From a virus: DNA of 63,367 nucleotides. Shown piece by piece: positions 1 to 63,367 of the stretch. The first letter of the stretch is position 1. Each line of letters starts with the position of its first letter. A program made the position numbers and the translations under genes. Where the stretch lies: positions 1-63,367 of the IMG/VR virus record IMGVR_UViG_3300013137_000021; one strand, given 5' to 3'. The notes under the pieces are model-generated. The model searched no databases and was not told the DNA's origin. It was given only the letters and a program-made list of their open reading frames with translations.

Positions 1-147
1 ACGGATGGGCAGGTGGTATACACTCAATACATCCACCATTATGAGGGAGATAGCGACAGGTGCTACGCCGTTGATCCTACGAATTTTAAACCCCCATACA
101 AACGAGCGGTTGAGCTCCTGATTGCGAACATGGAGGGAACAAAATGA
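1..147 (+). CDS. 3' end of an unrecognised gene (partial)
   Basis: An open frame runs from the first base of the window to TGA at 145-147, giving the last 48 residues (ending IANMEGTK). The start lies outside the window. The stop overlaps the ATG of the next gene as ATGA, so it is the upstream member of an operon. The composition (aromatic, mixed charge) is normal for a protein. No family recognised. Confidence 0.6.
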   Translation, partial: TDGQVVYTQYIHHYEGDSDRCYAVDPTNFKPPYKRAVELLIANMEGTK

Positions 148-482
148 TACTCACATCACGAGCAGGATTACGGGTAGAATTGCCCGATGAGCAGGGCATG
201 ACTGATAAGGGCATCATATTGAGCCTCGCGGGCCGCATCTACAAGGCGCGACGTTGGATGAACGCTCTGTCTATTCGGGACTCGTTATTGAAAATCAATA
301 TGCAAGCGAACGTTGTACGCGATGAACTGGAATTGCCGCGACGGCCATTTGCTATTGCCGACGATCCGATGAGATCCCTAGAGGATATCACGGAATCTGA
401 TCTGGAGTGGATCTCTGGTATTGCTGCATGGCATCCGGATTGGAAAATCACAGCTCCGCCGACGTGGGGAATGCACAGATGA
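144..482 (+). CDS. Hypothetical early phage protein, 112 aa
   Basis: The ORF starts at an ATGA overlap with the preceding frame and ends with an ATGA overlap into the next gene. A GAGGGA ribosome-binding site lies just upstream. The protein is soluble-looking, with Arg-rich central helices and a Trp-rich C-terminus (LEWISGIAAWHPDW). I recognise no family. Coupling with its neighbours is the main reason to accept it. Confidence 0.65.
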   Translation: MILTSRAGLRVELPDEQGMTDKGIILSLAGRIYKARRWMNALSIRDSLLKINMQANVVRDELELPRRPFAIADDPMRSLEDITESDLEWISGIAAWHPDWKITAPPTWGMHR

Positions 483-670
483 AAACCGAAATAGAGTCGC
501 TGGCAGAACAATATTTCATCGACCTAGAACGGGACAACCGCCAGGATACTCGTGAGAATCTCAGGGGATGGCTATGGTTTACATGCCCCGCGCATCTCAG
601 GACCGAGGTCGCAGAGGCTATCGAACAGAAACGGGAGGTTTCAGCCCTAAAATATGGAGGTTCATTATGA
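479..670 (+). CDS. Hypothetical small early protein, 63 aa
   Basis: The start at 479 is chosen because it forms an ATGA overlap with the preceding stop; a longer in-frame start at 407 would run far into the upstream gene. The product is acidic and helical (MKTEIESLAEQYFIDLERD...). Its own stop again overlaps the next ATG. Function unknown; operon position and coupling support that it is real. Confidence 0.6.
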   Translation: MKTEIESLAEQYFIDLERDNRQDTRENLRGWLWFTCPAHLRTEVAEAIEQKREVSALKYGGSL

Positions 671-882
671 AAACAGGTCTATGGACTGACCAGAAAGACG
701 GCTTTCACAATCTGACAGTCAATGGACGGCTTGTCGGTTGTTGCCGGGTCAAAAAGCCCTATCCGGCCACGGAAGCTTGGCTTCGGCTCAACAAGCCAAG
801 CCCGGACGAGTTCCGTTTTTTGGGCGTTTGCGACACGTTAGGCGAGGCCAAACGGGAAGTTGAACATAACGCGTGCATTTAA
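667..882 (+). CDS. Hypothetical small early protein, 71 aa
   Basis: It starts at the ATG overlapping the preceding stop (ATGA), with GGAGGTT about 6 bases upstream. The sequence (MKTGLWTDQKDGFHNLTVNG...) has a compact beta-rich look with two adjacent cysteines. No family recognised. It is the last gene before a short hairpin-bearing gap and the methyltransferase-like gene. Confidence 0.6.
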   Translation: MKTGLWTDQKDGFHNLTVNGRLVGCCRVKKPYPATEAWLRLNKPSPDEFRFLGVCDTLGEAKREVEHNACI

Positions 883-894
883 CCCTTGAACCAC

Positions 895-940
895 GCTCGC
901 GGCTCTACGGAACGCGGGCGGATTCAGCGGTTAAACCGCT
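895..940 (+). promoter_or_regulatory. Two intergenic hairpins before the methyltransferase-like gene
   Basis: GCTCGCG (895-901) can pair with CGCGGGC (913-919) using one G-T wobble. AGCGGT (926-931) pairs with ACCGCT (935-940) around a TAA loop. No T-run follows, so this is not a standard terminator. The first stem resembles the GCCCGCG/CGCGGGC stem of the repeat at 8111-8200. A regulatory or processing role is inference. Confidence 0.3.
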
Positions 941-1015
941 CTGGATGGAATGTTAAATTTTCTTCCGGGAATATCGCCGTATAAGGGGTTCCTGGACGTG
1001 GAGGAAGGCTTCGTT

Positions 1016-2029
1016 ATGCGATTAGCTGGCCAATCGAAAATGGGGTATTACCCTACGCCCCCGCGGATTACGCAACTAATCCGTGAAAGGGTATGTTTCC
1101 CGGATAGATTCGCGGCGTTGGACCCATGCGCGGGAGAAGGGACAGCCCTGGCGGAATTCACCGCGGGAACGACGGCGCGGACGTACGGGATTGAACTGGA
1201 CAAGACCAGAGCCGCGGAAGCCTCGACTGTGCTTGACCGCGTGCTCGTTTCTCCGATTGAGGATTGCCGCGTGGGGCATAAGAGCTTTTCATTAATATGG
1301 CTCAATCCGCCATACGACTGGGAGCATGGGGAAGAAGACGAAAAGTGCGAGCGTAAAGAGCTTACTTTCTTAAAGCGGTCGGTTCCTTGGCTCTGTCCAG
1401 GCGGAATACTCGTTTATATCATCCCAGAATCCGCCTGGATTGAGCCCATACGGCGGTTGTTGGCGTACCATTTCACTAATATTGATGTTTGCAGGTTCCC
1501 AGAACCCGAATATCAGCAGTTTAGGCAGATCGTTGTGATTGCCACGCGGAAGGATGCTCCCAGCGCGGACACTATGCCATATTTGCGGTATTTTCCGGAA
1601 AGCTCGCAACAAGCCGCGCCGGTCCATGTTCCCGTGAGTAATCCAATCGTAAAACTCTTCCAATCCACCCACATGGAAGCGGAAGAGATGGCGCGCCTTG
1701 TCGAAAACTCCCCCGGCTGGAAAATGTTTCTCGCGAAGTCAAGAAAGTCGGGACTAAAAGCGACTTGCGAAGGTAAGCGCCCGCCCTTGCCGCTTCACTC
1801 CGGGCATCTTTCCTTGATGCTCGCCGCGGGCGTCCTGGACGGCATAGTAGGACATGGCGAGGACAGCCACGTGGTCAAGGGGAAAGTCACAAAGGGCCAG
1901 TCCGTCAAGGTCCATGAGACCGTGGACGCGGAAACGGGGAATGTCACCAATACCACGGTCTATACTGACCAGTACGTTGTCAGCGTGAAACTGTTAGACC
2001 GCTCGGGACAAATCAGAGAAATCGCATAA
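1016..2029 (+). CDS. DUF6094-like class I DNA methyltransferase-type protein
   Basis: This looks like a SAM-dependent DNA methyltransferase of the gamma/N6-adenine type. A motif I-like DPCAGEG lies about 40 residues in and the catalytic-type NPPY (WLNPPYDWE) near residue 95, in the usual N-to-C order. The start KMGYYPTP is typical of DUF6094 proteins as I remember them. I chose ATG 1016 (337 aa) because GGAGGAAGG precedes it; ATG 950 would add 22 poor-looking residues. The C-terminal third has no motif I know. It is followed after 15 bases by an unknown gene and then a large helicase, so it probably works with them. Target and activity are unproven. Confidence 0.75.
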   Translation: MRLAGQSKMGYYPTPPRITQLIRERVCFPDRFAALDPCAGEGTALAEFTAGTTARTYGIELDKTRAAEASTVLDRVLVSPIEDCRVGHKSFSLIWLNPPYDWEHGEEDEKCERKELTFLKRSVPWLCPGGILVYIIPESAWIEPIRRLLAYHFTNIDVCRFPEPEYQQFRQIVVIATRKDAPSADTMPYLRYFPESSQQAAPVHVPVSNPIVKLFQSTHMEAEEMARLVENSPGWKMFLAKSRKSGLKATCEGKRPPLPLHSGHLSLMLAAGVLDGIVGHGEDSHVVKGKVTKGQSVKVHETVDAETGNVTNTTVYTDQYVVSVKLLDRSGQIREIA

Positions 2030-2044
2030 ACAGGAGCGTTGAAC

Positions 2045-2653
2045 ATGGAAACGATAGCTTTCAAATCATACGGCCGCTCGGACATTGAAGCAAAAACAGA
2101 CTGCTATGCGTACCAGCATGGAACGGTGCTTTTCTTGTCAATGGTGGGCAATGACTCCGCGGTCAAGGCTCTGTCAAGCGCAGTCCTGGACGCATCAAGC
2201 CGTTATGGCCTGCATTTGACTCTGGATGACGGACGCCAAATCGGTCGGTCAGATTCCAAGAAAGTTCACTATGCCCGGCGAACAACCAAGCTGGCGAGCG
2301 GCTGTACTCATGAAATGTTAGTTGACACGCGGTTCTTTGAGCCTCACCCAGAATCAACCGAGCGGTTTGTCCTGGTACGGCCTGGAGAAAATCCGGCCGC
2401 GGTGCTATATGAGACCATAATCAAAAACGTGCCAAGCCCCACACTTCCCGCGTGGAAAGAAGAAATTTATTCGGAACTGAAGCGCCGCGGGCAACGCAGC
2501 GGATATTATGGGGAAAGCGCGGACGGAACAGTCCGAGTTATCGCGGGATATCCCGCGGAAACATTTGTGTTGCAGGTGAATTTATCGGAAGGCGCTCTTG
2601 ATGAAATAGTTTCTCACTTAGTTTCAACGGGGGTCGTATCATGGGAAAACTAG
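2045..2653 (+). CDS. Unknown protein between methyltransferase and helicase, 202 aa
   Basis: The start at ATG 2045 is chosen for the AGGAGC box about 7 bases upstream; a TTG at 2039 is less likely. The protein is a mixed alpha/beta soluble sequence with no membrane segment or motif I recognise. Its 3' end overlaps the helicase start by 13 bases, indicating translational coupling. The tight placement suggests it is an accessory subunit of the same cassette; that is inference from context only. Confidence 0.65.
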   Translation: METIAFKSYGRSDIEAKTDCYAYQHGTVLFLSMVGNDSAVKALSSAVLDASSRYGLHLTLDDGRQIGRSDSKKVHYARRTTKLASGCTHEMLVDTRFFEPHPESTERFVLVRPGENPAAVLYETIIKNVPSPTLPAWKEEIYSELKRRGQRSGYYGESADGTVRVIAGYPAETFVLQVNLSEGALDEIVSHLVSTGVVSWEN

Positions 2654-5541
2654 AAAATATCACCACTTTGGTTGACTATATAGGCGCGTTCGGCAATGAC
2701 ATCGCTCGGAAGGTAAGCACAAATCACGAACCGCTTTATATGCCGGGTACTGACTGGCATCCGAAGCTATACCGCTCGCTCCGCGCGCCGTTCCAGGGTC
2801 AAGGGGATGCAATTATGGGCGCGGTTGAAACGCTGAAACAGAAAGACGCGGCCTTCATAGTGGGGGAAATGGGGACCGGGAAAACCTTAATCGGCGCTCT
2901 AATCCCGTGGACCATGATGGACGCGCCCCGCGTGTTGGTAATGTGTCCCGGACATCTGACCGAGAAATGGGTCCGGGAGATTAAATTGACAGTTCCTGAA
3001 GCGGAAGCGTCCGTTATCAATAACCTGTCGGATGCAATCGCCGTTGACGCAGAAGCCGCGGCCGCTGGAAACAAGCCGCGGTATTGGGTTATGTCCAAGG
3101 AACGAGCAAAACTCACGTATAAATGGATGCCCGTCGGGAAAGTCAAAACTCGAATTGAGCGCCGGTTAATCGTGGACGCGGACAACACGACAATTTGTGA
3201 TGAAAACGACCGTCCGAAGTACGAACTTCTCGAAATCAGTGAAATAGTTTGTCCGCGGTGCGGCAAAATAGTCTTGAAGCCTAAGCCCGCGAGCGCTTCC
3301 AAGAAGAAAAAGAAATCTGAAGAGGATGACGTTCCTATCCCTCTCGGCCCAGCGGATATCAAAAAGCGCAAGTGCTATTGCCAGTGTGGGGAAGCGTTAT
3401 GGCAAGCCGATAATCGTAAATTCAGGCGGTATGCCATAGCGGAATATTTGAAAAAGCACTTGCCGCGGAACTTCTTTGACTTCTTCATCGCGGATGAGGT
3501 ACATGAATTGAAAGGCGCGGATACCGCCCAAGGGAATAGTTTCGGCAGCCTTGCCGCTTGTTCGCGCAAGACAATCTGCCTGACAGGTACGCTCTTAGGT
3601 GGGTACGCTTCACACCTATTTTATTTGAACTATCGCGTCAATTCCACGGGCATGAAACTAGACGGGTTCGAGTACGGTAAAACCAAGAAATTTGTGGAAC
3701 TGTACGGGGTTGAAGAAACGACGGTCAAGGAATACGAGTCCTCCCAGCGGACGGATAACAAGTGCTCTCACGGCACTTCTCGAAGTTCCAGCACGGCAGA
3801 AAAGCCCGGTATCAGTCCTGAACTTTTCATGCACCAGCTAATGGATAAAGCGATATTCTTGCACTTGGAGGATGTTAGTCAGACGCTTCCGGATCTTACA
3901 GAGGATGTCATCGGGGTTGACGTGGATTCAGACGTGATGGACGCATATAACGATATGCAGGATGAAATCAAAGCGGTAATGAATCCGCAATTAGTCAAGG
4001 GGAATCGACAATTACTCGGAACATACCTCGTAAATCTATTAAGTTATGCAGATAAGCCGTTTGGGAATCCGAGCATCTACCTGGACGGATGTGAGTATGA
4101 ACCTGAAGAGTTTCCGCGTGAACGCATTTATCCTAAAGAAAAAAAACTTCGTGAACTGGTACAAAACGAGCTTGCACAAGGGCGAAAATGCCTTATTTAC
4201 GCGACTTTTACGCGCACACGTGATGTGACTACCAGATTGCAAAAAATCTTAGTGGACGCGGGAATCAAGGCGGAAATACTGCGCGGGGACGTTAAACCGA
4301 CCGCCCGCGAAAGCTGGGTTAATGAACACCTGGAAAATGGCATGGAAGTAATGATTTGCAACCCGGAATTAGTCAAGACCGGCCTTGACCTGCTGGACTT
4401 CCCCACTATCATCTACACGCAAACCGGATATAATATTTTTACGCTTCGGCAGTCCTCCCGGCGTTCGTGGCGCATCGGTCAAACTAAGGAAGTCAAAGTC
4501 TTCTACCTGTATTACAAAGGGACCATGCAGGGCCGCGCCGTTGAGTTGATTGGTAAGAAGCTGGATGCAAGCCTTGCGCTTGAAGGGAAGCTGACAGAAG
4601 GCGGACTGGCGAGCCTATCCGATAGCAACGACGGCTTGACCGCTTTGGCGAAGTCATTGAACGAGGGAGGAGTTGAAGGGGTTGAAACGATATGGAAGAA
4701 AATCCGGGATAAGAAGTCAACGCATAATTCCGGGCATAATCCAGAGCCGAAAATAGAAAACTCGGTTACAAGCGGCTCCTCGACTGAAAACCCGGTTGAT
4801 TATGACGCTAAACTTGACGCGGCCCTTGCAAAGAATCCTTATATCGACTGCCTGGAAAGCCGAGAAATCAGAAATAGACGGGCAAAACAAGCGCCCGCGC
4901 CGATTGATAATCTCCCCGCCCTAAGAGCCAATTCTAATACAAGGCTTTACCAAATCAACGCTGTTGCGATTAGACCGCGGGGGGTTGTCATTCCCCTCCC
5001 CGTCCACGGAACAGCCCACACCGTTGAGCATGCAAAGCCTCACGTGGTAATAGAGTCAATCACTACCGGCAACCGTCAGCGCCCCGCGTCCGACAACGTG
5101 ATTTACCTCCCCGCCGCGGCTGCAACCACGGCAGAGGAAGCCCCCTGGATGGGAGAACAGAAATCCTCCCGGAAAATCACGGCCAAAAGAGGGGTCCCCG
5201 CAGCAGGGAAAATCAGGAAGCCGCGGGCCCGTAAACCAGCGGATAACGCCTGGAGGACAAACCCGGATGTCAACCCCGGCCCGGAATACAAGTGGGGAAA
5301 AACTGGATGGCGAAAAATATCTCAACGCAGCATAGACGCGCAAATTAGAAGGGAGGAAAGGGCGCGGGCTATGGCTTGGAAGTATGACGGAGCCACCTCG
5401 CCGGAACCGGCAGAGGATTGGTACTGGGTCAATAGTTATTCCTATCAGAGAAGGCTCAAGGATACAATGCGGATAATCAACGTCCGCGGACACTGGAGAA
5501 TGAGACGAAATGCAGCCATGAAACTGAGAATGGCAGCGTAG
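2641..5541 (+). CDS. Large SNF2-type superfamily 2 helicase
   Basis: A 966-aa ATPase. Walker A GEMGTGKT is at residues 75-82, Walker B/DEAH-type DEVH at 285-288, and the SNF2-style motif VI (RQSSRRSWRIGQ) begins at residue 603. Between motifs I and II is a likely zinc-binding insertion: CPRCG at 204-208 and CYCQCG at 245-250, separated by a Lys/Glu-rich stretch. From about residue 700 the protein is basic, Pro/Lys/Arg-rich and probably disordered, possibly DNA-binding. It overlaps the previous gene by 13 bases. DNA translocation or remodelling is the family expectation; together with the methyltransferase-like gene it recalls phage anti-restriction proteins such as P1 DarB, but no orthology is claimed. 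Confidence 0.85.
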   Translation: MGKLENITTLVDYIGAFGNDIARKVSTNHEPLYMPGTDWHPKLYRSLRAPFQGQGDAIMGAVETLKQKDAAFIVGEMGTGKTLIGALIPWTMMDAPRVLVMCPGHLTEKWVREIKLTVPEAEASVINNLSDAIAVDAEAAAAGNKPRYWVMSKERAKLTYKWMPVGKVKTRIERRLIVDADNTTICDENDRPKYELLEISEIVCPRCGKIVLKPKPASASKKKKKSEEDDVPIPLGPADIKKRKCYCQCGEALWQADNRKFRRYAIAEYLKKHLPRNFFDFFIADEVHELKGADTAQGNSFGSLAACSRKTICLTGTLLGGYASHLFYLNYRVNSTGMKLDGFEYGKTKKFVELYGVEETTVKEYESSQRTDNKCSHGTSRSSSTAEKPGISPELFMHQLMDKAIFLHLEDVSQTLPDLTEDVIGVDVDSDVMDAYNDMQDEIKAVMNPQLVKGNRQLLGTYLVNLLSYADKPFGNPSIYLDGCEYEPEEFPRERIYPKEKKLRELVQNELAQGRKCLIYATFTRTRDVTTRLQKILVDAGIKAEILRGDVKPTARESWVNEHLENGMEVMICNPELVKTGLDLLDFPTIIYTQTGYNIFTLRQSSRRSWRIGQTKEVKVFYLYYKGTMQGRAVELIGKKLDASLALEGKLTEGGLASLSDSNDGLTALAKSLNEGGVEGVETIWKKIRDKKSTHNSGHNPEPKIENSVTSGSSTENPVDYDAKLDAALAKNPYIDCLESREIRNRRAKQAPAPIDNLPALRANSNTRLYQINAVAIRPRGVVIPLPVHGTAHTVEHAKPHVVIESITTGNRQRPASDNVIYLPAAAATTAEEAPWMGEQKSSRKITAKRGVPAAGKIRKPRARKPADNAWRTNPDVNPGPEYKWGKTGWRKISQRSIDAQIRREERARAMAWKYDGATSPEPAEDWYWVNSYSYQRRLKDTMRIINVRGHWRMRRNAAMKLRMAA

Positions 5542-5612
5542 CTAACCATTCCTAAAATCTCCGGGGTGGGCCGGACACCAACCACAACTGGAATACCAGG
5601 AAAGGGGAAATT

Positions 5613-6200
5613 ATGAGAACAGACAAACAGGGCAATTCAGTATCTGACACCTGCCTGTACGAGCACGCTAACAATTTCTACGGAGTTTATCATTTCCGTG
5701 ATGGACAATTTGGAGCCGTAGTATGGGACGCCAAACGGCATGGTTATCAAGATTTGCCGGGGATTTTCTATCGAAAAACGGCACAGGAAGCATTCGAGGA
5801 CCTAGTGAGGCGCCTCCCCATTGGCGGAACTTGGATTGACGGCGATATCAATGCCTGTGCGCAACGCATTGCTCTCGCGGACCTAATTCGACACGTCATC
5901 CGGGAATGGGGCACATTTTGTGATCGCAATTCCGCCTATAAATTTGGCTCAACCTCTGCCTATTGCGTGAACGGTGTCCCTGTGCCAGGGCCAGTTGTCC
6001 AGTCGGCAGAGAAATTCGCTAACGACAGAGTGTTACCGGAGGGGCGCAGGGTATTCCAGATTCTCTGTGAATTGTTGCCTGACTCAATCGGTGAGGATGG
6101 ATGTTTCTCGTTTCCTATGTTTTTCAGTGCTGGAAAACTCGCTCATAATGTCATGTGGAAGATCTGTCATGAGCACCGCGAGGAGAAAGATTTTGAATAA
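5613..6200 (+). CDS. Hypothetical protein, 195 aa
   Basis: ATG 5613 is preceded by AAAGGGGAAATT, an acceptable ribosome-binding site, after a 71-base gap. The N-terminal half resembles small phage proteins that read 'YHFRDGQFGAVVWD', with beta-strand character; the C-terminal half is helical. No catalytic motif, signal peptide or membrane segment is seen. Function unknown. Confidence 0.6.
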   Translation: MRTDKQGNSVSDTCLYEHANNFYGVYHFRDGQFGAVVWDAKRHGYQDLPGIFYRKTAQEAFEDLVRRLPIGGTWIDGDINACAQRIALADLIRHVIREWGTFCDRNSAYKFGSTSAYCVNGVPVPGPVVQSAEKFANDRVLPEGRRVFQILCELLPDSIGEDGCFSFPMFFSAGKLAHNVMWKICHEHREEKDFE

Positions 6201-6228
6201 GAAATCAAATAGCAGGGAGGTATTTACC

Positions 6229-6564
6229 ATGAACCCCCGCTACTATCAGCCTCAGCTTCTCTGGGGCTATTTCCGAGCGTGGATAGGTGCCAACATCCCG
6301 GAGAATGAGCAGGACTTCAATCCCAAGCTGTTCATTTTCCGGCGGGACATGCCCGGCGCTTACCGGCTACACGGCCCCAAACTCTATTGGGCTGAGGACC
6401 TGGGCGCATCCTATTTCCAGAACTGCGATCAGGACGAACTCGAAACGAACCTGGCCAACCTCGGAGAGATCCAGGCATTCGTGTACCGAGACCGGCGGCG
6501 GAACCCGGTGCAATGGCCGAGCCTGGAGGAATTCGTGAAGGAGATGAAAGGAGACGAATCATGA
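6229..6564 (+). CDS. Hypothetical protein, 111 aa
   Basis: ATG 6229 follows a strong AGGGAGG box; the longer in-frame ORF from 5974 is out of frame with and buried in the previous gene, so it is rejected. The sequence is Trp/Tyr-rich (MNPRYYQPQLLWGYFRAW...) and ends acidic. Its stop overlaps the next ATG (ATGA). No family recognised. Confidence 0.6.
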   Translation: MNPRYYQPQLLWGYFRAWIGANIPENEQDFNPKLFIFRRDMPGAYRLHGPKLYWAEDLGASYFQNCDQDELETNLANLGEIQAFVYRDRRRNPVQWPSLEEFVKEMKGDES

Positions 6565-6758
6565 AACTCTACACCTACTATTGGAGCGTGAATTCCCTGT
6601 CAGGGATTCTCCGCGTGAGCCGGGACGTGGACAAAGTGATCGGACACTCCCACGACTACCACAAAATCCGCGCCCACAACATCAATGAGGCGTACGAATT
6701 GGCGGAAAAGGCCAAACAGAGCCAATACACCACTGACGGATTGCCGGTGAATCCATAA
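6561..6758 (+). CDS. Hypothetical small protein, 65 aa
   Basis: It is coupled to the preceding gene by an ATGA overlap at 6561 with GGAGACG upstream. It starts MKLYTYYWSVN, then a segment ending in an amphipathic helix (INEAYELAEKAKQ). This layout resembles small phage proteins of unknown function. No further assignment. Confidence 0.55.
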   Translation: MKLYTYYWSVNSLSGILRVSRDVDKVIGHSHDYHKIRAHNINEAYELAEKAKQSQYTTDGLPVNP

Positions 6759-6767
6759 TACCACTCT

Positions 6768-6789
6768 TTGGGCTCCCGAAAGAGCCCAA
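6768..6789 (+). terminator. Short perfect hairpin, possible attenuator
   Basis: TTGGGCTC (6768-6775) pairs perfectly with GAGCCCAA (6782-6789) around a 6-base loop, just after the stop at 6758. A ribosome-binding site (AAGGAGAAGGAG) begins at the end of the stem. There is no T-run, so it may protect or regulate the mRNA rather than terminate it. Confidence 0.35.
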
Positions 6790-6809
6790 GGAGAAGGAGA
6801 GAAAAAATC

Positions 6810-7043
6810 ATGAGCACTGAGTACGAAATATTCTTCGATGATGAGGGCGACCCGGATAATCCCGGCTGGGTGTGCCGCGCAACAAAGGCAGAGGACGATG
6901 GGCGCGGAATAGTGAAAGGTCATGAGGATATTCCGCTAGACGCCTCCGATGAGGATAGTCCGGAAGCGGCTCGCCACGAGGCTGCGAAGCACTTCGGCAT
7001 TGATCCGACAATTATTCGGGTGATCCCATACTGGGGGGAGTAA
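6810..7043 (+). CDS. Acidic hypothetical protein, 77 aa
   Basis: ATG 6810 is chosen because a purine-rich AAGGAGAAGGAG box precedes it; an upstream in-frame start at 6768 would place the hairpin inside the gene. The product is strongly acidic (FFDDEGDPDNPGW, DASDEDSPEAARHEAAKHFG) with a C-terminal IIRVIPYWGE. Such acidity could fit a DNA-mimic protein, but this is speculation. No family recognised. Confidence 0.6.
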   Translation: MSTEYEIFFDDEGDPDNPGWVCRATKAEDDGRGIVKGHEDIPLDASDEDSPEAARHEAAKHFGIDPTIIRVIPYWGE

Positions 7044-7119
7044 CCCACCACCCAGGACGCCGACGCTACCCTTATGCTTCCTCTCCCTCTGGGAGAGATC
7101 CGCCGGCAGGGACGCCGGC

Positions 7120-7174
7120 CCGCGACCTGGCAGACCACATTGACCGATTTCTACAGAGAGGGGTAGAGAAATGA
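7120..7174 (+). pseudogene. Duplicated 3' fragment of the gene at 7626-7886
   Basis: In the frame ending at TGA 7172-7174, the codons read DLADHIDRFLQRGVEK. The real gene at 7626-7886 ends GLADQIDRFLQRGEGK with the same stop and the same ATGA junction into the next gene. No start codon in this frame gives a matching upstream portion, so this is a remnant from duplication and decay. Confidence 0.6.
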
Positions 7175-7470
7175 AAACATTATATGAGCATCTCATAAAA
7201 TGGGAATCCGGCAACGTCCAGGAGGGCGATATGTTCCGCCATTGGATTGTCAGTCTACCGGACGGACGGGAGGCGGATCGGTGGCAACGCCTAACTCGCG
7301 GCAATCCGTGCCGTATCACCAGAACGCAAATCAGAGCGGACTATGACACCGCTGGCAAGTGGGGACCGTCCTGGGATAATTCCTGTAGCATGAGTCAACC
7401 AGTCGTCCGCGTAAAGGGCACAAAAATATTTCCTGTTCCATTGGCAGCAGCATTGGCAATTCTCGATTAA
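7171..7470 (+). CDS. Hypothetical protein, 99 aa
   Basis: It starts at ATG 7171, overlapping the stop of the decayed fragment, with GAGGGGTAG upstream. The protein begins MKTLYEHLIKWESGN and has a Trp/Arg-rich centre. No motif or membrane segment recognised. Its stop (7468-7470) is the first triplet of the intergenic repeat at 7468-7553. Confidence 0.5.
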   Translation: MKTLYEHLIKWESGNVQEGDMFRHWIVSLPDGREADRWQRLTRGNPCRITRTQIRADYDTAGKWGPSWDNSCSMSQPVVRVKGTKIFPVPLAAALAILD

Positions 7471-7553
7471 TCCGGCCTCCTCCCGTCCTGGGCGAGGGCG
7501 GGAATGAAAGTCGGAATGAACCTGAAAAGCCCGCGTATCGGCGCGGCGTGAAC
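7468..7553 (+). repeat. Intergenic repeat, copy A
   Basis: It begins with the stop codon of the preceding gene (TAATCCGG) and is about 85% identical by eye to 8111-8200. A 37-base core (7510-7546) is identical to 8157-8193. The GCCCGCG hairpin arm is intact but the returning arm lacks a G, so the stem is imperfect in this copy. Confidence 0.75.
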
Positions 7554-7572
7554 GCACGAGAAAGGAACGAAG

Positions 7573-7629
7573 ATGACAAAGAAACAGTTATGCGTTGAAG
7601 CAACGATGGTTGTAGGGGGAGCGTCATGA
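7573..7629 (+). CDS. Possible 18-aa leader peptide
   Basis: ATG 7573 has a good box (GAAAGGAACGAAG) and the frame ends with TGA overlapping the ATG of the next gene (ATGA at 7626). The peptide starts MTKKQLCVEATMV. It may exist only to couple translation to the following gene. Too short to judge by composition. Confidence 0.3.
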   Translation: MTKKQLCVEATMVVGGAS

Positions 7630-7886
7630 CTCAACCTGAAAAATTCACCGGCCCGGAGTACCAGGACTCGTACGACGAGAACCTGGATGAGATCACAAAT
7701 GTGCTAGAAGATTTTCCAGAGCGGGATTATTTCGAGCAAGCGGGGGAGTTGCTGAGGGAAGCGGCTGAGGAGCTGCACAACGCCTGCGGCACTCTCCATG
7801 TATGTGAGCGCTATAGAGCATCCCAAATATGCCGAGGACTTGCAGACCAAATCGACCGATTCCTACAGAGAGGAGAGGGGAAATGA
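7626..7886 (+). CDS. Acidic helical hypothetical protein, 86 aa
   Basis: It starts at an ATGA overlap with the upstream mini-ORF, with GGGGGA as a box. The sequence is rich in Glu/Asp and strongly helical (NVLEDFPERDYFEQAGELLREAAEELHNACG). Its last 16 codons are duplicated at 7120-7174. No function recognised. Confidence 0.6.
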   Translation: MTQPEKFTGPEYQDSYDENLDEITNVLEDFPERDYFEQAGELLREAAEELHNACGTLHVCERYRASQICRGLADQIDRFLQRGEGK

Positions 7887-8113
7887 AGCGATGGAACAAC
7901 ATTACCAAAGCGCAAGGATTGGAGTTACTAAAGGCGGCGCCAGCAGATGAACAACCCTCTCAAATTAATCCGGGACTCACGAGGAAATACGTTACAGATA
8001 TCCTGTTGGCATTGTGCCGAGATGGAGATCCAACGGACATACTGAGTGAACTACTGACAAAGCGGATATTCCAAGCGGCACAAGACAGCCTGCATCCAGT
8101 ACAGGAATTTTAA
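7883..8113 (+). CDS. Hypothetical helical protein, 76 aa
   Basis: ATG 7883 overlaps the previous stop (ATGA) and has GAGAGGGG upstream. Mostly helical sequence with a middle segment TRKYVTDILLALCRDG. No catalytic motif. Its TAA stop is the first triplet of the second intergenic repeat (8111-8200), the same arrangement as the gene before copy A. Confidence 0.55.
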   Translation: MKRWNNITKAQGLELLKAAPADEQPSQINPGLTRKYVTDILLALCRDGDPTDILSELLTKRIFQAAQDSLHPVQEF

Positions 8114-8200
8114 TCCGGTCTTCCTCCCGTCCTGAGCGTCGGGGGCGGGAATGACGGTCGGAATGAACCTGAAAAGCCCGCGTATCGGCGCGGGCTCAAC
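8111..8200 (+). repeat. Intergenic repeat, copy B, with perfect hairpin
   Basis: Second copy of the 7468-7553 element, also starting on a TAA stop codon. GCCCGCG (8176-8182) pairs perfectly with CGCGGGC (8189-8195) around TATCGG, preceded by AAAA. No T-run follows. Conservation between copies, including the loop, suggests a selected RNA or DNA element. Confidence 0.75.
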
Positions 8201-8242
8201 GACGGCCTAGCCGTCCACGACACAACACAACGGAGGTGTGCC

Positions 8243-8488
8243 ATGTCAGAACCGAGAGTATCGAAAAACTTGGAAATCGTCAATCCCGATAACCGCCCCG
8301 TCGGCATATTCCCCGCGATGGCCGAACGCTTGCGGACTCGATTGGTGGCGTTGTCCTGCGAGGTCGAAAATCTGGACAACGAACTGATTGAAACGATTGA
8401 GAAAATCGTTGAGGTCAAAAAAGAGGGATTGGCAGCGGCTAAAGAGATTCTGGCCGTGGAAAAAGAGTTTCTCAAAAATCAGTTGTAA
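8243..8488 (+). CDS. Coiled-coil hypothetical protein, 81 aa
   Basis: ATG 8243 follows GGAGGTGTGCC, a strong box. The C-terminal 50 residues form a clear heptad-like coil (VENLDNELIETIEKIVEVKKEG...EILAVEKEF). The N-terminus is short and Pro-containing. It could be a small oligomerising regulator; nothing more can be said. Confidence 0.6.
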   Translation: MSEPRVSKNLEIVNPDNRPVGIFPAMAERLRTRLVALSCEVENLDNELIETIEKIVEVKKEGLAAAKEILAVEKEFLKNQL

Positions 8489-8500
8489 TAAACCACTGTC

Positions 8501-8544
8501 CCGATGCGGACCCCATAACAGCACACGCGCCGGGTCCGCATCGG
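8501..8544 (+). promoter_or_regulatory. 13-bp perfect inverted repeat before the serine recombinase
   Basis: CCGATGCGGACCC (8501-8513) pairs with GGGTCCGCATCGG (8532-8544) around an 18-base loop. It lies between the stop at 8488 and the recombinase start at 8595. No T-run follows on either strand. It may be an RNA hairpin controlling the recombinase or a DNA site for a dimeric protein. Confidence 0.5.
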
Positions 8545-8594
8545 ATGGCAATTACAAATCCTTCCGGGATTTTTCGATAGAAAGGGTGGTCATT

Positions 8595-9290
8595 ATGACT
8601 GAAACCTCCATAACGCCGCGGCTTCGTGTCAAAGGCTACGTCCGCGTGTCCACAAAAAAGCAGGACATCTCGCCAGAAATGCAGGCCGCAAAGATCCAGG
8701 CATATTGCGAACTTAACGACTTGGAACTGGTGGATATCACAGAGGAACGCCGTAGCGCCAAAGATATCAAACACAGGCGGGAATTTCGACGGGTCCTGTC
8801 TGACATCCTCACGGACAAAGCCGACTCCCTGGTAATCTACAAATTGGACCGGGCGTTCAGATCGACTCGGGATGCACTCGACACCGCTGAAATTTTGAAC
8901 AAACAGGGAAAGGGCCTGCATTCCATCACAGAAAAATTGGACACTACGTCGGCAATGGGGGAGTTTATTTTCACCCTGTTGGCAAGCCTGGCCCAAATGG
9001 AACGCCGGTTAATCGGGGAGCGCACACAGGCCGCGATGCAACAGAAGAAATCCAACGGCGAGAAAGTATCCAGGGAAGCGCCGTTTGGGTATAGACATGA
9101 GGGGAAATTCGTGGTAGAGGACGAGAAAGAACAGTCCTGTATCATGGAAGCGCAGCGGCTGCGAGAGGAAGACCCGAAGAAATCCCTTCGTAATGTCGCC
9201 CGCGAACTAGCGGCCTCTGGTTACAGGAATCGGCAGGGCAAAACATTCCATCCTGAGTGTGTCAAGGCAATGCTGGGAGGTAGTTTCTGA
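8595..9290 (+). CDS. Small serine recombinase (resolvase/invertase family)
   Basis: A 231-aa protein with the resolvase catalytic domain. GYVRVSTKKQ carries the likely nucleophile Ser; YKLDRAFRSTRDAL and MGEFIFTLLASLAQMERRLIGERTQAAM match the core and helix-E region. A short C-terminal part (APFGYRHEGKF...SLRNVARELAASGYRNRQG) resembles the 'recombinase' and helix-turn-helix region. Length is closer to invertases/resolvases than to large serine integrases. I chose ATG 8595, with GAAAGGGTGG upstream. A tyrosine integrase is encoded elsewhere, so this enzyme may resolve dimers, invert a segment or be a second integration system. Confidence 0.85.
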   Translation: MTETSITPRLRVKGYVRVSTKKQDISPEMQAAKIQAYCELNDLELVDITEERRSAKDIKHRREFRRVLSDILTDKADSLVIYKLDRAFRSTRDALDTAEILNKQGKGLHSITEKLDTTSAMGEFIFTLLASLAQMERRLIGERTQAAMQQKKSNGEKVSREAPFGYRHEGKFVVEDEKEQSCIMEAQRLREEDPKKSLRNVARELAASGYRNRQGKTFHPECVKAMLGGSF

Positions 9291-9397
9291 TGAATGCCTT
9301 ACGTTGTCAGATACCAGTTGGCTGGACAGGCCGCGTTAGGATAAATCCCGGAATAATTTACCGTAGCATCGCCAAAATTACACAGGCGGCTATCTGA
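9290..9397 (+). CDS. Possible 35-aa ORF coupled to the recombinase
   Basis: ATG 9290 overlaps the recombinase stop (TGATG) and a strong GGGAGG lies about 9 bases upstream. The frame ends inside the terminator hairpin at 9395-9397. The peptide is basic and short. Coding potential cannot be judged; the box could be fortuitous. Confidence 0.3.
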   Translation: MNALRCQIPVGWTGRVRINPGIIYRSIAKITQAAI

Positions 9398-9407
9398 GCC
9401 GCCTGTG
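9381..9407 (-). terminator. Terminator of the late (minus-strand) operon
   Basis: A perfect 11-bp stem, CACAGGCGGCT (9381-9391) with AGCCGCCTGTG (9397-9407), loop ATCTG. Read on the minus strand it is followed by TAATTTTGG, a weak T-tract. It contains the stop codon of the endolysin. Position at the convergence of the two gene blocks fits a terminator; it may work in both directions. Confidence 0.7.
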
Positions 9408-9923
9408 CCCACCTTCGGGCAGACAAGCGATCCACATACCCTCGATGTCATCTATAGCAATCCCGCGGCGCTTGCCGCTCGCGTGTATTATTTTGTACTG
9501 ATAATTAAATTGTATGATCGCGCCGACGTGGTTCACTCCGTACGGTCGTTCGAGACTTCCAGGGACTGCAAGACAAAGCAAATCACAAATCTCCATGCTG
9601 CCGGCCAGGACACCAGGGTAGATACTGTCACCCACAAAACGGTCCATACCCTTGAAGATCCGCCAAGCCTGGGTGCGCCCCTCAGTAACGCCAACCCCCG
9701 CGTCCTTCATGCCCTTGCGTACAAACTCAGAGCAGTCAATAAATCCCTTCTTGGGTTCCCCGCCGAGTGCATAGATGTAGGCGGGCTTGCGATAGTACAT
9801 CTCCAGGTATTTCGCCTGTGCACCCGCCCTGTATTCCGGGCTCAGAGCCTCACATTGCCCCGCTAACAGCAATGCCAATAGCAAGGAAAAGGCCCATAGC
9901 CGCAAGACCGACTGCAATTTCAC
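9390..9923 (-). CDS. NlpC/P60-like cell-wall hydrolase (endolysin) with signal sequence
   Basis: A 177-aa secreted hydrolase. A hydrophobic signal (LRLWAFSLLLALLLAG) follows a basic N-terminus. The catalytic-type Cys lies in DCSEFVRKG (about residue 64) and the His in NHVGAII (about 132), the order of NlpC/P60 peptidases. I chose the GTG at 9923 because GGAGG lies 9 bases upstream and the product starts at the signal; an ATG at 9959 is less good. It overlaps the holin-like gene by 74 bases. It is the last late gene, as expected for lysis. The signal may be cleaved or act as a signal-anchor. Confidence 0.75.
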   Translation of the reverse strand: MKLQSVLRLWAFSLLLALLLAGQCEALSPEYRAGAQAKYLEMYYRKPAYIYALGGEPKKGFIDCSEFVRKGMKDAGVGVTEGRTQAWRIFKGMDRFVGDSIYPGVLAGSMEICDLLCLAVPGSLERPYGVNHVGAIIQFNYQYKIIHASGKRRGIAIDDIEGMWIACLPEGGHRRLR

Positions 9924-10269
9924 TGTATTGACCCTCCGTGAGCTTATCCCACCAGTCATGTTTCGTAATCCAGTTGATTGCCAGTGCGCCGCCGCAAATC
10001 CCTATAACGGCAAGGACAACCTGAGCGTGCTTCCAGATCATACTGCGGACGAACCCGTTAGGATCTTCCGCCGGCTGGTAGGCTGGGCTCATGAGAGCAA
10101 GAATCCAAATAATCCCCTCGCCCGTTAGGACGATGAGAAGCCATTTCTTGAATTCTTTCCGCTGATCGTCTTCTTCATTCAGATAGACCCACGCAAAAAA
10201 CACGCAGAGCGAGACCAGGAGCGGGACGGAAATGAACCAGAACTTCAACAGCACTATAAGTATGTCCAT
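9850..10269 (-). CDS. Putative holin, 139 aa, about four membrane segments
   Basis: A membrane protein with hydrophobic stretches near the N-terminus (LIVLLKFWFISVPLLVSLCVFF), at WLLIVLTGEGIIWILALM, VVLAVIGICGGALAINW and AVGLAAMGLFLAIGIAV. ATG 10269 follows GAGGAGG. The longer frame from 10440 covers the upstream gene and is rejected. It lies directly before the endolysin and overlaps it by 74 bases. No sequence family is recognised; holin is inferred from topology and position. Confidence 0.6.
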   Translation of the reverse strand: MDILIVLLKFWFISVPLLVSLCVFFAWVYLNEEDDQRKEFKKWLLIVLTGEGIIWILALMSPAYQPAEDPNGFVRSMIWKHAQVVLAVIGICGGALAINWITKHDWWDKLTEGQYSEIAVGLAAMGLFLAIGIAVSGAM

Positions 10270-10288
10270 GAGTAAGACCTCCTCTATG

Positions 10289-10684
10289 CTATTTTGCGAC
10301 GTGCGGCGCCACGGGATACGCGAGCCGGTATATCTCGATGAAAAAAAGCACCAGTGTTCCAAGGCAACTCGCTCCCACCGCCAGCAGCGTGTATCTTGCG
10401 ATCTTGCTCGAAGCTTCTGCCGTGCTGAGGTGAGGCTCAATCGTGGCCTGGTGTTTCAAGACAGACTCCACGCCCGCGGCATGATCCTGAGTGCCCCGGA
10501 TCTGTTTTAATTCCTCGTAGACACAGCCCATGTCATTGCGGCAATCCTTCAGATGCCCACGCAGGACGTCCTTGATTTCGATCATTTGGTCTGGCAGTGC
10601 GGATAAGATCCCCACCTTTTCACTCATAGCCCGCAGCTCCACGAGTACAGTCTCAAGCAACGACTTCGGTTGAGTCTCTTCCAT
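10289..10684 (-). CDS. Coiled-coil protein with C-terminal membrane segment, lysis-associated
   Basis: 131 aa. The first 90 residues are helical and coil-like (LLETVLVELRAMSEKVGILSAL...). A single membrane segment follows near residues 100-118 (LLAVGASCLGTLVLFFIEI). This layout resembles XhlA/hemolysin-type lysis accessory proteins, and the gene lies just before the holin-like gene. The start has GGAG-type purines upstream (GAGAAGACTC). Spanin or anti-holin are alternatives. Confidence 0.55.
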   Translation of the reverse strand: MEETQPKSLLETVLVELRAMSEKVGILSALPDQMIEIKDVLRGHLKDCRNDMGCVYEELKQIRGTQDHAAGVESVLKHQATIEPHLSTAEASSKIARYTLLAVGASCLGTLVLFFIEIYRLAYPVAPHVAK

Positions 10685-10702
10685 GAGTCTTCTCCTCGCT
10701 TC

Positions 10703-10966
10703 TTATTTCCTTGCGCCCTGCTTTTCGATCTCCAACCCGACATGGTTCCGATACGTGTCTACCGCGTTCACAAGGTCCGCGGTGCCTGTCAGGTCCAGCG
10801 CGGCGGCCTGATCCTGGATGGATTGCAGTGTCATCAGCATGGACAACAGCCGCATGTCAACCTGCTCAAAATCTATCGTGGATGTCGGCTCCTTAGATGC
10901 AAGCGCCTTGAGGACCGATATCATCCTCGGATCGAGTTTATCCAGTTCATCTCGTGTCAGGGCCAT
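10703..10966 (-). CDS. Hypothetical helical protein, 87 aa
   Basis: It starts one base after the tail-fibre gene ends and reads MALTRDELDKLDPRM. Soluble, helical, with a repeated Met/Leu pattern (VDMRLLSMLMTLQSIQDQ). No membrane segment. It lies between the tail fibre and the lysis genes and may be a fibre chaperone or virion accessory; this is positional inference. Confidence 0.55.
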   Translation of the reverse strand: MALTRDELDKLDPRMISVLKALASKEPTSTIDFEQVDMRLLSMLMTLQSIQDQAAALDLTGTADLVNAVDTYRNHVGLEIEKQGARK

Positions 10967-10967
10967 T

Positions 10968-13900
10968 CTAGTTCCCTTCTATGCTCAGGATCATGTTCCC
11001 GTTGATCCAATAGACAGCGCCTCCCATCGGTGTAGATGTGCACGTTATGAGCCAACCGCCGTCACTCCACATATAGAACGTGCTCGCCGGATAAACGCCC
11101 GCGGCAATATTGGCGCTATGTGATTTGTTACGCGACGCATATCCTAGTTCGCATGTGCCGTACCCTGGTGTAGAACTGGCAACGGCTGTGCAATTGACCG
11201 AACCGCACGTGAAATTCCAGCCGGTGCTGCCGGTCACTGAAAACGTCGCTGGATGTATGGGCGGAACCAGGACCGCGTCATGCTGATCGAAATAGACGAC
11301 GTGGCCCGGCGTGATGCTCAGCGCCTTCAACAGTGCCCTCGCGTCCTGGTTGAAAAACGAGTAGGCGCTCCAGTACCCCGGCATTTCGCCGCTATTGTTC
11401 ACTCCATAGTACCCGACCAGTATGTCATTGTCCTTCCATTGCAGATTTTCAGCGCCGTCAGTCGGAGCGTCCGCACTGGCGACCAGCTCGCAGACCGTAT
11501 CCGAAATGCGACGGAGATACACGTAATAAATCGTATAGCCTGTTCCGCTTACGTCGAGACTCAGCCCATTGGCAGGCAACACACTCACACTCACGTCCGG
11601 AAACGTGACGGTCAGGTCCTCCGTGTTCATAGGCGCGAACAGGACCGTTCCGGCGTTGGTCCTGGTCATCCTCGCGGCCAAGCCGTTGAGTTTTTCCTGG
11701 CCCCACGCCGAGGCCGCCGAAATCAACTGATAGACCCGATCGACCTTGCCGTCGATGCACGCGCTGGAATACGTGGACGTGAGCGACGAGACCGCATCGT
11801 CAATCCTCACCACGAACGGCGCGATTGATTCAAGCACAAATGATCCCGTGAGTGCTCCGGTCCTGTCCGGTCGCACGGTCATGATCCATCGCGCGTTGTT
11901 CCCCGGCCAGTTGCGGCTCAAGTAGCCGTTTACCGGCTCCTGAGCGCATGCAACGAGCCTGTTTGCCCAGGCGCCCCAGAAATCCCATGCGTTCGCGAGG
12001 TAAATGTTGACTCGTTGGCCGATATACGCGCTGATCGGCCCGCTCGCGGCCTCGACCTCTATTTTGGCCACGCCGATATCGGCATAGTTAACATAGGAAA
12101 ATCCGCTTACGGTCTGACTGTTCCACGACGTGACCCCGATTCTGTAGTAGAAGCCGTCAATCGGTGGACCATAATTCGCTCCCACCTTGGACGGCGTATC
12201 ACAGTCGAGAATAACCAGATGATCCACGGTGTCGTCATAGTCGTAAACCAGAGCATCGCCCGTGATACTCTGCGCCGCGCCAATCTCAAAACCGGACTCC
12301 TCATCAAAAACGATCTCAGTCGGCGTCGTGGTCCCGTCGTCAGTCTCTCCGTCGCGTTCCACTATCGAAGCGTGCGCGCAGATAAGGCCGACTGATGCGC
12401 CCGCGGCGAATGTGACCCTGATTTTGCCGCCACTGAGCGTCGCTGTACCCGCCTTGATGACCTGCCGTATCGAATACGTGGACGCCTCAACATTGTCCCC
12501 GAGAGCTTTCTGCCAGGAGGTAAACCATGCCGGTTCCGTGGCTTCCAACGGCTCGTCGGGCCGGTCCTCGTGATAGGTCTGGACGTATTGGCTCGTGAGC
12601 AGCTTATGGACATTAGCGTCGTTTGAATCGAATGTCTGGACGCTCTGCCCCGCGACGTTGACTATCCCGCTCGCGCCGCGCCGCTTGCTGACGCGTACTT
12701 CCTCGTCATTGACCGGCGTGATGTCAATCTCCGCGAGGCCGCTGAAATCGGACGGATTCAGGGTGGGTTGCCGAATCGCTGAAACGTCCGCGGCCGGGAC
12801 AAACTTCCCGTTCGCGTCTGTGCGAATCTGCCCGATATGCCGGACTTCGTAACCCGGCCACGCGTCGGCCATGCGGCCATGTTCCGGCGTTTTCGGACTC
12901 AGGAACGGTCTGAGTCTCACATCCAGGTCCGTGTCGTAATGAGATTCGGATTGGTAGTCCGTGCTCAGCCAAGGCCGATTGGTCGCGGGATTGATCGCGT
13001 TGAAATTGAAATTGTCTATCCGAGCCGATAAGTAGGCAAAATACAGAGTGTCGGGCGATAACGCGGTTGCGCTTCGCAAAACATCCCCATCATTCCAATC
13101 CACCCACGCGTCAGCCGTGCCTATTTCGTAGTCAGCGCCCAGATAGTAGAGGTCCCGATTGATCCCGATCTGCGGATAGAGTCCGTCAATCAGCGTCAGA
13201 CTGAGCGTATCCTGGTCCACAAACCTCAACTGATAGGCCGAGTATTCCCGGTAGGTCTCTGCGAAATTCGCGGTCTGACTGATCAGGGAAATACCGAGTT
13301 CATGGATAAAGCGCGGCCCACCGTCCGCTTTTGCGGTGTCGTCGGTCTGGCATCGGCCCACCATGCGAGCGTGTTTGCCGCTGCCCATAGGCGAGAGATA
13401 GCCGTCCACGTTGGGCGTCGCGGACAAAAACATCCGGCCTTGATAGTTCCAAGGAGGCGCGGCGTTGTGCGTATCGTCCGCGGCGATCCCTGCGATAGAA
13501 CTGAATGCGGGGTCCTGGTTGTTCGCGAGGTAGATCCAGTATTCCGTGTCAGGCTGGATATGCGTGAACGTGAGCCTGTTATGCTGCGAATCCCAGTTGA
13601 TGACTGCGAGGTTATTCCGCACGCTGCACGTTGCGCTGGCCGTGATCCATTCGCCATTCACCCAGACCCGACCTGAACCGCCCGGAACGATTTGAAGCCC
13701 GATCTCCGTTGGCCCCACATAGACCACTCGAACATCCGGCGCGGCAATCTGGAGGAAGCCCCGCGGCAAATGACGTTCTTCCTCGTCGTTGTCTAAGCTG
13801 CTATGCCTGGGTCTGCGGAACTGGAATCCATCCCAAAACACCTCGACATCAGGCTCAACAACGATATGGGCCGCGCCCACGTGATAGCCGGGATAGGGCA

Positions 13901-14267
13901 GATCAGAGAGCGCATCGGCCTTGAAATACCAGTTCAGGATCTTGAATCCCTCGGCCTCGGAATCCCAGTAGTATGTGTCCCATATATATTGCCCTGAATC
14001 AGTATATCGAACCGCTTTCCAGATTTCCCCGAATGCTCGCGGGCCGCTGGGTAGTAATTCCACGGACCCGGCTGTGCCGCCCAACGACTCATCAGTAATC
14101 TCCAGGTACTGTTCACCATCCCACCAATATTCGTGCGGCCAGTTCGCGTATCGCGTCCGCGCCCCGTAGACCAAGCCCTTCGGGCTGATGTTCAGCGGGT
14201 TACGACTGTACACGCCCTCTGCCCGCCAGGGCGCGGGAACTTTGATGGTGATGGTGCTATCTGCCAT
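10968..14267 (-). CDS. Large tail-fibre/host-interaction protein, 1099 aa
   Basis: A long, Gly/Ser/Thr/Asn/Tyr/Trp-rich protein without catalytic motifs, typical of receptor-binding structural proteins. At least three related blocks are visible. Each has a strand like 'TEYWIYLANN' or 'RVNIYLANAW', then 'GYLS...GKHARMVGRCQTD' or 'GYLSRNWPGNNARWIM', that is a YLxN...GYLS...R pattern. The C-terminus is Cys- and Gly-rich (TSTPGYGTCELGYAS). The start overlaps the stop of the previous gene as TAATG. Position at the end of the tail module supports a fibre or adhesin role. Confidence 0.7.
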   Translation of the reverse strand: MADSTITIKVPAPWRAEGVYSRNPLNISPKGLVYGARTRYANWPHEYWWDGEQYLEITDESLGGTAGSVELLPSGPRAFGEIWKAVRYTDSGQYIWDTYYWDSEAEGFKILNWYFKADALSDLPYPGYHVGAAHIVVEPDVEVFWDGFQFRRPRHSSLDNDEEERHLPRGFLQIAAPDVRVVYVGPTEIGLQIVPGGSGRVWVNGEWITASATCSVRNNLAVINWDSQHNRLTFTHIQPDTEYWIYLANNQDPAFSSIAGIAADDTHNAAPPWNYQGRMFLSATPNVDGYLSPMGSGKHARMVGRCQTDDTAKADGGPRFIHELGISLISQTANFAETYREYSAYQLRFVDQDTLSLTLIDGLYPQIGINRDLYYLGADYEIGTADAWVDWNDGDVLRSATALSPDTLYFAYLSARIDNFNFNAINPATNRPWLSTDYQSESHYDTDLDVRLRPFLSPKTPEHGRMADAWPGYEVRHIGQIRTDANGKFVPAADVSAIRQPTLNPSDFSGLAEIDITPVNDEEVRVSKRRGASGIVNVAGQSVQTFDSNDANVHKLLTSQYVQTYHEDRPDEPLEATEPAWFTSWQKALGDNVEASTYSIRQVIKAGTATLSGGKIRVTFAAGASVGLICAHASIVERDGETDDGTTTPTEIVFDEESGFEIGAAQSITGDALVYDYDDTVDHLVILDCDTPSKVGANYGPPIDGFYYRIGVTSWNSQTVSGFSYVNYADIGVAKIEVEAASGPISAYIGQRVNIYLANAWDFWGAWANRLVACAQEPVNGYLSRNWPGNNARWIMTVRPDRTGALTGSFVLESIAPFVVRIDDAVSSLTSTYSSACIDGKVDRVYQLISAASAWGQEKLNGLAARMTRTNAGTVLFAPMNTEDLTVTFPDVSVSVLPANGLSLDVSGTGYTIYYVYLRRISDTVCELVASADAPTDGAENLQWKDNDILVGYYGVNNSGEMPGYWSAYSFFNQDARALLKALSITPGHVVYFDQHDAVLVPPIHPATFSVTGSTGWNFTCGSVNCTAVASSTPGYGTCELGYASRNKSHSANIAAGVYPASTFYMWSDGGWLITCTSTPMGGAVYWINGNMILSIEGN

Positions 14268-14563
14268 TATGCGTCGTGATAACCCTCGGTAGCTCCGGGC
14301 GGTGGCGCTTGCTGCTCAGGCGGCGAAACGTACCCCCTGACCGGCCCTGGCGCGAACTCCGGGCTCGGCAGTGGCGGCATCGTGCCGTTGACGTGGTTGT
14401 TGAAATTCATAATCTCGAAGCCCTCCATGATGGAGTGCTCCTTGTCGTTGATTTCAACGCGTTTGCCGTACACAGCCACGCATCCAAGCTCGGTTGTCAC
14501 TAACCCGCCCTTAGCCTGGGCCTCCTTTTTGCATCCCTCGTATGCGCTGAGGTCGTCAGCCAT
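14267..14563 (-). CDS. Pro-rich small tail-region protein, 98 aa
   Basis: 98 aa with two cysteines in the first 30 residues and a low-complexity C-terminus rich in Pro/Gly (MPPLPSPEFAPGPVRGYVSPP...). The latter looks disordered and may be a linker or tip. It is coupled to the large fibre gene by a TAATG overlap. No family recognised; virion accessory is inferred from position. Confidence 0.55.
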   Translation of the reverse strand: MADDLSAYEGCKKEAQAKGGLVTTELGCVAVYGKRVEINDKEHSIMEGFEIMNFNNHVNGTMPPLPSPEFAPGPVRGYVSPPEQQAPPPGATEGYHDA

Positions 14564-14598
14564 TGTGCCTCATCCTGCCGGTTGTTTCTGGACCTGCG

Positions 14599-14808
14599 CT
14601 AATCTGCGCCTTCTGCGGACACTCTCTGCATTGCCTCTTCCAGCGCACGCAATCGCGCGTCCTGGTCCGCCAATCGCGTCTTCATCTCATCGTTCTCCTG
14701 AGCCAGCCGTTTCACTGGTCTGGAATGCACGCCAGGCCCCAGGAGAAACCCCTTTGTGGCGGTCTTCATATAGCCGGGTGGTAACGTATCGTATGGATCA
14801 ATAGCCAT
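14599..14808 (-). CDS. Small coiled-coil tail protein, 69 aa
   Basis: Starts MAIDPYDTLPPGYMKTATKG and ends in a clear coil (KRLAQENDEMKTRLADQDARLRAL...). It lies between the tail spike and the Pro-rich gene with short gaps. Such short coils often assist fibre trimerisation, but no homology is recognised. GAGGGACGGC precedes the ATG. Confidence 0.55.
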   Translation of the reverse strand: MAIDPYDTLPPGYMKTATKGFLLGPGVHSRPVKRLAQENDEMKTRLADQDARLRALEEAMQRVSAEGAD

Positions 14809-14817
14809 GCCGTCCCT

Positions 14818-16212
14818 CTAGGCTGTTGGTTGAAGGCTCCTGATCGCGCCCTCGTTGAAGAGCGTCGCGGTCAGCCCTGTAATCGTCTCTGAAGACCCGG
14901 CATTCCGGTGACAGTTGATGTCCATAAAATCCGGACAAGTATCATCTACGTCCAAGGCCACTCCGGTCCCCCCGTACGAACAGTTTATTCGCGTCAAGTT
15001 CCAGATCCCCCGGAAAAAAAACCCCTTGCCGAGCGTATCGCCCAATTGCACTCCACGAAATACAACATCCTGCATGGAATGGTCGATATATATAGCGAAG
15101 TGATCCGCATCGGTCCCCTGCTCGTATCGCAGATGTCCGAGGTCTATCAGGCCGCTGATACCGCTGTTGTGATCGTGATCGTCCCATATCAGGATACCGG
15201 CCCCAGTAGCGCAGGCCACATGCCCGTTCATTGTCCAGCTCGTGATATTGCAGTCGAGTCCCACAGTTACAGCCCATTGCCCCGCGCCGGGAATCAGGTA
15301 CATATTGTTCCAGTCCGAATTGTCCAGCGAAATTGCCGAATGAGGGTTGGCCTCGATATATATAGGTTTGTCCGCGAGGATGTTCACGTTGTCCAGATCG
15401 CAGAAATCTCGCCCCTGCACGTTTATTCCGATACTGGTATTCCCGGTCCAGGTGCCAATATAGATATCTCGCCCGTTGAACCGTCGAGTGTCCACGAGTT
15501 TTATAGCCGTCTTCTGGTATGTTCCAAAGCCGGTGAAACTCATAGACGAGAGCGATGCGTCTGCGATTGTGCCCGCTCCGGACGCCTGGAAAACAAAGCA
15601 GGGTTTGGCTGACGTCGGATGGAAATAGATGTTGGTGGATACCACTCCCTCTCCGTCTATGTGTGTTCCAGATGCGGCGATTGTGATAGTGTCTGTTATC
15701 TTCGGCGCTCCCTGGCCCAGCTTGATATGCTGTGACGGCGCCGCTGTGATAGCGGCCTGGATAGCTGCTGTGCAGTCTGTCACCCCATCGTTGATAGCGC
15801 CCCACCAGTGCGGTTTCACCCCGTCCATGACCGCAGTGTGAGCAATCGTGGCGTGGCCCGCGCCCGTAAATGCGAATATCTGATACTGCCCGGCATAGAG
15901 TGGGCCGTGAAAATCGACCGTGCCCTCGCCCGTGAACCTTGATCCCCGAACCACCGCGACAGCCACGTTTGCCGGAAAATTCTTGGTTACGGCCCAGTCG
16001 CCGCCACAAATCACCAAGGTTTTCTGCTCGCTGCCTATGGCTGCCAGGGCCGCGTCAAGCGCGGCCTGTCCGGGGTCACCGTAGTTTGTAGCAAGCACAT
16101 CTCCAACGAGCAATGCGTCAAAGTTGGCCTCCAGCGCCAGAATCCTGGTCCGCAACTCCGCTATTAGCGGGGACGGAGTGCCCGGCAAAAATCCCGGTGT
16201 TGGTTCAGTCAT
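14818..16212 (-). CDS. Tail spike with pectate-lyase-like right-handed beta-helix
   Basis: 464 aa. A short N-terminal helix (LIAELRTRILALEANFDALL) that may trimerise is followed by 'YGDPGQAALDAALAAIG' and then 'WWGAINDGVTDCTAAIQAAI'. The latter is the hallmark entry motif of phage beta-helix spikes of the pectate_lyase_3 type. Repeating short strands with Gly/Asn turns continue to the end. These proteins often cut or bind host surface polysaccharide. Catalytic acids cannot be assigned by eye. Gene order after the DUF4815-like protein fits a receptor-binding spike. Confidence 0.75.
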   Translation of the reverse strand: MTEPTPGFLPGTPSPLIAELRTRILALEANFDALLVGDVLATNYGDPGQAALDAALAAIGSEQKTLVICGGDWAVTKNFPANVAVAVVRGSRFTGEGTVDFHGPLYAGQYQIFAFTGAGHATIAHTAVMDGVKPHWWGAINDGVTDCTAAIQAAITAAPSQHIKLGQGAPKITDTITIAASGTHIDGEGVVSTNIYFHPTSAKPCFVFQASGAGTIADASLSSMSFTGFGTYQKTAIKLVDTRRFNGRDIYIGTWTGNTSIGINVQGRDFCDLDNVNILADKPIYIEANPHSAISLDNSDWNNMYLIPGAGQWAVTVGLDCNITSWTMNGHVACATGAGILIWDDHDHNSGISGLIDLGHLRYEQGTDADHFAIYIDHSMQDVVFRGVQLGDTLGKGFFFRGIWNLTRINCSYGGTGVALDVDDTCPDFMDINCHRNAGSSETITGLTATLFNEGAIRSLQPTA

Positions 16213-16222
16213 GATGATTCCC

Positions 16223-19200
16223 CTACACTCTCGTGAAAACGAACCCGATATCTCTCACTCTGGGCGCTCGCGCTTGATTGTCCGTTTCCAGCAGCACGCG
16301 GCCCCTGACCTGATCGTATTCCGCGTGATTGATCGTCCCGCCCCCGGTGTATGCGCCATTACCCGCGATGTCCGCGCCGCTGACAGGATCTGTGAGTGAA
16401 AAACTGTTTGCGCTGACATCCACGATGCGCCTGGTCCCGTTCGCCGCGGTGTTGCCCGTAATCCCCACGATGGTGACAAGCTGGTCCTCTTGGAACTTGT
16501 GCGACGTGCTGGTGATGACTATGGGCGTCGCGTTGGAGGCGTTTTCCACCGTGGCTTCGTCCGGCGTCTCGAACTGCTGCACATAGAATCCCTGTTCCGC
16601 GGTTACAGGGACGAATCCCGGTGTCGGCTGCATGTCTACCCAATGAGCGCCGTCATCCACGGTGTATTTTGGCGTGATGGATGTCTCACCCACGCCATTG
16701 GTCCCGTCCGTGATGGTTTTGACCGTGCAGACGATTCTATTCGGCAGGGCCAACGGATCATTGAAGAAACAGGCCCGCCCCACATAATCCGCGCTTTCCA
16801 CGTGCAGGAGGAACAGCACGCCGGCGATTTGCTCCACGATCTGGTAGGACCCACCAAAGCTCGTCACATCAATCCGAAGCTGTACCTGTTCCACGATTTG
16901 CTCGAGTACCACATTGACCCTCGGGTGGAACGGGACCCAATCGTCAGACCCATCAAGGCAGTAGCTCCAAACCACATTGACGCCCGGCGCAACAAACTCT
17001 TCCACTGCTGTGGCTATCTGTGCCGCCTGAAGCCCGGAAATCGCATGAAATACGATTTGGCAATCGTTCTCAAAGTTGCTCCGGTAAATTTTGTACTTCA
17101 AGTCCCGTTTAGTCCACGGTTCCCACGTACGCCCATTCGGGGAGTGGAACAGCACGCCATTGGCCATTGGCGGGCCGATAATGTCACCGCTGATAACGTC
17201 GATCGCGCCAAGTTCCGCGGCCCAGAGCTTGTAGTCGGGCGACGTTCCCGGCATGGTCACAAAGCAGAACTCGTTGCCTGCTTTGTACCCCAGCACATGA
17301 TCGAATGTGAATAGCGTCTCGACTGAGCCGTCATCGCTGATATCAATGTCATCCGGTTCCAGCGTGCATGTCGCGTACACGTCGGGGCCTGGATAGCCGT
17401 TGACTACGCTCCGTATCTGAACCGTGAACGGCATGGTCGCGGACTTGGCCGAAAAAAACAGCCCCACAGCCGACACGTACGTGATTTCCGATGGAATCAC
17501 AAAGCTCTGTGCCAGCGGGTCTGCATCGCCCATGCCGCCCCATATCATTTGTCCCTGGCCCACCACAACGGTCTGCTGTTGCGAGACGGTTTCTGTGCGT
17601 ATGCTCGCAGTGGATATCCCCAACGTCATGCCCTGATGCGTCGTCAGGAAGCCCTTGCCATAGAACGTGGCTTGAGCGATTGAGTGTGAGGGTAGACTGT
17701 AGTGGAAACAGCTCACCAGCGGCGCTCCGTTGGGCACGCCCGCGGGCATGGTGAATTTGCCGGTCAATCGACCGTCATTATCCGCGCAAACCGTCGTTTT
17801 GCCCTGAACCGTATGCGTTCCCACGGCCCCTCGCGGATGCTCCGCGCCGGAGTCATAGGTGAAATCGACATTCTTCCCGCCTATTGTTATCGCATGGTCC
17901 TGGTTGGGCACGAGCCCGTCAACGCGAACCTGAATCACAAACGGATCCCCTGTGTCCGTAGTAGTCCGGAGCATCGGAACTACGCTCATGTCAATTACGC
18001 GGTCCCCGAGATCACGGGTGATAGATCCCGGAATCTGGGTGATCTGGAGTCCCTGGCGTTCCTGCTGCTGCGTGATATCCCACGATATCGTTCCGCTGAT
18101 TCCCGCCGCGTTATCATTCCGCAACGTGGACCAATCCGCTGTAGCCGTCCCCACGCTGTTCCATGTCCCCCAGAACACTGAGTTCAGATCTTCGGGCGTC
18201 ATGTCCGCGGCCGCGCTGGTCAAGTTGTCGTCAAAATCCACATTGATGACCGGCGCTTGCGTCTCATCCAGAAACGAGTCACAGAACGGGGCCAGTTGCA
18301 TGTGGCCAACATAGTCCTCATACACCCAATCCGCCGCGCAGTTGATCCAGATGGATGCCTGCAACTGTTGGTCGATGACCTCGGGCTCATAATCCAAGCA
18401 AAGGACATTTCCGTTGCGCCGCACATGGGTGGAGTTCACCAGATCCACACTGAGGTTTTTGGCCTGATAGTCTGCGGGTAGGCTCAGGGTCCGCGTCAAC
18501 GGCTCAATCGCGGCGGTATGCCGCACTCGATTGCCGTGAGCATCCATTTTATCGAATGCCGTGTCCACGCGGCCCAGGCCGGTCAGCGCGTCGGTATAGA
18601 TCCCGATATTGTCCAGGGCGATAGGCTGTTGAGCAATCTCTTTCTCAAGCCCATTCACGACCGCGAAATACTCCATTTTCTCCATTCGCTCTTGGAGTCT
18701 GTTTAGCCCTGATTGTGTGATCCTTCGGGCCGCTACGGGGACAACCTGCACATCCGTAGGATTGTAAGTGTAGGGCGGAATCTTGGCCACTGCTAGGGTC
18801 ATCACGCCCGTCTGATCGGGCGGCGCAGGCGCGACCAGTGCGGGCGCTCCAGCGATGAGGCTGAAGTCGCCCGTGTCCGCGAGCACGAGCTTGTCCATGC
18901 GACTCAAATAAAAGTTGTAGTCCATTGTCGCGGATTCGTCAGGTTCAGGCAGGACGCCCAGCGTGCGGAAATCTATACAGTCCCGCAGAGGCAGGGTAGC
19001 AAACGTCTCAATCTCCGAGTAAACATCGTAGGAGTCCGCTGAGCAGTAATCGCCCTCGGTTTCATGGCGCCACGCCCAGAAGGAACAATAATATGTGGCT
19101 CCGAGCGCAGGCTGTCCACCCGCGCCGCTACCTGGAGCCCCAGCGGATGACCAATCAACCTGTGAAGTCGCGTGCGTGAGTCCGTCAGAGTTCTTCAGGA

Positions 19201-21157
19201 ACGCATAGGCGGTGTATTCGGTATTCGATTGCCCTGGCGAGTTGTTCACCCGGAGTATTTGAACCGCGTCCTTGACGTTGCCGGAGAGCCCTGTCACCGC
19301 GCTTCCGTCGAGTACCTTAGTCCACGTCCCGCCGGTCCAGACAATATCGTCCAGTCCGCCCACCGCGCCCTTTACAATCTCCGCGTCCACACACTGGACC
19401 AGGGTCCGCGCCCCCTTAATCGCATTCCGGTTGTAGGTGTACGCATAATAGACTGTAGCGCCGCTCGCAGGCTCCGCCCCGCCCACATAACTGGCGGCGC
19501 CCCCGTCCTTGACGAAATCCACACTTTCGAGGTAATTCCATTTCCCGTCGTGAGCGTCCGCGGCGGTGTCGCTCGCTCCCAGGATGGAGAGCACATTTTC
19601 ATTGGCCAACAGATCGATGTGCGTGCTGCCATTGTGGGTTCGCTGCTCAACGAGCGATGTCCGATAGTTCAGATCGCTCACATCCCGGATGAATGCATCA
19701 TTGCACTCGTAAATTCTCGTCCCCAACGGGGTATATGTTGTCGCCTCAGTCAAGCCTAATTCTGTGTAAGCGTCGTCCACCACTGCGTTGACAGTCAGGT
19801 TCTTCCCGTCAACGGCCTGTATCTCCAAATAGCCGCTCGCCGCGGTACAGATAACAAGCTCGCCGTCCGTAGGGTACGCATTCACAGACGCTTCGATAGC
19901 CGCGCCCACTTGGGCCGCTGTCATGCCGTCCGATGTGAACGCCACAACATGAGCGTTCCCGGACCCTATGGTGAGGCTCACATTCAGCCCGTCCAGATCG
20001 TATGTTTCGGGGTTGCCCGTGATAACGCTGCCGCCCGGTGTTTCAAATGCGTCGATTCCACTGTTGTTCACGAACTTGACATCGCGCGCCCTGTTGAAGG
20101 GGACCGTCTGTGTCCCTTCGGTATAGACCCGCCAGCCGTTCGGGTACGCTTTCCCTTTGTGAACCTTCAGGTTCAATTTCGTGCTATCCGTCGGGTGCGC
20201 CACGACCTCAAAGGGGAAATTTTCAACGCTGAAGTGCCCGCTCACATCGAAAATCATCTCCGCGATACGCCTGTCCAAGACCGTCCTCTCCGGCCTGAAC
20301 GTCTGGACCTTGGGCGCGTTGTCCACGAAATCCTTGATCGTAACTGCCAAGGGCTCGTCCACAACCCACGTAACCGCAAAACTGAGCTGGTCAGCGCCCG
20401 GCTGGTTATATGCCGCGGCCGCTATGCCCTCGTCCGTATTCCTGAGAACAGGATCGTCCTCATAGTCAATGATGCTCGGCGTCACCAGCACGCCCACACT
20501 CTCCGTCCCCGTCCCCGCGAGAGTGACCTCGCCCTCGGGAATCCGCAGCGGTATTCCACCCAGATACAGCGTGCCGCTGGTGAACCTCCACGTTGTCCCG
20601 CTGACAAAAACCTCGTTACAACCCTCGAAGATGTCACCATCCCTGTGGGTCACATCCCCCAGCTTCTGCAAGTGCCGATGGAAGATGCCTATCAGGTCAA
20701 TTAGCTCCATGCGTTGCGCTGTGCGCCCGGTCTTAATTAGTGGCGCATACCAATCCGGCCTGCCCGAATCGTTCACGCTGGGCGGATGTACCGCGACATT
20801 CGGCGTCTGGCCGACATCGTAGAGCGAGTGGCCCGTGGTCAGGTTCACGATCCCTAGCAAATTCCAGGCTGCGCCGACCTTTTTGTAGTATCGAACGTAC
20901 CGCGCAGCAGCGGGGATGGACGCCACAACATCCAGGAGGATCTTGTTCACAGAGTTCAGCGTGGTCGGGCCTGTGGCAATCAACACGCTGTCAGACGCGG
21001 TTGTCTGCCCGACTTTTGTGATCCACGTCGCGCAATACTCGTAGGTCGTGGCCCCTGGCGTGCCCTCCACAACCGGCGTAACCATCTGGGGAGGGTCAAC
21101 CGTGTCGAAGGCCCGTAAGTTGTACGGATGCAGCGCATCTATGACTGGATTAGGCAA
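16223..21157 (-). CDS. Giant DUF4815-like tail/baseplate protein, 1644 aa
   Basis: The N-terminus is a fibronectin-like Gly/Thr-rich module (GTPGATTYEYCATWITKVG). A DUF4815-type region follows (LIDLIGIFHRHLQKLGDVTHRDGDIFEGC...TLYLGGIPLRIPEGEV). Near residues 390-490 is one copy of the DAYxxLGL domain also found in the sheath and decoration protein. Near the C-terminus, ASNATPIVI...GNTAANGT...GAYTGGGTI matches a module in the gene at 35695. I accept the TTG start at 21157 because TAGGAGG, overlapping the upstream stop, lies just before it and no nearby ATG fits. Likely a tail-tip or baseplate-attached structural protein. Confidence 0.75.
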   Translation of the reverse strand: MPNPVIDALHPYNLRAFDTVDPPQMVTPVVEGTPGATTYEYCATWITKVGQTTASDSVLIATGPTTLNSVNKILLDVVASIPAAARYVRYYKKVGAAWNLLGIVNLTTGHSLYDVGQTPNVAVHPPSVNDSGRPDWYAPLIKTGRTAQRMELIDLIGIFHRHLQKLGDVTHRDGDIFEGCNEVFVSGTTWRFTSGTLYLGGIPLRIPEGEVTLAGTGTESVGVLVTPSIIDYEDDPVLRNTDEGIAAAAYNQPGADQLSFAVTWVVDEPLAVTIKDFVDNAPKVQTFRPERTVLDRRIAEMIFDVSGHFSVENFPFEVVAHPTDSTKLNLKVHKGKAYPNGWRVYTEGTQTVPFNRARDVKFVNNSGIDAFETPGGSVITGNPETYDLDGLNVSLTIGSGNAHVVAFTSDGMTAAQVGAAIEASVNAYPTDGELVICTAASGYLEIQAVDGKNLTVNAVVDDAYTELGLTEATTYTPLGTRIYECNDAFIRDVSDLNYRTSLVEQRTHNGSTHIDLLANENVLSILGASDTAADAHDGKWNYLESVDFVKDGGAASYVGGAEPASGATVYYAYTYNRNAIKGARTLVQCVDAEIVKGAVGGLDDIVWTGGTWTKVLDGSAVTGLSGNVKDAVQILRVNNSPGQSNTEYTAYAFLKNSDGLTHATSQVDWSSAGAPGSGAGGQPALGATYYCSFWAWRHETEGDYCSADSYDVYSEIETFATLPLRDCIDFRTLGVLPEPDESATMDYNFYLSRMDKLVLADTGDFSLIAGAPALVAPAPPDQTGVMTLAVAKIPPYTYNPTDVQVVPVAARRITQSGLNRLQERMEKMEYFAVVNGLEKEIAQQPIALDNIGIYTDALTGLGRVDTAFDKMDAHGNRVRHTAAIEPLTRTLSLPADYQAKNLSVDLVNSTHVRRNGNVLCLDYEPEVIDQQLQASIWINCAADWVYEDYVGHMQLAPFCDSFLDETQAPVINVDFDDNLTSAAADMTPEDLNSVFWGTWNSVGTATADWSTLRNDNAAGISGTISWDITQQQERQGLQITQIPGSITRDLGDRVIDMSVVPMLRTTTDTGDPFVIQVRVDGLVPNQDHAITIGGKNVDFTYDSGAEHPRGAVGTHTVQGKTTVCADNDGRLTGKFTMPAGVPNGAPLVSCFHYSLPSHSIAQATFYGKGFLTTHQGMTLGISTASIRTETVSQQQTVVVGQGQMIWGGMGDADPLAQSFVIPSEITYVSAVGLFFSAKSATMPFTVQIRSVVNGYPGPDVYATCTLEPDDIDISDDGSVETLFTFDHVLGYKAGNEFCFVTMPGTSPDYKLWAAELGAIDVISGDIIGPPMANGVLFHSPNGRTWEPWTKRDLKYKIYRSNFENDCQIVFHAISGLQAAQIATAVEEFVAPGVNVVWSYCLDGSDDWVPFHPRVNVVLEQIVEQVQLRIDVTSFGGSYQIVEQIAGVLFLLHVESADYVGRACFFNDPLALPNRIVCTVKTITDGTNGVGETSITPKYTVDDGAHWVDMQPTPGFVPVTAEQGFYVQQFETPDEATVENASNATPIVITSTSHKFQEDQLVTIVGITGNTAANGTRRIVDVSANSFSLTDPVSGADIAGNGAYTGGGTINHAEYDQVRGRVLLETDNQARAPRVRDIGFVFTRV

Positions 21158-21166
21158 GAGAGCCTC

Positions 21167-21682
21167 CTATGTCATCTCAATCACAATCGGAACAGTAATC
21201 GACCAATTGCCATCGTATGTGGCCTTCACATGATTCTCCAATTGAGCCAGTATGCCGGGATCCTCGACATTCGCCGGAGCGAGCCACGTGTCAGTCTCGT
21301 GTCCGGCCGCGGGGACCAGGTTCCTCAGCACACCCCATTGCCGGAAGTCCGCATGGGGCTGCCCCCCCACAGTGCCCGTGAATTCCCCCACCATGTAGAT
21401 GAATTCCGCAATCTCCGTGAGCGCGTCCTCGTCCGCCACGAAAGCGTATTTCACGCCCGCGACAATCACGTCCTCGCCTGTGGTCACCACTTTGCACAGA
21501 TGCGTCTGAGTGGCCTGCACGTACACGATGGGCTCTTCGATGTCTACAGCGTCCAGGTCCACCGCAGGCGGCGTTTCCTCGTCATCCCACGGGGTCGTCC
21601 TGCCGATTCCCACCCAGAATTCAGAATTGGTTTTTTCCAGTAAAGCCCGCCAAGCCCTATCTATGTGCGGTGATTCGCTCAT
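21167..21682 (-). CDS. Putative baseplate/tail protein, 171 aa
   Basis: 171 aa, soluble, beginning SPHIDRAWRALLEKTNSEFWVGIGRTTPW. That wording resembles proteins in T4-like and related baseplates (gp8-like N-terminus), but I am not certain. Its TAG stop is part of the ribosome-binding site of the next gene. It sits between the gpI-like and DUF4815-like genes, so a baseplate role is likely from position. Confidence 0.6.
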   Translation of the reverse strand: MSESPHIDRAWRALLEKTNSEFWVGIGRTTPWDDEETPPAVDLDAVDIEEPIVYVQATQTHLCKVVTTGEDVIVAGVKYAFVADEDALTEIAEFIYMVGEFTGTVGGQPHADFRQWGVLRNLVPAAGHETDTWLAPANVEDPGILAQLENHVKATYDGNWSITVPIVIEMT

Positions 21683-21691
21683 TGCGGTCTC

Positions 21692-23071
21692 CTATGCGAG
21701 AGTGATTCCATATTTGCGTGAAAAATGGCCGTTGATGCTGGTTCGTTCGTCCGCGGTCAATACGCGGCTGTACATAATCATGGCTACCAGATCGCCTATG
21801 AAGTTCCGGTTGGTCGCGTGCGTGTATCCGCAGCCGAGAGTGAATGAGGCCAGGTCCGTGTCGCTCGTGTTCCCCGCTGTATTATAAACCGCCGCATCAA
21901 TCAGGACAGTGCCGTTTACCCAAAGACTGGCCGTGGCCGCTGCCCAATCCCATGCGCCTATATGGATGCCGAATTCATTCGGCGTGTATGTGTTCTGAGT
22001 TTTCAGGGTCCCCGCGACCTCATCCAGCCGTGTATATCCGATACCGGACTTATAGCCTGAATTATGCGCTGCCAGGATGTGCAGTCGCCGGGATGGAAAG
22101 GATGTGAGGCCGTCAACAAGTATCTGATTATCCGTTGTCGGGCTGCTCGACTTGTAGATATAGATGGCTGTCCAACCCGCTTTATTGCGCGCGAGATTCA
22201 ATCCGCTCAGAAGCATCATATACGTAGGGGTAGCAGTGAATCGCAGAGCGCCGTATCCATTCAACTGGTCAGTCAGAAATGTGGGTCGTATCGCGGCCGT
22301 GGCCTGTGATAAATCGCGATTGTTCGCGCTCTGATCTGCCCACGCGGTCGCTTTACTATCGCCGTCCAGGGTCAACGTCGCCGGATCTGTTTCCCACCAC
22401 AACTCGCAGTCTTCAATACCCGGAAAATCCGCTTCTATGATCTCAGAATAGGAATTGTCCTCGTTCTCGCCGTATCCGGGTACCTCCCGGATGAACTCCA
22501 CTGAACAGTCATCCTCGTGAGCAGCCTCCGCATCAATCAGCAGATCGAACCACCAGACCTCCCCGCCCGCAAGCGTTTCAGCCAGATCCGAAATCAGTGT
22601 TTCCGCATCAACGCCCAGCGGCACGCGCAACTCGTACGCTCCGTCATGCCACTTGTCCGCGGATGTCCAGTGGGCGTCATCGGCGCCCCACTGTCCTTGA
22701 CAACCCCAGACGAGCAGTCGCGACGCCTGGTCCGTCACTGTATATGCTGCCGCATTGTTCGCTCTGCATGAGTCCCCCAGCCTATCCTGAGTGCCTTTGT
22801 AGCTATGACTCTCCAACGCGTGCTGGATGGCTCTACGATTCCATGAGTGAGTCTGATCCCTACGCCATGTGAGCCCCACAAGCGGCGCGAGCAGTTGCAA
22901 CCACCGGTCCGGGATCTTGTCCACGTTCCGCAGGTCCAGCAGCGCGGCAGCCAGGTCGTGCGACCGGTCAAACCCGTCATCCAGCACACCGAGGAAGCGT
23001 TCCAGAACGGTGTTAACATCCAGCTTGCGCCAGATGTCGGGCACTCGGTTTATGAATGGAGTTCTAGGCAT
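21692..23071 (-). CDS. Tail protein I (gpI-like) fused to a lectin-like domain
   Basis: 459 aa. Residues 1 to about 175 resemble P2 gpI-type tail proteins: FLGVLDDGFDRSHDLAAALLDLRNVDKIPDRWLQLLAPLVGL, then an Arg-rich link and SHSYKGTQDRLGD. From about residue 225 there is a concanavalin/LamG-like carbohydrate-binding domain: WWETDPATLTLDGDSKATAWADQSANNRDL, then LGCGYTHATNRNFIGDLVAMIMYSRVLTADE. This is a visible fusion of a baseplate protein to an adhesin. Order downstream of baseplate J is as in P2-like phages. Confidence 0.75.
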   Translation of the reverse strand: MPRTPFINRVPDIWRKLDVNTVLERFLGVLDDGFDRSHDLAAALLDLRNVDKIPDRWLQLLAPLVGLTWRRDQTHSWNRRAIQHALESHSYKGTQDRLGDSCRANNAAAYTVTDQASRLLVWGCQGQWGADDAHWTSADKWHDGAYELRVPLGVDAETLISDLAETLAGGEVWWFDLLIDAEAAHEDDCSVEFIREVPGYGENEDNSYSEIIEADFPGIEDCELWWETDPATLTLDGDSKATAWADQSANNRDLSQATAAIRPTFLTDQLNGYGALRFTATPTYMMLLSGLNLARNKAGWTAIYIYKSSSPTTDNQILVDGLTSFPSRRLHILAAHNSGYKSGIGYTRLDEVAGTLKTQNTYTPNEFGIHIGAWDWAAATASLWVNGTVLIDAAVYNTAGNTSDTDLASFTLGCGYTHATNRNFIGDLVAMIMYSRVLTADERTSINGHFSRKYGITLA

Positions 23072-23245
23072 GAAAACCTGTTATCCGCAGATTACACAGA
23101 TGGCCGCAGATACGGTCATTGCGAGGCCGAGGGCCGTGGCGATGACATGTTGAGAGTTTTTGCCGGAGGGGTCCGGGGAACCGGCTTTTTGCAAAAAGCG
23201 GGTGCCCCGGATGGCCTTCTCAGCGCCCTATCGCATTCCATGCTT
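23072..23245. other. Non-coding gap resembling host intergenic repeats
   Basis: This 174-base gap breaks an otherwise overlapping tail operon. Read on the plus strand it holds 'ATCCGCAGATTACACAGATG', a theme very common between genes in some environmental bacterial chromosomes, then 'GTCATTGCGAGGCCGAGG', like another widespread chromosomal repeat. Short inverted segments occur (CCGGGGAACCGGC). No ORF here is convincing. Acquisition from a host chromosome is inference. Confidence 0.4.
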
Positions 23246-24694
23246 CTATCCTACGGTCACGGTGATGGTTCCTGCCGTGTGGATCTGTCCTTTTTCCAGT
23301 GTCACATCCTCCTCGGGTGTCGTGAAGTCCTCCCAGGCCACACCAGCGACACCGGTCACAGCCCGGCACAGTTCCGAGAATTCCAGGGTCTCCCCGATTG
23401 CCCGGTTTGCAGGCGCGAGCACATTGGCTATGGCCGTCGAAACGTTGTTGCTCACGGTTTGGGTCGAATAACCGGTCAGCACGCCGATACGCACCGTCAC
23501 ATTCAGCGGGACCTCTATCGCGTCGAACAGCAAATATCTCTCACTCCAAGGCCCCAGGTGCCCCTTTGCCGCGCACGCGGCCCAAATGTCATCCTTCAAG
23601 GGCGTAGACATAGGCCCACCGTCGTTAGGGACCACAACCAGCACCTGATACCGGTGCGGCCAGCCCCCTTCTTCGGAACCGAAATAGGCCAAATTCAACG
23701 CGGGTGTCACGTCGTTGCGGTCCAGTGCCTGACAATGAAGCACACCAGCCACACCTTCAACCAGGGCCTCATAATCTTCGGATATCACGGCCCGTCGCTG
23801 TATCGCGGTGCGCCTCGGAATGTTCCGCCTGATCGAAGTGGTGGATTCCGCGGATCCACCGCCGGTCGCGGATTCGATATTCGTGCAGGTGATGGCATCG
23901 CTGAGGCTTTCCGGGACAAGGTAGATCGTGCCTGAACCGCAATTCCCCGCGGCTTCATCGGTCCTGACAAAACGCACATGGAGAGTCTCGGAGGTGGGAT
24001 AGTTGGCTCCTTCCACCCCATCCCCGAGCACTAACCAAACCGTATCGTCATCCCCGTTTAATTCGAGGACGAAATGCAGATCCGTCGAGGCCGTCCGCCA
24101 AAAGCTATCTATATTAATCCAGGATGTCGGCCCGCCGCCGTGCCAAACTTCAACCGTTCCTGCCGCAACGCTCTTTCCAAGGCTTACCCGTGGCCGTTTA
24201 CTCCAATCAGGGATGTCGAAGTCCGCTTCCACAAAATCGTATGTGACAACCGTTCCTTGAATTGCGTCAACGGTCCCCGTCTGCTCATCAGCAGCCATAG
24301 TGAGGCCCGCCGCAGTCAGATATGAGACTCCATCGCTGCGGGAAAAGGAGGAGTATTGTGGTATGGTGATGCTTCCTGTTTTGCCCGCCTGCCGCGTAAA
24401 TTGCAGAGTCGTGGAAGCTGCCGCGGCCAATACTGGCAGATAGTCAACGCAGCGGCCAAGATCCACGAGCGACTGCTTAAATTGCGCTGTTGCAATGAAG
24501 CCCTCATTAAAAACCCGGTCGATATATTCGTTGAGTTGATCCGTCTCTCTAGCCAGCAACCGAAGAATCACTATCCCGGCATCAGAGTGGTTAAGATCGG
24601 TGTATTCGCTCAACTCCGCTTGAAGCAATGCGGTCAAACGTTCAAGTTCGGTAGTGTAGTCCCGACCAGAAAAGGTATATATGATGTCAGCCAC
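23246..24694 (-). CDS. Baseplate J-like protein
   Basis: 482 aa with the baseplate_J pattern. It opens with a helix (FSGRDYTTELERLTALLQAELSEYTDLNHSDAGIVILRLLARETDQLNEYIDRVFNEGF shows the key elements); an early strand region contains 'GSITIPQYSSFSRSDGVSYLTA'. A Ser/Gly-rich middle follows (ESATGGGSAESTTSIRRNIPR), then 'EDYEALVEGVAGVLHCQAL'. T4 gp6/P2 gpJ homologues form the ring that triggers contraction. I use GTG 24694, as GGAGA lies 7 bases upstream; a TTG at 24700 is possible. It overlaps the wedge gene by 8 bases. Confidence 0.85.
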   Translation of the reverse strand: MADIIYTFSGRDYTTELERLTALLQAELSEYTDLNHSDAGIVILRLLARETDQLNEYIDRVFNEGFIATAQFKQSLVDLGRCVDYLPVLAAAASTTLQFTRQAGKTGSITIPQYSSFSRSDGVSYLTAAGLTMAADEQTGTVDAIQGTVVTYDFVEADFDIPDWSKRPRVSLGKSVAAGTVEVWHGGGPTSWINIDSFWRTASTDLHFVLELNGDDDTVWLVLGDGVEGANYPTSETLHVRFVRTDEAAGNCGSGTIYLVPESLSDAITCTNIESATGGGSAESTTSIRRNIPRRTAIQRRAVISEDYEALVEGVAGVLHCQALDRNDVTPALNLAYFGSEEGGWPHRYQVLVVVPNDGGPMSTPLKDDIWAACAAKGHLGPWSERYLLFDAIEVPLNVTVRIGVLTGYSTQTVSNNVSTAIANVLAPANRAIGETLEFSELCRAVTGVAGVAWEDFTTPEEDVTLEKGQIHTAGTITVTVG

Positions 24695-25547
24695 GGGCAA
24701 TCTCCATCAGCAATCGTGTGCGTGAAGGCAATCTGAGCAATGTTCCAGTTGTGGGGTTGCCGGTATTGTCAAGATAGTCGCGGCTTAGACCAGCGGCCGC
24801 GGCGTCCGTCATTGCCATTTGAGACACCTTGTAATGGAATCGAATATCCCCATAGATCTCATGGGCTATCAACAGCCACGTGTCGTTGAGCTTGACCTCA
24901 TAATAGGAGTCATCATTGACGGTGGGTATCGGACGCAATCGTCGCGGTCGGATGTATCGAACACCGTTTTGCTCATATACCGCCTGATCGTAGTACCGAC
25001 TCGTCCAGTCGTGCCCTGCGGCATCCGCCGTGCCAAGGGCATATTCCTGTGTTCTCTGTTCCCGAGAAGTCACGAACGGGGCAACCAGGTTCCCCTCGAC
25101 CTGATTCTTGATGAATTCAGGGCTCACCATAACGGGCAATTCTCGCCGCTGTACGCCCGCGGGGGTGTCCCGCCATTCCACACCCTCATTGTTGATCTTT
25201 GCGCGCTTTTCCCATCGTTCTGTTGATTCAGTGAAGTAATGCTGCGCGAGCATCCTGAACTCTTCACTGTTCGGCTTGAACAGAATGTGGAATAATTCGG
25301 ACCCGAATTCGGGCAAAGTGTCATGTTCGGTGGGTCTCGTGAGCAGGATATGGGCAATGCTCTCCGCGACGTGGTTCAACGGGCTGGTGATATCCTCGCG
25401 GATAGTCCAGTCTTCGCGCAGATAAGCAAGATCGACTGTGCCCGCATCAGTCACACCATCAGACATTTGAATCCCGCCCGTTGCCGCGTTGATGCGGAAC
25501 GGAAAGCTTATGCCGCGACCATAAAAGGGCAGTTCGGCAGGATTCAT
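24687..25547 (-). CDS. gp25-like baseplate wedge fused to a LysM-like C-terminus
   Basis: 286 aa. Residues about 25-120 match gpW/gp25 wedge proteins (EDITSPLNHVAESIAHILLTRPTEHDTLPEFGSELFHILF, with the EFGS motif). The C-terminal 90 residues (DSYYEVKLNDTWLLIAHEIYGDIRFHYKVSQMA...) look like the LysM-type fold of T4 gp53. Fusion of the two wedge components in one chain is plausible. Start ATG 25547 overlaps the spike stop (ATGA). Confidence 0.8.
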   Translation of the reverse strand: MNPAELPFYGRGISFPFRINAATGGIQMSDGVTDAGTVDLAYLREDWTIREDITSPLNHVAESIAHILLTRPTEHDTLPEFGSELFHILFKPNSEEFRMLAQHYFTESTERWEKRAKINNEGVEWRDTPAGVQRRELPVMVSPEFIKNQVEGNLVAPFVTSREQRTQEYALGTADAAGHDWTSRYYDQAVYEQNGVRYIRPRRLRPIPTVNDDSYYEVKLNDTWLLIAHEIYGDIRFHYKVSQMAMTDAAAAGLSRDYLDNTGNPTTGTLLRLPSRTRLLMEIARG

Positions 25548-26563
25548 GTGTATGTCACCTCATTAGGCACACCGGATGATGCAACCATTGGGGCTTTATA
25601 GTTCTTGTACCTCTCGAATGCGCGTTGTATGCGTTCCCAAAACGCATTGAAGTACGCGCCAATGTCTATTTTGGGTTGTTCTTGTATGATTTGGCGCGTC
25701 ACTTCCACATGGCCGCGCTTACCATTTACCACGAGTTGGGCCTTGCCGACCGAGAGCACGAGGATTTCATTCTCGGAATCCATCACAATGCAAGGCCCAT
25801 CGGTCTTACCGATTTCCTTGGCACAACCGATTATCACCTTCCCTTTGCCATCCTCGGCCCACCTGAGTATCCCCTGGCCATTCAGGTCCACATCGCCGGT
25901 AATTGCCCAACCCTCATCGAGCAATTCGGAAGGCTTCTCCGATGTCAAAGCCATGACGCTCTTTGCGCCGCGAACCGCTCCCTTGCGCCACTTGCTCTCC
26001 TCGCCTGACCGCTCTCTCTCGTCTTCCTCCTTGCCAGGGGCAATCGAGAACCAACCTGCGCCAGTCCAGTCGAGAAGCGCCATTGTCTCTTCCCCGCCGT
26101 TGTCGTCCATAAGGAGAGTGTGGCCGGCTTCGCTCTTGAGCATCCTCACCCGCGTCCCCTTGCGGATATCCTGATCACTCATCGCCTTGGCTTCGGCGGG
26201 TATCATTTCCTGCTTATCTTTCTCAGTGGCTTGCCAAGCGGAAAAGGGAAAGACGATAGGAGGCGCGGCATAATCACCGCCGGGAAAGGCCACAAGCACC
26301 ATTTCTCTGGGCACCGGGGACCACCATATTCCGGTATCACCGTTGCCGCGTGCGTTGCATCCCGGCATCCATGACATCTCACACCAATTCGACCAGCATT
26401 TTGCGCTCTTATCATCGAACAGGTTCGGCACTTCCACTCGCACACGGCCACGGCGCTTCGGGTCCTTGAGATCCTTCACCGTGCCGACGTGACAAGTCGC
26501 GGCCTGTAGTACGTGCCACGGCTCACGAGAAATCGGCAATGTGTCTTGGCGAGGATCTAACAT
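25544..26563 (-). CDS. Baseplate spike protein, gpV/gp5 OB-fold type
   Basis: 339 aa. The N-terminal half carries the gp5/VgrG-like OB pattern: CHVGTVKDLKDPKRRGRVRVEVPNL, then WSPVPREMVLVAFPGGDYAAPPIVF. This is followed by a strand-rich stretch (GHTLLMDDNGGEETMALLDWTG) typical of spike bases. The C-terminus is helical with basic/aromatic residues. It lies between the hub (gpD-like) and the gp25-like wedge, as in contractile tails. No lysozyme domain is visible. Confidence 0.8.
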   Translation of the reverse strand: MLDPRQDTLPISREPWHVLQAATCHVGTVKDLKDPKRRGRVRVEVPNLFDDKSAKCWSNWCEMSWMPGCNARGNGDTGIWWSPVPREMVLVAFPGGDYAAPPIVFPFSAWQATEKDKQEMIPAEAKAMSDQDIRKGTRVRMLKSEAGHTLLMDDNGGEETMALLDWTGAGWFSIAPGKEEDERERSGEESKWRKGAVRGAKSVMALTSEKPSELLDEGWAITGDVDLNGQGILRWAEDGKGKVIIGCAKEIGKTDGPCIVMDSENEILVLSVGKAQLVVNGKRGHVEVTRQIIQEQPKIDIGAYFNAFWERIQRAFERYKNYKAPMVASSGVPNEVTYT

Positions 26564-26575
26564 GGTGTGAGCATC

Positions 26576-27760
26576 CTAATATGGCGCTGCGTCTGCAAAT
26601 ACTTTGGCGAATTCTGGATCGTCCATCAGGACATATTTCCCGTGAACTTCTTCACCCGCGCTCTTGCTCCCCTGAACCTCTATAGTGGCCTTAAACGTAC
26701 GAATAAGCTTCTCCGCTGTGCCGAACGTGAAGGTCGCCTGACTGTCCCCGTCCATGATACGCGGCCCTATGTAGAGGGTATTGTCCTTGTAAATATCGCA
26801 GTGCATGACGTTCGGGCGATCCATGTCCTCATCTTTCTCAAGGCCGTCCTTACCCAGAGAATCCCTGAGCAAGTCGCCACGGGTATGGTATCCATGTCCC
26901 CTGGACCACGAATGCGCCGCGCCTCGGACATACCATTTACCGGAGAAATCAGGACCGACATTCAAAATCGTGATACACTTCTTGGCTCGCACGTGAGGCA
27001 CGCCAATCAGTTCAACCAGCCCGCGAATTGATTGTGATGCTGCGGATTGATTGACTTGAGCAAGACCGTTCTTGATTATGGTACTGAGTTCTTTCTCAAC
27101 GTCGCCATAGGCCACGCCACCGCCGCGTGTGCGAAAATTTCCGTTTCCCCATGTCCCATAGAATCCTTTCGGCGCCACTGTCTTGCGTTGCGATTTGATG
27201 GGTTTTTTGGGGCTGCCGCCTGTGGGAACCTTCCCGCCGCCTTTCCCTTTTTTTGCTCCGAGCATCTGTAGGGCACGCCGGAAAAATGCAGCGGTAGTCT
27301 CGCCTGGCATTGGTATCTTATTGTTGTGGGGGTTGGCCGGGTCTTCAGTCTGATCTAAACCCTCCACCTTTAGACCGAGGGATTGACCGATACCCTCAAG
27401 TACCTTCTTGAGGCTCGTCTCGTCGAACATGCCCCGTCCGCCAGTCCCGGCCATAGCCTCTGACGGGTCCATGCCCACGAGCACGACGCGCTGTCCTTTA
27501 TCGGAATAGATCGGGCTCAACTCTTTGAGGTTCATCGTCACCTTTGGCGACATATCTCCCCGGTTGCCGAATCGAATCACCACCTTGTCGTCAATTTTGA
27601 ATGCCCCGTCATATTTGCGATCTTCGTTCACAACCGTTACCGTGAGCGTGGAAACTGCATCCTCCAAATCCTGCAACTCCCACCGCTCGCAGCATCGCGT
27701 TACGTCCTTGCTGCCGACGGTAATGACGAAATCGGGTTGGTATTTCATCTGGTCAGGCAT
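26576..27760 (-). CDS. Tail hub protein, gpD/gp27-like
   Basis: 394 aa. It begins YQPDFVITVGSKDVTRCCERWELQDLEDAVSTLTVTVVNEDRKYDG, the first beta-barrel pattern of contractile-tail hub proteins, followed by 'DKVVIRFGNRGDMSPKVTMNLKELSPIYSD'. A Gly/Lys-rich loop (about residues 175-200) may be flexible. The late part (RGAAHSWSRGHGYHTRGDLLRDSLG) is the usual second barrel, 'W...GY.T...L.R'. It overlaps the tube-associated gene by 8 bases and precedes the spike gene. It should form the trimeric hub joining tube and spike. Confidence 0.8.
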   Translation of the reverse strand: MPDQMKYQPDFVITVGSKDVTRCCERWELQDLEDAVSTLTVTVVNEDRKYDGAFKIDDKVVIRFGNRGDMSPKVTMNLKELSPIYSDKGQRVVLVGMDPSEAMAGTGGRGMFDETSLKKVLEGIGQSLGLKVEGLDQTEDPANPHNNKIPMPGETTAAFFRRALQMLGAKKGKGGGKVPTGGSPKKPIKSQRKTVAPKGFYGTWGNGNFRTRGGGVAYGDVEKELSTIIKNGLAQVNQSAASQSIRGLVELIGVPHVRAKKCITILNVGPDFSGKWYVRGAAHSWSRGHGYHTRGDLLRDSLGKDGLEKDEDMDRPNVMHCDIYKDNTLYIGPRIMDGDSQATFTFGTAEKLIRTFKATIEVQGSKSAGEEVHGKYVLMDDPEFAKVFADAAPY

Positions 27761-28196
27761 TCTTGTATTCCGTCAGCTTCACTCGTAGCTTGCCGAATTC
27801 GGGTAGGAGTTGGTTAGGCTCGAACAGCGGCGACCATGCCGCGTCAACGTGTTCCACCACGCATTTAGCTTTGAGGGCGGAACCGAGAATCAGCGTCACA
27901 ACCGGCGGGCAATCAACGCCTGTGCCCTTGCTCGTGCATTTCGTGAGTTTCAGGAGGTCGTCAGTTCCCTTCTTGACCTGGTTGAAATCGCCATCCATAG
28001 AAAGCTGCATGTCAAGTTCATAAGCCGTTGCCTGGCCGCATCCATACTGCAATATGGGCGCTTCCCGACCCGCCGCGGAAAGGTGATTCCACTTGGCGTT
28101 CTTCACGATCTTGACCGTGTGCGGATTCCATTGAAAGCTTACCTGAGCGCCGCCCCCAACGATCATACCGCGGGTGAATTGAGCGGTTGCAGCCAT
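27753..28196 (-). CDS. CIS tube/LysM-type tail-tube initiator
   Basis: 147 aa. The pattern FQWNPHTVKIVKNAKWNHLSAAGREAPILQYGCGQATAYELDMQLSMDG matches the N-terminal domain of contractile-injection-system tube proteins (Afp7/PVC7-like), which link tube and hub. The later part ends YLRVKLTEYK-like, with 'LIL..ALKAKCVVEHVDAAWSPLFEPNQLLPEF'. It lies between tape measure and hub as expected; TAATG overlap with the tape-measure stop. Confidence 0.75.
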   Translation of the reverse strand: MAATAQFTRGMIVGGGAQVSFQWNPHTVKIVKNAKWNHLSAAGREAPILQYGCGQATAYELDMQLSMDGDFNQVKKGTDDLLKLTKCTSKGTGVDCPPVVTLILGSALKAKCVVEHVDAAWSPLFEPNQLLPEFGKLRVKLTEYKNA

Positions 28197-30610
28197 TAGT
28201 ACGGCGACCCCCAGTTGGTTCCATAGGCTCCGAAGTTCTGCGCTGCATCACGCCGATTGGTTTCACGAATAGTTGTTCGTAAGGCTTCGCCGTCAATCTC
28301 CACATGATTCTCGACATGGATATTCGCGAGGCGTTCGCCCAAATCCATGATGGTTTGCTTTAGTGAAGCCAATAAGTCGCTGGTAGCAGATTCACCCGCG
28401 GAGGGCGCAGCGAGTGTGCCCGTGGTATCGGTTGGTGTGCCGGGTGCGATTGGAGCGTATTTGGGGACATTCTCACCTACCCATCCTGCCACTACATTAA
28501 CGTTCTGTTGATATCGCCAATAACGCTCCGCGAAATTGTTCAGACCGAGCCCGCCAGCGACACCTTCTTTTGTAATGTAGTCTTGTGGCCTGTTGAACAG
28601 GTTGAGCGCCTTGTCGAGCCCCAGGTATTTCCCCCATTCCGAGGCTTTGGCGTGGTTCTCTTTGCCAACCGAGTTTTCAATGATCCCACCCCAAAAACCT
28701 TGCATACCTTGGTGCACCATTGAACGCCATTCCGCCATGAATTTCACAAACGTCTCAACCCCGCTGTAGAGAGCTTCGGCAGCCGCTGTGCCAGCTTGCA
28801 TACTGGTATTTGTTCCCCGGAAATATCCTCCCAAGGTATCAATGGCCGTGGTGATTGATGCGGCAAAACTCATCACTTGTTCAGACTTCTGCGCCATGAG
28901 ATCCCACTCGCTCATCATGTGAGCCCATGCGTTTTTGAGCCGCATATACCGAACATCTTGACCCAGGCCCTCAGCAATAATTTCCTCCAACTTCCGGGCC
29001 TTCTCTTCTTCGCTGAGGTTCTTATCTTCCTCAATACGTTTTAATTGTTGCTCCATCTTCGCGAAGTACCCAGGCGTCAACATCATCTCAAGTTGCCCGC
29101 GCCATTGTGGGTCAAAACCGATCTGTTTCAGTATGCCCGGTCCAAACTGGTCCTTGGCTTTCGCGTACCATTGAGTCATCCGCTTGAACCAGGCAACGGG
29201 ATCCTTGGCAAACGCCTGCATGAATATGGTTCCGATTTGTGCGTTGAAACTTTCTTTCGCAGGCCCTCTTAAATCCTTCAGTTGACCGAATAGTTTTGGA
29301 TCTGGACCACCAGCAGCAAAAAGCTGCATCAAAGGAACGCCGCCCTTTTCCAAGAAACTCCTCATGCCACGAGCGCCTAATTGGGGCTTCTGACCACCGG
29401 AAACGAGTGCGCCATACATAGCAAGGATGTTCTTGGTGCTCATGCCCAGTTCCAACGCGGACGGCAATGTATATGTGGCTACATTGGCAAGATCACGACC
29501 CCAAGCGTGTGTCGTGATAACCACTGAAGCCACTTCACCCATGACCTCGCCAACAAGTGAGGCATACTGCTTCTGGCCGGTCTCATATTTGAGCCGTTCC
29601 GCTTCGGGCATGAACATTAATTGGGCTTCAGCGGTCTTGGAGAGCAGGCGGGCCATGACTTCGGGCGTGGTTTTGGTCCATTTCCCCACGAGCATGGACA
29701 TTCTTGTCATGCGGTCAACTTGATCTTGCGCCCCTTTGGGGTCCAAATTTGACAACAAGTCCATCGAAAACCCTGATATCACTTCCCCAGCCGCGTCCAA
29801 ATAATCCTTAATCGAGCCCAAATGTGGATTACGTTTGACAAATTCCCACCCTCGCCGTTCCGTGGCGAGTATCTGCTCACGGGACAAATTACTACCTGCA
29901 AGGACTGATTCGGGCTCAACCAGCTTTTCCCGCGCTTTACCGAGAACAACGTTCTCCATAAGCGACTTGGCTCCGTGAATAAGCCCGCCCCACAACATCC
30001 ACCGCATCATAAAAAACGGCACAAACTTATCCATAGACATGCCGAATATGCTGTCATCCTTGGGCACGCGACCGCCCGCGCCGCCACCGGCACCCATCAC
30101 CCTTAGCGGCGTAACGCTCTTGGATGCCCTGGCTAGCGCCTCCATTTGTCTCGTAACAGTTCCTAGTTCAGTCTTGATCGTAGATAATTTGGTCGTGAGC
30201 GGCGCAAATGCGCTATTAAAAGCCGTGGCCATCTTGCCTGTGGCAGCCGTGGCGGTAGTGGCGAGCGAATTCATCAATGTCTCCATCCGTGTGATGGAAT
30301 CCATGATTGCAGCCTTGGGCACGCGACCGCCCGCGCCGCCACCGGCACCCATCACCCTTGGCGGCGTAACGCTCTTGGATGCCCTGGCTAGCGCCTCCAT
30401 TTGTCTCGTAACAGTTCCTAGTTCAGTCTTGATCGTAGATAATTTGGTCGTGAGCGGCACAAATGCGCTATTAAAAGCCGTGGCCATCTTGCCTGTGGCA
30501 GCCGTGGCGGTAGTGGCGAGCGAATTCATCAATGTCTCCATCCGTGTGATGGAATCCATGATTGCAGCCTCGCCCTTGACACCGTATGCTATGCCTATCT
30601 GCTGATCCAC
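28196..30610 (-). CDS. Tail tape-measure protein, 804 aa, with duplicated N-terminus
   Basis: A long helical protein with Ala/Met/Leu-rich coils and central hydrophobic stretches (SLVGEVMGEVASVVITTHAWG; MLWGGLIHGAKSLM). It lies directly after the frameshifted chaperone. Residues about 14-98 and 99-183 are a near-identical tandem repeat (TRMETLMNSLATTATAATGK...GAGGGAGGRVPK) from a 255-bp duplication, with only two substitutions. The GTG start at 30610 is used; GGGAAG lies 6 bases upstream. The product should set tail length; the duplication would add 85 residues if retained in the mature protein. Confidence 0.85.
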   Translation of the reverse strand: MDQQIGIAYGVKGEAAIMDSITRMETLMNSLATTATAATGKMATAFNSAFVPLTTKLSTIKTELGTVTRQMEALARASKSVTPPRVMGAGGGAGGRVPKAAIMDSITRMETLMNSLATTATAATGKMATAFNSAFAPLTTKLSTIKTELGTVTRQMEALARASKSVTPLRVMGAGGGAGGRVPKDDSIFGMSMDKFVPFFMMRWMLWGGLIHGAKSLMENVVLGKAREKLVEPESVLAGSNLSREQILATERRGWEFVKRNPHLGSIKDYLDAAGEVISGFSMDLLSNLDPKGAQDQVDRMTRMSMLVGKWTKTTPEVMARLLSKTAEAQLMFMPEAERLKYETGQKQYASLVGEVMGEVASVVITTHAWGRDLANVATYTLPSALELGMSTKNILAMYGALVSGGQKPQLGARGMRSFLEKGGVPLMQLFAAGGPDPKLFGQLKDLRGPAKESFNAQIGTIFMQAFAKDPVAWFKRMTQWYAKAKDQFGPGILKQIGFDPQWRGQLEMMLTPGYFAKMEQQLKRIEEDKNLSEEEKARKLEEIIAEGLGQDVRYMRLKNAWAHMMSEWDLMAQKSEQVMSFAASITTAIDTLGGYFRGTNTSMQAGTAAAEALYSGVETFVKFMAEWRSMVHQGMQGFWGGIIENSVGKENHAKASEWGKYLGLDKALNLFNRPQDYITKEGVAGGLGLNNFAERYWRYQQNVNVVAGWVGENVPKYAPIAPGTPTDTTGTLAAPSAGESATSDLLASLKQTIMDLGERLANIHVENHVEIDGEALRTTIRETNRRDAAQNFGAYGTNWGSPY
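30060..30569. repeat. Tandem 255-bp direct duplication
   Basis: Unit 30060-30314 is repeated at 30315-30569. By eye the units differ at two protein-changing positions (AGC/GGC context near 30105/30360, and CGC/CAC context near 30205/30460). The period is exactly 85 codons, so the reading frame is kept. The near identity points to a recent event. Confidence 0.9.
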
Positions 30611-30612
30611 GG

Positions 30613-30906
30613 TTATCTTCCCGCCTGTCTTTGCTCGAATTCACGTTGCTTCATGTATCGTCGCCACATGTCCCGCCGCACCGAGGTGGGCCAGGACATG
30701 ACTTCACTACGTGGTTGCCTCAAATGGTAAATCAGGTTGAATGTTTCTTGCTCGAAAGCATCCAAATCGGCTCCGAACAACGGCACTAGCGGGGTAAGAT
30801 CCTTGTAGCCCCACTGTGTGAGACTCCCTCCAATTGCTATACCTACCCCGCCGGTAAGAAAAAACGGCGGTCCATGAACAGATTGAACATCTCCTTGTCG
30901 CCACAC
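30613..30906 (-). CDS. Frameshift extension of the tail assembly chaperone (-1 frame)
   Basis: This open frame overlaps the end of the 245-aa gene and is in its -1 frame. Its apparent own start (30906) is probably not used, as no good box precedes it. After slippage at 30858-30864, the ribosome would read LTGGVGIAIGG..., adding 81 residues and ending at 30613. The extension carries a Trp/Arg-rich end (WPTSVRRDMWRRYMKQREFEQRQ), like the T part of lambda gpG-T and related chaperones. The predicted fusion is 322 aa. It is directly upstream of the tape measure, exactly where such frameshifts occur. Confidence 0.75.
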   Translation of the reverse strand: MWRQGDVQSVHGPPFFLTGGVGIAIGGSLTQWGYKDLTPLVPLFGADLDAFEQETFNLIYHLRQPRSEVMSWPTSVRRDMWRRYMKQREFEQRQAGR

Positions 30907-31580
30907 TGCTGGCAGGCCAAGGTGATGTTCGGGTCATAGCCGCAAATCAGTTCTTCCCGCATTCCCCGGATGCGCTCATGGTCCCGCGGGGGCAATGCAA
31001 TCACGTCCCGGTAAGAGATCGTCTCCACCCCGCCGAGGCTTCGGAGGCATTGCATGTCCGATAGATTCGGGTCGATTCCACCAGCATCCGCGGCAGCACT
31101 CAGGATCGTCGCCTCCTTTTTCCCGGTGATCATCCCGACAACGGCCCGTTTGCCAGAGCGCGGCAATACGTCCTCAACTGTGGGGTCGTTGGGATTCGGA
31201 CCCCATCGCAATGGTTCCACATAAGGCAAGCCATCCGGGTTATCGTCCGATTGCGGAAGTATCGACTTAGCGTGCGAGTTGGGGAAATTGCACTTGGAAC
31301 ACTTCCTGTTTGATTTCAAGAAATCACCGTATCTCACACGGAATATTGCAACCAACAGGTATTCGATATCTGGCACGAGAAGCGCTTGAATATCCTGAAC
31401 CGTGCAATTTTCCTTGCCGTTCAAGGAGACGACGCTCTTCGCCGCGTACCGTGCGGCAAATTCCCAGTGCGGCAGGTTGAACTTCAATATTTCTTTATCC
31501 GCCGCGCCATTCCCCTCACGCACAACAGCCTCAATGCCGCTCACGGGAAGCAGGATAGTTTCGACTAGTTCTTCATTCAT
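30843..31580 (-). CDS. Tail assembly chaperone (G-like), 245 aa, zinc-binding
   Basis: 245 aa, beginning MNEELVETILLPVSGIEAVV, with helix-rich 'LKFNLPHWEFAARYAAKSVVSLNGKENCTVQDIQALLVPDIEYLLVAIFRVRYGDFL'. That is the pattern of tail chaperones that count subunits. Two cysteine pairs, CSKC near residue 93 and CQQC near 225, could bind zinc. The gene ends in the slippery T-run that sends some ribosomes into the -1 frame. It lies between tail tube and tape measure, so it should coat the tape measure before assembly. Confidence 0.75.
   Translation of the reverse strand: MNEELVETILLPVSGIEAVVREGNGAADKEILKFNLPHWEFAARYAAKSVVSLNGKENCTVQDIQALLVPDIEYLLVAIFRVRYGDFLKSNRKCSKCNFPNSHAKSILPQSDDNPDGLPYVEPLRWGPNPNDPTVEDVLPRSGKRAVVGMITGKKEATILSAAADAGGIDPNLSDMQCLRSLGGVETISYRDVIALPPRDHERIRGMREELICGYDPNITLACQQCGDKEMFNLFMDRRFFLPAG
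30858..30864 (-). promoter_or_regulatory. -1 ribosomal frameshift heptamer T TTT TTC
   Basis: On the minus strand the zero-frame codons are CGT TTT TTC, giving the canonical X XXY YYZ heptamer T TTT TTC. The zero-frame stop comes five codons later (30843-30845). The -1 frame is open for a further 81 residues. G-rich sequence follows (CCGGCGGGG) and may help structure. This is the expected site and gene context for a tail chaperone frameshift. Confidence 0.8.
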
Positions 31581-31581
31581 G

Positions 31582-32055
31582 TCACATCACGCTCGGCTTT
31601 CTGAAGTCGTAAGCGATGTGAACCTTCTCCAGAAGCGGCTTGTCTATTGAACTCGCATCGCGCTTGCCGGGATCATGAACGCTCACAAGACAATTGAAAT
31701 AATCCCACGACCTGACGGGATTCATCTGGTTGTCGAGGTCCTGAATAGTCAGCATGATCGCAGGCATCGCGCTGTCACCATATCCAGTCTCCGGGTTTTG
31801 CGCCCCATCCGCGAGTTGCGTCCAGAAGCCTCGTTCACTGCCCGAAATCGGAATCACATATTCGAGTTCCATGTCGTCAAACTCGACCTGACCGGGCTCT
31901 TTGTGGGGATGGTTCATGCCGCCGCCATAGATTTTCATGATTCCGTTCTTGCGCTGGCCAGGTGTGACACTCTGACACAATGCCGCGTCCATGCCGTTCA
32001 CCAAGACCCTATAACGGAATTCCTGAATCTTGGGTATTGCCATTATTTGATTCAT
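31582..32055 (-). CDS. Tail tube protein
   Basis: 157 aa with the contractile-tail tube pattern: FRYRVLVNGMDAALCQSVTPGQRKNGIMKIYGGGMNHPHKEPGQVEFDDMELEYV, then 'MLTIQDLDNQMNPVRSWDYFNCLV', which corresponds to the T4 gp19/phage_T4_gp19 family. ATG 32055 has AGGAGGT upstream. It lies just after the sheath gene and before the chaperone, the standard order. It should polymerise as hexameric rings inside the sheath. Confidence 0.85.
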   Translation of the reverse strand: MNQIMAIPKIQEFRYRVLVNGMDAALCQSVTPGQRKNGIMKIYGGGMNHPHKEPGQVEFDDMELEYVIPISGSERGFWTQLADGAQNPETGYGDSAMPAIMLTIQDLDNQMNPVRSWDYFNCLVSVHDPGKRDASSIDKPLLEKVHIAYDFRKPSVM

Positions 32056-32074
32056 TTATCGTTACCTCCTGTTG

Positions 32075-34309
32075 TTACCGGCGAATCCAACCGGGCAACG
32101 TGTGCATGGACGAAAAGTTTGAATACAGTTCGCCCGTCGCGAGCACGCCAACCTCGAACTCGAAATACTCAATGTCCTGTGTAGGCTGAACCAGCACACG
32201 AGCATGGTAGATCCGCTGTTGGATCTCTTCTTCCGTGTTCAGCACTGCGCCCCGCAGTGCGCCGGTATCATCAAAAACGGCATGCCTGTCCGTTTCCAAC
32301 TCAAAAGAGTAGATGTCTCCACGAGCCTTCCATATCCTGAGTTGCGGCTCCAATATCCGATGGACCTCGCCCCAGGTATCGGGATGGTTCGGCTTGTTGA
32401 TGAACTGCCGGAGCACGGGCATGAACATCTTCTTCATTGCGAGCAGGAAGTTCATGATACCAATGCTCTGCATAGACGAATTGGCTATCAGCGTAGTGTT
32501 CTGTTGCCAGAAGACCGCGCCTTCGGTTCGAGTCAATTCAAGGAAATTGATCTGATTGTCCGCAAACTCATCCTGATAGCCGGGATAGGAAGCCAGGTTG
32601 AAATCAATGCCTTCAACCATCTGGACCGTGCCGAACTCAGGACCCGCGGGGGCACGCGAGGTATCTTGAATCTTAGCAAGGCATACCGCCCACAAGCCAA
32701 GATTTGAACACGCTTCTCTGTGGGCGTCATACTTGGCGTCATAGAGTGTCGGTCTGCCGAACTGTAGCGCAAGGTGAGCGTTGTTCCACTTCTCAAACGT
32801 CCAAGGGCTTTCTCCGTTGCGGTACTCAAGCGCATCCTCCGGGTCGCCGCCGGACGGGACCATAATGTGCGCCATGAGTCCTCTGTCCTCGCAATATGCC
32901 GTCAACGCTTGAGCCACGGCGTAACTCGTGGTCCCCGGAATGATGTAATGCAGCGCCATGTCTGTGCGGTCGGATATGATGTCCGCCGCATAAATGCCTG
33001 TATGGGCAAGTTCGTCACCAATCCAGTCGTTGTCTGCAAAGTCCGCCAAGCCGTCGTTGCCGCCGGTAAGCGCCACGCCGGTTGTTGAATACGCGGGCCT
33101 GTTGTTCGGAGCCGCGCTGACGGAAGCAAGGTCCGTCACTGTAATCAACTTGGACCGCGCGTTAATGTAGTTCACCACATACCGGTCGCTCTCCGGGTCC
33201 ATATTGACCTGCTTCCAATATTCATTAAGCCCCCCCTGCTCGGAATAGGTAACTTTCACGTCGAAACTGCCGTTAGTGTCGAGCCGGTTTTCCATAGGGT
33301 AAACTTTCAGCCCGTCACCCCAGACGCCAGGGTTTTTCGCTGCAAACGTGAGGGTGTCCTGAACCGTGCCCACGCTGCCGGAATGCACATCGTTGTCCAC
33401 GCCAAGAGCGGTCGTGCATGTGCTGGTGTTCTTGACCTGCAATGTTGCGCTTGCGCCGGTCTCGGTGGTCCGTATAGTTAGCACACCGCCAGATACGGAC
33501 AGTGAGGCCCCGAGCACGTCAGCAAGGTCAGCCTGAATCTGCGCGGCGCTTCGTATCCCGGCAGTGAGAGTGAAGGTCTGATCCGACTGCCCGTGAATCG
33601 CCAGTACAAGGCTGTCCGTGCCCGCCGTAGCGTCATAAACCGCGACGGTTAATCCCAAGTGAGTGTACGCATCATTGGTGACAGCTTGAATCTCCAAATC
33701 GTCGGTTACAACGTTCGCTGTAACCTTGATGCGTCCGTTGGCTACCGTAGCGGTAAGGTAATCCGTTCCGGCGTTTATCTGTCCGGCCACGGTCTCTGCC
33801 GTGATGCCAGCGCCCACCAGTGTGACGGTCTGCGCGTCATGTGTCCCTACCTTGACCTTGAACGCATCTGAGGCCCCCACGCCAAACGTAAACGGCCCGA
33901 CTTCCGTCCCTGTCACCGTTCCCGCTGCCGGGGCAGTAATAGTGAACGGGTCTGGGTCCGTCGCTATAGATGCGGGCAGTTGCGCCGCCCCCTGATCCTC
34001 CAGCGTCACAGACGAGGCCACGGCGGTCATCGTGCTGGGATCTGACGCATCCGTGCAATGCACGACACGCATAATGATGAATTTGGCCCCCTGCATGAGA
34101 CCTATTTTGATAACCAATGGGTCAACGCTGCCGGTGAATGTGCGGCCAAACCAGCGTTCGTACTCATCGACGCTTGTAACCGGCACAGGGGTCCAGAGGG
34201 GACCACGTTCCGCCTGTATCAGCGCAAACACGTAGCCGGCCATAAGCTGCTTGACATAGAGCGAGAGGTCGTTAAACGACCAGATTACTCGTGCGGCTCC
34301 CATTCCCAT
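32075..34309 (-). CDS. Tail sheath protein with two inserted repeat domains
   Basis: 744 aa, larger than most sheaths. The N-terminus (SFNDLSLYVKQLMAGYVFALIQAERGPLWTPVPVTSVDEYERWFG) and the late part (GVALTGGNDGLAD; 'FVEFEVGVL'-like YFEFEVGVLATGELYS end) match phage tail sheath proteins. Residues about 147-225 and 232-310 are two copies of the domain 'FKVKVG..DAQTVTL.. GITAETVAGQINAG...DLEIQAVTNDAYTHLGL', shared with the capsid decoration protein. Insertion in the outer sheath domain would place it on the outside of the tail. AGGAGG precedes ATG 34309. Confidence 0.85.
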   Translation of the reverse strand: MGMGAARVIWSFNDLSLYVKQLMAGYVFALIQAERGPLWTPVPVTSVDEYERWFGRTFTGSVDPLVIKIGLMQGAKFIIMRVVHCTDASDPSTMTAVASSVTLEDQGAAQLPASIATDPDPFTITAPAAGTVTGTEVGPFTFGVGASDAFKVKVGTHDAQTVTLVGAGITAETVAGQINAGTDYLTATVANGRIKVTANVVTDDLEIQAVTNDAYTHLGLTVAVYDATAGTDSLVLAIHGQSDQTFTLTAGIRSAAQIQADLADVLGASLSVSGGVLTIRTTETGASATLQVKNTSTCTTALGVDNDVHSGSVGTVQDTLTFAAKNPGVWGDGLKVYPMENRLDTNGSFDVKVTYSEQGGLNEYWKQVNMDPESDRYVVNYINARSKLITVTDLASVSAAPNNRPAYSTTGVALTGGNDGLADFADNDWIGDELAHTGIYAADIISDRTDMALHYIIPGTTSYAVAQALTAYCEDRGLMAHIMVPSGGDPEDALEYRNGESPWTFEKWNNAHLALQFGRPTLYDAKYDAHREACSNLGLWAVCLAKIQDTSRAPAGPEFGTVQMVEGIDFNLASYPGYQDEFADNQINFLELTRTEGAVFWQQNTTLIANSSMQSIGIMNFLLAMKKMFMPVLRQFINKPNHPDTWGEVHRILEPQLRIWKARGDIYSFELETDRHAVFDDTGALRGAVLNTEEEIQQRIYHARVLVQPTQDIEYFEFEVGVLATGELYSNFSSMHTLPGWIRR

Positions 34310-34310
34310 G

Positions 34311-34601
34311 TTATTGCACCTCCTCTATGTCGATTTCCCCGCGCTTTTTCATTTTTGTGATGATGCCGTCCTTGCCGTCCGGTTTGACCAGGAGCAGCTT
34401 CTCGGCTGGGATCGGCGCGGAAATGTGATCCGTTTTCTGAGGATGCCACGCGCCCAATCGTATGGTCGTGCCGTCAATAAGCGGGATTTCCTGCGGTTGA
34501 CGCCTCTTGTTCGTCACCCGGAACATGACAGGAGCGGGCTTCGAGATTGGCGCCACGCCCGGAGCTTCCGGCGAATCATTGGATTTCTTCTTCAGGGCCA
34601 T
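34311..34601 (-). CDS. Hypothetical tail-region protein, 96 aa
   Basis: The N-terminus is Lys/Pro-rich (MALKKKSNDSPEAPGVAPIS). It is followed by a compact beta-rich region (VMFRVTNKRRQPQEIPLIDGTTIRLGAWHPQ). This region resembles small phage proteins found before sheath genes, though no family name is certain. It ends one base before the sheath start. Function unknown. Confidence 0.6.
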   Translation of the reverse strand: MALKKKSNDSPEAPGVAPISKPAPVMFRVTNKRRQPQEIPLIDGTTIRLGAWHPQKTDHISAPIPAEKLLLVKPDGKDGIITKMKKRGEIDIEEVQ

Positions 34602-34613
34602 GATCGGGCCTCC

Positions 34614-35195
34614 TTATGATGCAGAGATAGTCAGGTCGATGGTTGTTATTGAGGCATTCGGCCACGATGTCAGGCGGTCTATCCATACCGGCCGTACGTC
34701 GTAGACGAACGATGTCCTGAACTCAGGAATGCTTAGATCGTCCAGGTTAATCGGTTTGTCATGAACGAACATGGGTGATTGTCCATCCAACAGAGGCGAA
34801 TAATCGGGAGGAATGACCGAATACATGGCCTGCAACAGAAAGTCAGAATGAGTCCGGTTCGTCGCCATGACGTGAAACTCATAGGGAATCGACAACGGGG
34901 TAGGGTAGGGCTTACGGGTGTAAGACGCTGGCCCTGTGACTTCTCCACCGCCCATGCTTCGGGGCAACTCGGTCGTTATCTCCTCTTCCGAAGGGACGAA
35001 GAGCCATTCCGATGCCCTACGGTCTTCCTTGATCTCGTGATGCCCGAGCCTCTGCCAACCAATGCAAGGCGGCTCTACTTCACCCTTTTCGCGACCAGGA
35101 ATATACGGATAGACTTTGACCGCGACGCCTGCCAGCTTGATTAACGCAAGCCGTTCGGTAATCTTATTTTCGAGCAACGTGATAATGTTACTCAT
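34614..35195 (-). CDS. Putative tail completion/terminator protein, 193 aa
   Basis: 193 aa. The C-terminal part (YEFHVMATNRTHSDFLLQAMYSVIPPDYSPLL...FVYDVRPVWIDR) has the layout of proteins that close the tail tube or join it to the head, and gene order between connector and sheath agrees. It starts MSNIITLLENKITERLALI. Overlap of 4 bases with the upstream gene. Assignment is by position and general look. Confidence 0.6.
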   Translation of the reverse strand: MSNIITLLENKITERLALIKLAGVAVKVYPYIPGREKGEVEPPCIGWQRLGHHEIKEDRRASEWLFVPSEEEITTELPRSMGGGEVTGPASYTRKPYPTPLSIPYEFHVMATNRTHSDFLLQAMYSVIPPDYSPLLDGQSPMFVHDKPINLDDLSIPEFRTSFVYDVRPVWIDRLTSWPNASITTIDLTISAS

Positions 35196-35698
35196 GCTGC
35201 AAGAGCCTTCTGCAAAGCTTCTTCGTAGATGCTTCGCACTCGTACCTGAATGTTGAGTGCCGCGGGTTGAAACAGCGGTCGCGGCGGGCCGTGCATTTCG
35301 CCTCGCTCGTGACCCGCAATTGTTGCTGCAACAAAGGACGGAATCCTATGCGGAGTTGTGTGATGTCTGACCATTTTTTCCAGAGCTTCCGGCCATGCTA
35401 AGCCGCCCGGTAGTCCTACCCAACCGCCGAATCCTTGTCTCACGGTCTTCACTTTCCGCGTGGCATAATCTGATCGTATCAATGGCCGCGTGCTAAATCC
35501 CTTGTCAGCCTTCTGTTTTCTCCACTTAGCTTCGTTTTCCCGCCAACCATAAGCGTTGCTGTTCCAGCTAGTCACGATCTCTTTCAGAATCACATCGCCC
35601 GCCTTCATCGCGGCCGCGGCGAGTTGGGCCTGAAACCTCTGGGCAAATCCATTGGTGATCTTGCGAAACGCTTTTATGTCGATGTTGATCCGAATCAT
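35192..35698 (-). CDS. Head-tail joining/HK97 gp10-like morphogenesis protein
   Basis: 168 aa, basic. A central AAMKAGDVILKEIVTSWNSNAYGWRENEAKWRKQKADKGFSTRPLIRSDYATRKV is like phage virion morphogenesis (gpS/gp10) proteins that help join head and tail. The stop and start overlap both neighbours by 4 bases. Family naming is tentative, but the head-tail joining position is solid. Confidence 0.6.
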   Translation of the reverse strand: MIRINIDIKAFRKITNGFAQRFQAQLAAAAMKAGDVILKEIVTSWNSNAYGWRENEAKWRKQKADKGFSTRPLIRSDYATRKVKTVRQGFGGWVGLPGGLAWPEALEKMVRHHTTPHRIPSFVAATIAGHERGEMHGPPRPLFQPAALNIQVRVRSIYEEALQKALAA

Positions 35699-36345
35699 CC
35701 GAAACTCATCACTCCAGGCTTGGAAGCGTTCAGTTCAACCGCCTTTCGCACCGTGATCCTCACCATGCCCTGCACCGCGCCAATCGGGCCGTAAGCGTCA
35801 ATGACCTGCTCGTCAGTGGCAAAATCCCATCGTTCACCCGAAATAAGCAGATGCCCGCCTATTTCCAGCACGGGTACGCCCCGGCTGGTATTGAAGCCTT
35901 TGTGAAAACACAGGATCTTTTCGGCGCGGTTCCACATGCCTAACTCGTCTATCTTCAGCCCTTCGCTCGATTCCTTGTCCCTGTTCCAGCGGCATGTCAG
36001 CAGTCCGGTAGAGGCGTGAACGACCGTCCCGCCTTCGGTATATTCACCAGTGCCCGCTATGGGGTCGCCGGTATCCGCATTGAATAGTTCAAATGTGCTG
36101 CCGGTTATGTTTCTCGCCTTGTATGTGCCGTTTGCCGCTTCGTTGCCTTCCACATCAGCAACCGTCACCAGGGCATACTCGGGAAAGGGCGCATCATCTA
36201 CCGTAACCACAATGGGCGTGGCATTGCTGGCGTCCATAACGGTCAATGTCCGCTCGGGCGGCACATAAGTCACATATTCGCTAGCCTTCCACATGAAGCC
36301 TTGTTCCTCTCGACGTTGTATGCTAGCGAGAATTGAAGCCCTCAC
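35695..36345 (-). CDS. Head-tail region protein containing an FCCH-like module
   Basis: The GTG at 36345 overlaps the previous stop (GTGA) and is preferred over an ATG 30 bases upstream inside the preceding gene; product 216 aa. Residues about 37-115 read DASNATPIVVTVDD...VADVEGNEAANGTYKARNITGSTFEL...GTGEYTEGGTV. This module also occurs in the DUF4815-like tail protein and resembles phage domains annotated as ubiquitin-activating E1 FCCH-like. Remaining parts have no recognised motif. Likely virion structural. Confidence 0.6.
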   Translation of the reverse strand: MRASILASIQRREEQGFMWKASEYVTYVPPERTLTVMDASNATPIVVTVDDAPFPEYALVTVADVEGNEAANGTYKARNITGSTFELFNADTGDPIAGTGEYTEGGTVVHASTGLLTCRWNRDKESSEGLKIDELGMWNRAEKILCFHKGFNTSRGVPVLEIGGHLLISGERWDFATDEQVIDAYGPIGAVQGMVRITVRKAVELNASKPGVMSFG

Positions 36346-36752
36346 GTCCTGTCTCCCCACGCAACAAGTCCACAACCGGGCCAGGAATTTGGATTCTTGG
36401 CCGACTCGTCATCCAATAGACCCGCACCCCTAGCTGCGCCCGCCTTCAGGTCCTTAATGACCTGCCGGAGCGTCTTAAAAAACTCTGACCTGCTGGGCAA
36501 CCTCACACGTTCCGGACCCTCACCCAACTCCTGAACGTCATCCATGTAGACCTGAGAAAAGCGGAACATCAGGGCTTCGAGCACCAACGCCGCGACGTAA
36601 TTGCTCTGAGCGTCAGTGAGCGTGACATCACTCCAACCCTGCTCGGCCTTCTTGGAAACGATATAGATCGAGAGGTCATCCTCAATAGTGTTGTCCAATG
36701 CCAGCGCAGGTCGGATATGGACTTTCACAAGTTCTGTGATATCAATCGCCAT
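36342..36752 (-). CDS. Head-tail connector/completion protein, 136 aa
   Basis: 136 aa, helical, starting MAIDITELVKVHIRPALALDNTIEDDLSIYIVSKKAEQGWSDVTLTDAQSNYVAALVLEALMFRF. This is the pattern of gp6/gp4-like adaptor proteins under the portal, but I cannot be more exact. It is the first gene after the structured gap at 36769-36827. Confidence 0.6.
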   Translation of the reverse strand: MAIDITELVKVHIRPALALDNTIEDDLSIYIVSKKAEQGWSDVTLTDAQSNYVAALVLEALMFRFSQVYMDDVQELGEGPERVRLPSRSEFFKTLRQVIKDLKAGAARGAGLLDDESAKNPNSWPGCGLVAWGDRT

Positions 36753-36768
36753 TCTCTAAACTCTCAAA

Positions 36769-36827
36769 GGGGCCTGGGATGCTGGGAAAGGAGGATATAT
36801 AGCCAGCATCCCTAATTGATTGGCCCC
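36769..36827 (-). terminator. Nested perfect hairpins downstream of the capsid genes
   Basis: Outer GGGGCC (36769-36774) pairs with GGCCCC (36822-36827); inner GGGATGCTGG (36776-36785) pairs perfectly with CCAGCATCCC (36803-36812). On the transcribed minus strand the stem is followed by CCCCTTTGAG, not a real T-run. It lies between capsid-proximal and connector genes and may be a partial terminator or processing site that raises capsid over connector expression. Confidence 0.5.
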
Positions 36828-36914
36828 AATGCGGCGAGGCTTTAGGCCCCTCGTTCTTGGGTCTCACGTCGATGGGCCGGAAGTCTCTTCGACCTCTTCC
36901 CTCGCCACACCAAT

Positions 36915-37223
36915 TTATCGTTTAACCTTCACCGGTTTGCGTTTCGGCTTAACTGCCGGTCGCGACACTTTCCGGGGAAGGGGCTTAGGTTCCTCAACAG
37001 CGGGTGGCGGCGGGGCTGCTTCCTTTGCCACCCCCTGAGCCGGAGAAGGCGGCGCAAAAGCCACCTTTTCCTTCACGAACTTCAAACCGCCCTCGTTGAG
37101 CCATTCCCGAGTTTTTTTTCCGATTGGCTCGGACAGCGGTTTGATTTCATTAAGCTTGATCCGAAATCCCGTCTCCGGGTCAGTGAACTGAGTGCCCGGA
37201 TTGCTCAGACATACTTTTTCCAT
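36915..37223 (-). CDS. Hypothetical basic Pro/Lys-rich protein, 102 aa
   Basis: 102 aa. The N-terminal half is folded-looking with short strands (MEKVCLSNPGTQFTDPETGFRIKLNEIKPL). The C-terminal half is Pro/Ala then Lys/Arg-rich (PPPPAVEEPKPLPRKVSRPAVKPKRKPVKVKR is the character) and likely disordered. It lies just after the major capsid gene. A capsid accessory role is inferred. Confidence 0.6.
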   Translation of the reverse strand: MEKVCLSNPGTQFTDPETGFRIKLNEIKPLSEPIGKKTREWLNEGGLKFVKEKVAFAPPSPAQGVAKEAAPPPPAVEEPKPLPRKVSRPAVKPKRKPVKVKR

Positions 37224-37232
37224 GTCCTGCCC

Positions 37233-38357
37233 CTATGCGTCCTCACGTGGGCTCATGTAAACGGGGAAGCCGTTCTCCGAGAAGGCCAGCGAACGGTCCA
37301 CGATGATCCGGCGGATTCTCTTTAACGTTGTGAATCCAGAGATGACCGAGGCATAGGTCCCTTGAATCTGGCGCTGTATAATCCGGTCGTTCTCGACCAG
37401 GAGGCCACGGAACGTCAGATAGTCCATCGCGCGACGGTCGAAGAAAAGAGTCTGATCGTCGGAAAGCTGATCCGTGATGCGGTGCAGCAGGTTTGCTGGG
37501 ATGATGCGGTTTGTATCGACCGATACGACCTGCCCGCCGACGCCCTTCTGAAGCTTGAACTCATCCATGTCGAGGATTTCATTCGCCAGGGGCTCACTCG
37601 TCAGCATATTTACCCAACGGACGCCCACGCGAGAACCACGTACCCAGGGCCGCACGTAGTCAGGGAAATCCAGCGTATCCGCTACGCTCACGCCGATAAT
37701 CGAAGTGGCGTCAGAGCCCCCCGCCTGATCGCCGTTAATCAAGCAGTTCACACCGGCGCGGAACAGCTTCATGCCCAACTCTGTCCCGACTTCCGTCAGG
37801 TACTCACCAAGCAGATTCAGCGGACAGGAAAGGATGACTTCATCGGTGTACTCGATACCTATGGCGGATTTCTTCAGGCGAATCGTCTTCTCACCCCAAG
37901 AAATCTTGGACACCGGGATGGTTTCGGCCTCTCCGATATCCTGCGGCCTGGTGTCTTCGTACTTGATCCAAGGGCTCGTGACCGTGAGTTGCCCCACATT
38001 TTGCGAACTACTTATCAAGTCGGTGTGCGTAGCCGTGGATTCGAGGCCATCTACAACGAACTGGCGCACGATTTCAGGCGCGAGGCGACTGATATCGCCA
38101 CTGAGGGAAATCAGGTTACCAAGGGTCAACTCTGCCGGATTTTCCGCCAAGTCCTGCCATAGGTCCTCCAGTGTGATCGGATTGCCCGCCATGTTTGTCA
38201 GACCGCAAGGCCGCCCCTGTCCGTTGATAGCCCTGGTCTGCATGAATTTCTCAAGCGAAATTTCGCTGCCGGGCTGTCCATCGTTGCCTCTATAGGCTTG
38301 AAGCGGCTCATAGACACGCTCCCGAAAACTGTTGAGAAGACCAAGTTCTCCTGCCAT
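37233..38357 (-). CDS. Major capsid protein (HK97 fold)
   Basis: 374 aa. It has an E-loop-like start and an N-arm typical of gp5-type shells. Long beta stretches follow (LTVTSPWIKYEDTRPQDIGEAETIPVSKISWGEKTIRLKKSAIGIEYTDEVI), then 'GMKLFRAGVNCLINGDQAGG' and a late 'DYLTFRGLLVENDRIIQRQIQGTYASVI'. These features fit known HK97-fold MCPs of contractile phages. It follows the decoration proteins and protease in the usual order. ATG 38357. Confidence 0.8.
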   Translation of the reverse strand: MAGELGLLNSFRERVYEPLQAYRGNDGQPGSEISLEKFMQTRAINGQGRPCGLTNMAGNPITLEDLWQDLAENPAELTLGNLISLSGDISRLAPEIVRQFVVDGLESTATHTDLISSSQNVGQLTVTSPWIKYEDTRPQDIGEAETIPVSKISWGEKTIRLKKSAIGIEYTDEVILSCPLNLLGEYLTEVGTELGMKLFRAGVNCLINGDQAGGSDATSIIGVSVADTLDFPDYVRPWVRGSRVGVRWVNMLTSEPLANEILDMDEFKLQKGVGGQVVSVDTNRIIPANLLHRITDQLSDDQTLFFDRRAMDYLTFRGLLVENDRIIQRQIQGTYASVISGFTTLKRIRRIIVDRSLAFSENGFPVYMSPREDA

Positions 38358-38369
38358 GTCCGTTACTCC

Positions 38370-40280
38370 TTATTTCTCCAGGGTTTCGATAGCGGTAGAA
38401 GCCGCGTAATTTCCGGCTGCAAGGCCGAGGGTTGAATATGCGTCGTGTGCTATTTCATCCAGCGTTATGTCCGTGAATCGGTCATCAGCAGTGATGCGAA
38501 TCTTTGCCGCGACCACGGATGCCATGAAATCCGTCGCGGTAGCATTGATGTCGTCACAGACCTCTGAGGCGGTTCGCGCCGCCCCCGCGGTCAGGTCGAA
38601 CACCTGCGCCTCCCCGTCTCCGATGGTGATAGAAAGGGCGTCATTGCTACCATTGGTAATGGCATAGGGGCCGCGTCTGCCGCCTGAAACGCTTCGCGCA
38701 GAGGGAAGGCCGATTATGAGACCGGCGATAGCGGCCGGGTTGTGTGAACGAACTTCATCATAGGTGTCAGCGGTGAAGCCAAGCGCCGTGTAACAATCGC
38801 CCGATACCTCCATGATGATGAGAGAATCGGCAAGGTCTTCCGTAGCCAACCGGAGATGACCGGACGATGCGGAAGCGACGAATCCGACAGCAGCGGCAAA
38901 GTCCGCTATGACCTGCGTAATATTCCTGGACCCACTCGTCAGCGTGAAGGTTTGCTCATCACCATCGGAATTGATTTTGACCTTGAACTGATTGGCCTGT
39001 ACGGTATGCTCGTACTGGTCAACCACGAGCCCTAGCACTGCATATGCGTCATCAGCGACATCCTCGACCCACAGGTCTCCGTCAGTCTCATCCGCGGTGA
39101 GTGTCAGAAATCCGCCGCCATTTACTGCCGCGGTTAGCCCCGTTGTGCCGCTATTGATCTCGCCCGCTATCTGGGTGATGGTCCGCGCAGCGCCAACGGT
39201 CAGAGTGACCGTTTCGGATTCTCCGCCTGTAACCTTAAGCTTGACCTTGGTGTTCACAGCGTCCGCAATGAACTGAGCGCCGGTAGCTGTTCCGGTCGTG
39301 GTCCCCGCAAGGGCCGAAGTCGCCTCGTAAACATCCACTGTGAGGCCCAACAGGGTGTAGGCGTCATTTGCGACCGCCTCAATTTCGAGGTCGTCGTATG
39401 TGGCGTATGCCTGAAGCTTCAAATAGCCGCCCGCGACCGACGCCACGATATTGTCGGTCTGGGTGTTGATTTCATCCCTAATCGTGGTGAGAGCCACATC
39501 TACGCCCGCTGTCAGCGTCACCGTCTGCGATGCGCCCGCTCCGACCTTCAACTTGAGCTTATCGTTGGTGTTCAACACGACCGTTACGACGGTGTTCACC
39601 GTCCCGGTATGCGTTCCACCCGCGGCGGGCACTGCTGAATAGACTGCGGCAGTCAGACCCAACGCCGTGTAGCAATCGCCCGTGACCTCCACGACCTCTA
39701 AGTCATCCGCGGTATCGTCCGCTGTGAGCACGAGATGTCCGCCGCCATCGACACCCGCTGTAAATCCAACTGCCGTGGCATTGATGTCATTCTGGATCTC
39801 AACCATTTCCAAAGCAGGGCCAGTCGCCAGCGCAATGGTCTGCGGGTCGCCGGTCCCCACCGTGACCTTCAACTGGTTGTTGATCGCGTCCGCTATGCTG
39901 ACAGGGCCATCGTCAGTGCCGATTGTTGCGCCCGCGGCCGCTGCGGTGACAAGGAACGGTCCCGTCCCCGTGCCAACAACGCCGACGAACTCATCTCTGG
40001 TGTAGTTGACTGCATTGCCGTCAGCATCGTGAACGTAAGGCCCCACGGTTACAGCTTCGCCCGCCTCGCGGTCGTCCCTTCGCTCGCGGAATCGTGTATT
40101 CAGCGTGCAGGTTGTGGCGTCTGCCAGATGGACGGCCACTGTCCCGAGGACATTCACGCTGCCGTCAATGCTGAGCGCCGCGGCCGTAAGGTGGTCCGAG
40201 ATGTCGAGCACTTGACCAACAACCACGTCTGAAGGACAGGCGACGGAAGTGGCAAGGCATCTAGTTCGTGCTTGTTTCAT
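38370..40280 (-). CDS. Capsid decoration protein expanded by five repeat domains
   Basis: 636 aa. Ends resemble the 123-aa protein encoded next to it: TRFRERRDDREAGEAVTVGPYVHDADGNAVNY near residues 62-93, then HNPAAIAGLI near 513-522. Between and after these are five copies of an about 80-residue domain at roughly 135-215, 240-318, 344-423, 430-507 and 545-624. Each has a 'VG...QT.TLTAG...I...IN...' start and a 'DAY..LGL...Y' end. It lies directly upstream of the capsid gene. Likely a surface-exposed head fibre or decoration protein; the repeat is also in the sheath. Confidence 0.7.
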   Translation of the reverse strand: MKQARTRCLATSVACPSDVVVGQVLDISDHLTAAALSIDGSVNVLGTVAVHLADATTCTLNTRFRERRDDREAGEAVTVGPYVHDADGNAVNYTRDEFVGVVGTGTGPFLVTAAAAGATIGTDDGPVSIADAINNQLKVTVGTGDPQTIALATGPALEMVEIQNDINATAVGFTAGVDGGGHLVLTADDTADDLEVVEVTGDCYTALGLTAAVYSAVPAAGGTHTGTVNTVVTVVLNTNDKLKLKVGAGASQTVTLTAGVDVALTTIRDEINTQTDNIVASVAGGYLKLQAYATYDDLEIEAVANDAYTLLGLTVDVYEATSALAGTTTGTATGAQFIADAVNTKVKLKVTGGESETVTLTVGAARTITQIAGEINSGTTGLTAAVNGGGFLTLTADETDGDLWVEDVADDAYAVLGLVVDQYEHTVQANQFKVKINSDGDEQTFTLTSGSRNITQVIADFAAAVGFVASASSGHLRLATEDLADSLIIMEVSGDCYTALGFTADTYDEVRSHNPAAIAGLIIGLPSARSVSGGRRGPYAITNGSNDALSITIGDGEAQVFDLTAGAARTASEVCDDINATATDFMASVVAAKIRITADDRFTDITLDEIAHDAYSTLGLAAGNYAASTAIETLEK

Positions 40281-40291
40281 GCCGCCCTCCC

Positions 40292-40663
40292 TTAGTATTC
40301 GAGGGTTTCAACAACTACGTCCCCAGCGTTTGCAGTTGTGATGACCAATCCCGCAATGGCCGCGGGATCATGCGAGGCGGAATTGTAGTTGATGACTTTT
40401 CCCGCCGCATTCCAGACGAAAGCGCCTACAGAGACAGCCGCGCCCGAGAGCCGGTCGTCCCTTCGCTCGCGGAATCGTGTCTCAATGGTGCCGAACAGAT
40501 CGGTCCCGCGATGCACACAAACCGTTCCGACAACCTTTAGCGAAGCAGCCTCGGCCAACTTCACCACTGTTTTAGCCGCCGAAATGGTGACTACATCCCC
40601 GACCTCGATGTCCGCGGGGCAGATCATTTCGACTGCAAGCACGTCCGATACTTTTTGCTTCAT
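40292..40663 (-). CDS. Short capsid decoration-like protein, 123 aa
   Basis: 123 aa, DUF2190-like in layout: MICPADIEVGDVVTISAAKTVVKLAEAASLKVVGTVCVHR, then TRFRERRDDRLSGAAVSVGAFVWNAAGKVINYNSASHDPAAIAGLV, and the end VVVETLEY. It is a paralogue of the ends of the 636-aa protein (shared TRFRERRDDR, HxPAAIAGL, ETLE). Such proteins cap or decorate HK97-type shells. It overlaps the protease/scaffold gene by 4 bases. Confidence 0.7.
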   Translation of the reverse strand: MKQKVSDVLAVEMICPADIEVGDVVTISAAKTVVKLAEAASLKVVGTVCVHRGTDLFGTIETRFRERRDDRLSGAAVSVGAFVWNAAGKVINYNSASHDPAAIAGLVITTANAGDVVVETLEY

Positions 40664-42033
40664 CTACTTGCCCTCCCTATTCGTCGAAACATGCTGCCCA
40701 CGCCATCGGCTATGTCTGCGTCCCTGGCGATGCGCTGATTCGTTGTCTGAGCGTTCCCCGTCCCTGGCAGCACGGGCGGCGCGGTGGACCGATTCAGACT
40801 GAATTTTGCCGCGGCCAATTCCTCGAAATGGGTCTTGTGAACCTTCAGCATTTCAGGATCTCCACAAGCCTCAATCATTGCTCGGAGTTTCTTGTCCCCC
40901 TCAGACATTTCGGGCTTTTCGGGATTCGCCTTGGCTGCGTCAAATTTACACAAGGTCTGTTGGCGAAGATCCTCAATGTAGGCGTCCCCCAGGGCTGCGT
41001 GTTCCAGCCGTTTGGGTAGGCGCTCAAGGATCTCTTCGGTGGTCAGCCCCGTCTCACCTTCGTTGAGAAGATGTTTGGCCGCGACAAACTGAAGTTTTTC
41101 CTGTTGACCGGTCAGGACTTCACTCGCCTGGTTCAAGGCAGCGGTTCGCTCCCTGATTTTTTCCGCGAGTCCTTCCGGCACTTGGGTGTTGTCGATAATT
41201 GGGTCTAACTTCAGGAGGCCGAGCGCCTCATTCAGCAGATCCAGAATTTCCTTTTCCATTCCTCGTCCTCCCGGTATTATGGAATGTTCGAGATTGGGAA
41301 TCTCACGGGCACCGGCGTTTTTGTCCGCACCGGAACCCGATGGGATCATTGCCATGTGCCGCACTGCGGTTATCTTTTTGGGAAGCCAGCGGACCACCTC
41401 CCCTTTGACCTTCTTGCCCTGCTTGATCATGAAGCCGTAATCATCCATATCGGGATGACTCTTCACGAAATCGCCGGTAATCCCCACGGAGCCCGACCGG
41501 ATTAGGCCGCTATCCAGGCCCAAGGCCGCTTTCGCATCAAAGGCGGGATCAACCACGATCTCTGCGTTCACTCCCGGCGGGATGTCCTTGGAATCTTCCC
41601 AAGCAGCGTGTTCAACGAATCCGGCCAGATACTTGACCTCCCATGAATGATCCCATGTCAGATCCGGTCGATTGCTGTTGATGAGCCCGACAATGCCGCG
41701 AATGGCCTTTCCATTTTCGTGGCCGTAGTCCACAAGTTGCGGATACCAACCGCCCGAAGGCCACGCCTGCACACATGAAAGAATGCGCCAGAGTTGCCTC
41801 AACTGGCCGTTAGCGTCAGAAGCGGCATTACTGCTCTTATCGTCAGCGGCGCCCTTGCCTGCTTCGGCATGTTCGAGTGAAGCTTCCTCTTCGGATTCGC
41901 TTTCAGTCTCGGGTGTCGTCGCTGCCGGCGGCTCGCGATGCGCCGACGCCGCCGGGGAGTGATCGAAGGTGAACACCTTCTCGTTGCCCTCCATCCGGCT
42001 GTTCGGAATTGTCAGTTTCTTGGTCTGATCCAT
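40660..42033 (-). CDS. Putative prohead protease/scaffold protein, 457 aa
   Basis: The N-terminal 80 residues are acidic and disordered (ESESEEEASLEHAEAGKG). The middle (SLGITGDF-like GSVGITGDFVKSHPDMDDYG...KKITAVRHMAMIPSG) resembles capsid maturation protease domains. The C-terminal 200 residues are helical (ILDLLNEALGLLKLDP... AALNQASEVLTGQQEKLQFVAAKHLLNEG), like a scaffold. It lies between portal and decoration/capsid genes, the classical place. GGGAGG precedes ATG 42033. It overlaps the portal gene by 131 bases. Catalytic residues cannot be named. Confidence 0.6.
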   Translation of the reverse strand: MDQTKKLTIPNSRMEGNEKVFTFDHSPAASAHREPPAATTPETESESEEEASLEHAEAGKGAADDKSSNAASDANGQLRQLWRILSCVQAWPSGGWYPQLVDYGHENGKAIRGIVGLINSNRPDLTWDHSWEVKYLAGFVEHAAWEDSKDIPPGVNAEIVVDPAFDAKAALGLDSGLIRSGSVGITGDFVKSHPDMDDYGFMIKQGKKVKGEVVRWLPKKITAVRHMAMIPSGSGADKNAGAREIPNLEHSIIPGGRGMEKEILDLLNEALGLLKLDPIIDNTQVPEGLAEKIRERTAALNQASEVLTGQQEKLQFVAAKHLLNEGETGLTTEEILERLPKRLEHAALGDAYIEDLRQQTLCKFDAAKANPEKPEMSEGDKKLRAMIEACGDPEMLKVHKTHFEELAAAKFSLNRSTAPPVLPGTGNAQTTNQRIARDADIADGVGSMFRRIGRASR

Positions 42034-43468
42034 GCACGCCTCCCGGCGACAAGGCTAAGTCTGCGCCCTGCCATTTCGAGGTTTCAAAAGGCACCAGGCT
42101 GTAGTCGTCGGCTCCCCGATTGAAAGCCGCCACATAAGCCCCGGATTCGATGTTTATGTCTTCGTGCCCGAGAAGTTTCCGGGCTTCAGGTATGTCGATG
42201 ATTTGGGCCTCTAACTGCGTAGCAATGGCTTGCGCCTTCATCTGCGTAGCTTCGGCTTCTTTGAAAAGGTCGACAGTCATGTTGTCGAGCATGCGAACGC
42301 GAACCGCCACGTCCCCCATGCCCAACAGGGCCAGATTCAGCCGATACCCATGCTCAAGTACTCGGATTGCCCCTTGCTGATAGATTTTGAGCCCCTGGAG
42401 CAATTCCTGGAAAATCACACGAAGCGCCGCTTCACTGAGGCCGAAGTTCCAGCCGAACCAAATAGGATCTCGCTGCAATGCGGAGAAGAGGCTCTGAAGC
42501 GCCACTTGCAGCGTTTCTTTGGCCCCTTCCGCTCCGGCGCTGAGATTCTGAAATTGAAAATCAATATTGTCGAAGCCAATTGCGAGGCCGTCCGCGAGGT
42601 TATGAGCCACGGAGTCCGCTATGGCATCCAAATAAATTTGTGACTTGTTATCGTAAGCTTGTTGGTCCTCACCAGGCACGCGAGGCGGGGCCTTCACTGA
42701 TGCCAGCAAAATTCCCATGCTGCTGGCCTTGGCTACCCATGTCCTGATTTGCTTGATTATATCCCGCTGCATCTGACACGATTCGAGAGCGGAGAGCAGC
42801 GGCGGAATCGGGTAGGGGTTGCTGTCACGCAGCATCAGGGCGTGATACACCGTCTGAATAGCCTGCAATGGCACAGGGCTTGCGCTGGTCGGCTGAAGTT
42901 GCACAAGCCGGAGCGTCCCTTGGTCGTCAGCGTATTGCCAGCGTAGCGAACGTATCGGTGCAGGGAAATACCGTTCGATGCGCTCAAAACTGGTCCGCGG
43001 AACCCACTCGCCGCACGTGGCCCCGGCACGGGCAAGTTGTTCTAACGAACTGTTTATGATGCCTTCCGCGCCGCCAGCATACGGAAAGCAGCGGCTCGCC
43101 AGTTCGTTGCAGGCAGTTATGGCTTCCCGTGCCCGCGCTTCAGTAGCGGCTTGAATCAGGAGCTTATGACCAGGATTTCCGAGGCTGACCGTGGTATGCA
43201 CGAAGCGGCGACAATAGGGGTCTACGACCGAGACCGCATCACAAATATCGTAATAGGCAAAATTGAAATTGGCAGGAATCAAGGAAAAATTATTGAGGTT
43301 AGGTCCAACCCATTCAGCATCCCGACTGACCCTCTTGGCTGTCACCATAGGGTAGCCCGCACGCGGTTTGGTGCGTGGCCGTGCCAGTGATGTTTTCTTC
43401 AGTGGAATCTGACTCTGCGGCCATAATGCGATCTGCTTATCGGTCTTCCGTGGGGTAGCTTTTTTCAT
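41903..43468 (-). CDS. Portal protein
   Basis: 521 aa. The pattern YDICDAVSVVDPYCRRFVHTTVSL, ERIERYFPAPIRSLRWQYADDQGTLRLVQ, LQAIQTVYHALMLRDSNPYPIPPLLSALESCQMQRDIIKQI and FGWNFGLSEAALRVIFQELLQGL matches portals of contractile phages (DUF935-like or SPP1-type in style). The last 40 residues (SDQETDNSEQPDGGQREG...) are low-complexity and overlap the start of the protease gene. The start overlaps the terminase stop by 4 bases. It forms the DNA channel at one capsid vertex. Confidence 0.8.
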   Translation of the reverse strand: MKKATPRKTDKQIALWPQSQIPLKKTSLARPRTKPRAGYPMVTAKRVSRDAEWVGPNLNNFSLIPANFNFAYYDICDAVSVVDPYCRRFVHTTVSLGNPGHKLLIQAATEARAREAITACNELASRCFPYAGGAEGIINSSLEQLARAGATCGEWVPRTSFERIERYFPAPIRSLRWQYADDQGTLRLVQLQPTSASPVPLQAIQTVYHALMLRDSNPYPIPPLLSALESCQMQRDIIKQIRTWVAKASSMGILLASVKAPPRVPGEDQQAYDNKSQIYLDAIADSVAHNLADGLAIGFDNIDFQFQNLSAGAEGAKETLQVALQSLFSALQRDPIWFGWNFGLSEAALRVIFQELLQGLKIYQQGAIRVLEHGYRLNLALLGMGDVAVRVRMLDNMTVDLFKEAEATQMKAQAIATQLEAQIIDIPEARKLLGHEDINIESGAYVAAFNRGADDYSLVPFETSKWQGADLALSPGGVHGSDQETDNSEQPDGGQREGVHLRSLPGGVGASRAAGSDDTRD

Positions 43469-45135
43469 GCCGCGTGCCCCCCCACTCTTCGGGTGATTGG
43501 CATAACCATCGGAGATGCTTGCTGGCCAAACTCGTAAGCCGCAATGGTGGCTGAATTCATGGCCATCGCATAATGGTTCTCGACATGCTGCCCGGAGATG
43601 TAATTACGCTTGGTGACGCCGTTAGCCTTGTGCTCCCATTTGACGATCAATTTCTTGAGATGCCGGCGTGCATCCTCAACTAAAGACAGGGCCGCGCCTT
43701 CACAGAGGGAACGCTTGGGAAGCCAGATCAAACCGGCCTCTATCTTGTCTATGAATGCATCCAGACTTTCGGTTCTGTCCTGGCTCACGACGTCGATCTT
43801 ATAGATACCCTCGTGAAGTTCCTCCCCCCGTTTCAACTCCTTGCCCTGAAAATACTGAATCGCCACCCGTCCGGGATGCCTCGAAGCAAACGCCTTTGCG
43901 GAGTGCTTGCTTGGAAGGGCATCCACCACACAGAAGGCTATGCCGAATTTTTCCATGAAGTAGTCAAGGCGGTCCCACGACTCCACTTCCTCGAAGAAAC
44001 TGAACAGGGAAAGCGCACCGCTGCGGATATTAATCGCCACGTGCAGCCGGTCGCCCTGGTCAACCCCCATGAAAGCGCCAATTGCCCCCTCATAGGCCCA
44101 GCCATAGTCGCCTTCACGCTGATTCAGGAGCGTGTCTGTAACCCTGGCCGCGCCCCCGCCGTAAGGGAAGCCTAGAATACTGATCGTAAACCGACTCATC
44201 TTGCTCTGAGAACGGCGTGACTCTTTCCATTCCTGCATGACCGAAGAGGCGTAATTCGGGTAATCAGGCGGGCATATCTGCGTGTACAATTGGCTGAGAT
44301 GATAGCCACGGCGTTTCTTGGACGGTTGGTGTGCAACCCATACGCCCTTGCTCATGTCGAGTTGCGCCCCGCAATTCTCACAGCCTCGGTAATGTGTGGC
44401 GCCGTCGGGAAATTTCTTGCTGCGTCGCTGATTGCTAGAAAGTTCGAGGAAATTCTTAGGGAAGTTCAGTTCGAGGACGTTATCTTTGTTGCCGCAGCTA
44501 GGGCAGATCAGGTGCCAATATCGTTGATCCGACCCAGCGAACATGAAATCAATGTCTTGGCCTGGTAGACCCGGCTGAGAGAGCGCATGTATCCATTGCA
44601 GATCCGAGTGCATAACCCGGTCACGGGCGAGCTGCAAATTGTCAGGATTGATCTCTGATGTCTCATCGAAGAAAATCGCGTCGCCATCGACGCTCTTCGC
44701 GCGGCCCCGCGTATAGAGCCCCCTGAAAAAGATGGAGCCAAAGCCAATGTCTTTCAGGCCGACGTTGTTAATGGCTCCGACCCTATCTCTTAGATATGTG
44801 CTTTCATTTAGAATCGGCAAACATCGGTTGTTAGAGAAATCTGAAACCGCATCATCGTCCTGGAAAAAGTACAGGGCCTTCTTGCCCAGATGTTCGGCAA
44901 CGTAGATGCCCTTCAGAAGTTCGACGGTGGAAATACCGACCTGGGCGGCTTTTTCAAACGTCTGATCCGGGCTGTCATCCCAGATGATATCCCGCAGGTA
45001 CTCATGGCCAAGGAGTGAGTAGGGTGATTGCCGAATCTGTACCCGTGAACGCTTAAACAGCCACTCATGAAACGGCATCCGCCGTTGCGCTCCGACGAGT
45101 TCCTTGACTGGGATTATCTGTTCGAGAATGCTCAT
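43465..45135 (-). CDS. Large terminase subunit (GpA/TerL family)
   Basis: 556 aa with the lambda gpA-type layout. The ATPase part contains 'FEKAAQVGISTVELLKGIYVAEHLGKKALYFFQDDDAVSDFS' and the acidic 'DGDAIFFDETSEINPD' (Walker B-like FFDE). A zinc-type insertion CPSCGN...CENCG follows. The nuclease part has 'GAFMGVDQGDRLHVAI' (GVDQG) and 'IAFCVVDALPSKH'. The Walker A is degenerate (AAQVGIST), as in some GpA proteins. It packages DNA with the small subunit upstream. Confidence 0.85.
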   Translation of the reverse strand: MSILEQIIPVKELVGAQRRMPFHEWLFKRSRVQIRQSPYSLLGHEYLRDIIWDDSPDQTFEKAAQVGISTVELLKGIYVAEHLGKKALYFFQDDDAVSDFSNNRCLPILNESTYLRDRVGAINNVGLKDIGFGSIFFRGLYTRGRAKSVDGDAIFFDETSEINPDNLQLARDRVMHSDLQWIHALSQPGLPGQDIDFMFAGSDQRYWHLICPSCGNKDNVLELNFPKNFLELSSNQRRSKKFPDGATHYRGCENCGAQLDMSKGVWVAHQPSKKRRGYHLSQLYTQICPPDYPNYASSVMQEWKESRRSQSKMSRFTISILGFPYGGGAARVTDTLLNQREGDYGWAYEGAIGAFMGVDQGDRLHVAINIRSGALSLFSFFEEVESWDRLDYFMEKFGIAFCVVDALPSKHSAKAFASRHPGRVAIQYFQGKELKRGEELHEGIYKIDVVSQDRTESLDAFIDKIEAGLIWLPKRSLCEGAALSLVEDARRHLKKLIVKWEHKANGVTKRNYISGQHVENHYAMAMNSATIAAYEFGQQASPMVMPITRRVGGHAA

Positions 45136-45716
45136 TGCAGCGGTTCACCATTCTCCGCAATGGTCTCTTCGATAGTGGCTTCAGCGATGGCCGCAGCTTC
45201 CTCGATGCGCTCCTTGATCTGCACAAAGAGTTCCGGATGGTCGGCCATTTCCTTGCGGATTTCCTCTTGAAGCTGTTCCTTGGCCTTCATGAGAGACCTG
45301 CGCTGCACAGCGGCAGATTTCTCTTTGTCCGCGCTCATTCTGCCGATGCTTGACCAGGTTTGGACGGTCCGTTGCAGGGCCAAGACCAAAGCCCCCATTT
45401 CCTCAATGGTCTTCTTGGTGCGAACGCTGGGCAGATCGCAGATCCAACCCTCGATCTTGTTGGCGAGGATGATGCAGCACCGCTCCTCAACCGGCAGATA
45501 CTGAAGGTCGCGGTAATCAGCGTCGGTCATATTGCCGGGGCGCTGGCGAGCAGCCCACGTCTGAAGAAAGCGGAATTCGGTCTTGTAGCCGTGATGCTCT
45601 AGAATTTGCATCCCCTGCCATGCAGGGCCTTTGATGAGTGCCCACTGGACCAACTCAACGCGGATATCTTCGGGCAGGCGGTCAAACGCAGTAATGGGCA
45701 TGAGTTTCGCGGCCAT
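45132..45716 (-). CDS. Small terminase subunit (Mu gp27/DUF3486-like)
   Basis: 194 aa. The N-terminal helix-turn-helix look (LPEDIRVELVQWALIKGPAWQGMQILEHHGYKTEFRFLQTWAARQ) is followed by a long helical, coiled-coil C-terminus (RSLMKAKEQLQEEIRKEMADHPELFVQIKERIEEAAAIAE). It is coupled to the large subunit by a 4-base overlap. It should recognise the phage DNA and present it to the large subunit. Mu-family placement is tentative. Confidence 0.7.
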   Translation of the reverse strand: MAAKLMPITAFDRLPEDIRVELVQWALIKGPAWQGMQILEHHGYKTEFRFLQTWAARQRPGNMTDADYRDLQYLPVEERCCIILANKIEGWICDLPSVRTKKTIEEMGALVLALQRTVQTWSSIGRMSADKEKSAAVQRRSLMKAKEQLQEEIRKEMADHPELFVQIKERIEEAAAIAEATIEETIAENGEPLQ

Positions 45717-45719
45717 GTG

Positions 45720-45932
45720 CTATGGAGCCTCCCGTTTATTCACAACGGGGGTCAGCGGGGACGGCAAGAAGAGATTCAGCAGGGCCTGGGCAATGGCTTG
45801 GTATTTCAACCAGTCCGGTTCCCCCACAATGCCCGCGCCGGTGAGGACCATACCAATCCCACCCAAGATATTGATAAAGATGCTCGGATGCAGCTTCACG
45901 TAGGCTTGAAGCTTCGCCCATACGTCACTCAT
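45720..45932 (-). CDS. Small membrane protein, 70 aa, first gene of the late block
   Basis: 70 aa with one clear membrane stretch (IFINILGGIGMVLTGAGIV) and a helical C-terminus. It is reminiscent of small holin-like proteins found next to terminase genes. ATG 45932 follows GACGGAGGCAATC. It is the first gene of the late transcript as far as I can see. A second holin is a possibility. Confidence 0.55.
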   Translation of the reverse strand: MSDVWAKLQAYVKLHPSIFINILGGIGMVLTGAGIVGEPDWLKYQAIAQALLNLFLPSPLTPVVNKREAP

Positions 45933-46171
45933 GATTGCCTCCGTCCATTGTGAATAGTGGCGAACGCACCCGTATTTCCCGGAAGGGCAAGAAAATTTCG
46001 GAGTGACAAGATCCTGGGAAATTGCGCCAATGGCGAGTCATTGAAGAAGAACGGGCAATATCGGCGGGGCGCAGGAATGCAGTGCCGCCGAGGGCGTGTT
46101 CGCCGCTACGATGTGAGAAAAGGGCTGATGCTACTATGGTAAGGGGTTGCGCCGAAGTTGCGTGCTGCGAC

Positions 46172-46202
46172 GTTATATCATGTCGGTGAGCAGTCCTTGC
46201 AA
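46172..46202 (-). promoter_or_regulatory. Weak candidate late promoter
   Basis: On the minus strand TTGCAA (46197-46202) and TATAAC (46172-46177) are separated by 19 bases, longer than ideal. It lies about 240 bases upstream of the first late gene. The long leader in between has no convincing gene. A phage activator may be needed. Low confidence. Confidence 0.25.
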
Positions 46203-46227
46203 GTCGGCGCGCTCCTTTGGTACTTCT

Positions 46228-46248
46228 CAACATACCTTCGGTATGTTG
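46228..46248. promoter_or_regulatory. 9-bp perfect inverted repeat in the gap before the late genes
   Basis: CAACATACC (46228-46236) pairs with GGTATGTTG (46240-46248) around TTC. The symmetrical form suits a dimeric repressor/activator operator or a small hairpin. It lies in the 650-base gap between the late genes and the attachment region, upstream of the candidate late promoter. Confidence 0.45.
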
Positions 46249-46431
46249 TGGCGTCCTTTTCACTCATAGCTACACAATGTCAAGCACAAAGTGCAAAAAA
46301 CCTGTTCTGAACACAAATTGGAATGCGTGTTTCTTGTTTACAGTCACCCCATTTCAGCACAATGCGAACACATTTACCGCTATGGCCTGGGAATCACGGG
46401 GAATCCAGCGCCCCCCCACCCTCCTGGTCGT

Positions 46432-46451
46432 GGGTGACTATTGGGGTGACT
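46432..46451. repeat. Integrase arm-type direct repeats, left
   Basis: GGGTGACT occurs at 46432-46439 and again at 46444-46451 (12-base period). The same pair with the same spacing lies on the other side of the tRNA-like core at 46687-46706. Paired repeats flanking a core are what lambda-type integrases bind with their arm domain. Inference from layout. Confidence 0.55.
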
Positions 46452-46541
46452 GTTGTATTTCGGCTATTTCGGTAAATTAGTGAAAATATTAGGGGTGAGA
46501 TTCGGGGAAAAGGGATGATTTTCGGCCCCACAAAACACGAA

Positions 46542-46568
46542 AGGGACTCGGAAAGTCTCCGAATCCCT
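46542..46568 (+). terminator. Hairpin next to the attachment core
   Basis: AGGGACTCGGA (46542-46552) pairs with TCCGAATCCCT (46558-46568), 11 bp with one wobble, loop AAGTC. On the plus strand it is followed by TGGGTTTTTGC, a short T-run. On the minus strand it lies just after the integrase and the tRNA-like 3' end, so it may also end integrase transcription. Confidence 0.6.
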
Positions 46569-46579
46569 TGGGTTTTTGC

Positions 46580-46629
46580 TGGTGGCGGTGCAGGGACTTG
46601 AACCCCGGACACTGCGGATATGAGCCGCA
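46580..46629 (-). other. 3' part of a CAT-anticodon tRNA: probable attP core
   Basis: On the minus strand this reads as the anticodon arm (TGCGG CTCATAT CCGCA, anticodon CAT at 46620-46622), a variable loop, a T-arm with TTCAAGT loop, and an acceptor end CACCGCC-A-CCA. The 5' half (D-arm and 5' acceptor) is not present: upstream is TTTTCTGGGGAATT. Phages that integrate into tRNA genes carry exactly such a 3' portion. The target would be a tRNA-Met or tRNA-Ile(CAT) gene. It lies just downstream of the integrase. Confidence 0.8.
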
Positions 46630-46656
46630 AATTCCCCAGAAAATACGTTAAATATA

Positions 46657-47799
46657 TTAGCCTGTTGCGGTCCTGTTTGTTTTTATGGGTGACTGTTTGG
46701 GTGACTCTTGTTCCCGTGAAGTGTCTATCATTTGTTCCAAGGCCGCGCGAATCTCCCGTTGAAAAGGGGGAACATATTTCATGGATGTTTTGATGTCTCT
46801 ATGCCCAAGGGCGCCCTTAATCAACAGGACATTGCCGTGGGTGACTTCCGCTACCCGTTTAGCAAAATGGTGTCTGAGATCGTGGAATCGAAAGGGCCGT
46901 TTGATCCTTGCCAATGCCTTAACAATCGCGAAAGATTTCCGAACTTGGAGATATGGCCGTCCGGTCCTCGGGTTTGGGAAATACCATCCATCTTCATTTG
47001 GCTCTATATCATGCAAAGCCTTTCTTACCACTGAGTTCATATATGCCTGATGTGATCGGTTGCCCTTCTGCCGTACATTAATGACACCCGCTATGAAATC
47101 AACCTCGTCGGCTCGTAACCGAAATACATTGGCGGCCCGCATCCCTGTGTAAATGGCTACGGCCAGCATTTCATAAAATCGCGGAGGCGATCCGCCTGTA
47201 AGGCCCTTCGCTGCCAAGAGAATGTCGGCCTCTTCCTTCAATGTGAGTTCCCGCACGAGGGTATTGTCTGGCCGATAGCGATTCACGGCCTCAAAGGGAT
47301 TCGGCAAACGGCCCTTGAGGGAATAATTCCACGCAGCGCAACCCATCTCCAGGTGCCGGTCACAGTTCGCTGGGGCCGCACCGCTCTGTCTTAAAAAGGT
47401 CTGAAAGCGTCTCAAAATATCAGGGGTGATCTCATTACAGAGCCCATCACCACAAAAATCAATAAGCCGCCTGAGATACAAGCGAGCGTGGGCATAGTAA
47501 CGTCTCTTTTCCGCCTTGAGCTTATCCAGGTACGCGTCGGCAACCTGGGCCAACGTCACGATCACCGTCTGTCTGCTTTCCTTGACACCTATGGAGTGCA
47601 ACCATTCCGCATATTCTGTCTGTGCTTCAGAGAGCGTCCGGGCCTGCAATCTGCGGATATAGCGCTTCCCGTCGATGATTCTGCGGAAATAGAACTGCCG
47701 CTCGTCGCTTCTTTTCTCCCCACACAAAGGACAGGCCCCTTTGCGAGCGTCAAAGAGGTTCCGGCAGCCTCTATTTTGGCAGCGTTGAAGGATAGTCAT
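46657..47799 (-). CDS. int: Tyrosine-recombinase integrase with N-terminal zinc motif
   Basis: 380 aa from ATG 47799; a longer ORF to 47892 would overlap the preceding gene. An N-terminal zinc-type motif (CQNRGCRNLF...CPLCGEK) is followed by a core-binding domain. The catalytic domain has Arg in AIYTGMRAANVFRLR (about 221), HDLRHHFAKR (307-311), GALGHRD (His 333) and the nucleophile Tyr in SMKYVPP (about 342). The gene ends about 28 bases from the tRNA-like core. It should catalyse integration and excision. It contains one arm-type repeat pair at its 3' end. Confidence 0.9.
   Translation of the reverse strand: MTILQRCQNRGCRNLFDARKGACPLCGEKRSDERQFYFRRIIDGKRYIRRLQARTLSEAQTEYAEWLHSIGVKESRQTVIVTLAQVADAYLDKLKAEKRRYYAHARLYLRRLIDFCGDGLCNEITPDILRRFQTFLRQSGAAPANCDRHLEMGCAAWNYSLKGRLPNPFEAVNRYRPDNTLVRELTLKEEADILLAAKGLTGGSPPRFYEMLAVAIYTGMRAANVFRLRADEVDFIAGVINVRQKGNRSHQAYMNSVVRKALHDIEPNEDGWYFPNPRTGRPYLQVRKSFAIVKALARIKRPFRFHDLRHHFAKRVAEVTHGNVLLIKGALGHRDIKTSMKYVPPFQREIRAALEQMIDTSREQESPKQSPIKTNRTATG
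46687..46706. repeat. Integrase arm-type direct repeats, right
   Basis: GGGTGACT at 46687-46694 and 46699-46706, again with a 12-base period, inside the last codons of the integrase. Same orientation and spacing as 46432-46451 on the far side of the core. A further single GGGTGACT occurs at 46839. Confidence 0.55.
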
Positions 47800-47804
47800 T
47801 TGTC

Positions 47805-48059
47805 TCACTTTGAAAACCGGCTCAACAACACGAAGAATATGATCGTGAGTGCAAGAAGGCTCGCTACCCAATGTTCTTTCAAGTCCTCCCAAAAGGTTGT
47901 TGTTGGTTGATTACCGCATATCATACAGCGAATCGGGTAAAAGGGTAAGGCAACCAGCCATATCCCCCCGGTCACGAGGCAAGCGATAAAGGTGCCGATT
48001 CCGAAGGCCCGCTTATGACCGGTGACCTTCCCGCAATTTTCACATGCATGCATTCGCAT
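47805..48059 (-). CDS. Zinc-ribbon, two-helix membrane protein (LITAF-like layout), 84 aa
   Basis: ATG 48059 is chosen because GGAGG lies 6 bases upstream; a GTG at 48101 is possible. The protein has CENCGKVTGHKR, then a hydrophobic segment (GIGTFIACLVTGGIWLVALPF), then YPIRCMICGNQ, then a second membrane segment (VASLLALTIIFFVLLS). Two CxxC pairs flanking a membrane-inserted stretch is a LITAF-like layout. It lies between repressor and integrase, a place where lysogeny and exclusion genes are often found. Function unproven. Confidence 0.6.
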   Translation of the reverse strand: MRMHACENCGKVTGHKRAFGIGTFIACLVTGGIWLVALPFYPIRCMICGNQPTTTFWEDLKEHWVASLLALTIIFFVLLSRFSK

Positions 48060-48160
48060 CTTGGCCTCCGCGCGTACGCGTACCTCTCTAACGCTCTCCA
48101 CATGCTAGCTTCATGACTTGGCGACACGTGCGTCACGGTGCCCGCCAATCCCGCCCCCCC

Positions 48161-48274
48161 CTACCTCAATATGCTCCAAACGGCAATTGCACAGCCGATT
48201 AATGCGAATATCGCCCGGACGATTAATGCCCCCCTTTGTCGTTTCCATGAAACCGTGACGGGAAAAACAAACAT
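48161..48274 (-). CDS. Possible small membrane protein, 37-44 aa
   Basis: An ORF from ATG 48274 (or TTG 48295) to TAG 48161 encodes a hydrophobic peptide with two short membrane-like stretches (VVIMFVFPVTV, and LIVRAIFALIGCAIAVWSI). It lies just downstream of the repressor. No clear ribosome-binding site. Tentative. Confidence 0.3.
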   Translation of the reverse strand: MFVFPVTVSWKRQRGALIVRAIFALIGCAIAVWSILR

Positions 48275-48307
48275 GATAACCACCAGGGACAGCAATGAAT
48301 ATTCGTT

Positions 48308-48628
48308 TTAAGCCCCCCGCTTTTTACAACGGGCGGAAGCCTGAACCTCGCAAGGTGCGCCCCCTCCGCCCTGCGGCACAGTCTCAGCGCGAATAATCCT
48401 CTCGCCCCACATAAGTTTGGCAGTGTCTACATAGGAAAGCAGTAGCACGTTGCTAATTAACTCAACAGTTTCTGGCCTTACAACCTCAACTCTAGTCCAT
48501 TCACTCTTTTTATTTGCCATATTCTGGGAATTCCACCCAAATTTAGCAAACCAGTCTCTATCAGACATTCCTTCAGGTTTTAGCCCCATAAACCTGTCAT
48601 AAAAGTTGTTTTTTATTTTTTTGTCCAT
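48308..48628 (-). CDS. Lysogeny repressor-like XRE-type protein, 106 aa
   Basis: The ORF extends to 48997 but the upstream part covers the switch and the Cro-like gene, so ATG 48628 is chosen. The product has a compact helix-turn-helix look (DRDWFAKFGWNSQNMANKKSEWTRVEVVRPETVELISNVLLLSYV). It is divergent from the Cro-like gene across a 144-base gap, the standard immunity layout. No cleavage (LexA-type) domain is seen, so induction may go through the antirepressor. Assignment rests mainly on context. Confidence 0.6.
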   Translation of the reverse strand: MDKKIKNNFYDRFMGLKPEGMSDRDWFAKFGWNSQNMANKKSEWTRVEVVRPETVELISNVLLLSYVDTAKLMWGERIIRAETVPQGGGGAPCEVQASARCKKRGA

Positions 48629-48772
48629 ACGCGCAAAAATAGCTTGCCTTTCGTATAGGCTATAAACTATAAACTGTGAACCATAAGATCCTTCCACGGG
48701 AAGTCCCCTCCGTAGGGCATAGCCTACAGCGGACACATCAGAAAAGTCAAGAGAAAATGCCAAGGGAGAATT
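48629..48772. promoter_or_regulatory. Immunity switch: divergent promoters and operator-like repeats
   Basis: Minus strand: TTCACA, 17 bases, TATACG is a fair sigma70-like promoter for the repressor. Plus strand: TTGCCT, 18 bases, TATAAA may serve the Cro-like gene. Tandem TATAAAC repeats occur near 48660-48675. TTCC-ACG-GGAA (about 48692-48702) and GTAGG-N6-CCTAC (48712-48727) are symmetric and may be operators. Assignments are by eye. Confidence 0.5.
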
Positions 48773-49009
48773 ATGTCTTCGATAGCTGAACGGTTGGAGG
48801 CCGAGCGGTTGCCGGGTGAAAGCGACAGAGCGTTTGCTAAGAGGGCCGGCCTGAAGTGGGTGACTAGCCTTCAGGACATCCTGGGCGGCAAGGAACCGAG
48901 GGAGCGAACAATAAACAGGCTTATTGAGAACCTTGGGCATGACGCAGCCTATTGGCGTTATGGGATTAACACGCATAACGGGGAGGAAAGATGTCAAACG
49001 ATCTCATAG
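48773..49009 (+). CDS. Cro-like helix-turn-helix protein, 78 aa
   Basis: 78 aa with an XRE-type pattern: AERLEAERLPGESDRAFAKRAGLKWVTSLQDILGGKEPRERTINRLIENLG. AGGGAGA precedes ATG 48773. It is the first rightward gene, facing the repressor across the switch, so it should act as the lytic-side regulator. It overlaps the antirepressor start by 19 bases. Confidence 0.75.
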   Translation: MSSIAERLEAERLPGESDRAFAKRAGLKWVTSLQDILGGKEPRERTINRLIENLGHDAAYWRYGINTHNGEERCQTIS

Positions 49010-49812
49010 TGAAACATTTCGAGGGAAGGCCGATAACGTTTCGCGTTGAGGGTGAAAAGCTCTGCTTGAGCGGCGAAGATATCGGCAAACATCTGGGCTA
49101 CAAGAATCCAGCGGAAGCAGTGAGCCGACTTTTCCGGCTGCACGCTGACGAATTCGATAATGATTGCGCCCAAATGTCAGTTATGAACATTCCGGGTGGA
49201 CCTCCAAGACGGGAACGCGTTTTTACCCTTGATGGCTTGATTCTGCTCTGCATGTTCAGTGAGCAACCTGTTGCAAAGAAATTCCGTCGGTGGCTGCGCA
49301 AGATAGCCAAGGAAGTCATGACCACCGGCCAATACGCTAACCCGCAGCTTCTCAGCATGATCGAGGAGAGCCGCAAGTTTCAAGCCCATTTCCTCGAATC
49401 GCACGTCACTCTGTCCAAGTTAGTTGATTCCATGAAGCATAGCCAGGAATTGCTCCGTCAGGAAATAGAGACCCTGAAAGGCCGACCGTTTCTGCTTTCA
49501 TCGAGTATCGAACTGGACACCCGCGAATGGTACACGGCAGGGCAGTATGTGCGTCAGGTTCTTCGGCCACAAAACTTGCCCAAGAGATTCAATTCAGGGG
49601 GGTCATTTGATGTTTACGCGGCCGAAGAGCACAACAAAATCGTGGGCGGATACCCTCGCCAACGGTCGCGGCGTCACATCGGGAAATTGATGGAATTCGT
49701 ATTCCCGCCTGGAGCGGAGACTTCCATTTTTGTTCGTACCACTTACGAGAAATACAGGCAACTTCAGGCTGAGAGACAGCGGAAGCTACCGTTGAGAATA
49801 GCGACAAAATGA
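48991..49812 (+). CDS. BRO-N antirepressor
   Basis: 273 aa. Residues about 1-110 match the BRO-N domain: FRVEGEKLCLSGEDIGKHLGYKNPAEAVSRLFRLHADEF...RRERVFTLDGLILLCMFSEQPVAKKFRRWLRKIAKEVM. The C-terminal part holds a coil (SMKHSQELLRQEIETLKGRPF) and a basic domain different from the common KilA/ANT types. GGGGAGG lies 5 bases before ATG 48991. Such proteins release repression in other temperate phages; here it is directly after the Cro-like gene. Confidence 0.85.
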   Translation: MSNDLIVKHFEGRPITFRVEGEKLCLSGEDIGKHLGYKNPAEAVSRLFRLHADEFDNDCAQMSVMNIPGGPPRRERVFTLDGLILLCMFSEQPVAKKFRRWLRKIAKEVMTTGQYANPQLLSMIEESRKFQAHFLESHVTLSKLVDSMKHSQELLRQEIETLKGRPFLLSSSIELDTREWYTAGQYVRQVLRPQNLPKRFNSGGSFDVYAAEEHNKIVGGYPRQRSRRHIGKLMEFVFPPGAETSIFVRTTYEKYRQLQAERQRKLPLRIATK

Positions 49813-49865
49813 GTTCCATGCTGAGCGAAGCCAGGTGGAGCAGAGCAGAGCAAAGGAACACCAAA

Positions 49866-50081
49866 ATGAGCGACCGCGAACAATCGAACAAGCCGCCTCG
49901 GTTATGGCTACCCCCGATGCTTTTCGCTCTCAAGGGCATGTTTTTCGGCAGGGGCGGGCACTTCCTTTGCCCGGATTGCCGTAACGATGAGGGATGCCGT
50001 GGGTGCCCCGTAAGCTATCGGGACATGGGAAATGGGCCAGAATACTACAGGCATGTGATTCACGGTGGCAAGACAGCATGA
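49866..50081 (+). CDS. Cys-rich small protein, 71 aa
   Basis: ATG 49866 has AAAGGA 8 bases upstream; an ATG at 49809 that overlaps the antirepressor stop is an alternative (90 aa). Cysteines lie in FLCPDCRNDEGCRGCPV, a likely zinc or metal knuckle. A hydrophobic patch precedes it (LWLPPMLFALKGMFF). It overlaps the first HU-like gene by 4 bases. Function unknown. Confidence 0.55.
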   Translation: MSDREQSNKPPRLWLPPMLFALKGMFFGRGGHFLCPDCRNDEGCRGCPVSYRDMGNGPEYYRHVIHGGKTA

Positions 50082-50353
50082 CCAGGTTGGACCTCGTAAA
50101 CGAACTCACCCGCGCCGGGGGCTTGAGCCGTACCAAGTCCTACGACGTGGTGAGACTCCTGTTACAGACGATCAGAGCAGCAATAAAGAATGGCGAGAAT
50201 GTCAACCTCAATGCCTTCGGGCATTGGCACTGGGTAACACTGTTGGGTCGGAAAATTCGCAATCCACTCACGGGCAAAGTCAGGCGCCTGCCGAGTAGGA
50301 GGGTGCTGCGATTCAAGTTAGCCAAGGATATCAGGAAGAAGGACGAGGAATGA
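50078..50353 (+). CDS. HU/IHF-like DNA-binding protein 1
   Basis: 91 aa. HU fold pattern: LVNELTRAGGLSRTKSYDVVRLLLQTIRAAIKNGENVNLNAFGHWHWV, then arm region with RNPLTGKVRRLPSRRVLRFK. The RNP tip with the intercalating-type Pro is present. I chose ATG 50078, overlapping the previous stop; the longer ORF is upstream shadow. HU proteins bend DNA and can aid integration, replication or packaging. First of three in this operon. Confidence 0.8.
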   Translation: MTRLDLVNELTRAGGLSRTKSYDVVRLLLQTIRAAIKNGENVNLNAFGHWHWVTLLGRKIRNPLTGKVRRLPSRRVLRFKLAKDIRKKDEE

Positions 50354-50655
50354 GCGGCAAGAAAGGCAAGAGGGAACTTATCGACGGGCTGATGCGAGGC
50401 GGACACATGACCGCTATAGAAGCCAGACGAGCCGCCGATCTCTTCCTCGCCTATCTCTATGACACGCTGCTCGCTGGTAAGAGTCTCCGTTTGCCCAAAA
50501 TGGGCACCTTCCGGGTGGTCCGCCGCAAGGCCACGACCGGTGTTAATCCGTATACCCATAAACGCATCCGAATCCCGGCGAAGAGGGCGCTCTCTTGGCG
50601 CACATCTGAATACTTCAAGGACGAACTCAATAAGACGAAAGGTGAAGAGCGATGA
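50350..50655 (+). CDS. HU/IHF-like DNA-binding protein 2
   Basis: 101 aa. ELIDGLMRGGHMTAIEARRAADLFLAYLYDTLLAGKSLRLPKMGTFRVVRRKATTGVNPYTHKRIRIPAKRALSW is a clear HU/IHF pattern, with an NP tip and PAKRALSW in place of PAKxxPxF. Overlaps the first by 4 bases, so they are likely made together and could form a heterodimer. Confidence 0.8.
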   Translation: MSGKKGKRELIDGLMRGGHMTAIEARRAADLFLAYLYDTLLAGKSLRLPKMGTFRVVRRKATTGVNPYTHKRIRIPAKRALSWRTSEYFKDELNKTKGEER

Positions 50656-50930
50656 GCGCCTTCTCGGTTCCGGGCTTCATCACCGCGGCAGTGGCGGCTC
50701 AACATTTGGGCATCAGCTACGATGCCATGATCCTTTGGCTGAAGGCACGGCGGATTGAGCACTTGAAGATCCGCATCAAGAAGCGTGACACCTGGCTGGT
50801 ATCGGAACTGGATCTTGCGAGGTTCATCACCGAGAACACGGTTGCGAGAAAGGTCGAGGACGAGGAACAGGGCCGGCCGCGCCGAGTCGGCAGACCCTCG
50901 ATAATAAAGATGGAGGCAAAGAGAGGATGA
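50652..50930 (+). CDS. Excisionase/MerR-like helix-turn-helix protein, 92 aa
   Basis: 92 aa. FITAAVAAQHLGISYDAMILWLKARRIEHLKIRIKKRDTWLVSELDLARFI resembles excisionase-type winged helix proteins, followed by a basic tail (GRPRRVGRPSIIK, an AT-hook-like GRP pattern). Coupled by 4-base overlaps on both sides. It may direct excision or transcription. Distance from the integrase does not exclude it. Confidence 0.6.
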   Translation: MSAFSVPGFITAAVAAQHLGISYDAMILWLKARRIEHLKIRIKKRDTWLVSELDLARFITENTVARKVEDEEQGRPRRVGRPSIIKMEAKRG

Positions 50931-51880
50931 GATCACGAAGGAGACGATACGACAGGGGCCGTGGTACGGCAACGGAGAAAGTAGATCTGCCGCCCGAAGA
51001 GACACAGGAGCAGGAGATGGTTTGGATAGAACCGCCTCCTCCTATGCTGGCCGAAGAAGCACCGGTTGAGCAACAACCCCTTGGCCACTGGACGTGTGGG
51101 GTGTGCAGCTACAGTGACGAAGGAAGTGGCGGAGAGGATCCCCGCACTTGTTCATTGAATTTCGTTCCTGCCGAAGAGTTCGAGTTGACATCACCGGCTT
51201 GCGAGGAGTTCGCACCGATCCCGTCCGAGTGTTGCTGCGATAACTGTGCGAATGCCCAAACCGTATGGGTGAGCGACCTTGAAGAGTTACCAGAATGCCA
51301 CGTCACTGATGATTACCAACTCCCCTATGAGACATGCGGGGACTTCATGGGCCACGAGGATGAGAGCAACCGTTCTCTCAAGGGATGGGATCTGACAGAC
51401 GAGATGCCAAATTCGGAGCGGACGAAAGATTTCAGCCTCTATGACATCAAGGACTTTGAGCACGATCTGAATGTCGGTCTCTTCCGAGTATACGATTACC
51501 TTGCCAAGGGCGGCGACGGAGACCCGAATATCACTATCAAACTCACCGATTTTGGAGAACGCATCAAGTCCGGGATTGTGGTTGACCTTCCCCACAAGAT
51601 CAAACTCGCGCCGGGAGCAGTGAAGATAATTCGCGAGAATGGGAAGTTCCGGACGCTTCTATCCGATCAACCCGGTCTATTCGACCCCCGCGAGAAAGTT
51701 CCGCCCAAATGGGAGGGTTGCCAGACGCCAGGCGAAACAACTGAAGACCAGGAAGGAGAGGTTCCGACAGGCGATGCTCCGGCGGGCGAACCCGGAGAGT
51801 ACGAACTGGAAAACGAACAACTTGAATTCGATGGTGAAGAAGCCTCGGAAGAGGTTCCCACCCAAGAAAACGCAGCATGA
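50927..51880 (+). CDS. Acidic Cys-rich unknown protein, 317 aa
   Basis: 317 aa. After a short basic start come several Cys pairs (CGVCSYSD; CCCDNCANAQ; ETCGDF) that may bind metal. A middle folded region (FERDLNVGL-like FEHDLNVGLFRVYDYLAKGGDGDPNITIKLTDFGERIKSGIVVDL) and an acidic, Glu-rich tail follow. I recognise no family. It lies between HU-like genes, coupled by overlaps. Could be a DNA mimic or a nucleoid partner; pure inference. Confidence 0.6.
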   Translation: MRSRRRRYDRGRGTATEKVDLPPEETQEQEMVWIEPPPPMLAEEAPVEQQPLGHWTCGVCSYSDEGSGGEDPRTCSLNFVPAEEFELTSPACEEFAPIPSECCCDNCANAQTVWVSDLEELPECHVTDDYQLPYETCGDFMGHEDESNRSLKGWDLTDEMPNSERTKDFSLYDIKDFEHDLNVGLFRVYDYLAKGGDGDPNITIKLTDFGERIKSGIVVDLPHKIKLAPGAVKIIRENGKFRTLLSDQPGLFDPREKVPPKWEGCQTPGETTEDQEGEVPTGDAPAGEPGEYELENEQLEFDGEEASEEVPTQENAA

Positions 51881-51894
51881 AAGGAGATTATCAA

Positions 51895-52173
51895 ATGACA
51901 AAGACAGAACTAATCGGAGAATTGGCGGAATTATCGGGATGCACAAAGAAGTACGCAACAGAGATGTTTGAGAACTTGCTTCACATCATCAAGAGCAATC
52001 TCGTCGCGGGCCGTCACGTTGACCTGGCGGGCTTCGGGAAATTCGACGTTCATCACATGAGTCAACGCAAGGGCGTCAATCCGCGGACACGCGAACCCAT
52101 GACCGTTCCCCGCAAGAACAAGGTCCGCTTCAAGGCGCACAAGGGTTTGAAAGACGCGGTGAACCCGAAATGA
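51895..52173 (+). CDS. HU/IHF-like DNA-binding protein 3
   Basis: 92 aa from ATG 51895, which has AGGAG 8 bases upstream; an ATG at 51877 overlapping the previous stop is less likely. TKTELIGELAELSGCTKKYATEMFENLLHIIKSNLVAGRHVDLAGFGKFDVHHMSQRKGVNPRTREPMTVPRKNKVRFKAHKGLKDAV is HU-like throughout. The GVNPRT tip and PRKNKVRFK end are conserved. Third HU-like gene; most diverged from the first two in the arm. Confidence 0.85.
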   Translation: MTKTELIGELAELSGCTKKYATEMFENLLHIIKSNLVAGRHVDLAGFGKFDVHHMSQRKGVNPRTREPMTVPRKNKVRFKAHKGLKDAVNPK

Positions 52174-53501
52174 GCCTAAGAGTCATCGCATTCAAAGGCG
52201 AAAACTTCAAGAAACTGAAGGCTTGGGACATTGCAGCGGACCCGAATGTGAACGAGATTACCGGCGGGAACGAACAGGGGAAGACGAGCCTGCTGGATGC
52301 CCTTGAAGCCGTGTTCCAGGCTAAGGAAGTCTTGAGGCGTACGCCGGAGCCTATCCGTAAGGGCGAAGAGAAAGCCTACGTCATTGCAGACCTTGGGGAC
52401 CTAGTTGTCACCCGCACATTCACAGCCAAGGGTGAATATCTCAAGGTCGAGAACAAAGATGGCGCGGTTTTCCGCAGCCCTCAAGAGATCCTAAACAAAA
52501 TAACCGGCAAGCTGACATTTGACCCGCTGGCCTTCTCGAATCTGAAGGACAAAGAGCAACTTGAAACACTGCTGGGCCTTGTGGAGATCCCGCTTGACCT
52601 AGAAGCATGGGCAGCGGAGCGGGCAGAGGTTTTTGACGGCCGTACCGTCACGAACCGGGAGATCAAAGCCATTGAGGGGCAGATTCAGGGCATCACGTTC
52701 CCTGATGATACCCCGGACGAGGAGGTTTCCGCGGCGTCAGTATTAATTGAGCAACGAGAAGCCCAGGAGGTGAACGAGAGCAACGCAACGAAGCGGCGCT
52801 TGGCGCACAACGCAAAGGCCGAGTTGGAGCGTCAGGTTGAGGTTCAGGCCGCTTTGCAAAGGGACATCCGAGAGATAGAGCGGGAACTGATTGAAACAAC
52901 GGAGAAATTAGCCTCGGTTGGGGACACCATAACCAAGCTGAAAAACGTCTGCGCAACCCATGACGAGGAATGCGCTGCCCTGGTTGATATTGATTTTGCG
53001 TCCTTCCAAGACCGTATCTCCGAAGTCGAGGCAACAAACTGCAACGTAAGGTTGAAGAAAAGCAAGAGCCAACTCACGGTCAAGTTGACGGAGCAGAAGG
53101 TCGCTGCCGACAACGCTACGGTGAAACTCGGCAGACTAGATCTTGCTCGAGAGCAAGCCCTCAAAGCTGCAAATATGCCGATTGCCGACCTTTCCTTCAA
53201 TGACCACGGTGTGACCTACAAAGGTATCCCTTTCCGCCAGTGCTCGTCTGAAGAACGATTACGGGTCAGCATTGCGATGGGCATGGCGCTGAACTCGAAG
53301 CTTCGCGTGATGTTCATCCGTGACGGCTCGCTTCTCGACGCCAAACACCGCGCCGTTATTCAACAGATGGCCATTGACAACGAGTATCAGCTCTGGATCG
53401 AACGCGTGGACGATAGCGGGAAGGTGGGGCTCTATTTCGAGGACGGAGAAATCGTGAACCAGCCGAAGGTGAAGACCAAAAAGGCGGCAGCAAATGGATG
53501 A
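52170..53501 (+). CDS. SbcC/Rad50-like AAA ATPase, 443 aa
   Basis: Walker A GGNEQGKTS is at about residues 32-40, after an N-terminal strand 'FKGENFKKLKAWDI'. A coiled region lies about 180-300 (LEQQVEVQAALQRDIREIERELIETTEKL). A signature-like 'EERLRVSIAMGMALN' and Walker B-like 'LRVMFIRDGSLLD' follow near 365-400. This is the short phage version of SbcC/RecN-type ATPases found next to nuclease and annealing genes. It overlaps its neighbours and should act with the PD-(D/E)XK nuclease in recombination. Confidence 0.75.
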   Translation: MSLRVIAFKGENFKKLKAWDIAADPNVNEITGGNEQGKTSLLDALEAVFQAKEVLRRTPEPIRKGEEKAYVIADLGDLVVTRTFTAKGEYLKVENKDGAVFRSPQEILNKITGKLTFDPLAFSNLKDKEQLETLLGLVEIPLDLEAWAAERAEVFDGRTVTNREIKAIEGQIQGITFPDDTPDEEVSAASVLIEQREAQEVNESNATKRRLAHNAKAELERQVEVQAALQRDIREIERELIETTEKLASVGDTITKLKNVCATHDEECAALVDIDFASFQDRISEVEATNCNVRLKKSKSQLTVKLTEQKVAADNATVKLGRLDLAREQALKAANMPIADLSFNDHGVTYKGIPFRQCSSEERLRVSIAMGMALNSKLRVMFIRDGSLLDAKHRAVIQQMAIDNEYQLWIERVDDSGKVGLYFEDGEIVNQPKVKTKKAAANG

Positions 53502-53730
53502 CTGCCGCCTCCATATTACCAGAGAAAAGGACTGTCATGCACGCCAGCTTGGCCCAAAGAACTACCGGCGCACGCCTACGGGGAAACTCAATGTGATGTT
53601 CACGAGTTGCTTCCGACCCGAGCCCTGCCCGCATCTTCTCAGCGATGAGGATCTGATTACGGCGGGCGGGGTGCTCACGTTGAAAAACCGGAGGCCCACG
53701 TGGGGATACGGGAGGCCGAAGAATGGGTGA
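53494..53730 (+). CDS. Hypothetical Cys/His-containing protein, 78 aa
   Basis: 78 aa, basic, Cys/His-containing (CRLHITREKDCHARQ; FRPEPCPHLL). It overlaps the ATPase stop and the nuclease start. Codon use is not convincing on its own. It may be a small accessory or a spurious ORF bridging the two genes. Confidence 0.4.
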   Translation: MDDCRLHITREKDCHARQLGPKNYRRTPTGKLNVMFTSCFRPEPCPHLLSDEDLITAGGVLTLKNRRPTWGYGRPKNG

Positions 53731-54538
53731 CACGATGCCCAAGCCCCAAGCGCATATCAGCAAAGTGCTCTCGTTTCTAGATTGTGGCGAGGCGTTCCGG
53801 CGTTCAGAGCGCGGAGAATACATACCGCCGGGGATAGCAATAATCCGGGGCGTGGGCACTCACAAGGGTAATGAATTGGACTTCCAACACAAGATCGCCA
53901 CGGGCGAGTTGCTGCCTCTTGATGCACTGACGGACGGAACGCGAGACGCCGTGAATGAAGTTTGGGATGCGCAAGGCGCCCGCCTGATGCCAGACGAGAA
54001 AACTGTCGGTGAGAAAGAGATCCGGGGCCGGACGGTGGATTCAGCGGTCAGGCTCGTATCAAAATACCACAATGAATTTGCGCCCAATATTGACCCGGCC
54101 CGCGTGGAACGGCCTTGGGTGCTTCACCTGAAGAGTTGCGATTACGATCTTGCCGGCCAGATTGACCTTGATGAAGTCATTTCGGAGCAATTACCGACTG
54201 GCAGAATCACCGATTGGAAGACATCTGCAAAGTCACCTACGGCAGACATGGCGCATCGGAGCATCCAGTTAAGCCTCTATGCGATGGCAAAGAAGGCCCT
54301 TGATGGCGTAATTCCAAAAGTAGCTTTACATTACCTGGTCGATCTCAAGAAGGAACCTAAAATCGTGCCCCTTGAATCAGAGCGCACGGAACGGCATTTC
54401 AGGACGGTTTTCAATCACCTGACGACCGTCTTTGACGCATGGAAGAAGGGCATCTTCATTCCCTGCAATCCGAACTTTTGGAAATGCTCCGATCTTTACT
54501 GTGGGTATCACTCTTCGTGCCGCTATGTTCATCACTAG
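53723..54538 (+). CDS. PD-(D/E)XK nuclease, RecB/Cas4-like, possible Fe-S cluster
   Basis: 271 aa. The catalytic motif is LAGQIDLDEVI...GRITDWKTSA (D...DxK), with helper SIQLSLYAMA (QxxxY). Near the N-terminus 'DCGEAFRRSERG' and at the C-terminus KCSDLYCGYHSSC plus an earlier Cys (CNPNFWKC) give four or five cysteines in the AddB/Cas4 Fe-S arrangement. GGGAGG precedes ATG 53723. It likely resects DNA ends for the annealing protein encoded next. Confidence 0.8.
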   Translation: MGDTMPKPQAHISKVLSFLDCGEAFRRSERGEYIPPGIAIIRGVGTHKGNELDFQHKIATGELLPLDALTDGTRDAVNEVWDAQGARLMPDEKTVGEKEIRGRTVDSAVRLVSKYHNEFAPNIDPARVERPWVLHLKSCDYDLAGQIDLDEVISEQLPTGRITDWKTSAKSPTADMAHRSIQLSLYAMAKKALDGVIPKVALHYLVDLKKEPKIVPLESERTERHFRTVFNHLTTVFDAWKKGIFIPCNPNFWKCSDLYCGYHSSCRYVHH

Positions 54539-54620
54539 AAGGGGGCAGGCGTGAGGATCTCGTGGAAGAATGCCGACCGTTGGTCAGCAAGTAACACACT
54601 AATCATTACTAGGAGAAAAC

Positions 54621-55826
54621 ATGGAAACAGGTGAACGACAGGAAGATACCCTTGGGTCCGCTCTCGTAGCTAGGACTGGTGAGATGGCGGTCACTGCGGG
54701 CGCAGCACGGGCAAAAGCAGAAGTTGAGGCGGCCTATTTGGTGGCAATTAACCGGCCTCGCGATGTTCAAAAGGCGAAACAACGCATTTTGACCGCTTGC
54801 TCAAACTCGACGTTCGCTGAAGAGGCTCTATGGAACCGCATAGTAGGCCGTCAAAAGAACGAGAAGACAGGTCAGTGGGAGGACGCATGGGGTGAGGGAT
54901 TGAATATCCGATTCGCTGAAGAGGCTATCCAAGCGATGGGGAATATACGGCCAGCGAGCGACCTGGTTTATGAGGATGCCGAGACGAAGGTCATCAAGAT
55001 CACGATCACAGATCTCGAAGCAAACGTGAGCTATAGCAAGGATGTGACAATACAAAAGACCGTTGAACGTTCCACGCTCAAGAGGGGGCAAATTGCCCTG
55101 GCGGAACGCACAAATAGTAGAGGCCAAAAGGTATACATCGTCGCCGCTACGGAAATGGACATGCGTAACAAACAGTCCGCGGCTGAATCCATCATCATGA
55201 GGACTAACGGCCTGCGGTTGCTGCCGGCAGACATCAAGGCAGAAGCGCTCAAGGCAATCAAGCAGACCATTCTAGCCAAAGAAAAGGCAGAGCCGGGGGC
55301 CATTGGGAGGTTGCTGAAGAGTTTTGAGGAATTCGGAGCGACCAAAGAACAGCTTGACGAACTCCTGGGTCATGACCTCGCGCAGGTGACAGGAGAGGAG
55401 ATCGTTAAGCTCCGCGGTCTCTACCGGGCAATTAAAGATGGGGAAACGACCTGGAATGAAACAATCAACGCAAAAGTGGATGTCAGGCCCGCCCCTGAAG
55501 AAGGCTCGTTAAGCATGGATGACATCTCGCCGGGTTCAGAATCGGAACATACCGACGTCAAGAAGCCGATGCGCCCAGCAACCGAAGACATCAAACCCGA
55601 AGGGGGTCTCTTCAACCAGTCTGAAGTGAGTGACGAAGATCGCAAGACGCTCCTGAATAGTCTCGTCAAGGCCCTAGTCAAGAAGGGCGTACGTCAAAAG
55701 GCGCGGCAGGATGAGGCCACGGCGGCGATGTGCCAGCACGTTGGAGCGCCGAATGTCCAGGGAATCAAGGGTCTCGATCAATTCAACGCGGCCCTGAACT
55801 GGATTGACGAAACGTGGGGTGAATGA
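54621..55826 (+). CDS. Probable single-strand annealing-type recombination protein
   Basis: 401 aa. Residues about 25-260 match phage proteins of this style: AKAEVEAAYLVAINRPRDVQKAKQRILTACSNSTFAEEALWNRIVGRQ, GLNIRFAEEAIQAMGNI, then 'VAATEMDMRNKQSAAESIIMRTNGLRLLP'. These occur beside RecB-like nucleases and are thought to be annealing recombinases, though I know of no direct proof. The C-terminus is acidic and disordered with a helical end. AGGAGAAAAC precedes ATG 54621. It follows the nuclease in the same operon. Confidence 0.65.
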   Translation: METGERQEDTLGSALVARTGEMAVTAGAARAKAEVEAAYLVAINRPRDVQKAKQRILTACSNSTFAEEALWNRIVGRQKNEKTGQWEDAWGEGLNIRFAEEAIQAMGNIRPASDLVYEDAETKVIKITITDLEANVSYSKDVTIQKTVERSTLKRGQIALAERTNSRGQKVYIVAATEMDMRNKQSAAESIIMRTNGLRLLPADIKAEALKAIKQTILAKEKAEPGAIGRLLKSFEEFGATKEQLDELLGHDLAQVTGEEIVKLRGLYRAIKDGETTWNETINAKVDVRPAPEEGSLSMDDISPGSESEHTDVKKPMRPATEDIKPEGGLFNQSEVSDEDRKTLLNSLVKALVKKGVRQKARQDEATAAMCQHVGAPNVQGIKGLDQFNAALNWIDETWGE

Positions 55827-55832
55827 CCATCT

Positions 55833-55986
55833 TGGGGTTGCCCGCCCGACTGTTGCAGGTGGGGGTCTTCTCACGGGCAACCCCACTATTTCGTATAACC
55901 GGTTTGGTCCCGGCCTGCATCCTACCTAAATGCAGACCATACGTTGAAGCAAATCGTGAAAACCAAACCGACACAGGCCGGGACCA
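55833..55986 (+). ncRNA. Structured leader with competing inverted repeats
   Basis: TGGGGTTGCCCG (55833-55844) pairs perfectly with CGGGCAACCCCA (55874-55885). TGGTCCCGGCCTG (55905-55917) pairs with CAGGCCGGGACCA (55974-55986). CGGTTTGG (55900-55907) can pair with CCAAACCG (55963-55970), overlapping and crossing the second stem, so the two cannot nest. The set lies between the annealing-protein stop and the RuvC-like gene. A regulatory RNA is inferred from structure only. Confidence 0.5.
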
Positions 55987-56006
55987 CTATTTGAAAGGGA
56001 ATGATG

Positions 56007-56489
56007 ATGGGATTACTCAAGGTTAGCATTGATCCTGGCACGAATGCGACCGGATATTGTGTCTGGAAAGATGGCCGTCCATCCGAAATCGGCACGGTGA
56101 GACCATCAGGCAAGGCAAGGACCCCACTTGAAAAGCTTCTGTCTCTTCGGGAGCGTGTCTGGGAGCTATTTAACGCCATAACAACTCCCCCGTCGCCGGC
56201 AATTCATACGATTGCGGTGGAGGCTTGGCAAAAGGGAGTGCACAGGGGGCAATTCTCCGTCGATACAATGCGTATCTGCGGCCAAACAAAGGGGATGATC
56301 ATCGCTGTTGCAACGGAGTTTAGTGGCCGGATAGTGGAGGCGAGCAAAGGAACATTAGGGAAGGGCGAAACTGAATTGCGAGCCAGGGCAGCGGGGCTTA
56401 TTAAGCCGGGGAGGCGCAAACCTAGCAAGGACGCCTTAGATGCCTACGAAATAGGTATTTGTGCAGGCTTTGACAGGAAGCTTCAATGA
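56007..56489 (+). CDS. RuvC-like Holliday junction resolvase
   Basis: 160 aa from the third ATG (56007), since AAAGGGA is spaced properly only from it. Acidic catalytic pattern: KVSIDPGTNATGYCVW (Asp), IHTIAVEAW (Glu), PSKDALDAYEIG (Asp/Asp), in RuvC order. Such phage resolvases cut junctions during recombination or before packaging. It follows the recombination genes and the structured leader. Confidence 0.85.
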   Translation: MGLLKVSIDPGTNATGYCVWKDGRPSEIGTVRPSGKARTPLEKLLSLRERVWELFNAITTPPSPAIHTIAVEAWQKGVHRGQFSVDTMRICGQTKGMIIAVATEFSGRIVEASKGTLGKGETELRARAAGLIKPGRRKPSKDALDAYEIGICAGFDRKLQ

Positions 56490-56523
56490 TTAACCAGTTT
56501 CTACCGGGTTTACCACCCGATGA

Positions 56524-56600
56524 GCGGGGCAAGTGGTGCCACCGAGCCGCGGTGCATCGCACGGGCTCACACAGGAATAAGTAGTCCTTGCCCCGCATTT
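56524..56600 (+). promoter_or_regulatory. Branching hairpin with T-run
   Basis: GCGGGGCAAG (56524-56533) pairs perfectly with CTTGCCCCGC (56587-56596), followed by ATTTTTCTC. Inside, GAGCC (56544-56548)/GGCTC (56564-56568) and GTGC/GCAC form a second stem. It could end transcription or act as an attenuator before the gene at 56618. Confidence 0.5.
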
Positions 56601-56617
56601 TTCTCAAGAGGAATGAA

Positions 56618-56926
56618 ATGACCGCTCTTTCAGAATCGCAAACCTTCGCATCCTGGGAAGTGCTCATGCAAGGGCCTAACTCCAAATCCGGAGCGCACCG
56701 GTACTACTGCCTCTGCCGTGGGTGTGCTCGACCGTTTCTCGTTCGCAAAGACAATCTCTTGCGAGGCCACACAAGCCGATGTTCATACTGCAATCGGACC
56801 AGGATCAGCCTCGATGTCAAAGTGATTCGAGAGATGTATCGGACCATGACACAGAAGGCCATAGCCAAGCGCTTTGGCTGCAATCGCATGACCATTAACC
56901 GCCTGTTGGCGGAGGAGGAGAGTTAA
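56618..56926 (+). CDS. Zinc-finger and helix-turn-helix protein, 102 aa
   Basis: ATG 56618 has AGAGGA 5 bases upstream; the longer ORF from 56588 starts inside the hairpin. Two Cys pairs (CLCRGCARPF, then CSYCNRT) form a likely zinc finger near residues 46-75. The end (MYRTMTQKAIAKRFGCNRMTINRLLAEEE) is a clear helix-turn-helix. The zinc part resembles the front of phage HNH/AP2-type proteins, but no HNH is present. Probably a DNA-binding regulator. Confidence 0.65.
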   Translation: MTALSESQTFASWEVLMQGPNSKSGAHRYYCLCRGCARPFLVRKDNLLRGHTSRCSYCNRTRISLDVKVIREMYRTMTQKAIAKRFGCNRMTINRLLAEEES

Positions 56927-56928
56927 TC

Positions 56929-57123
56929 ATGGAAGTTCGCAGCGAGTTCGAGACCACTATCAACTTGCACATCCGATTGAGTGAGACAGAAGCGCGGGCC
57001 ATCAAACGAGCCGTGGCAAAGATTGCCGAATCCACTAGCCGTAGCCAAGATTATGACGACTTTGTCGAAGTAGATGATATTAAAGTCCTTCGCGCTCTTG
57101 CGGGTGCTATTTCGAATGTTTGA
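56929..57123 (+). CDS. Hypothetical helical protein, 64 aa
   Basis: It starts two bases after the preceding stop, with GGAGGAGAG as box. TETARAIKRAVAKIAE-type helix and acidic middle (DYDDFVEVDDIK). No motif recognised. Operon position supports it. Confidence 0.55.
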   Translation: MEVRSEFETTINLHIRLSETEARAIKRAVAKIAESTSRSQDYDDFVEVDDIKVLRALAGAISNV

Positions 57124-57138
57124 AGGGGGTTTGGAACT

Positions 57139-57903
57139 ATGAAGACCTTAGCATCAGTCCTTTTAAGCGTGCTTCTCGCGGCTGCATCCGCAGGAGCGCA
57201 ACAGGACGTTTATTTTCCACCAGGGCAACCGCAACCCGAAATAGTTCTGTCTGTGAGCCTTGTGCCGGCCAAGGTAGGCATCAATTTCAAGGGAGATCAG
57301 GGTTCGTTTAATGCGAACCCCATACTGGCATTATTCAGCGTGGAGTATCGGCCCAAACAGACGAACCTCACACTCAGGTATGATCTTCTGACCGGGTGGT
57401 CGAAATCCGACTCGATCGTACCGGCAGGGCCGCTTTTTATCGGACTTTCCAACTTCGGGCAAGATCCGCAACAACAGGGGCAACAGAATAACAGTAGTCA
57501 GAAGCCCATTGCCATTAGCCTGTCGGGGGCTGCAAATCACCGAATTGAACTTGCCGCTCTTAACCGTGGGCGCCTACGGCCCATGATTTGTGGCGAGTGG
57601 TCTGACGTGAGCGCATGCGCAACGGGCGAAGTGAAGGGGAGGCAGACCACGGACAGCGAACGACTATCAAGGTTCGTGGTGGCTGGCGGTCTCGCATATG
57701 CCGTGCAGATGCCGAGCCTTGAAACTGACCTGGTGGTTGCATTTGGTTCAGATCGGTATGCCTACCTCGAAGCCAGGGCACTGTATCAAGTCTCAAAGAC
57801 ATTATGGGCACGATTCAGCTACCTGCATAAGAACCTGATGCTCGGCAGTGATTCCACGTTGCGCCTTAATGCCGCCGCCATTGGCGTGGCCTGGGAGTTT
57901 TGA
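57139..57903 (+). CDS. Secreted, outer-membrane beta-barrel-like protein (lysogenic-conversion candidate)
   Basis: 254 aa. A classical signal peptide (MKTLASVLLSVLLAAASAGAQQ) is followed by alternating hydrophobic/polar strands (LTLRYDLLTGWSKS; YLEARALYQVSKTLWARFSYLHKNLML). The chain ends in a terminal Phe (AAAIGVAWEF), the typical outer-membrane barrel signature. A short Gln/Asn-rich loop (QQQGQQNNSSQ) may be surface-exposed. It is unlike its early-gene neighbours and could alter the host surface or block other phages. That role is inference. Confidence 0.65.
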   Translation: MKTLASVLLSVLLAAASAGAQQDVYFPPGQPQPEIVLSVSLVPAKVGINFKGDQGSFNANPILALFSVEYRPKQTNLTLRYDLLTGWSKSDSIVPAGPLFIGLSNFGQDPQQQGQQNNSSQKPIAISLSGAANHRIELAALNRGRLRPMICGEWSDVSACATGEVKGRQTTDSERLSRFVVAGGLAYAVQMPSLETDLVVAFGSDRYAYLEARALYQVSKTLWARFSYLHKNLMLGSDSTLRLNAAAIGVAWEF

Positions 57904-57905
57904 TC

Positions 57906-58061
57906 ATGTGTGAACGCGAAAGACAAATAGCGCTACCCCGTCGGGCATCAGCAAGGATCTTCTACGCCACCTTGCTCGCGTTGGGCACGGGAATCGGTCT
58001 TGTCCTATTTCTTGCCTGGTGCCTCATGCGCTTGGCCTTCATGGATCGGATATTCCTGTGA
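57906..58061 (+). CDS. Small single-pass membrane protein, 51 aa
   Basis: ATG 57906 is two bases after the barrel-protein stop. Basic N-terminus (MCERERQIALPRRASARI), then one membrane stretch (LALGTGIGLVLFLAWCLM). It overlaps the next gene as GTGA. It may act with the outer-membrane-like protein or in lysis; unknown. Confidence 0.5.
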   Translation: MCERERQIALPRRASARIFYATLLALGTGIGLVLFLAWCLMRLAFMDRIFL

Positions 58062-58282
58062 GCCTGCGCTGCGTAGCCTGTAATCAGTCTGTGACTGAGC
58101 GCGAAAGCCGCGTTTCACTCGATGGTGATGTTTACTGCGATGTCTGTTGGCATGCGGCCATGACATGTCCTCATTGCAATGGCTCGGGAGAAGGACACGC
58201 TGATGGTTCGCGGTGTATGTGGTGCAACGGCAGCGGAGTTGAGAAATACGAACCCGATCCAGAGGATTATTTCCGGGAGTGA
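58058..58282 (+). CDS. DnaJ-type zinc-ribbon protein, 74 aa
   Basis: GTG 58058 overlaps the previous stop; an ATG at 58019 would run into the membrane gene. The sequence has CVACNQSV, CDVCWHAA, CPHCNGSGEGH, CMWCNGSG: four CxxC(xGxG) units like the DnaJ zinc domain. Likely a small folding or zinc-binding protein; no partner known. Confidence 0.6.
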   Translation: MSLRCVACNQSVTERESRVSLDGDVYCDVCWHAAMTCPHCNGSGEGHADGSRCMWCNGSGVEKYEPDPEDYFRE

Positions 58283-58295
58283 AGGATAAAATACG

Positions 58296-58544
58296 ATGAC
58301 CAAATGCACGCTTCTCCTCGCCGTCTCGATCGCGGCTCTGATCTGGGTCGCCTGGTGGACCATCGTCCTCTGGCCGGCGCCTCACGATCCGCTTGACGTA
58401 CCGTGGGATGATTCTGAGTGGGTACAGGTCGAGGGATTCTGGATCCGGCGTGCGCACTGGCTAGACGATCCGTATCAGCGCCAACAACAAATCAAGGACC
58501 AGGAGAGAGAAGGCGAAGAGGAGGTTCAGAGTGGGAGTCGCTAA
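58296..58544 (+). CDS. Membrane-anchored small protein, 82 aa
   Basis: One N-terminal membrane segment (LLLAVSIAALIWVAWWTIVLW) followed by an acidic, Trp-rich tail ending in a helix. It could be a spanin- or exclusion-type protein by layout only. ATG 58296 is preceded by GAAGGATAA. It overlaps the next gene by 14 bases. Confidence 0.55.
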   Translation: MTKCTLLLAVSIAALIWVAWWTIVLWPAPHDPLDVPWDDSEWVQVEGFWIRRAHWLDDPYQRQQQIKDQEREGEEEVQSGSR

Positions 58545-58884
58545 ACAGCCGAAATGCTCGGTCTGCGGTGTTGCGTTGCCTGTTGGTCGTAAGTTCGGGC
58601 GATGCCGCGAATGCAAGAAGAAGGGCGCGCGAAAACGGTTTGAAAACAATAGTAGACTGTACGCACCAAACGAAAAGCGAGACATCGAAGAGCTTCGCGC
58701 CACGTGCGGTCTCCCTCCCCTGCCAAAGGCCACTATTCGGCCTTGCCTGCGATGTGAGAAGCCGTTCAAGTCAGACGGCCCGAGTAATCGCTTGTGTCCT
58801 ATTTGCACGAACATGGTCAGTCGAAAATCGCGGGCCCACGGCGATGATCTCCAGAAATTCCCTGGGCAGAGGAATGTGCGATGA
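58531..58884 (+). CDS. Multi zinc-ribbon protein, 117 aa
   Basis: GTG 58531 follows GAGGAGG. Cys pairs CSVCGVAL, CRECKKKG, CLRCEKPF, CPICTNM form two likely zinc ribbons with a basic link. It resembles small phage or host transcription/translation-associated ribbons. No function recognised. ATGA overlap with the next small gene. Confidence 0.6.
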   Translation: MGVAKQPKCSVCGVALPVGRKFGRCRECKKKGARKRFENNSRLYAPNEKRDIEELRATCGLPPLPKATIRPCLRCEKPFKSDGPSNRLCPICTNMVSRKSRAHGDDLQKFPGQRNVR

Positions 58885-59033
58885 TTTGGAAATGCACAAA
58901 ATGTAAATGGATGGGTGAACATCCGGTGGTGATCCGTGTTGGGCTCAAACCGGCATGTCCGGAGTGCCTATCTGTGGTTGTTTTTGAGGAAACACAACGT
59001 CATGCGAATGATGACGGCCGAAAAACAGATTAG
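58881..59033 (+). CDS. Tiny zinc-ribbon protein, 50 aa
   Basis: ATG 58881 overlaps the stop of the previous gene. MIWKCTKCKWMGEHP...PACPECLSVVVF is a compact two-CxxC ribbon of rubredoxin/zinc-ribbon type. Ends at TAG 59033. One of several in this region. Confidence 0.6.
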   Translation: MIWKCTKCKWMGEHPVVIRVGLKPACPECLSVVVFEETQRHANDDGRKTD

Positions 59034-59193
59034 CTCCATTGAGCGGCTTTTCTGTCCACATTGCGGCAGCAGGCGAATTGCTGTAGCGCGAATCGGGAAA
59101 TATCAGGGCAGAAAGCAGCTCCGATTCCAATGTAGATCCAAACGCTGCAAACGGCGCTTCTGGGAGGAACATGGACGATGGATAACGAAATGA
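59002..59193 (+). CDS. Zinc-ribbon protein, transposase-type finger, 63 aa
   Basis: A start at 59002 (or 59008/59011) is chosen; the ORF to 58936 lies within the previous gene. RLFCPHCGSRRIAVARIGKYQGRKQLRFQCRSKRCKRRF is like the N-terminal finger of InsA/IS1-type proteins. It may bind nucleic acid. Overlaps both neighbours. Confidence 0.5.
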   Translation: MRMMTAEKQISSIERLFCPHCGSRRIAVARIGKYQGRKQLRFQCRSKRCKRRFWEEHGRWITK

Positions 59194-59696
59194 CCAGAGA
59201 AGAGGTAATACAACGACTGCGAAACGGCGATCCGGGTCTATCGTATTGTCAGACGGGTTTCAAATTAGCTACGAGCACAGCCGCAGATTTGCTCGAATCT
59301 GATACGCCCACAGCGACGGCTCAGCGCAACGTGGAACGGCTCAAGAAGGCAAAGGCTAAGCTCAGGCGGTACACCCATGCTTGGGCGGAACTGCGTGCCT
59401 ATATCAACGAAAAGCTCGTTGCGGGGGTAGCAACCGGATATGGCATCAAGCAGAAGCTGCTGGAACTCGAACTGGAACGCGACCCCGACTATGCCGATAA
59501 CCCGCCTCCAAACTGCTTCTGGCTCGTGTGGGATGAACAGCGCCGCACGCCAACCGTGAAGCATCTAGTAGAGGATTCAGCCCGCGTCGAGGCTGAACGG
59601 CTGGCAAAGGCAAATCCGGGCCACCAATTTCATGTGCTGCAGCTGCTCGGGACATGCAGATTCGCAGGACTTGAGTGGAGCGACGTAGATGAATAG
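59178..59696 (+). CDS. Hypothetical helical protein, 172 aa
   Basis: GGGAGG precedes ATG 59178. A Lys/Arg-rich helix (NVERLKKAKAKLRRYTHAWAELRAYI) is followed by an acidic region and a compact end (NCFWLVWDEQRRTPTVKHLVEDSARVEAERLAKANPGHQFHVLQLLG). The end resembles short phage domains of unknown role, 'W...HG.... A...A..LA...PG..F.VL'. No activity assigned. Confidence 0.6.
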   Translation: MDNEMTREEVIQRLRNGDPGLSYCQTGFKLATSTAADLLESDTPTATAQRNVERLKKAKAKLRRYTHAWAELRAYINEKLVAGVATGYGIKQKLLELELERDPDYADNPPPNCFWLVWDEQRRTPTVKHLVEDSARVEAERLAKANPGHQFHVLQLLGTCRFAGLEWSDVDE

Positions 59697-59732
59697 ACCA
59701 CCCCAATCAAATGGACCTATTGGGTAGACACG

Positions 59733-60722
59733 ATGACCGAGTGGGAAAATCGAGTACTGTATGGAGATTGCCGTGAGGTATTGGCAAATTTGATGGTTGC
59801 TTCCGTTCGCGTCCAAATGGTCTGCACCTCGCCTCCATACCTCTGGCAGCGATCATACCTCGCGGATGATGATCCCATGAAGCCGTTCGAGATCGGGCAA
59901 GAGTCTACACCTCTTGATTACGTGGAAACGTTGCTTCAAGTCTTCTCGATGGTTCGTGAGTTGCTTGCAGACGACGGGGTTTTGTTTTTGAACCTGGGAG
60001 ACAAATTTAATGGCTCCGGAGGCGCAGGGGGCGATTACGGCCCTGGTGGTCGGCGGGAGGGCCAAACAAAATACCCGGGTCGTCGGTGGAAAACGCTTCC
60101 GCGAGGTTGCCTGATCGGTGTCCCGTGGCGTATCGCGCTCGCCCTGATAGACCGCGGTGGTTGGACGCTTTTGGCTGACGTGATCTGGGAGAAGCCGGGC
60201 AATAGTGGAGTTCCGGCAAAAGGCCGACCAACAATAGAACATGAGTATCTGTTCATTTTCGCTAAGAAAAGGCCCCACTATTTCGATGATGCGGCCATCG
60301 GGATACCCTATTCACCGGAGGCAATAACCCGATTCCAGCGTGTCATACGGAACGGCGAGACATTCGACCCGACCCGACACAAGCACTACCAGGACGGAAA
60401 TAACCGCTCACCTATGCAGCGGCTTACTGAAGGGGCAAAGCGAGCATTAGAGCGGGGTTATCGCAATATCGGTTCTGTCTGGCGCATCCCAAATCCTGGC
60501 TATGCAGGAGCACATACGGCAGTTTTTCCCGAGGCCCTCGTCGAAAAGTGCATACTCGCAGGCTCACGGCCTGGCGATCTAGTCCTTGATCCGTTCATGG
60601 GTAGCGGAACCACCGGCCAAGTCGCTGAACGGCTAGGAAGGAAATGGCTTGGAATCGAAATTAACGAAAAGGACTATCGGCCATTGATCGAGGACCGCAC
60701 GCGGCAAATAGGACTACTTTAG
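59733..60722 (+). CDS. Beta-class DNA methyltransferase (N4-C/N6-A)
   Basis: 329 aa. Motif IV TSPPY is at residues 33-37 and motif I-like [13 protein letters not shown] near 287-299, i.e. the permuted order of beta-class enzymes. '[10 protein letters not shown]', 'EYLFIFAKK' and '[11 protein letters not shown]' are also typical. It is an orphan: no restriction partner is next to it. Likely protects phage DNA or regulates genes by methylation. Cytosine versus adenine cannot be told by eye. Confidence 0.9.
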
Positions 60723-60730
60723 GAGGGATT

Positions 60731-61456
60731 ATGCAAATCAAACGATGGACAGACGACGTTGTGATATTTGAAGATGATTCTGACAATATTCGGGATTGCT
60801 TGACTAATGCGGTTAAACAACAAATATCGCTGGATTACGCCCGCCTGGTAGGAGCCAGCCTGGATTACGCCCGCCTGGTAGGAGCCAGCCTGGAGGGGGC
60901 CAGCCTGGAGGGGGCCAGCCTGAATAGAGCCAGCCTGGTAGGAGCCCGCCTGGTAGAAGCCAGCCTGGAGGGGGCCAGCCTGAATAGAGCCAGCCTGATA
61001 GGAGCCAGCCTGGAGGGGGCCAGCCTGATAGGAGCCAGCCTGGAGGGGGCCAGCCTGAATAGAGCCAGCCTGGTAGACGCCAGCCTGGTAGACGCCAGCC
61101 TGAATAGAGCCAGCCTGAATAGAGCCAGCCTGGTAGGAGCCAGCCTGGAGGGGGCCAGCCTGGTAGGAACCAGCCTGGTGAATCCTTCGTTGTTGCTATT
61201 GGCGTCCTGGGGTGAAGTTTCTGACTCTCTCTGCATTGAATTGATGCGTTATGATGCAGCAAACCATCCCAACCCAAAAACATTTGACGTGTGGGCTGAT
61301 GGTGGGGTCTGTCCATACAGCGGTTTTATGGTGACCCGCATGATTCACTTTCGGGAGAGGAGAGAATTGTGGAGTCCCGGACCTGCTAAATCAGCATACG
61401 AGTTGATGGTGATGCTGTTCAAGGAGAAGAAAATCAAATGGAAGCCGACGAGGTGA
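60731..61456 (+). CDS. Pentapeptide-repeat protein, 241 aa
   Basis: After a 30-residue start, residues about 33-150 are pentapeptides of A(S/R)L-x-x type (LVGAS, LEGAS, LNRAS), which form a right-handed square helix. The C-terminal 90 residues are non-repetitive (ELMRYDAANHPNPKTFDVW...SAYELMVMLFKEKKIKW). At DNA level the 15-base unit (AGCCTGGAGGGGGCC and variants) is repeated many times. Some such proteins mimic DNA (Qnr, MfpA). Function here unknown. AGGAGGG precedes the ATG. Confidence 0.85.
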   Translation: MQIKRWTDDVVIFEDDSDNIRDCLTNAVKQQISLDYARLVGASLDYARLVGASLEGASLEGASLNRASLVGARLVEASLEGASLNRASLIGASLEGASLIGASLEGASLNRASLVDASLVDASLNRASLNRASLVGASLEGASLVGTSLVNPSLLLLASWGEVSDSLCIELMRYDAANHPNPKTFDVWADGGVCPYSGFMVTRMIHFRERRELWSPGPAKSAYELMVMLFKEKKIKWKPTR

Positions 61457-61458
61457 GC

Positions 61459-61512
61459 ATGAAATGTAACATGGACGGAGATTCGATTGAGTGCGTGGCG
61501 GTGGAGAGATGA
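61459..61512 (+). CDS. Possible 17-aa leader ORF
   Basis: ATG 61459 is two bases after the previous stop, with GAGGTGAGC as box; the frame ends overlapping the ASCH gene start (ATGA). The peptide is MKCNMDGDSIECVAVER. May only couple translation. Confidence 0.3.
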   Translation: MKCNMDGDSIECVAVER

Positions 61513-61979
61513 AAGCAATCTCAATTTGGCAGCCTTGGGCATCGTTGATAATGCTGGGCGCAAAGACGTTTGAGACTCGATCATGGTCATATCCGAAGTG
61601 GCTGGATGGAGAACTGATTTTGATTCATGCGGCCAAGAAACGACTTACAATTTACGATCAAAGGGATGTCTTGCCCTTAGTCAATAAGGTCTTAGAAGAA
61701 CAAGGACAAGACCCGCTCGACTATTCATCGCTTCCCTTCGGTTGCCTCTTGGGCACGGTGAAATTAGCGGGCTGCTTCCCTACGGATAGTCGAGCGTGGA
61801 CCAATGGGCTTACCATCAAAAACATTCGACACGAGGAAGCTCTGGGAAATTGGGGGGCAAACCGTAAGGCATGGCGGTCAAGCGACCGGCGGCAATTCAA
61901 AATATCTATCCCGTTTCGTGGCGGGCAGGGGTTTTTCAATGTGTCCGATTTCATGCTGGAAGGGAGAGAATTCATATGA
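61509..61979 (+). CDS. ASCH-domain protein, 156 aa
   Basis: ATG 61509 is favoured over a GTG at 61491. SIWQPWASLIMLGAKTFETRSWSYPKWLDGELILIHAAKKR is a textbook ASCH start, with GCLLGTVKLAGCF later. ASCH proteins resemble the PUA fold and may bind RNA or act as hydrolases on modified nucleosides (YqfB-type). The end contains 'FRGGQGFFNVSDFML'. Biological role unknown. Confidence 0.8.
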   Translation: MKAISIWQPWASLIMLGAKTFETRSWSYPKWLDGELILIHAAKKRLTIYDQRDVLPLVNKVLEEQGQDPLDYSSLPFGCLLGTVKLAGCFPTDSRAWTNGLTIKNIRHEEALGNWGANRKAWRSSDRRQFKISIPFRGGQGFFNVSDFMLEGREFI

Positions 61980-62073
61980 CAAAGATCCATATCTGGAAAA
62001 GATTTTTACCGAGCGACCTAAAAGCTATTGCGGAAACTGTGGCTCCAAAGACACGATTGAGAGGCAACCATGA
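61939..62073 (+). CDS. Possible 44-aa CxxC protein (frame uncertain)
   Basis: Two frames compete here. One, from ATG 61939 to TGA 62073, ends YCGNCGSKDTIERQP, has a CxxC and overlaps the next ATG as ATGA. Another starts at ATG 61976, overlapping the ASCH stop, and runs to 62125. I slightly favour the first for its coupling and Cys motif. Either may be spurious. Confidence 0.35.
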   Translation: MCPISCWKGENSYDKDPYLEKIFTERPKSYCGNCGSKDTIERQP

Positions 62074-62279
62074 CCATCATCGAGGCGGCGAAGGCGATAA
62101 AGGAAGGGAAGGTAGTCTTTTCTGATACCTATGGGAAACGACTCCGCATGGGCGGTAGGGGCCCTGATGAGGACTTGATATGTGTCGCCTTGACCGTGGA
62201 CGGCGAAGAACTCGCAGGCAATTGGGCGCCCTTTACGACGGCGGATCTTTTAGCGACGGATTACGAGGTGGTGGAATGA
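62070..62279 (+). CDS. Tad2/DUF2829-like small protein, 69 aa
   Basis: 69 aa, MTIIEAAKAIKEGKVVFSDTYGKRLRM..., ending PFTTADLLATDYEVVE. That matches the look of DUF2829 proteins, which begin 'EAL..LK.GK.V' and end 'DLLA.DW.VV'. Members (Tad2) sequester Thoeris defence signalling molecules. Here Tyr replaces the common Trp near the end and the middle is longer. It is coupled to both neighbours. Assignment is by pattern only. Confidence 0.45.
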   Translation: MTIIEAAKAIKEGKVVFSDTYGKRLRMGGRGPDEDLICVALTVDGEELAGNWAPFTTADLLATDYEVVE

Positions 62280-62692
62280 GCCCCTACGCCCCCAAAACCG
62301 TCGTTCCGGTTGAACGTACGCGAGCGGAAATCGAACGGCTTTTGACTCAAAAGTACGGCGCTAAAGCGTTCGTTTATGCTGTCCGCGCGGATTTCACCCG
62401 TATTGAATTTGAGATGAATGGTCGACGCATAAGATTTCAGATGCCGTTACCTCAAGAAAAAGATTTCTACTCCAAGCGCGAGTTCGAGCAGGCGTTACGA
62501 ACAAAATGGCGGTGTCTGTTGCTCACGATCAAGGGCAAACTGGAAAGTGTGGAGAACGAAATAGAGACCTTTGATGACGCGTTTCTTCCTCAAATCGTAC
62601 TACCGAGTAACGAGACATTAGGGGAGTGGGCGCGGCCACAGATTGTGGAAATTTATCAACTAGGCCAAATGCCGCCTCTATTAACAGCCTGA
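62276..62692 (+). CDS. Conserved phage protein of unknown function, 138 aa
   Basis: ATG 62276 overlaps the previous stop (ATGA). YAPKTVVPVERTRAEIERLLTQKYGAKAFVYAVRADFTRIEFEMNGRRIRFQMPLP is the start of a protein seen in many unrelated phages. It continues with a coil (RWRCLL-type) and FLPQIVLPSNETLGEW...QMPPLL. I know no function. It is compact and mostly alpha/beta. Confidence 0.8.
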   Translation: MSPYAPKTVVPVERTRAEIERLLTQKYGAKAFVYAVRADFTRIEFEMNGRRIRFQMPLPQEKDFYSKREFEQALRTKWRCLLLTIKGKLESVENEIETFDDAFLPQIVLPSNETLGEWARPQIVEIYQLGQMPPLLTA

Positions 62693-62704
62693 AAGGAAAA
62701 ACCA

Positions 62705-62884
62705 ATGCCTGATGTAATCAAATGCCCGAAGTGTAAGTCTACAAACATCATCGTGGAGGGAACGGTTCGTTGTATCTACAGCCAAACGAGTCGTGGCACT
62801 TGGACACTAGAAGATAGTGAGGTCCCTGAAGGTCGGGACGCCCACTATACCTGTGACGAGTGTCGTCACGAGTGGGAGGATTGA
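62705..62884 (+). CDS. Zinc-ribbon protein, 59 aa
   Basis: ATG 62705 is preceded by GAAAGGAAAAACCA. IKCPKCKSTNIIVEG...YTCDECRHEWED is a two-CxxC ribbon with a typical 'C.ECG.EW' end. It ends one base before the next ATG. Likely structural zinc protein of unknown partner. Confidence 0.65.
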   Translation: MPDVIKCPKCKSTNIIVEGTVRCIYSQTSRGTWTLEDSEVPEGRDAHYTCDECRHEWED

Positions 62885-62885
62885 T

Positions 62886-63341
62886 ATGCCTAGTGGCCTG
62901 TGTCAGTGTGACTTTGAGACAACTTCAGCTACCTCAAACTGGTGGAGCAGTAGAGACCTAGATGGCCAACCTAAGCCGGTAGGCACGGCCACGGCATGTT
63001 TTGTTAGATGGAGAGACGGCGTGCCGGAGCATGGCTGTGGGTACTACCGTGCAGATTCCACCGAAAGGGCTTTTGCATATAACCTTATCTACCCACAAAA
63101 GCGTGTCGATCCTGTCGAGTGGTGTGGATTTAGGTTTAGAAAGGGATTCCTGATGAGAACGAAACCAAGGTGTATTTATTGCAACGAGATATTACCCATA
63201 ACTCCTAACGATTTTCATAATTTACACCAAGACGAGTCAATCCATTATCACTGTCCGTATTGCAGGGGCGGAACAGTAGAGAAGCCAAGACTGCAAAAAG
63301 TAACTAGAATCATTAGATTTGTTTCTGCGTTTATAAGATAA
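62886..63341 (+). CDS. Cys-rich hypothetical protein, 151 aa
   Basis: ATG 62886 follows GGGAGGATTGAT; the longer frame from 62817 is the previous gene's shadow. Two Cys near the N-terminus (CQCDFE) and a C-terminal ribbon (CIYCNEILPITP...HYHCPYC). The middle is mixed with Trp/Tyr. No family recognised. It is the last complete gene in the window. Confidence 0.6.
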   Translation: MPSGLCQCDFETTSATSNWWSSRDLDGQPKPVGTATACFVRWRDGVPEHGCGYYRADSTERAFAYNLIYPQKRVDPVEWCGFRFRKGFLMRTKPRCIYCNEILPITPNDFHNLHQDESIHYHCPYCRGGTVEKPRLQKVTRIIRFVSAFIR

Positions 63342-63349
63342 AGTCAACG

Positions 63350-63367
63350 AACATCATCGAGGCGGCG
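63350..63367 (+). other. Window end repeats the start of the Tad2-like gene
   Basis: The last 16 bases (CATCATCGAGGCGGCG) are identical to 62074-62089, inside the first codons of the Tad2-like gene. In the frame that would join the partial gene at position 1 there is no start codon just upstream. This may be an assembly end or the start of a related gene. Confidence 0.35.

Follow-up and report, generated by a model that had tools for sequence, protein, structure and literature searches.

The window analysed here is the whole 63,367-nucleotide stretch of the IMG/VR virus record IMGVR_UViG_3300013137_000021. The features of interest all lie on the minus strand (Table 1). A gene for a 636-aa decoration protein is located between the major capsid protein gene and a gene for a 123-aa putative cement protein, and the tail sheath protein and a 1644-aa tail protein are encoded elsewhere in the window. 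Eight copies of one module of approximately 82 amino acids are distributed among three of these proteins: five in the decoration protein (D1–D5), two in the sheath (S1 and S2), and one in the 1644-aa protein (T1). Because it carries no module, we refer to the 123-aa protein as the naked cement protein.

Table 1. Genes, modules, and carrier segments in the window, with the evidence for each.
Feature	Position	Strand	Evidence or remark
DUF4815 protein, 1644 aa, probably baseplate	16223..21157	-	PF16075, 1.2e-61
Module T1	19724..19990	-	Insertion after the DUF4815 N-terminal region
Tail sheath protein, 744 aa	32075..34309	-	phrog_23 tail sheath, 2.4e-17; two modules
Module S2, most divergent	33377..33619	-	Other-phage decoration-module profile, E 3.6e-5
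Module S1	33629..33871	-	z-scores, other-phage profile, module tree
S1 N-terminal extension	33872..33979	-	Similarity to the stretch before D1
Major capsid protein	37233..38357	-	phrog_3922 major head protein, 3.3e-25
Decoration protein, 636 aa	38370..40280	-	Cement core with five inserted modules
Core C-terminus AIETLEK	38373..38393	-	Matches paralogue VVETLEY by eye
Module D5, second insertion site	38400..38645	-	z-scores, other-phage profile
Core segment SHNPAAIAGLII, between both insertion sites	38712..38747	-	Matches SHDPAAIAGLVI of the naked paralogue
Module D4, abutting D3	38754..38996	-	z-scores, other-phage profile
Module D3	39006..39254	-	z-scores; above the Pfam Flagellin_IN cut-off
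Module D2	39321..39566	-	z-scores, other-phage profile; modelled
Module D1	39633..39881	-	Pairwise z, other-phage profile
D1 N-terminal extension	39882..39992	-	Resembles the stretch before S1
Decoration cement core, N-terminal part, residues 1–93	40002..40280	-	Paralogue alignment
Naked cement protein, 123 aa	40292..40663	-	Uninterrupted paralogue of the decoration protein core

For most pairs of copies, the alignment scores were far above those of shuffled sequences (z = 5 to 28); S2 aligned with D4 (z = 12.9) and had no direct match to S1 or T1. A profile constructed from D1–D5 alone and searched against the 876 ORFs of the window recovered S1 (E = 1.7e-21), T1 (5.1e-8), and S2 (4.2e-6), with the next match at E = 2.5. 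Similarly, a profile of decoration modules from other phages only recovered all eight copies (E = 2e-28 to 4e-5), with the next match at E = 2.2. In profile–profile comparisons, the probabilities against the D modules were 99.9% for S1, 98.9% for S2, and 98.4% for T, and the comparison of S2 with T alone was weak (10%). The initial annotation had placed eight copies at these sites, had proposed a profile search with the repeat, and had named profile–profile comparison as the analysis in which the similarity might vanish; the copies were recovered in the former and the similarity was kept in the latter. A ninth copy was looked for in the window and was not found. The modules are rich in Ala, Thr, Val, and Gly, and S2 and T1 hardly match one another directly, as might be expected if Thr/Ala/Gly-rich beta repeats had come to resemble one another by chance or convergence. 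However, this explanation is refuted, to the point of negligible probability, by the recovery of all eight copies with a profile from other phages, with nothing else below E = 2, and the insertion sites and their order are identical across relatives.

The IN residues conserved at the center of the Pfam family Flagellin_IN are present in D1, D2, D3, D5, and S1, and are missing from D4, S2, and T1. The stretches that precede D1 and S1, noted earlier as similar linkers, are indeed related (score of 64 against 27 ± 5.6; none of 2,000 shuffles reached 64). Similar stretches also occur ahead of D2, D3, D5, and T1, and D4 and S2 directly abut the preceding module, so that the supposed linker looks like an N-terminal extension belonging to the module itself. 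The description of five tandem copies in the decoration protein holds for their number, but only D1–D4 are in tandem; they are followed by a 36-aa piece including a carrier segment, and then by D5.

Alignment with the neighboring gene product indicates that the decoration and naked cement proteins are paralogues, and that the former carries D1–D4 as an insertion in one loop and D5 as an insertion in a second. The naked protein shares 46% identity over 93 aa with the decoration protein N-terminus, as well as the segment SHDPAAIAGLVI and a C-terminal ETLE, an ending of a type retained in naked and modular cement relatives alike. Phage_cement_2 (PF09956) matched 9 of 15 naked cement orthologues (best 2.5e-5), with no match to the window copy at E = 0.1. 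The model of the cement core was poor (pLDDT 59), and all 13 of its best structure matches were to heads of phages or archaeal viruses, among them Sf11, TW1, and the phi29 gp8.5 base. In the cement-core tree, the naked and modular proteins did not form two clean clades (7 changes), so a single old duplication of the cement gene is not established.

In the sheath, the modules are located between the N-terminal part and the conserved C-terminal part. tblastn alignments to annotated sheath proteins span residues 324–730, and, together with the phrog_23 match, they identify the protein as a sheath. The 1644-aa protein aligns with the PDB chain 9euf, a "DUF4815 domain-containing protein" (1.9e-53), which, with the PF16075 match, places it in the DUF4815 family. 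T1 occupies an identical insertion site in three relatives (G006, G008, and G010), so that at least four phages carry a single copy in this position, and the module is absent from the DUF4815 homologues of Bacillus phage Bp8p-C and Vibrio phage VPALA. The sequences show the module as an insertion in a cement-type protein (two loops), a contractile sheath, and a DUF4815 protein that probably belongs to the baseplate; for the first and the last, the naked paralogue and the DUF4815 relatives lacking the module provide the uninterrupted forms.

A Pfam scan of the whole proteins missed the family Flagellin_IN ("Flagellin hook IN motif", PF07196), and a scan of single modules revealed it. The family matched 8 of 25 modules (best 5.3e-7), with most modules below the Pfam cut-off; in the window, only D3 exceeded the curated cut-off of 22.7 bits (27.4 bits). 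When the PDB was searched with the A8 module profile, the best match was the XM1 sheath protein gp6 (residues 124–182, E = 1.9e-5), and flagellins, including those of Vibrio, were matched at 1.6e-4 to 9e-4 over the first ~60 residues only. The AlphaFold2 model of D2 (pLDDT 88.9), whose alignment included the other copies, has the predicted order strand–strand–helix–strand–strand–strand–helix–strand. Its elements (strands 2–8 and 14–18, helix 26–36, and strands 40–45 and 48–53) contain the hairpin–helix–hairpin core of Flagellin_IN. The top Foldseek matches in the PDB were Vibrio cholerae FlaD/FlaB, Escherichia coli FliD D2–D3, the FliD cap, and the XM1 sheath (probability 0.98–0.63; TMq up to 0.62), none of which was individually significant (best E = 0.17), and phage sheaths and "Baseplate J-like" proteins were also matched (TMq 0.70–0.76). 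The module probably belongs to the FliD/flagellin-type outer domains, with a predicted fold that, because D2 alone was modelled, is extended to S2 and T1 by sequence. Its carriers are phage cement-type, sheath, and DUF4815 proteins rather than flagellar ones. Ig-like domains of the kind known to be common to phage virion proteins are likewise beta-rich, repeated, and inserted in decoration and tail proteins, but such an identity was rejected as highly improbable: the predicted topology has two helices rather than a sandwich of seven to nine strands, the matches are to FliD, flagellin, and the XM1 sheath with no Ig folds, and the lone Ig-family match among the 25 modules was to Big_6 (E = 0.17).

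Relatives were located with a short codon pattern together with module or core alignments; searches of viral and genome contigs with whole window proteins gave no matches. The module is inserted in the cement-type, sheath, and probable baseplate proteins of this contractile-tailed phage and of about twenty relatives, and the earlier proposal that a single phage bears one module on both its head and its tail is supported and holds across a lineage. The S1–S2 pair was constant: in each of the 18 related records in which a sheath could be seen, the sheath carried it, whereas the cement gene carried none to six copies. In four records, the naked cement gene alone lies beside the capsid gene and the sheath pair is retained. 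Modules are occasionally nested, and S1 of one relative (L034) contains a complete decoration-type module. Fork support in the module trees was modest: the S2 clade had support of 100/99, but D1–D3 were placed beside the S1 group with an SH-aLRT of only 80%, too little to decide in which direction, sheath to head or head to sheath, the array was founded. No recognizable copy was found by tblastn in annotated isolate phages; a 62-aa protein of Pseudomonas phage Stamos (E = 0.05) scored only 9.9 bits with the module profile, had the appearance of a Big-type Ig domain, and was rejected. Scanning genome contigs with the module alignment detected no copy, so a host-borne donor is unsupported.

We consider it probable that the flagellin-type module in the three virion proteins is an accessory outward projection that has spread within the lineage and serves in surface contact or as an acidic coat. 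The position of the domains on the XM1 and Milano sheaths and the homology to cement proteins suggest that the modules face outward, and they may be dispensable for particle assembly. An accessory role is supported by the four records that keep the sheath pair with only a naked cement gene, and mobility of the module by the nested copy in L034. The modules would have spread through duplication and through copying from head genes to tail genes or back within the lineage, whereby the head, sheath, and baseplate would gain a similar outer layer; since one module is inserted in all three proteins, a similar surface piece is probably shown along most of the virion. More tentatively, and with somewhat less than even confidence, the lineage may repeatedly copy the domain among these genes as a virion-wide coat that evolves partly jointly and is tuned on the head by copy number.

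A less likely, although real, alternative is structural reinforcement, in which the modules would pack on neighboring subunits and stabilize the capsid and the extended sheath instead of making outside contacts. The FliD-like domain of crAss001 gp36 touches the A-domain of the capsid protein, and a role in stabilizing the sheath disk has been suggested for domain II of the sheath protein in phage 812 (PMC9230969). The retention of S1–S2 in every sheath observed, with a nested extra module in L034, also suggests a constraint on the pair. However, the variable copy number on the capsid, including the records without a modular cement gene, and the nesting and arrays of five or six modules are better suited to projection than to fixed lattice contacts.

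As for what an outward projection would do, it most likely either makes weak contacts, in many copies, with cells or surfaces, or serves on the head as a protective coat and strongly acidic spacer. The head modules have a net charge of −10.9 per 100 residues, versus −2.7 for the rest of the decoration protein, whereas the sheath modules are barely more acidic than the remainder of the sheath (−5.5 versus −5.0), so that an acidic coat cannot account for all copies. The initial annotation proposed specific glycan or mucus binding comparable to that of the Hoc Ig domains. Many-copy display on the head is the Hoc arrangement. The only link to mucus is indirect: in some strains of Pseudomonas aeruginosa, mucins are bound by FliD and FliC (PMC8306008), proteins whose outer domains have a related fold. 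We nevertheless regard specific glycan binding as possible but unlikely: the modules are strongly negatively charged, an obvious aromatic platform is absent (across 79 modules, Trp makes up 0.1% and Tyr 2% of the residues), and no carbohydrate-binding family was matched among the 25 modules scanned.

The initial annotation regarded the arrangement as an unusual virion design, which applies to the sharing of the module within one phage but not to the presence of Ig-like or FliD-like domains on virion proteins, as both have been described. Fraser's survey, as cited in PMC7602432, had already described five classes of phage structural proteins with Ig-like domains. Like those of T4 Hoc and T5 pb10 (PMC7602432), the present module is probably an accessory exterior domain on several kinds of virion protein, but its predicted fold differs, its tandem copies vary in number, and modules can be nested inside one another. 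Some copies match PF07196, with D3 above the cut-off, but most fall below it, and the flagellar context is absent. The closest known counterpart by profile, the insertion domain (InD) of XM1 gp6 (PDB 7kh1), resembles FliD D3 by Dali according to its authors (PMC10457771) and is inserted in the sheath N-terminal domain; however, it is single, is reported on the sheath only, and has no reported sharing with the head, whereas the sheath here carries a tandem pair. The extension domain of the Milano sheath (residues 91–203) has been described as external, and its sequence match to the module is weak (E = 0.65), but in both the Milano and XM1 sheaths, as here, the insertion lies between an N-terminal part and the conserved C-terminal part. 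The capsid auxiliary protein of crAss001, gp36, also carries an inserted FliD/FliC-like domain (FD) at the capsid surface (PMC10172136); compared by description, its carrier is PH-like rather than a cement protein, and its FD is a single domain of ~160 aa that packs against the capsid protein. The fold of the sheath lateral domain of phage Adele (Vandenendeviridae) has been listed in sheaths, nozzle proteins, auxiliary capsid proteins, FliD, and flagellin (PMC12846349), at the level of fold and across different phages, whereas here a sequence module is shared within one phage. FliD/flagellin-like domains have so far been reported structure by structure, with the XM1 sheath domain considered "unique" and that of the crassvirus capsid protein unprecedented. 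What is new is that, within one lineage, individual phages carry a module recognizable by sequence on the head, on the sheath, and on the baseplate alike. Its natural variants, with zero to six head copies, offer a ready comparison for the role of such surface domains, a question that parallels the long-standing puzzle of the Ig-like domains on phages.

The window, a 63,367-base virus record of IMG/VR type, carries its terminase, portal, protease, capsid, sheath, tube, tape measure, and baseplate genes in one direction, and the eight copies of an approximately 82-amino-acid module described in the initial annotation were all present: five (D1–D5) in the decoration protein, two (S1 and S2) in the sheath, and one (T1) in the DUF4815 protein. 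The portal and protease ORFs overlap by approximately 130 bases. Most module pairs scored 5 to 28 standard deviations above shuffled sequences; the S2 pairs are the exception, with a match to D4 (z = 12.9) but none to S1 or T1. Since any profile built with a copy recovers that copy, modules were detected with leave-out profiles, from which the copy sought was excluded. Among 876 ORFs, the profile from D1–D5 alone detected S1 (1.7e-21), S2 (4.2e-6), and T1 (5.1e-8), the profile from the decoration modules of other phages detected all eight copies (S1, 7.8e-24; T1, 2.1e-7; S2, 3.6e-5), and neither found a further ORF at E <2. When 41 D, 18 S1, 17 S2, and 2 T modules were compared profile to profile, D scored 98–99.9% against each other group; the similarity, which the initial annotation had allowed might vanish at this step, persisted. 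The "linker" that it had noted before D1 and S1 appears to be an N-terminal extension that also precedes D2, D3, D5, and T1.

Positions of the features in the window and in related virus records (L handles)
Feature	Record	Position	Strand
DUF4815 protein	window	16223-21157	(-)
Tape-measure-like ORF, 804 aa, containing the 255-nt tandem duplication	window	28196-30610	(-)
255-nt tandem duplication	window	30048-30557	
Sheath	window	32075-34309	(-)
Head-tail-region protein, 226 aa	window	35695-36375	(-)
Decoration protein, 636 aa	window	38370-40280	(-)
Naked core, 123 aa	window	40292-40663	(-)
Portal–protease overlap	window	41903-42033	
Sheath gene in two frames	L004	9241-10197; 10194-11351	
Modular cement protein	L006	7368-8975	
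Modular cement protein	L027	4535-6124	
Modular cement protein	L029	1523-3097	
Sheath with interrupted S1	L034	14718-17285	
Sheath-like protein, 1216 aa	L017	7940-11587	
One-module protein, about 433 aa	L014	9770-11071	

The module is probably a FliD/flagellin-type outer domain. An AlphaFold2 model of D2, built with 14 natural copies (pLDDT 88.9), showed the order E-E-H-E-E-E-H-E (E, strand; H, helix), and its best PDB structures were Vibrio cholerae flagellins, FliD D2-D3, FliD caps, and the XM1 sheath, with E-values that are not significant for a domain this small and a consistent ranking. A 25-module profile matched XM1 sheath gp6 (1.9e-5) and flagellins (1.6e-4 to 9e-4), with no other match below 0.3; Flagellin_IN matched 8 of the 25 single modules, and D3 exceeded its cut-off. 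The insertion domain of the XM1 sheath is itself reported, from a Dali comparison, to resemble the FliD D3 domain (PMC10457771). Given this likeness, the structure ranking, the profile matches, and Flagellin_IN, we rejected an Ig domain, a type already known from several classes of phage virion protein, which share it (PMC7602432).

The gene adjoining the decoration gene encodes a module-free form of the decoration core (46% identity to decoration residues 1-93), in which the matching region is followed by SHDPAAIAGLVI and then by ETLEY at the end. In the decoration protein, D1–D4 lie between residue 93 and the segment SHNPAAIAGLII, and D5 between that segment and AIETLEK. The Pfam phage cement protein family was matched by 9 of 15 naked-core orthologues; in a low-confidence core model (pLDDT 59), head decoration proteins ranked first and both insertion sites fell between strands. 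In the sheath, the S1-S2 pair separates the N-terminal part from the conserved C-terminal part, and T1 follows the DUF4815 N-terminal region. T1 is lacking in a Vibrio phage homologue and in a Herelleviridae homologue, whose alignment skips from window residue 363 to 583.

Relatives were gathered by codon pattern and then by module and core alignments, near-identical records being counted once. All 18 records with a visible sheath, including the window, carry the S1-S2 pair, although in L006 the frame breaks inside S2. The L004 sheath gene is split within S2, which may reflect a frameshift, a genuine break, or a sequencing error. A modular cement protein is additionally present in 14 of the 18, and the other four (L025, L026, L037, and L039) have only the naked protein, directly before the capsid gene. 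Modular proteins carry as few as one complete module (L007, L015, L030, L034, and L038) and as many as five (window and L022) or six (L035). L022, the closest relative, has D1–D5 in the same order, with D1–D4 paired one-to-one in the tree. The DUF4815 proteins of the window, G006, G008, and G010 carry the module at about residues 390-480, as does a G022 frame that ends before DUF4815 confirmation; G021 has a weak copy elsewhere. Two distant cases were also seen: same-family modules in the L017 sheath-like protein (257-kb record), and the one-module L014 protein (55.8-kb record), whose setting lacks the cement, capsid, and sheath genes of this lineage.

In the module tree, the S2 (100/99) and T (99/97) modules each formed one supported clade, and these insertions are therefore old and inherited. 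Head modules were duplicated within lineages. In the L034 sheath, S1 is interrupted by a complete module preceded by an extension of its own; this module groups among the head modules with moderate support. The modular cement proteins of L006, L027, and L029 line up three N-terminal hairpins and then three C-terminal halves, an order that reads as module nested in module. Nesting, the L034 insertion, and duplication point to copying between genes, in one direction or the other.

A second shared module, of E1_FCCH / phrog_584 type (SNATPIV...GNTAANGT...GAYTGGGT), links the head-tail-region protein (residues about 46-121) with the DUF4815 protein (residues 1543-1612) at 44% identity. The tandem duplication lies where the probable tape measure protein begins, and its copies are 98% identical; it is recent and may represent a tail-length change or an assembly artefact.

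The sequences show where the modules are inserted, that the sheath pair is constant, and that the head copies vary; we infer that the modules would be displayed outward. The Milano sheath extension domain, to which the module has a weak match (E 0.65), is described as external. The modules on the head are strongly acidic, with a net charge of -10.9 per 100 residues against -2.7 for the remainder of the decoration protein, and the charge of the sheath modules is not special. We favour accessory exterior projections that would act through weak, multivalent contact or as a protective acidic layer. The chief alternative is structural reinforcement, since in crAss001 the FliD-like domain packs against the capsid (PMC10172136). 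Specific glycan or mucus binding, the initial annotation's idea, is possible, with no more than indirect backing from reports that some FliD and FliC proteins bind mucins (PMC8306008).

Our search of the open-access literature turned up no account of a single module, recognisable by sequence, that the cement, sheath, and baseplate proteins of one phage have in common. The FliD-like fold is known in sheaths, nozzles, auxiliary capsid proteins, and flagella (PMC12846349), and FliD-like domains had already been described in the XM1 sheath (PMC10457771) and in crassvirus auxiliary capsid proteins (PMC10172136).
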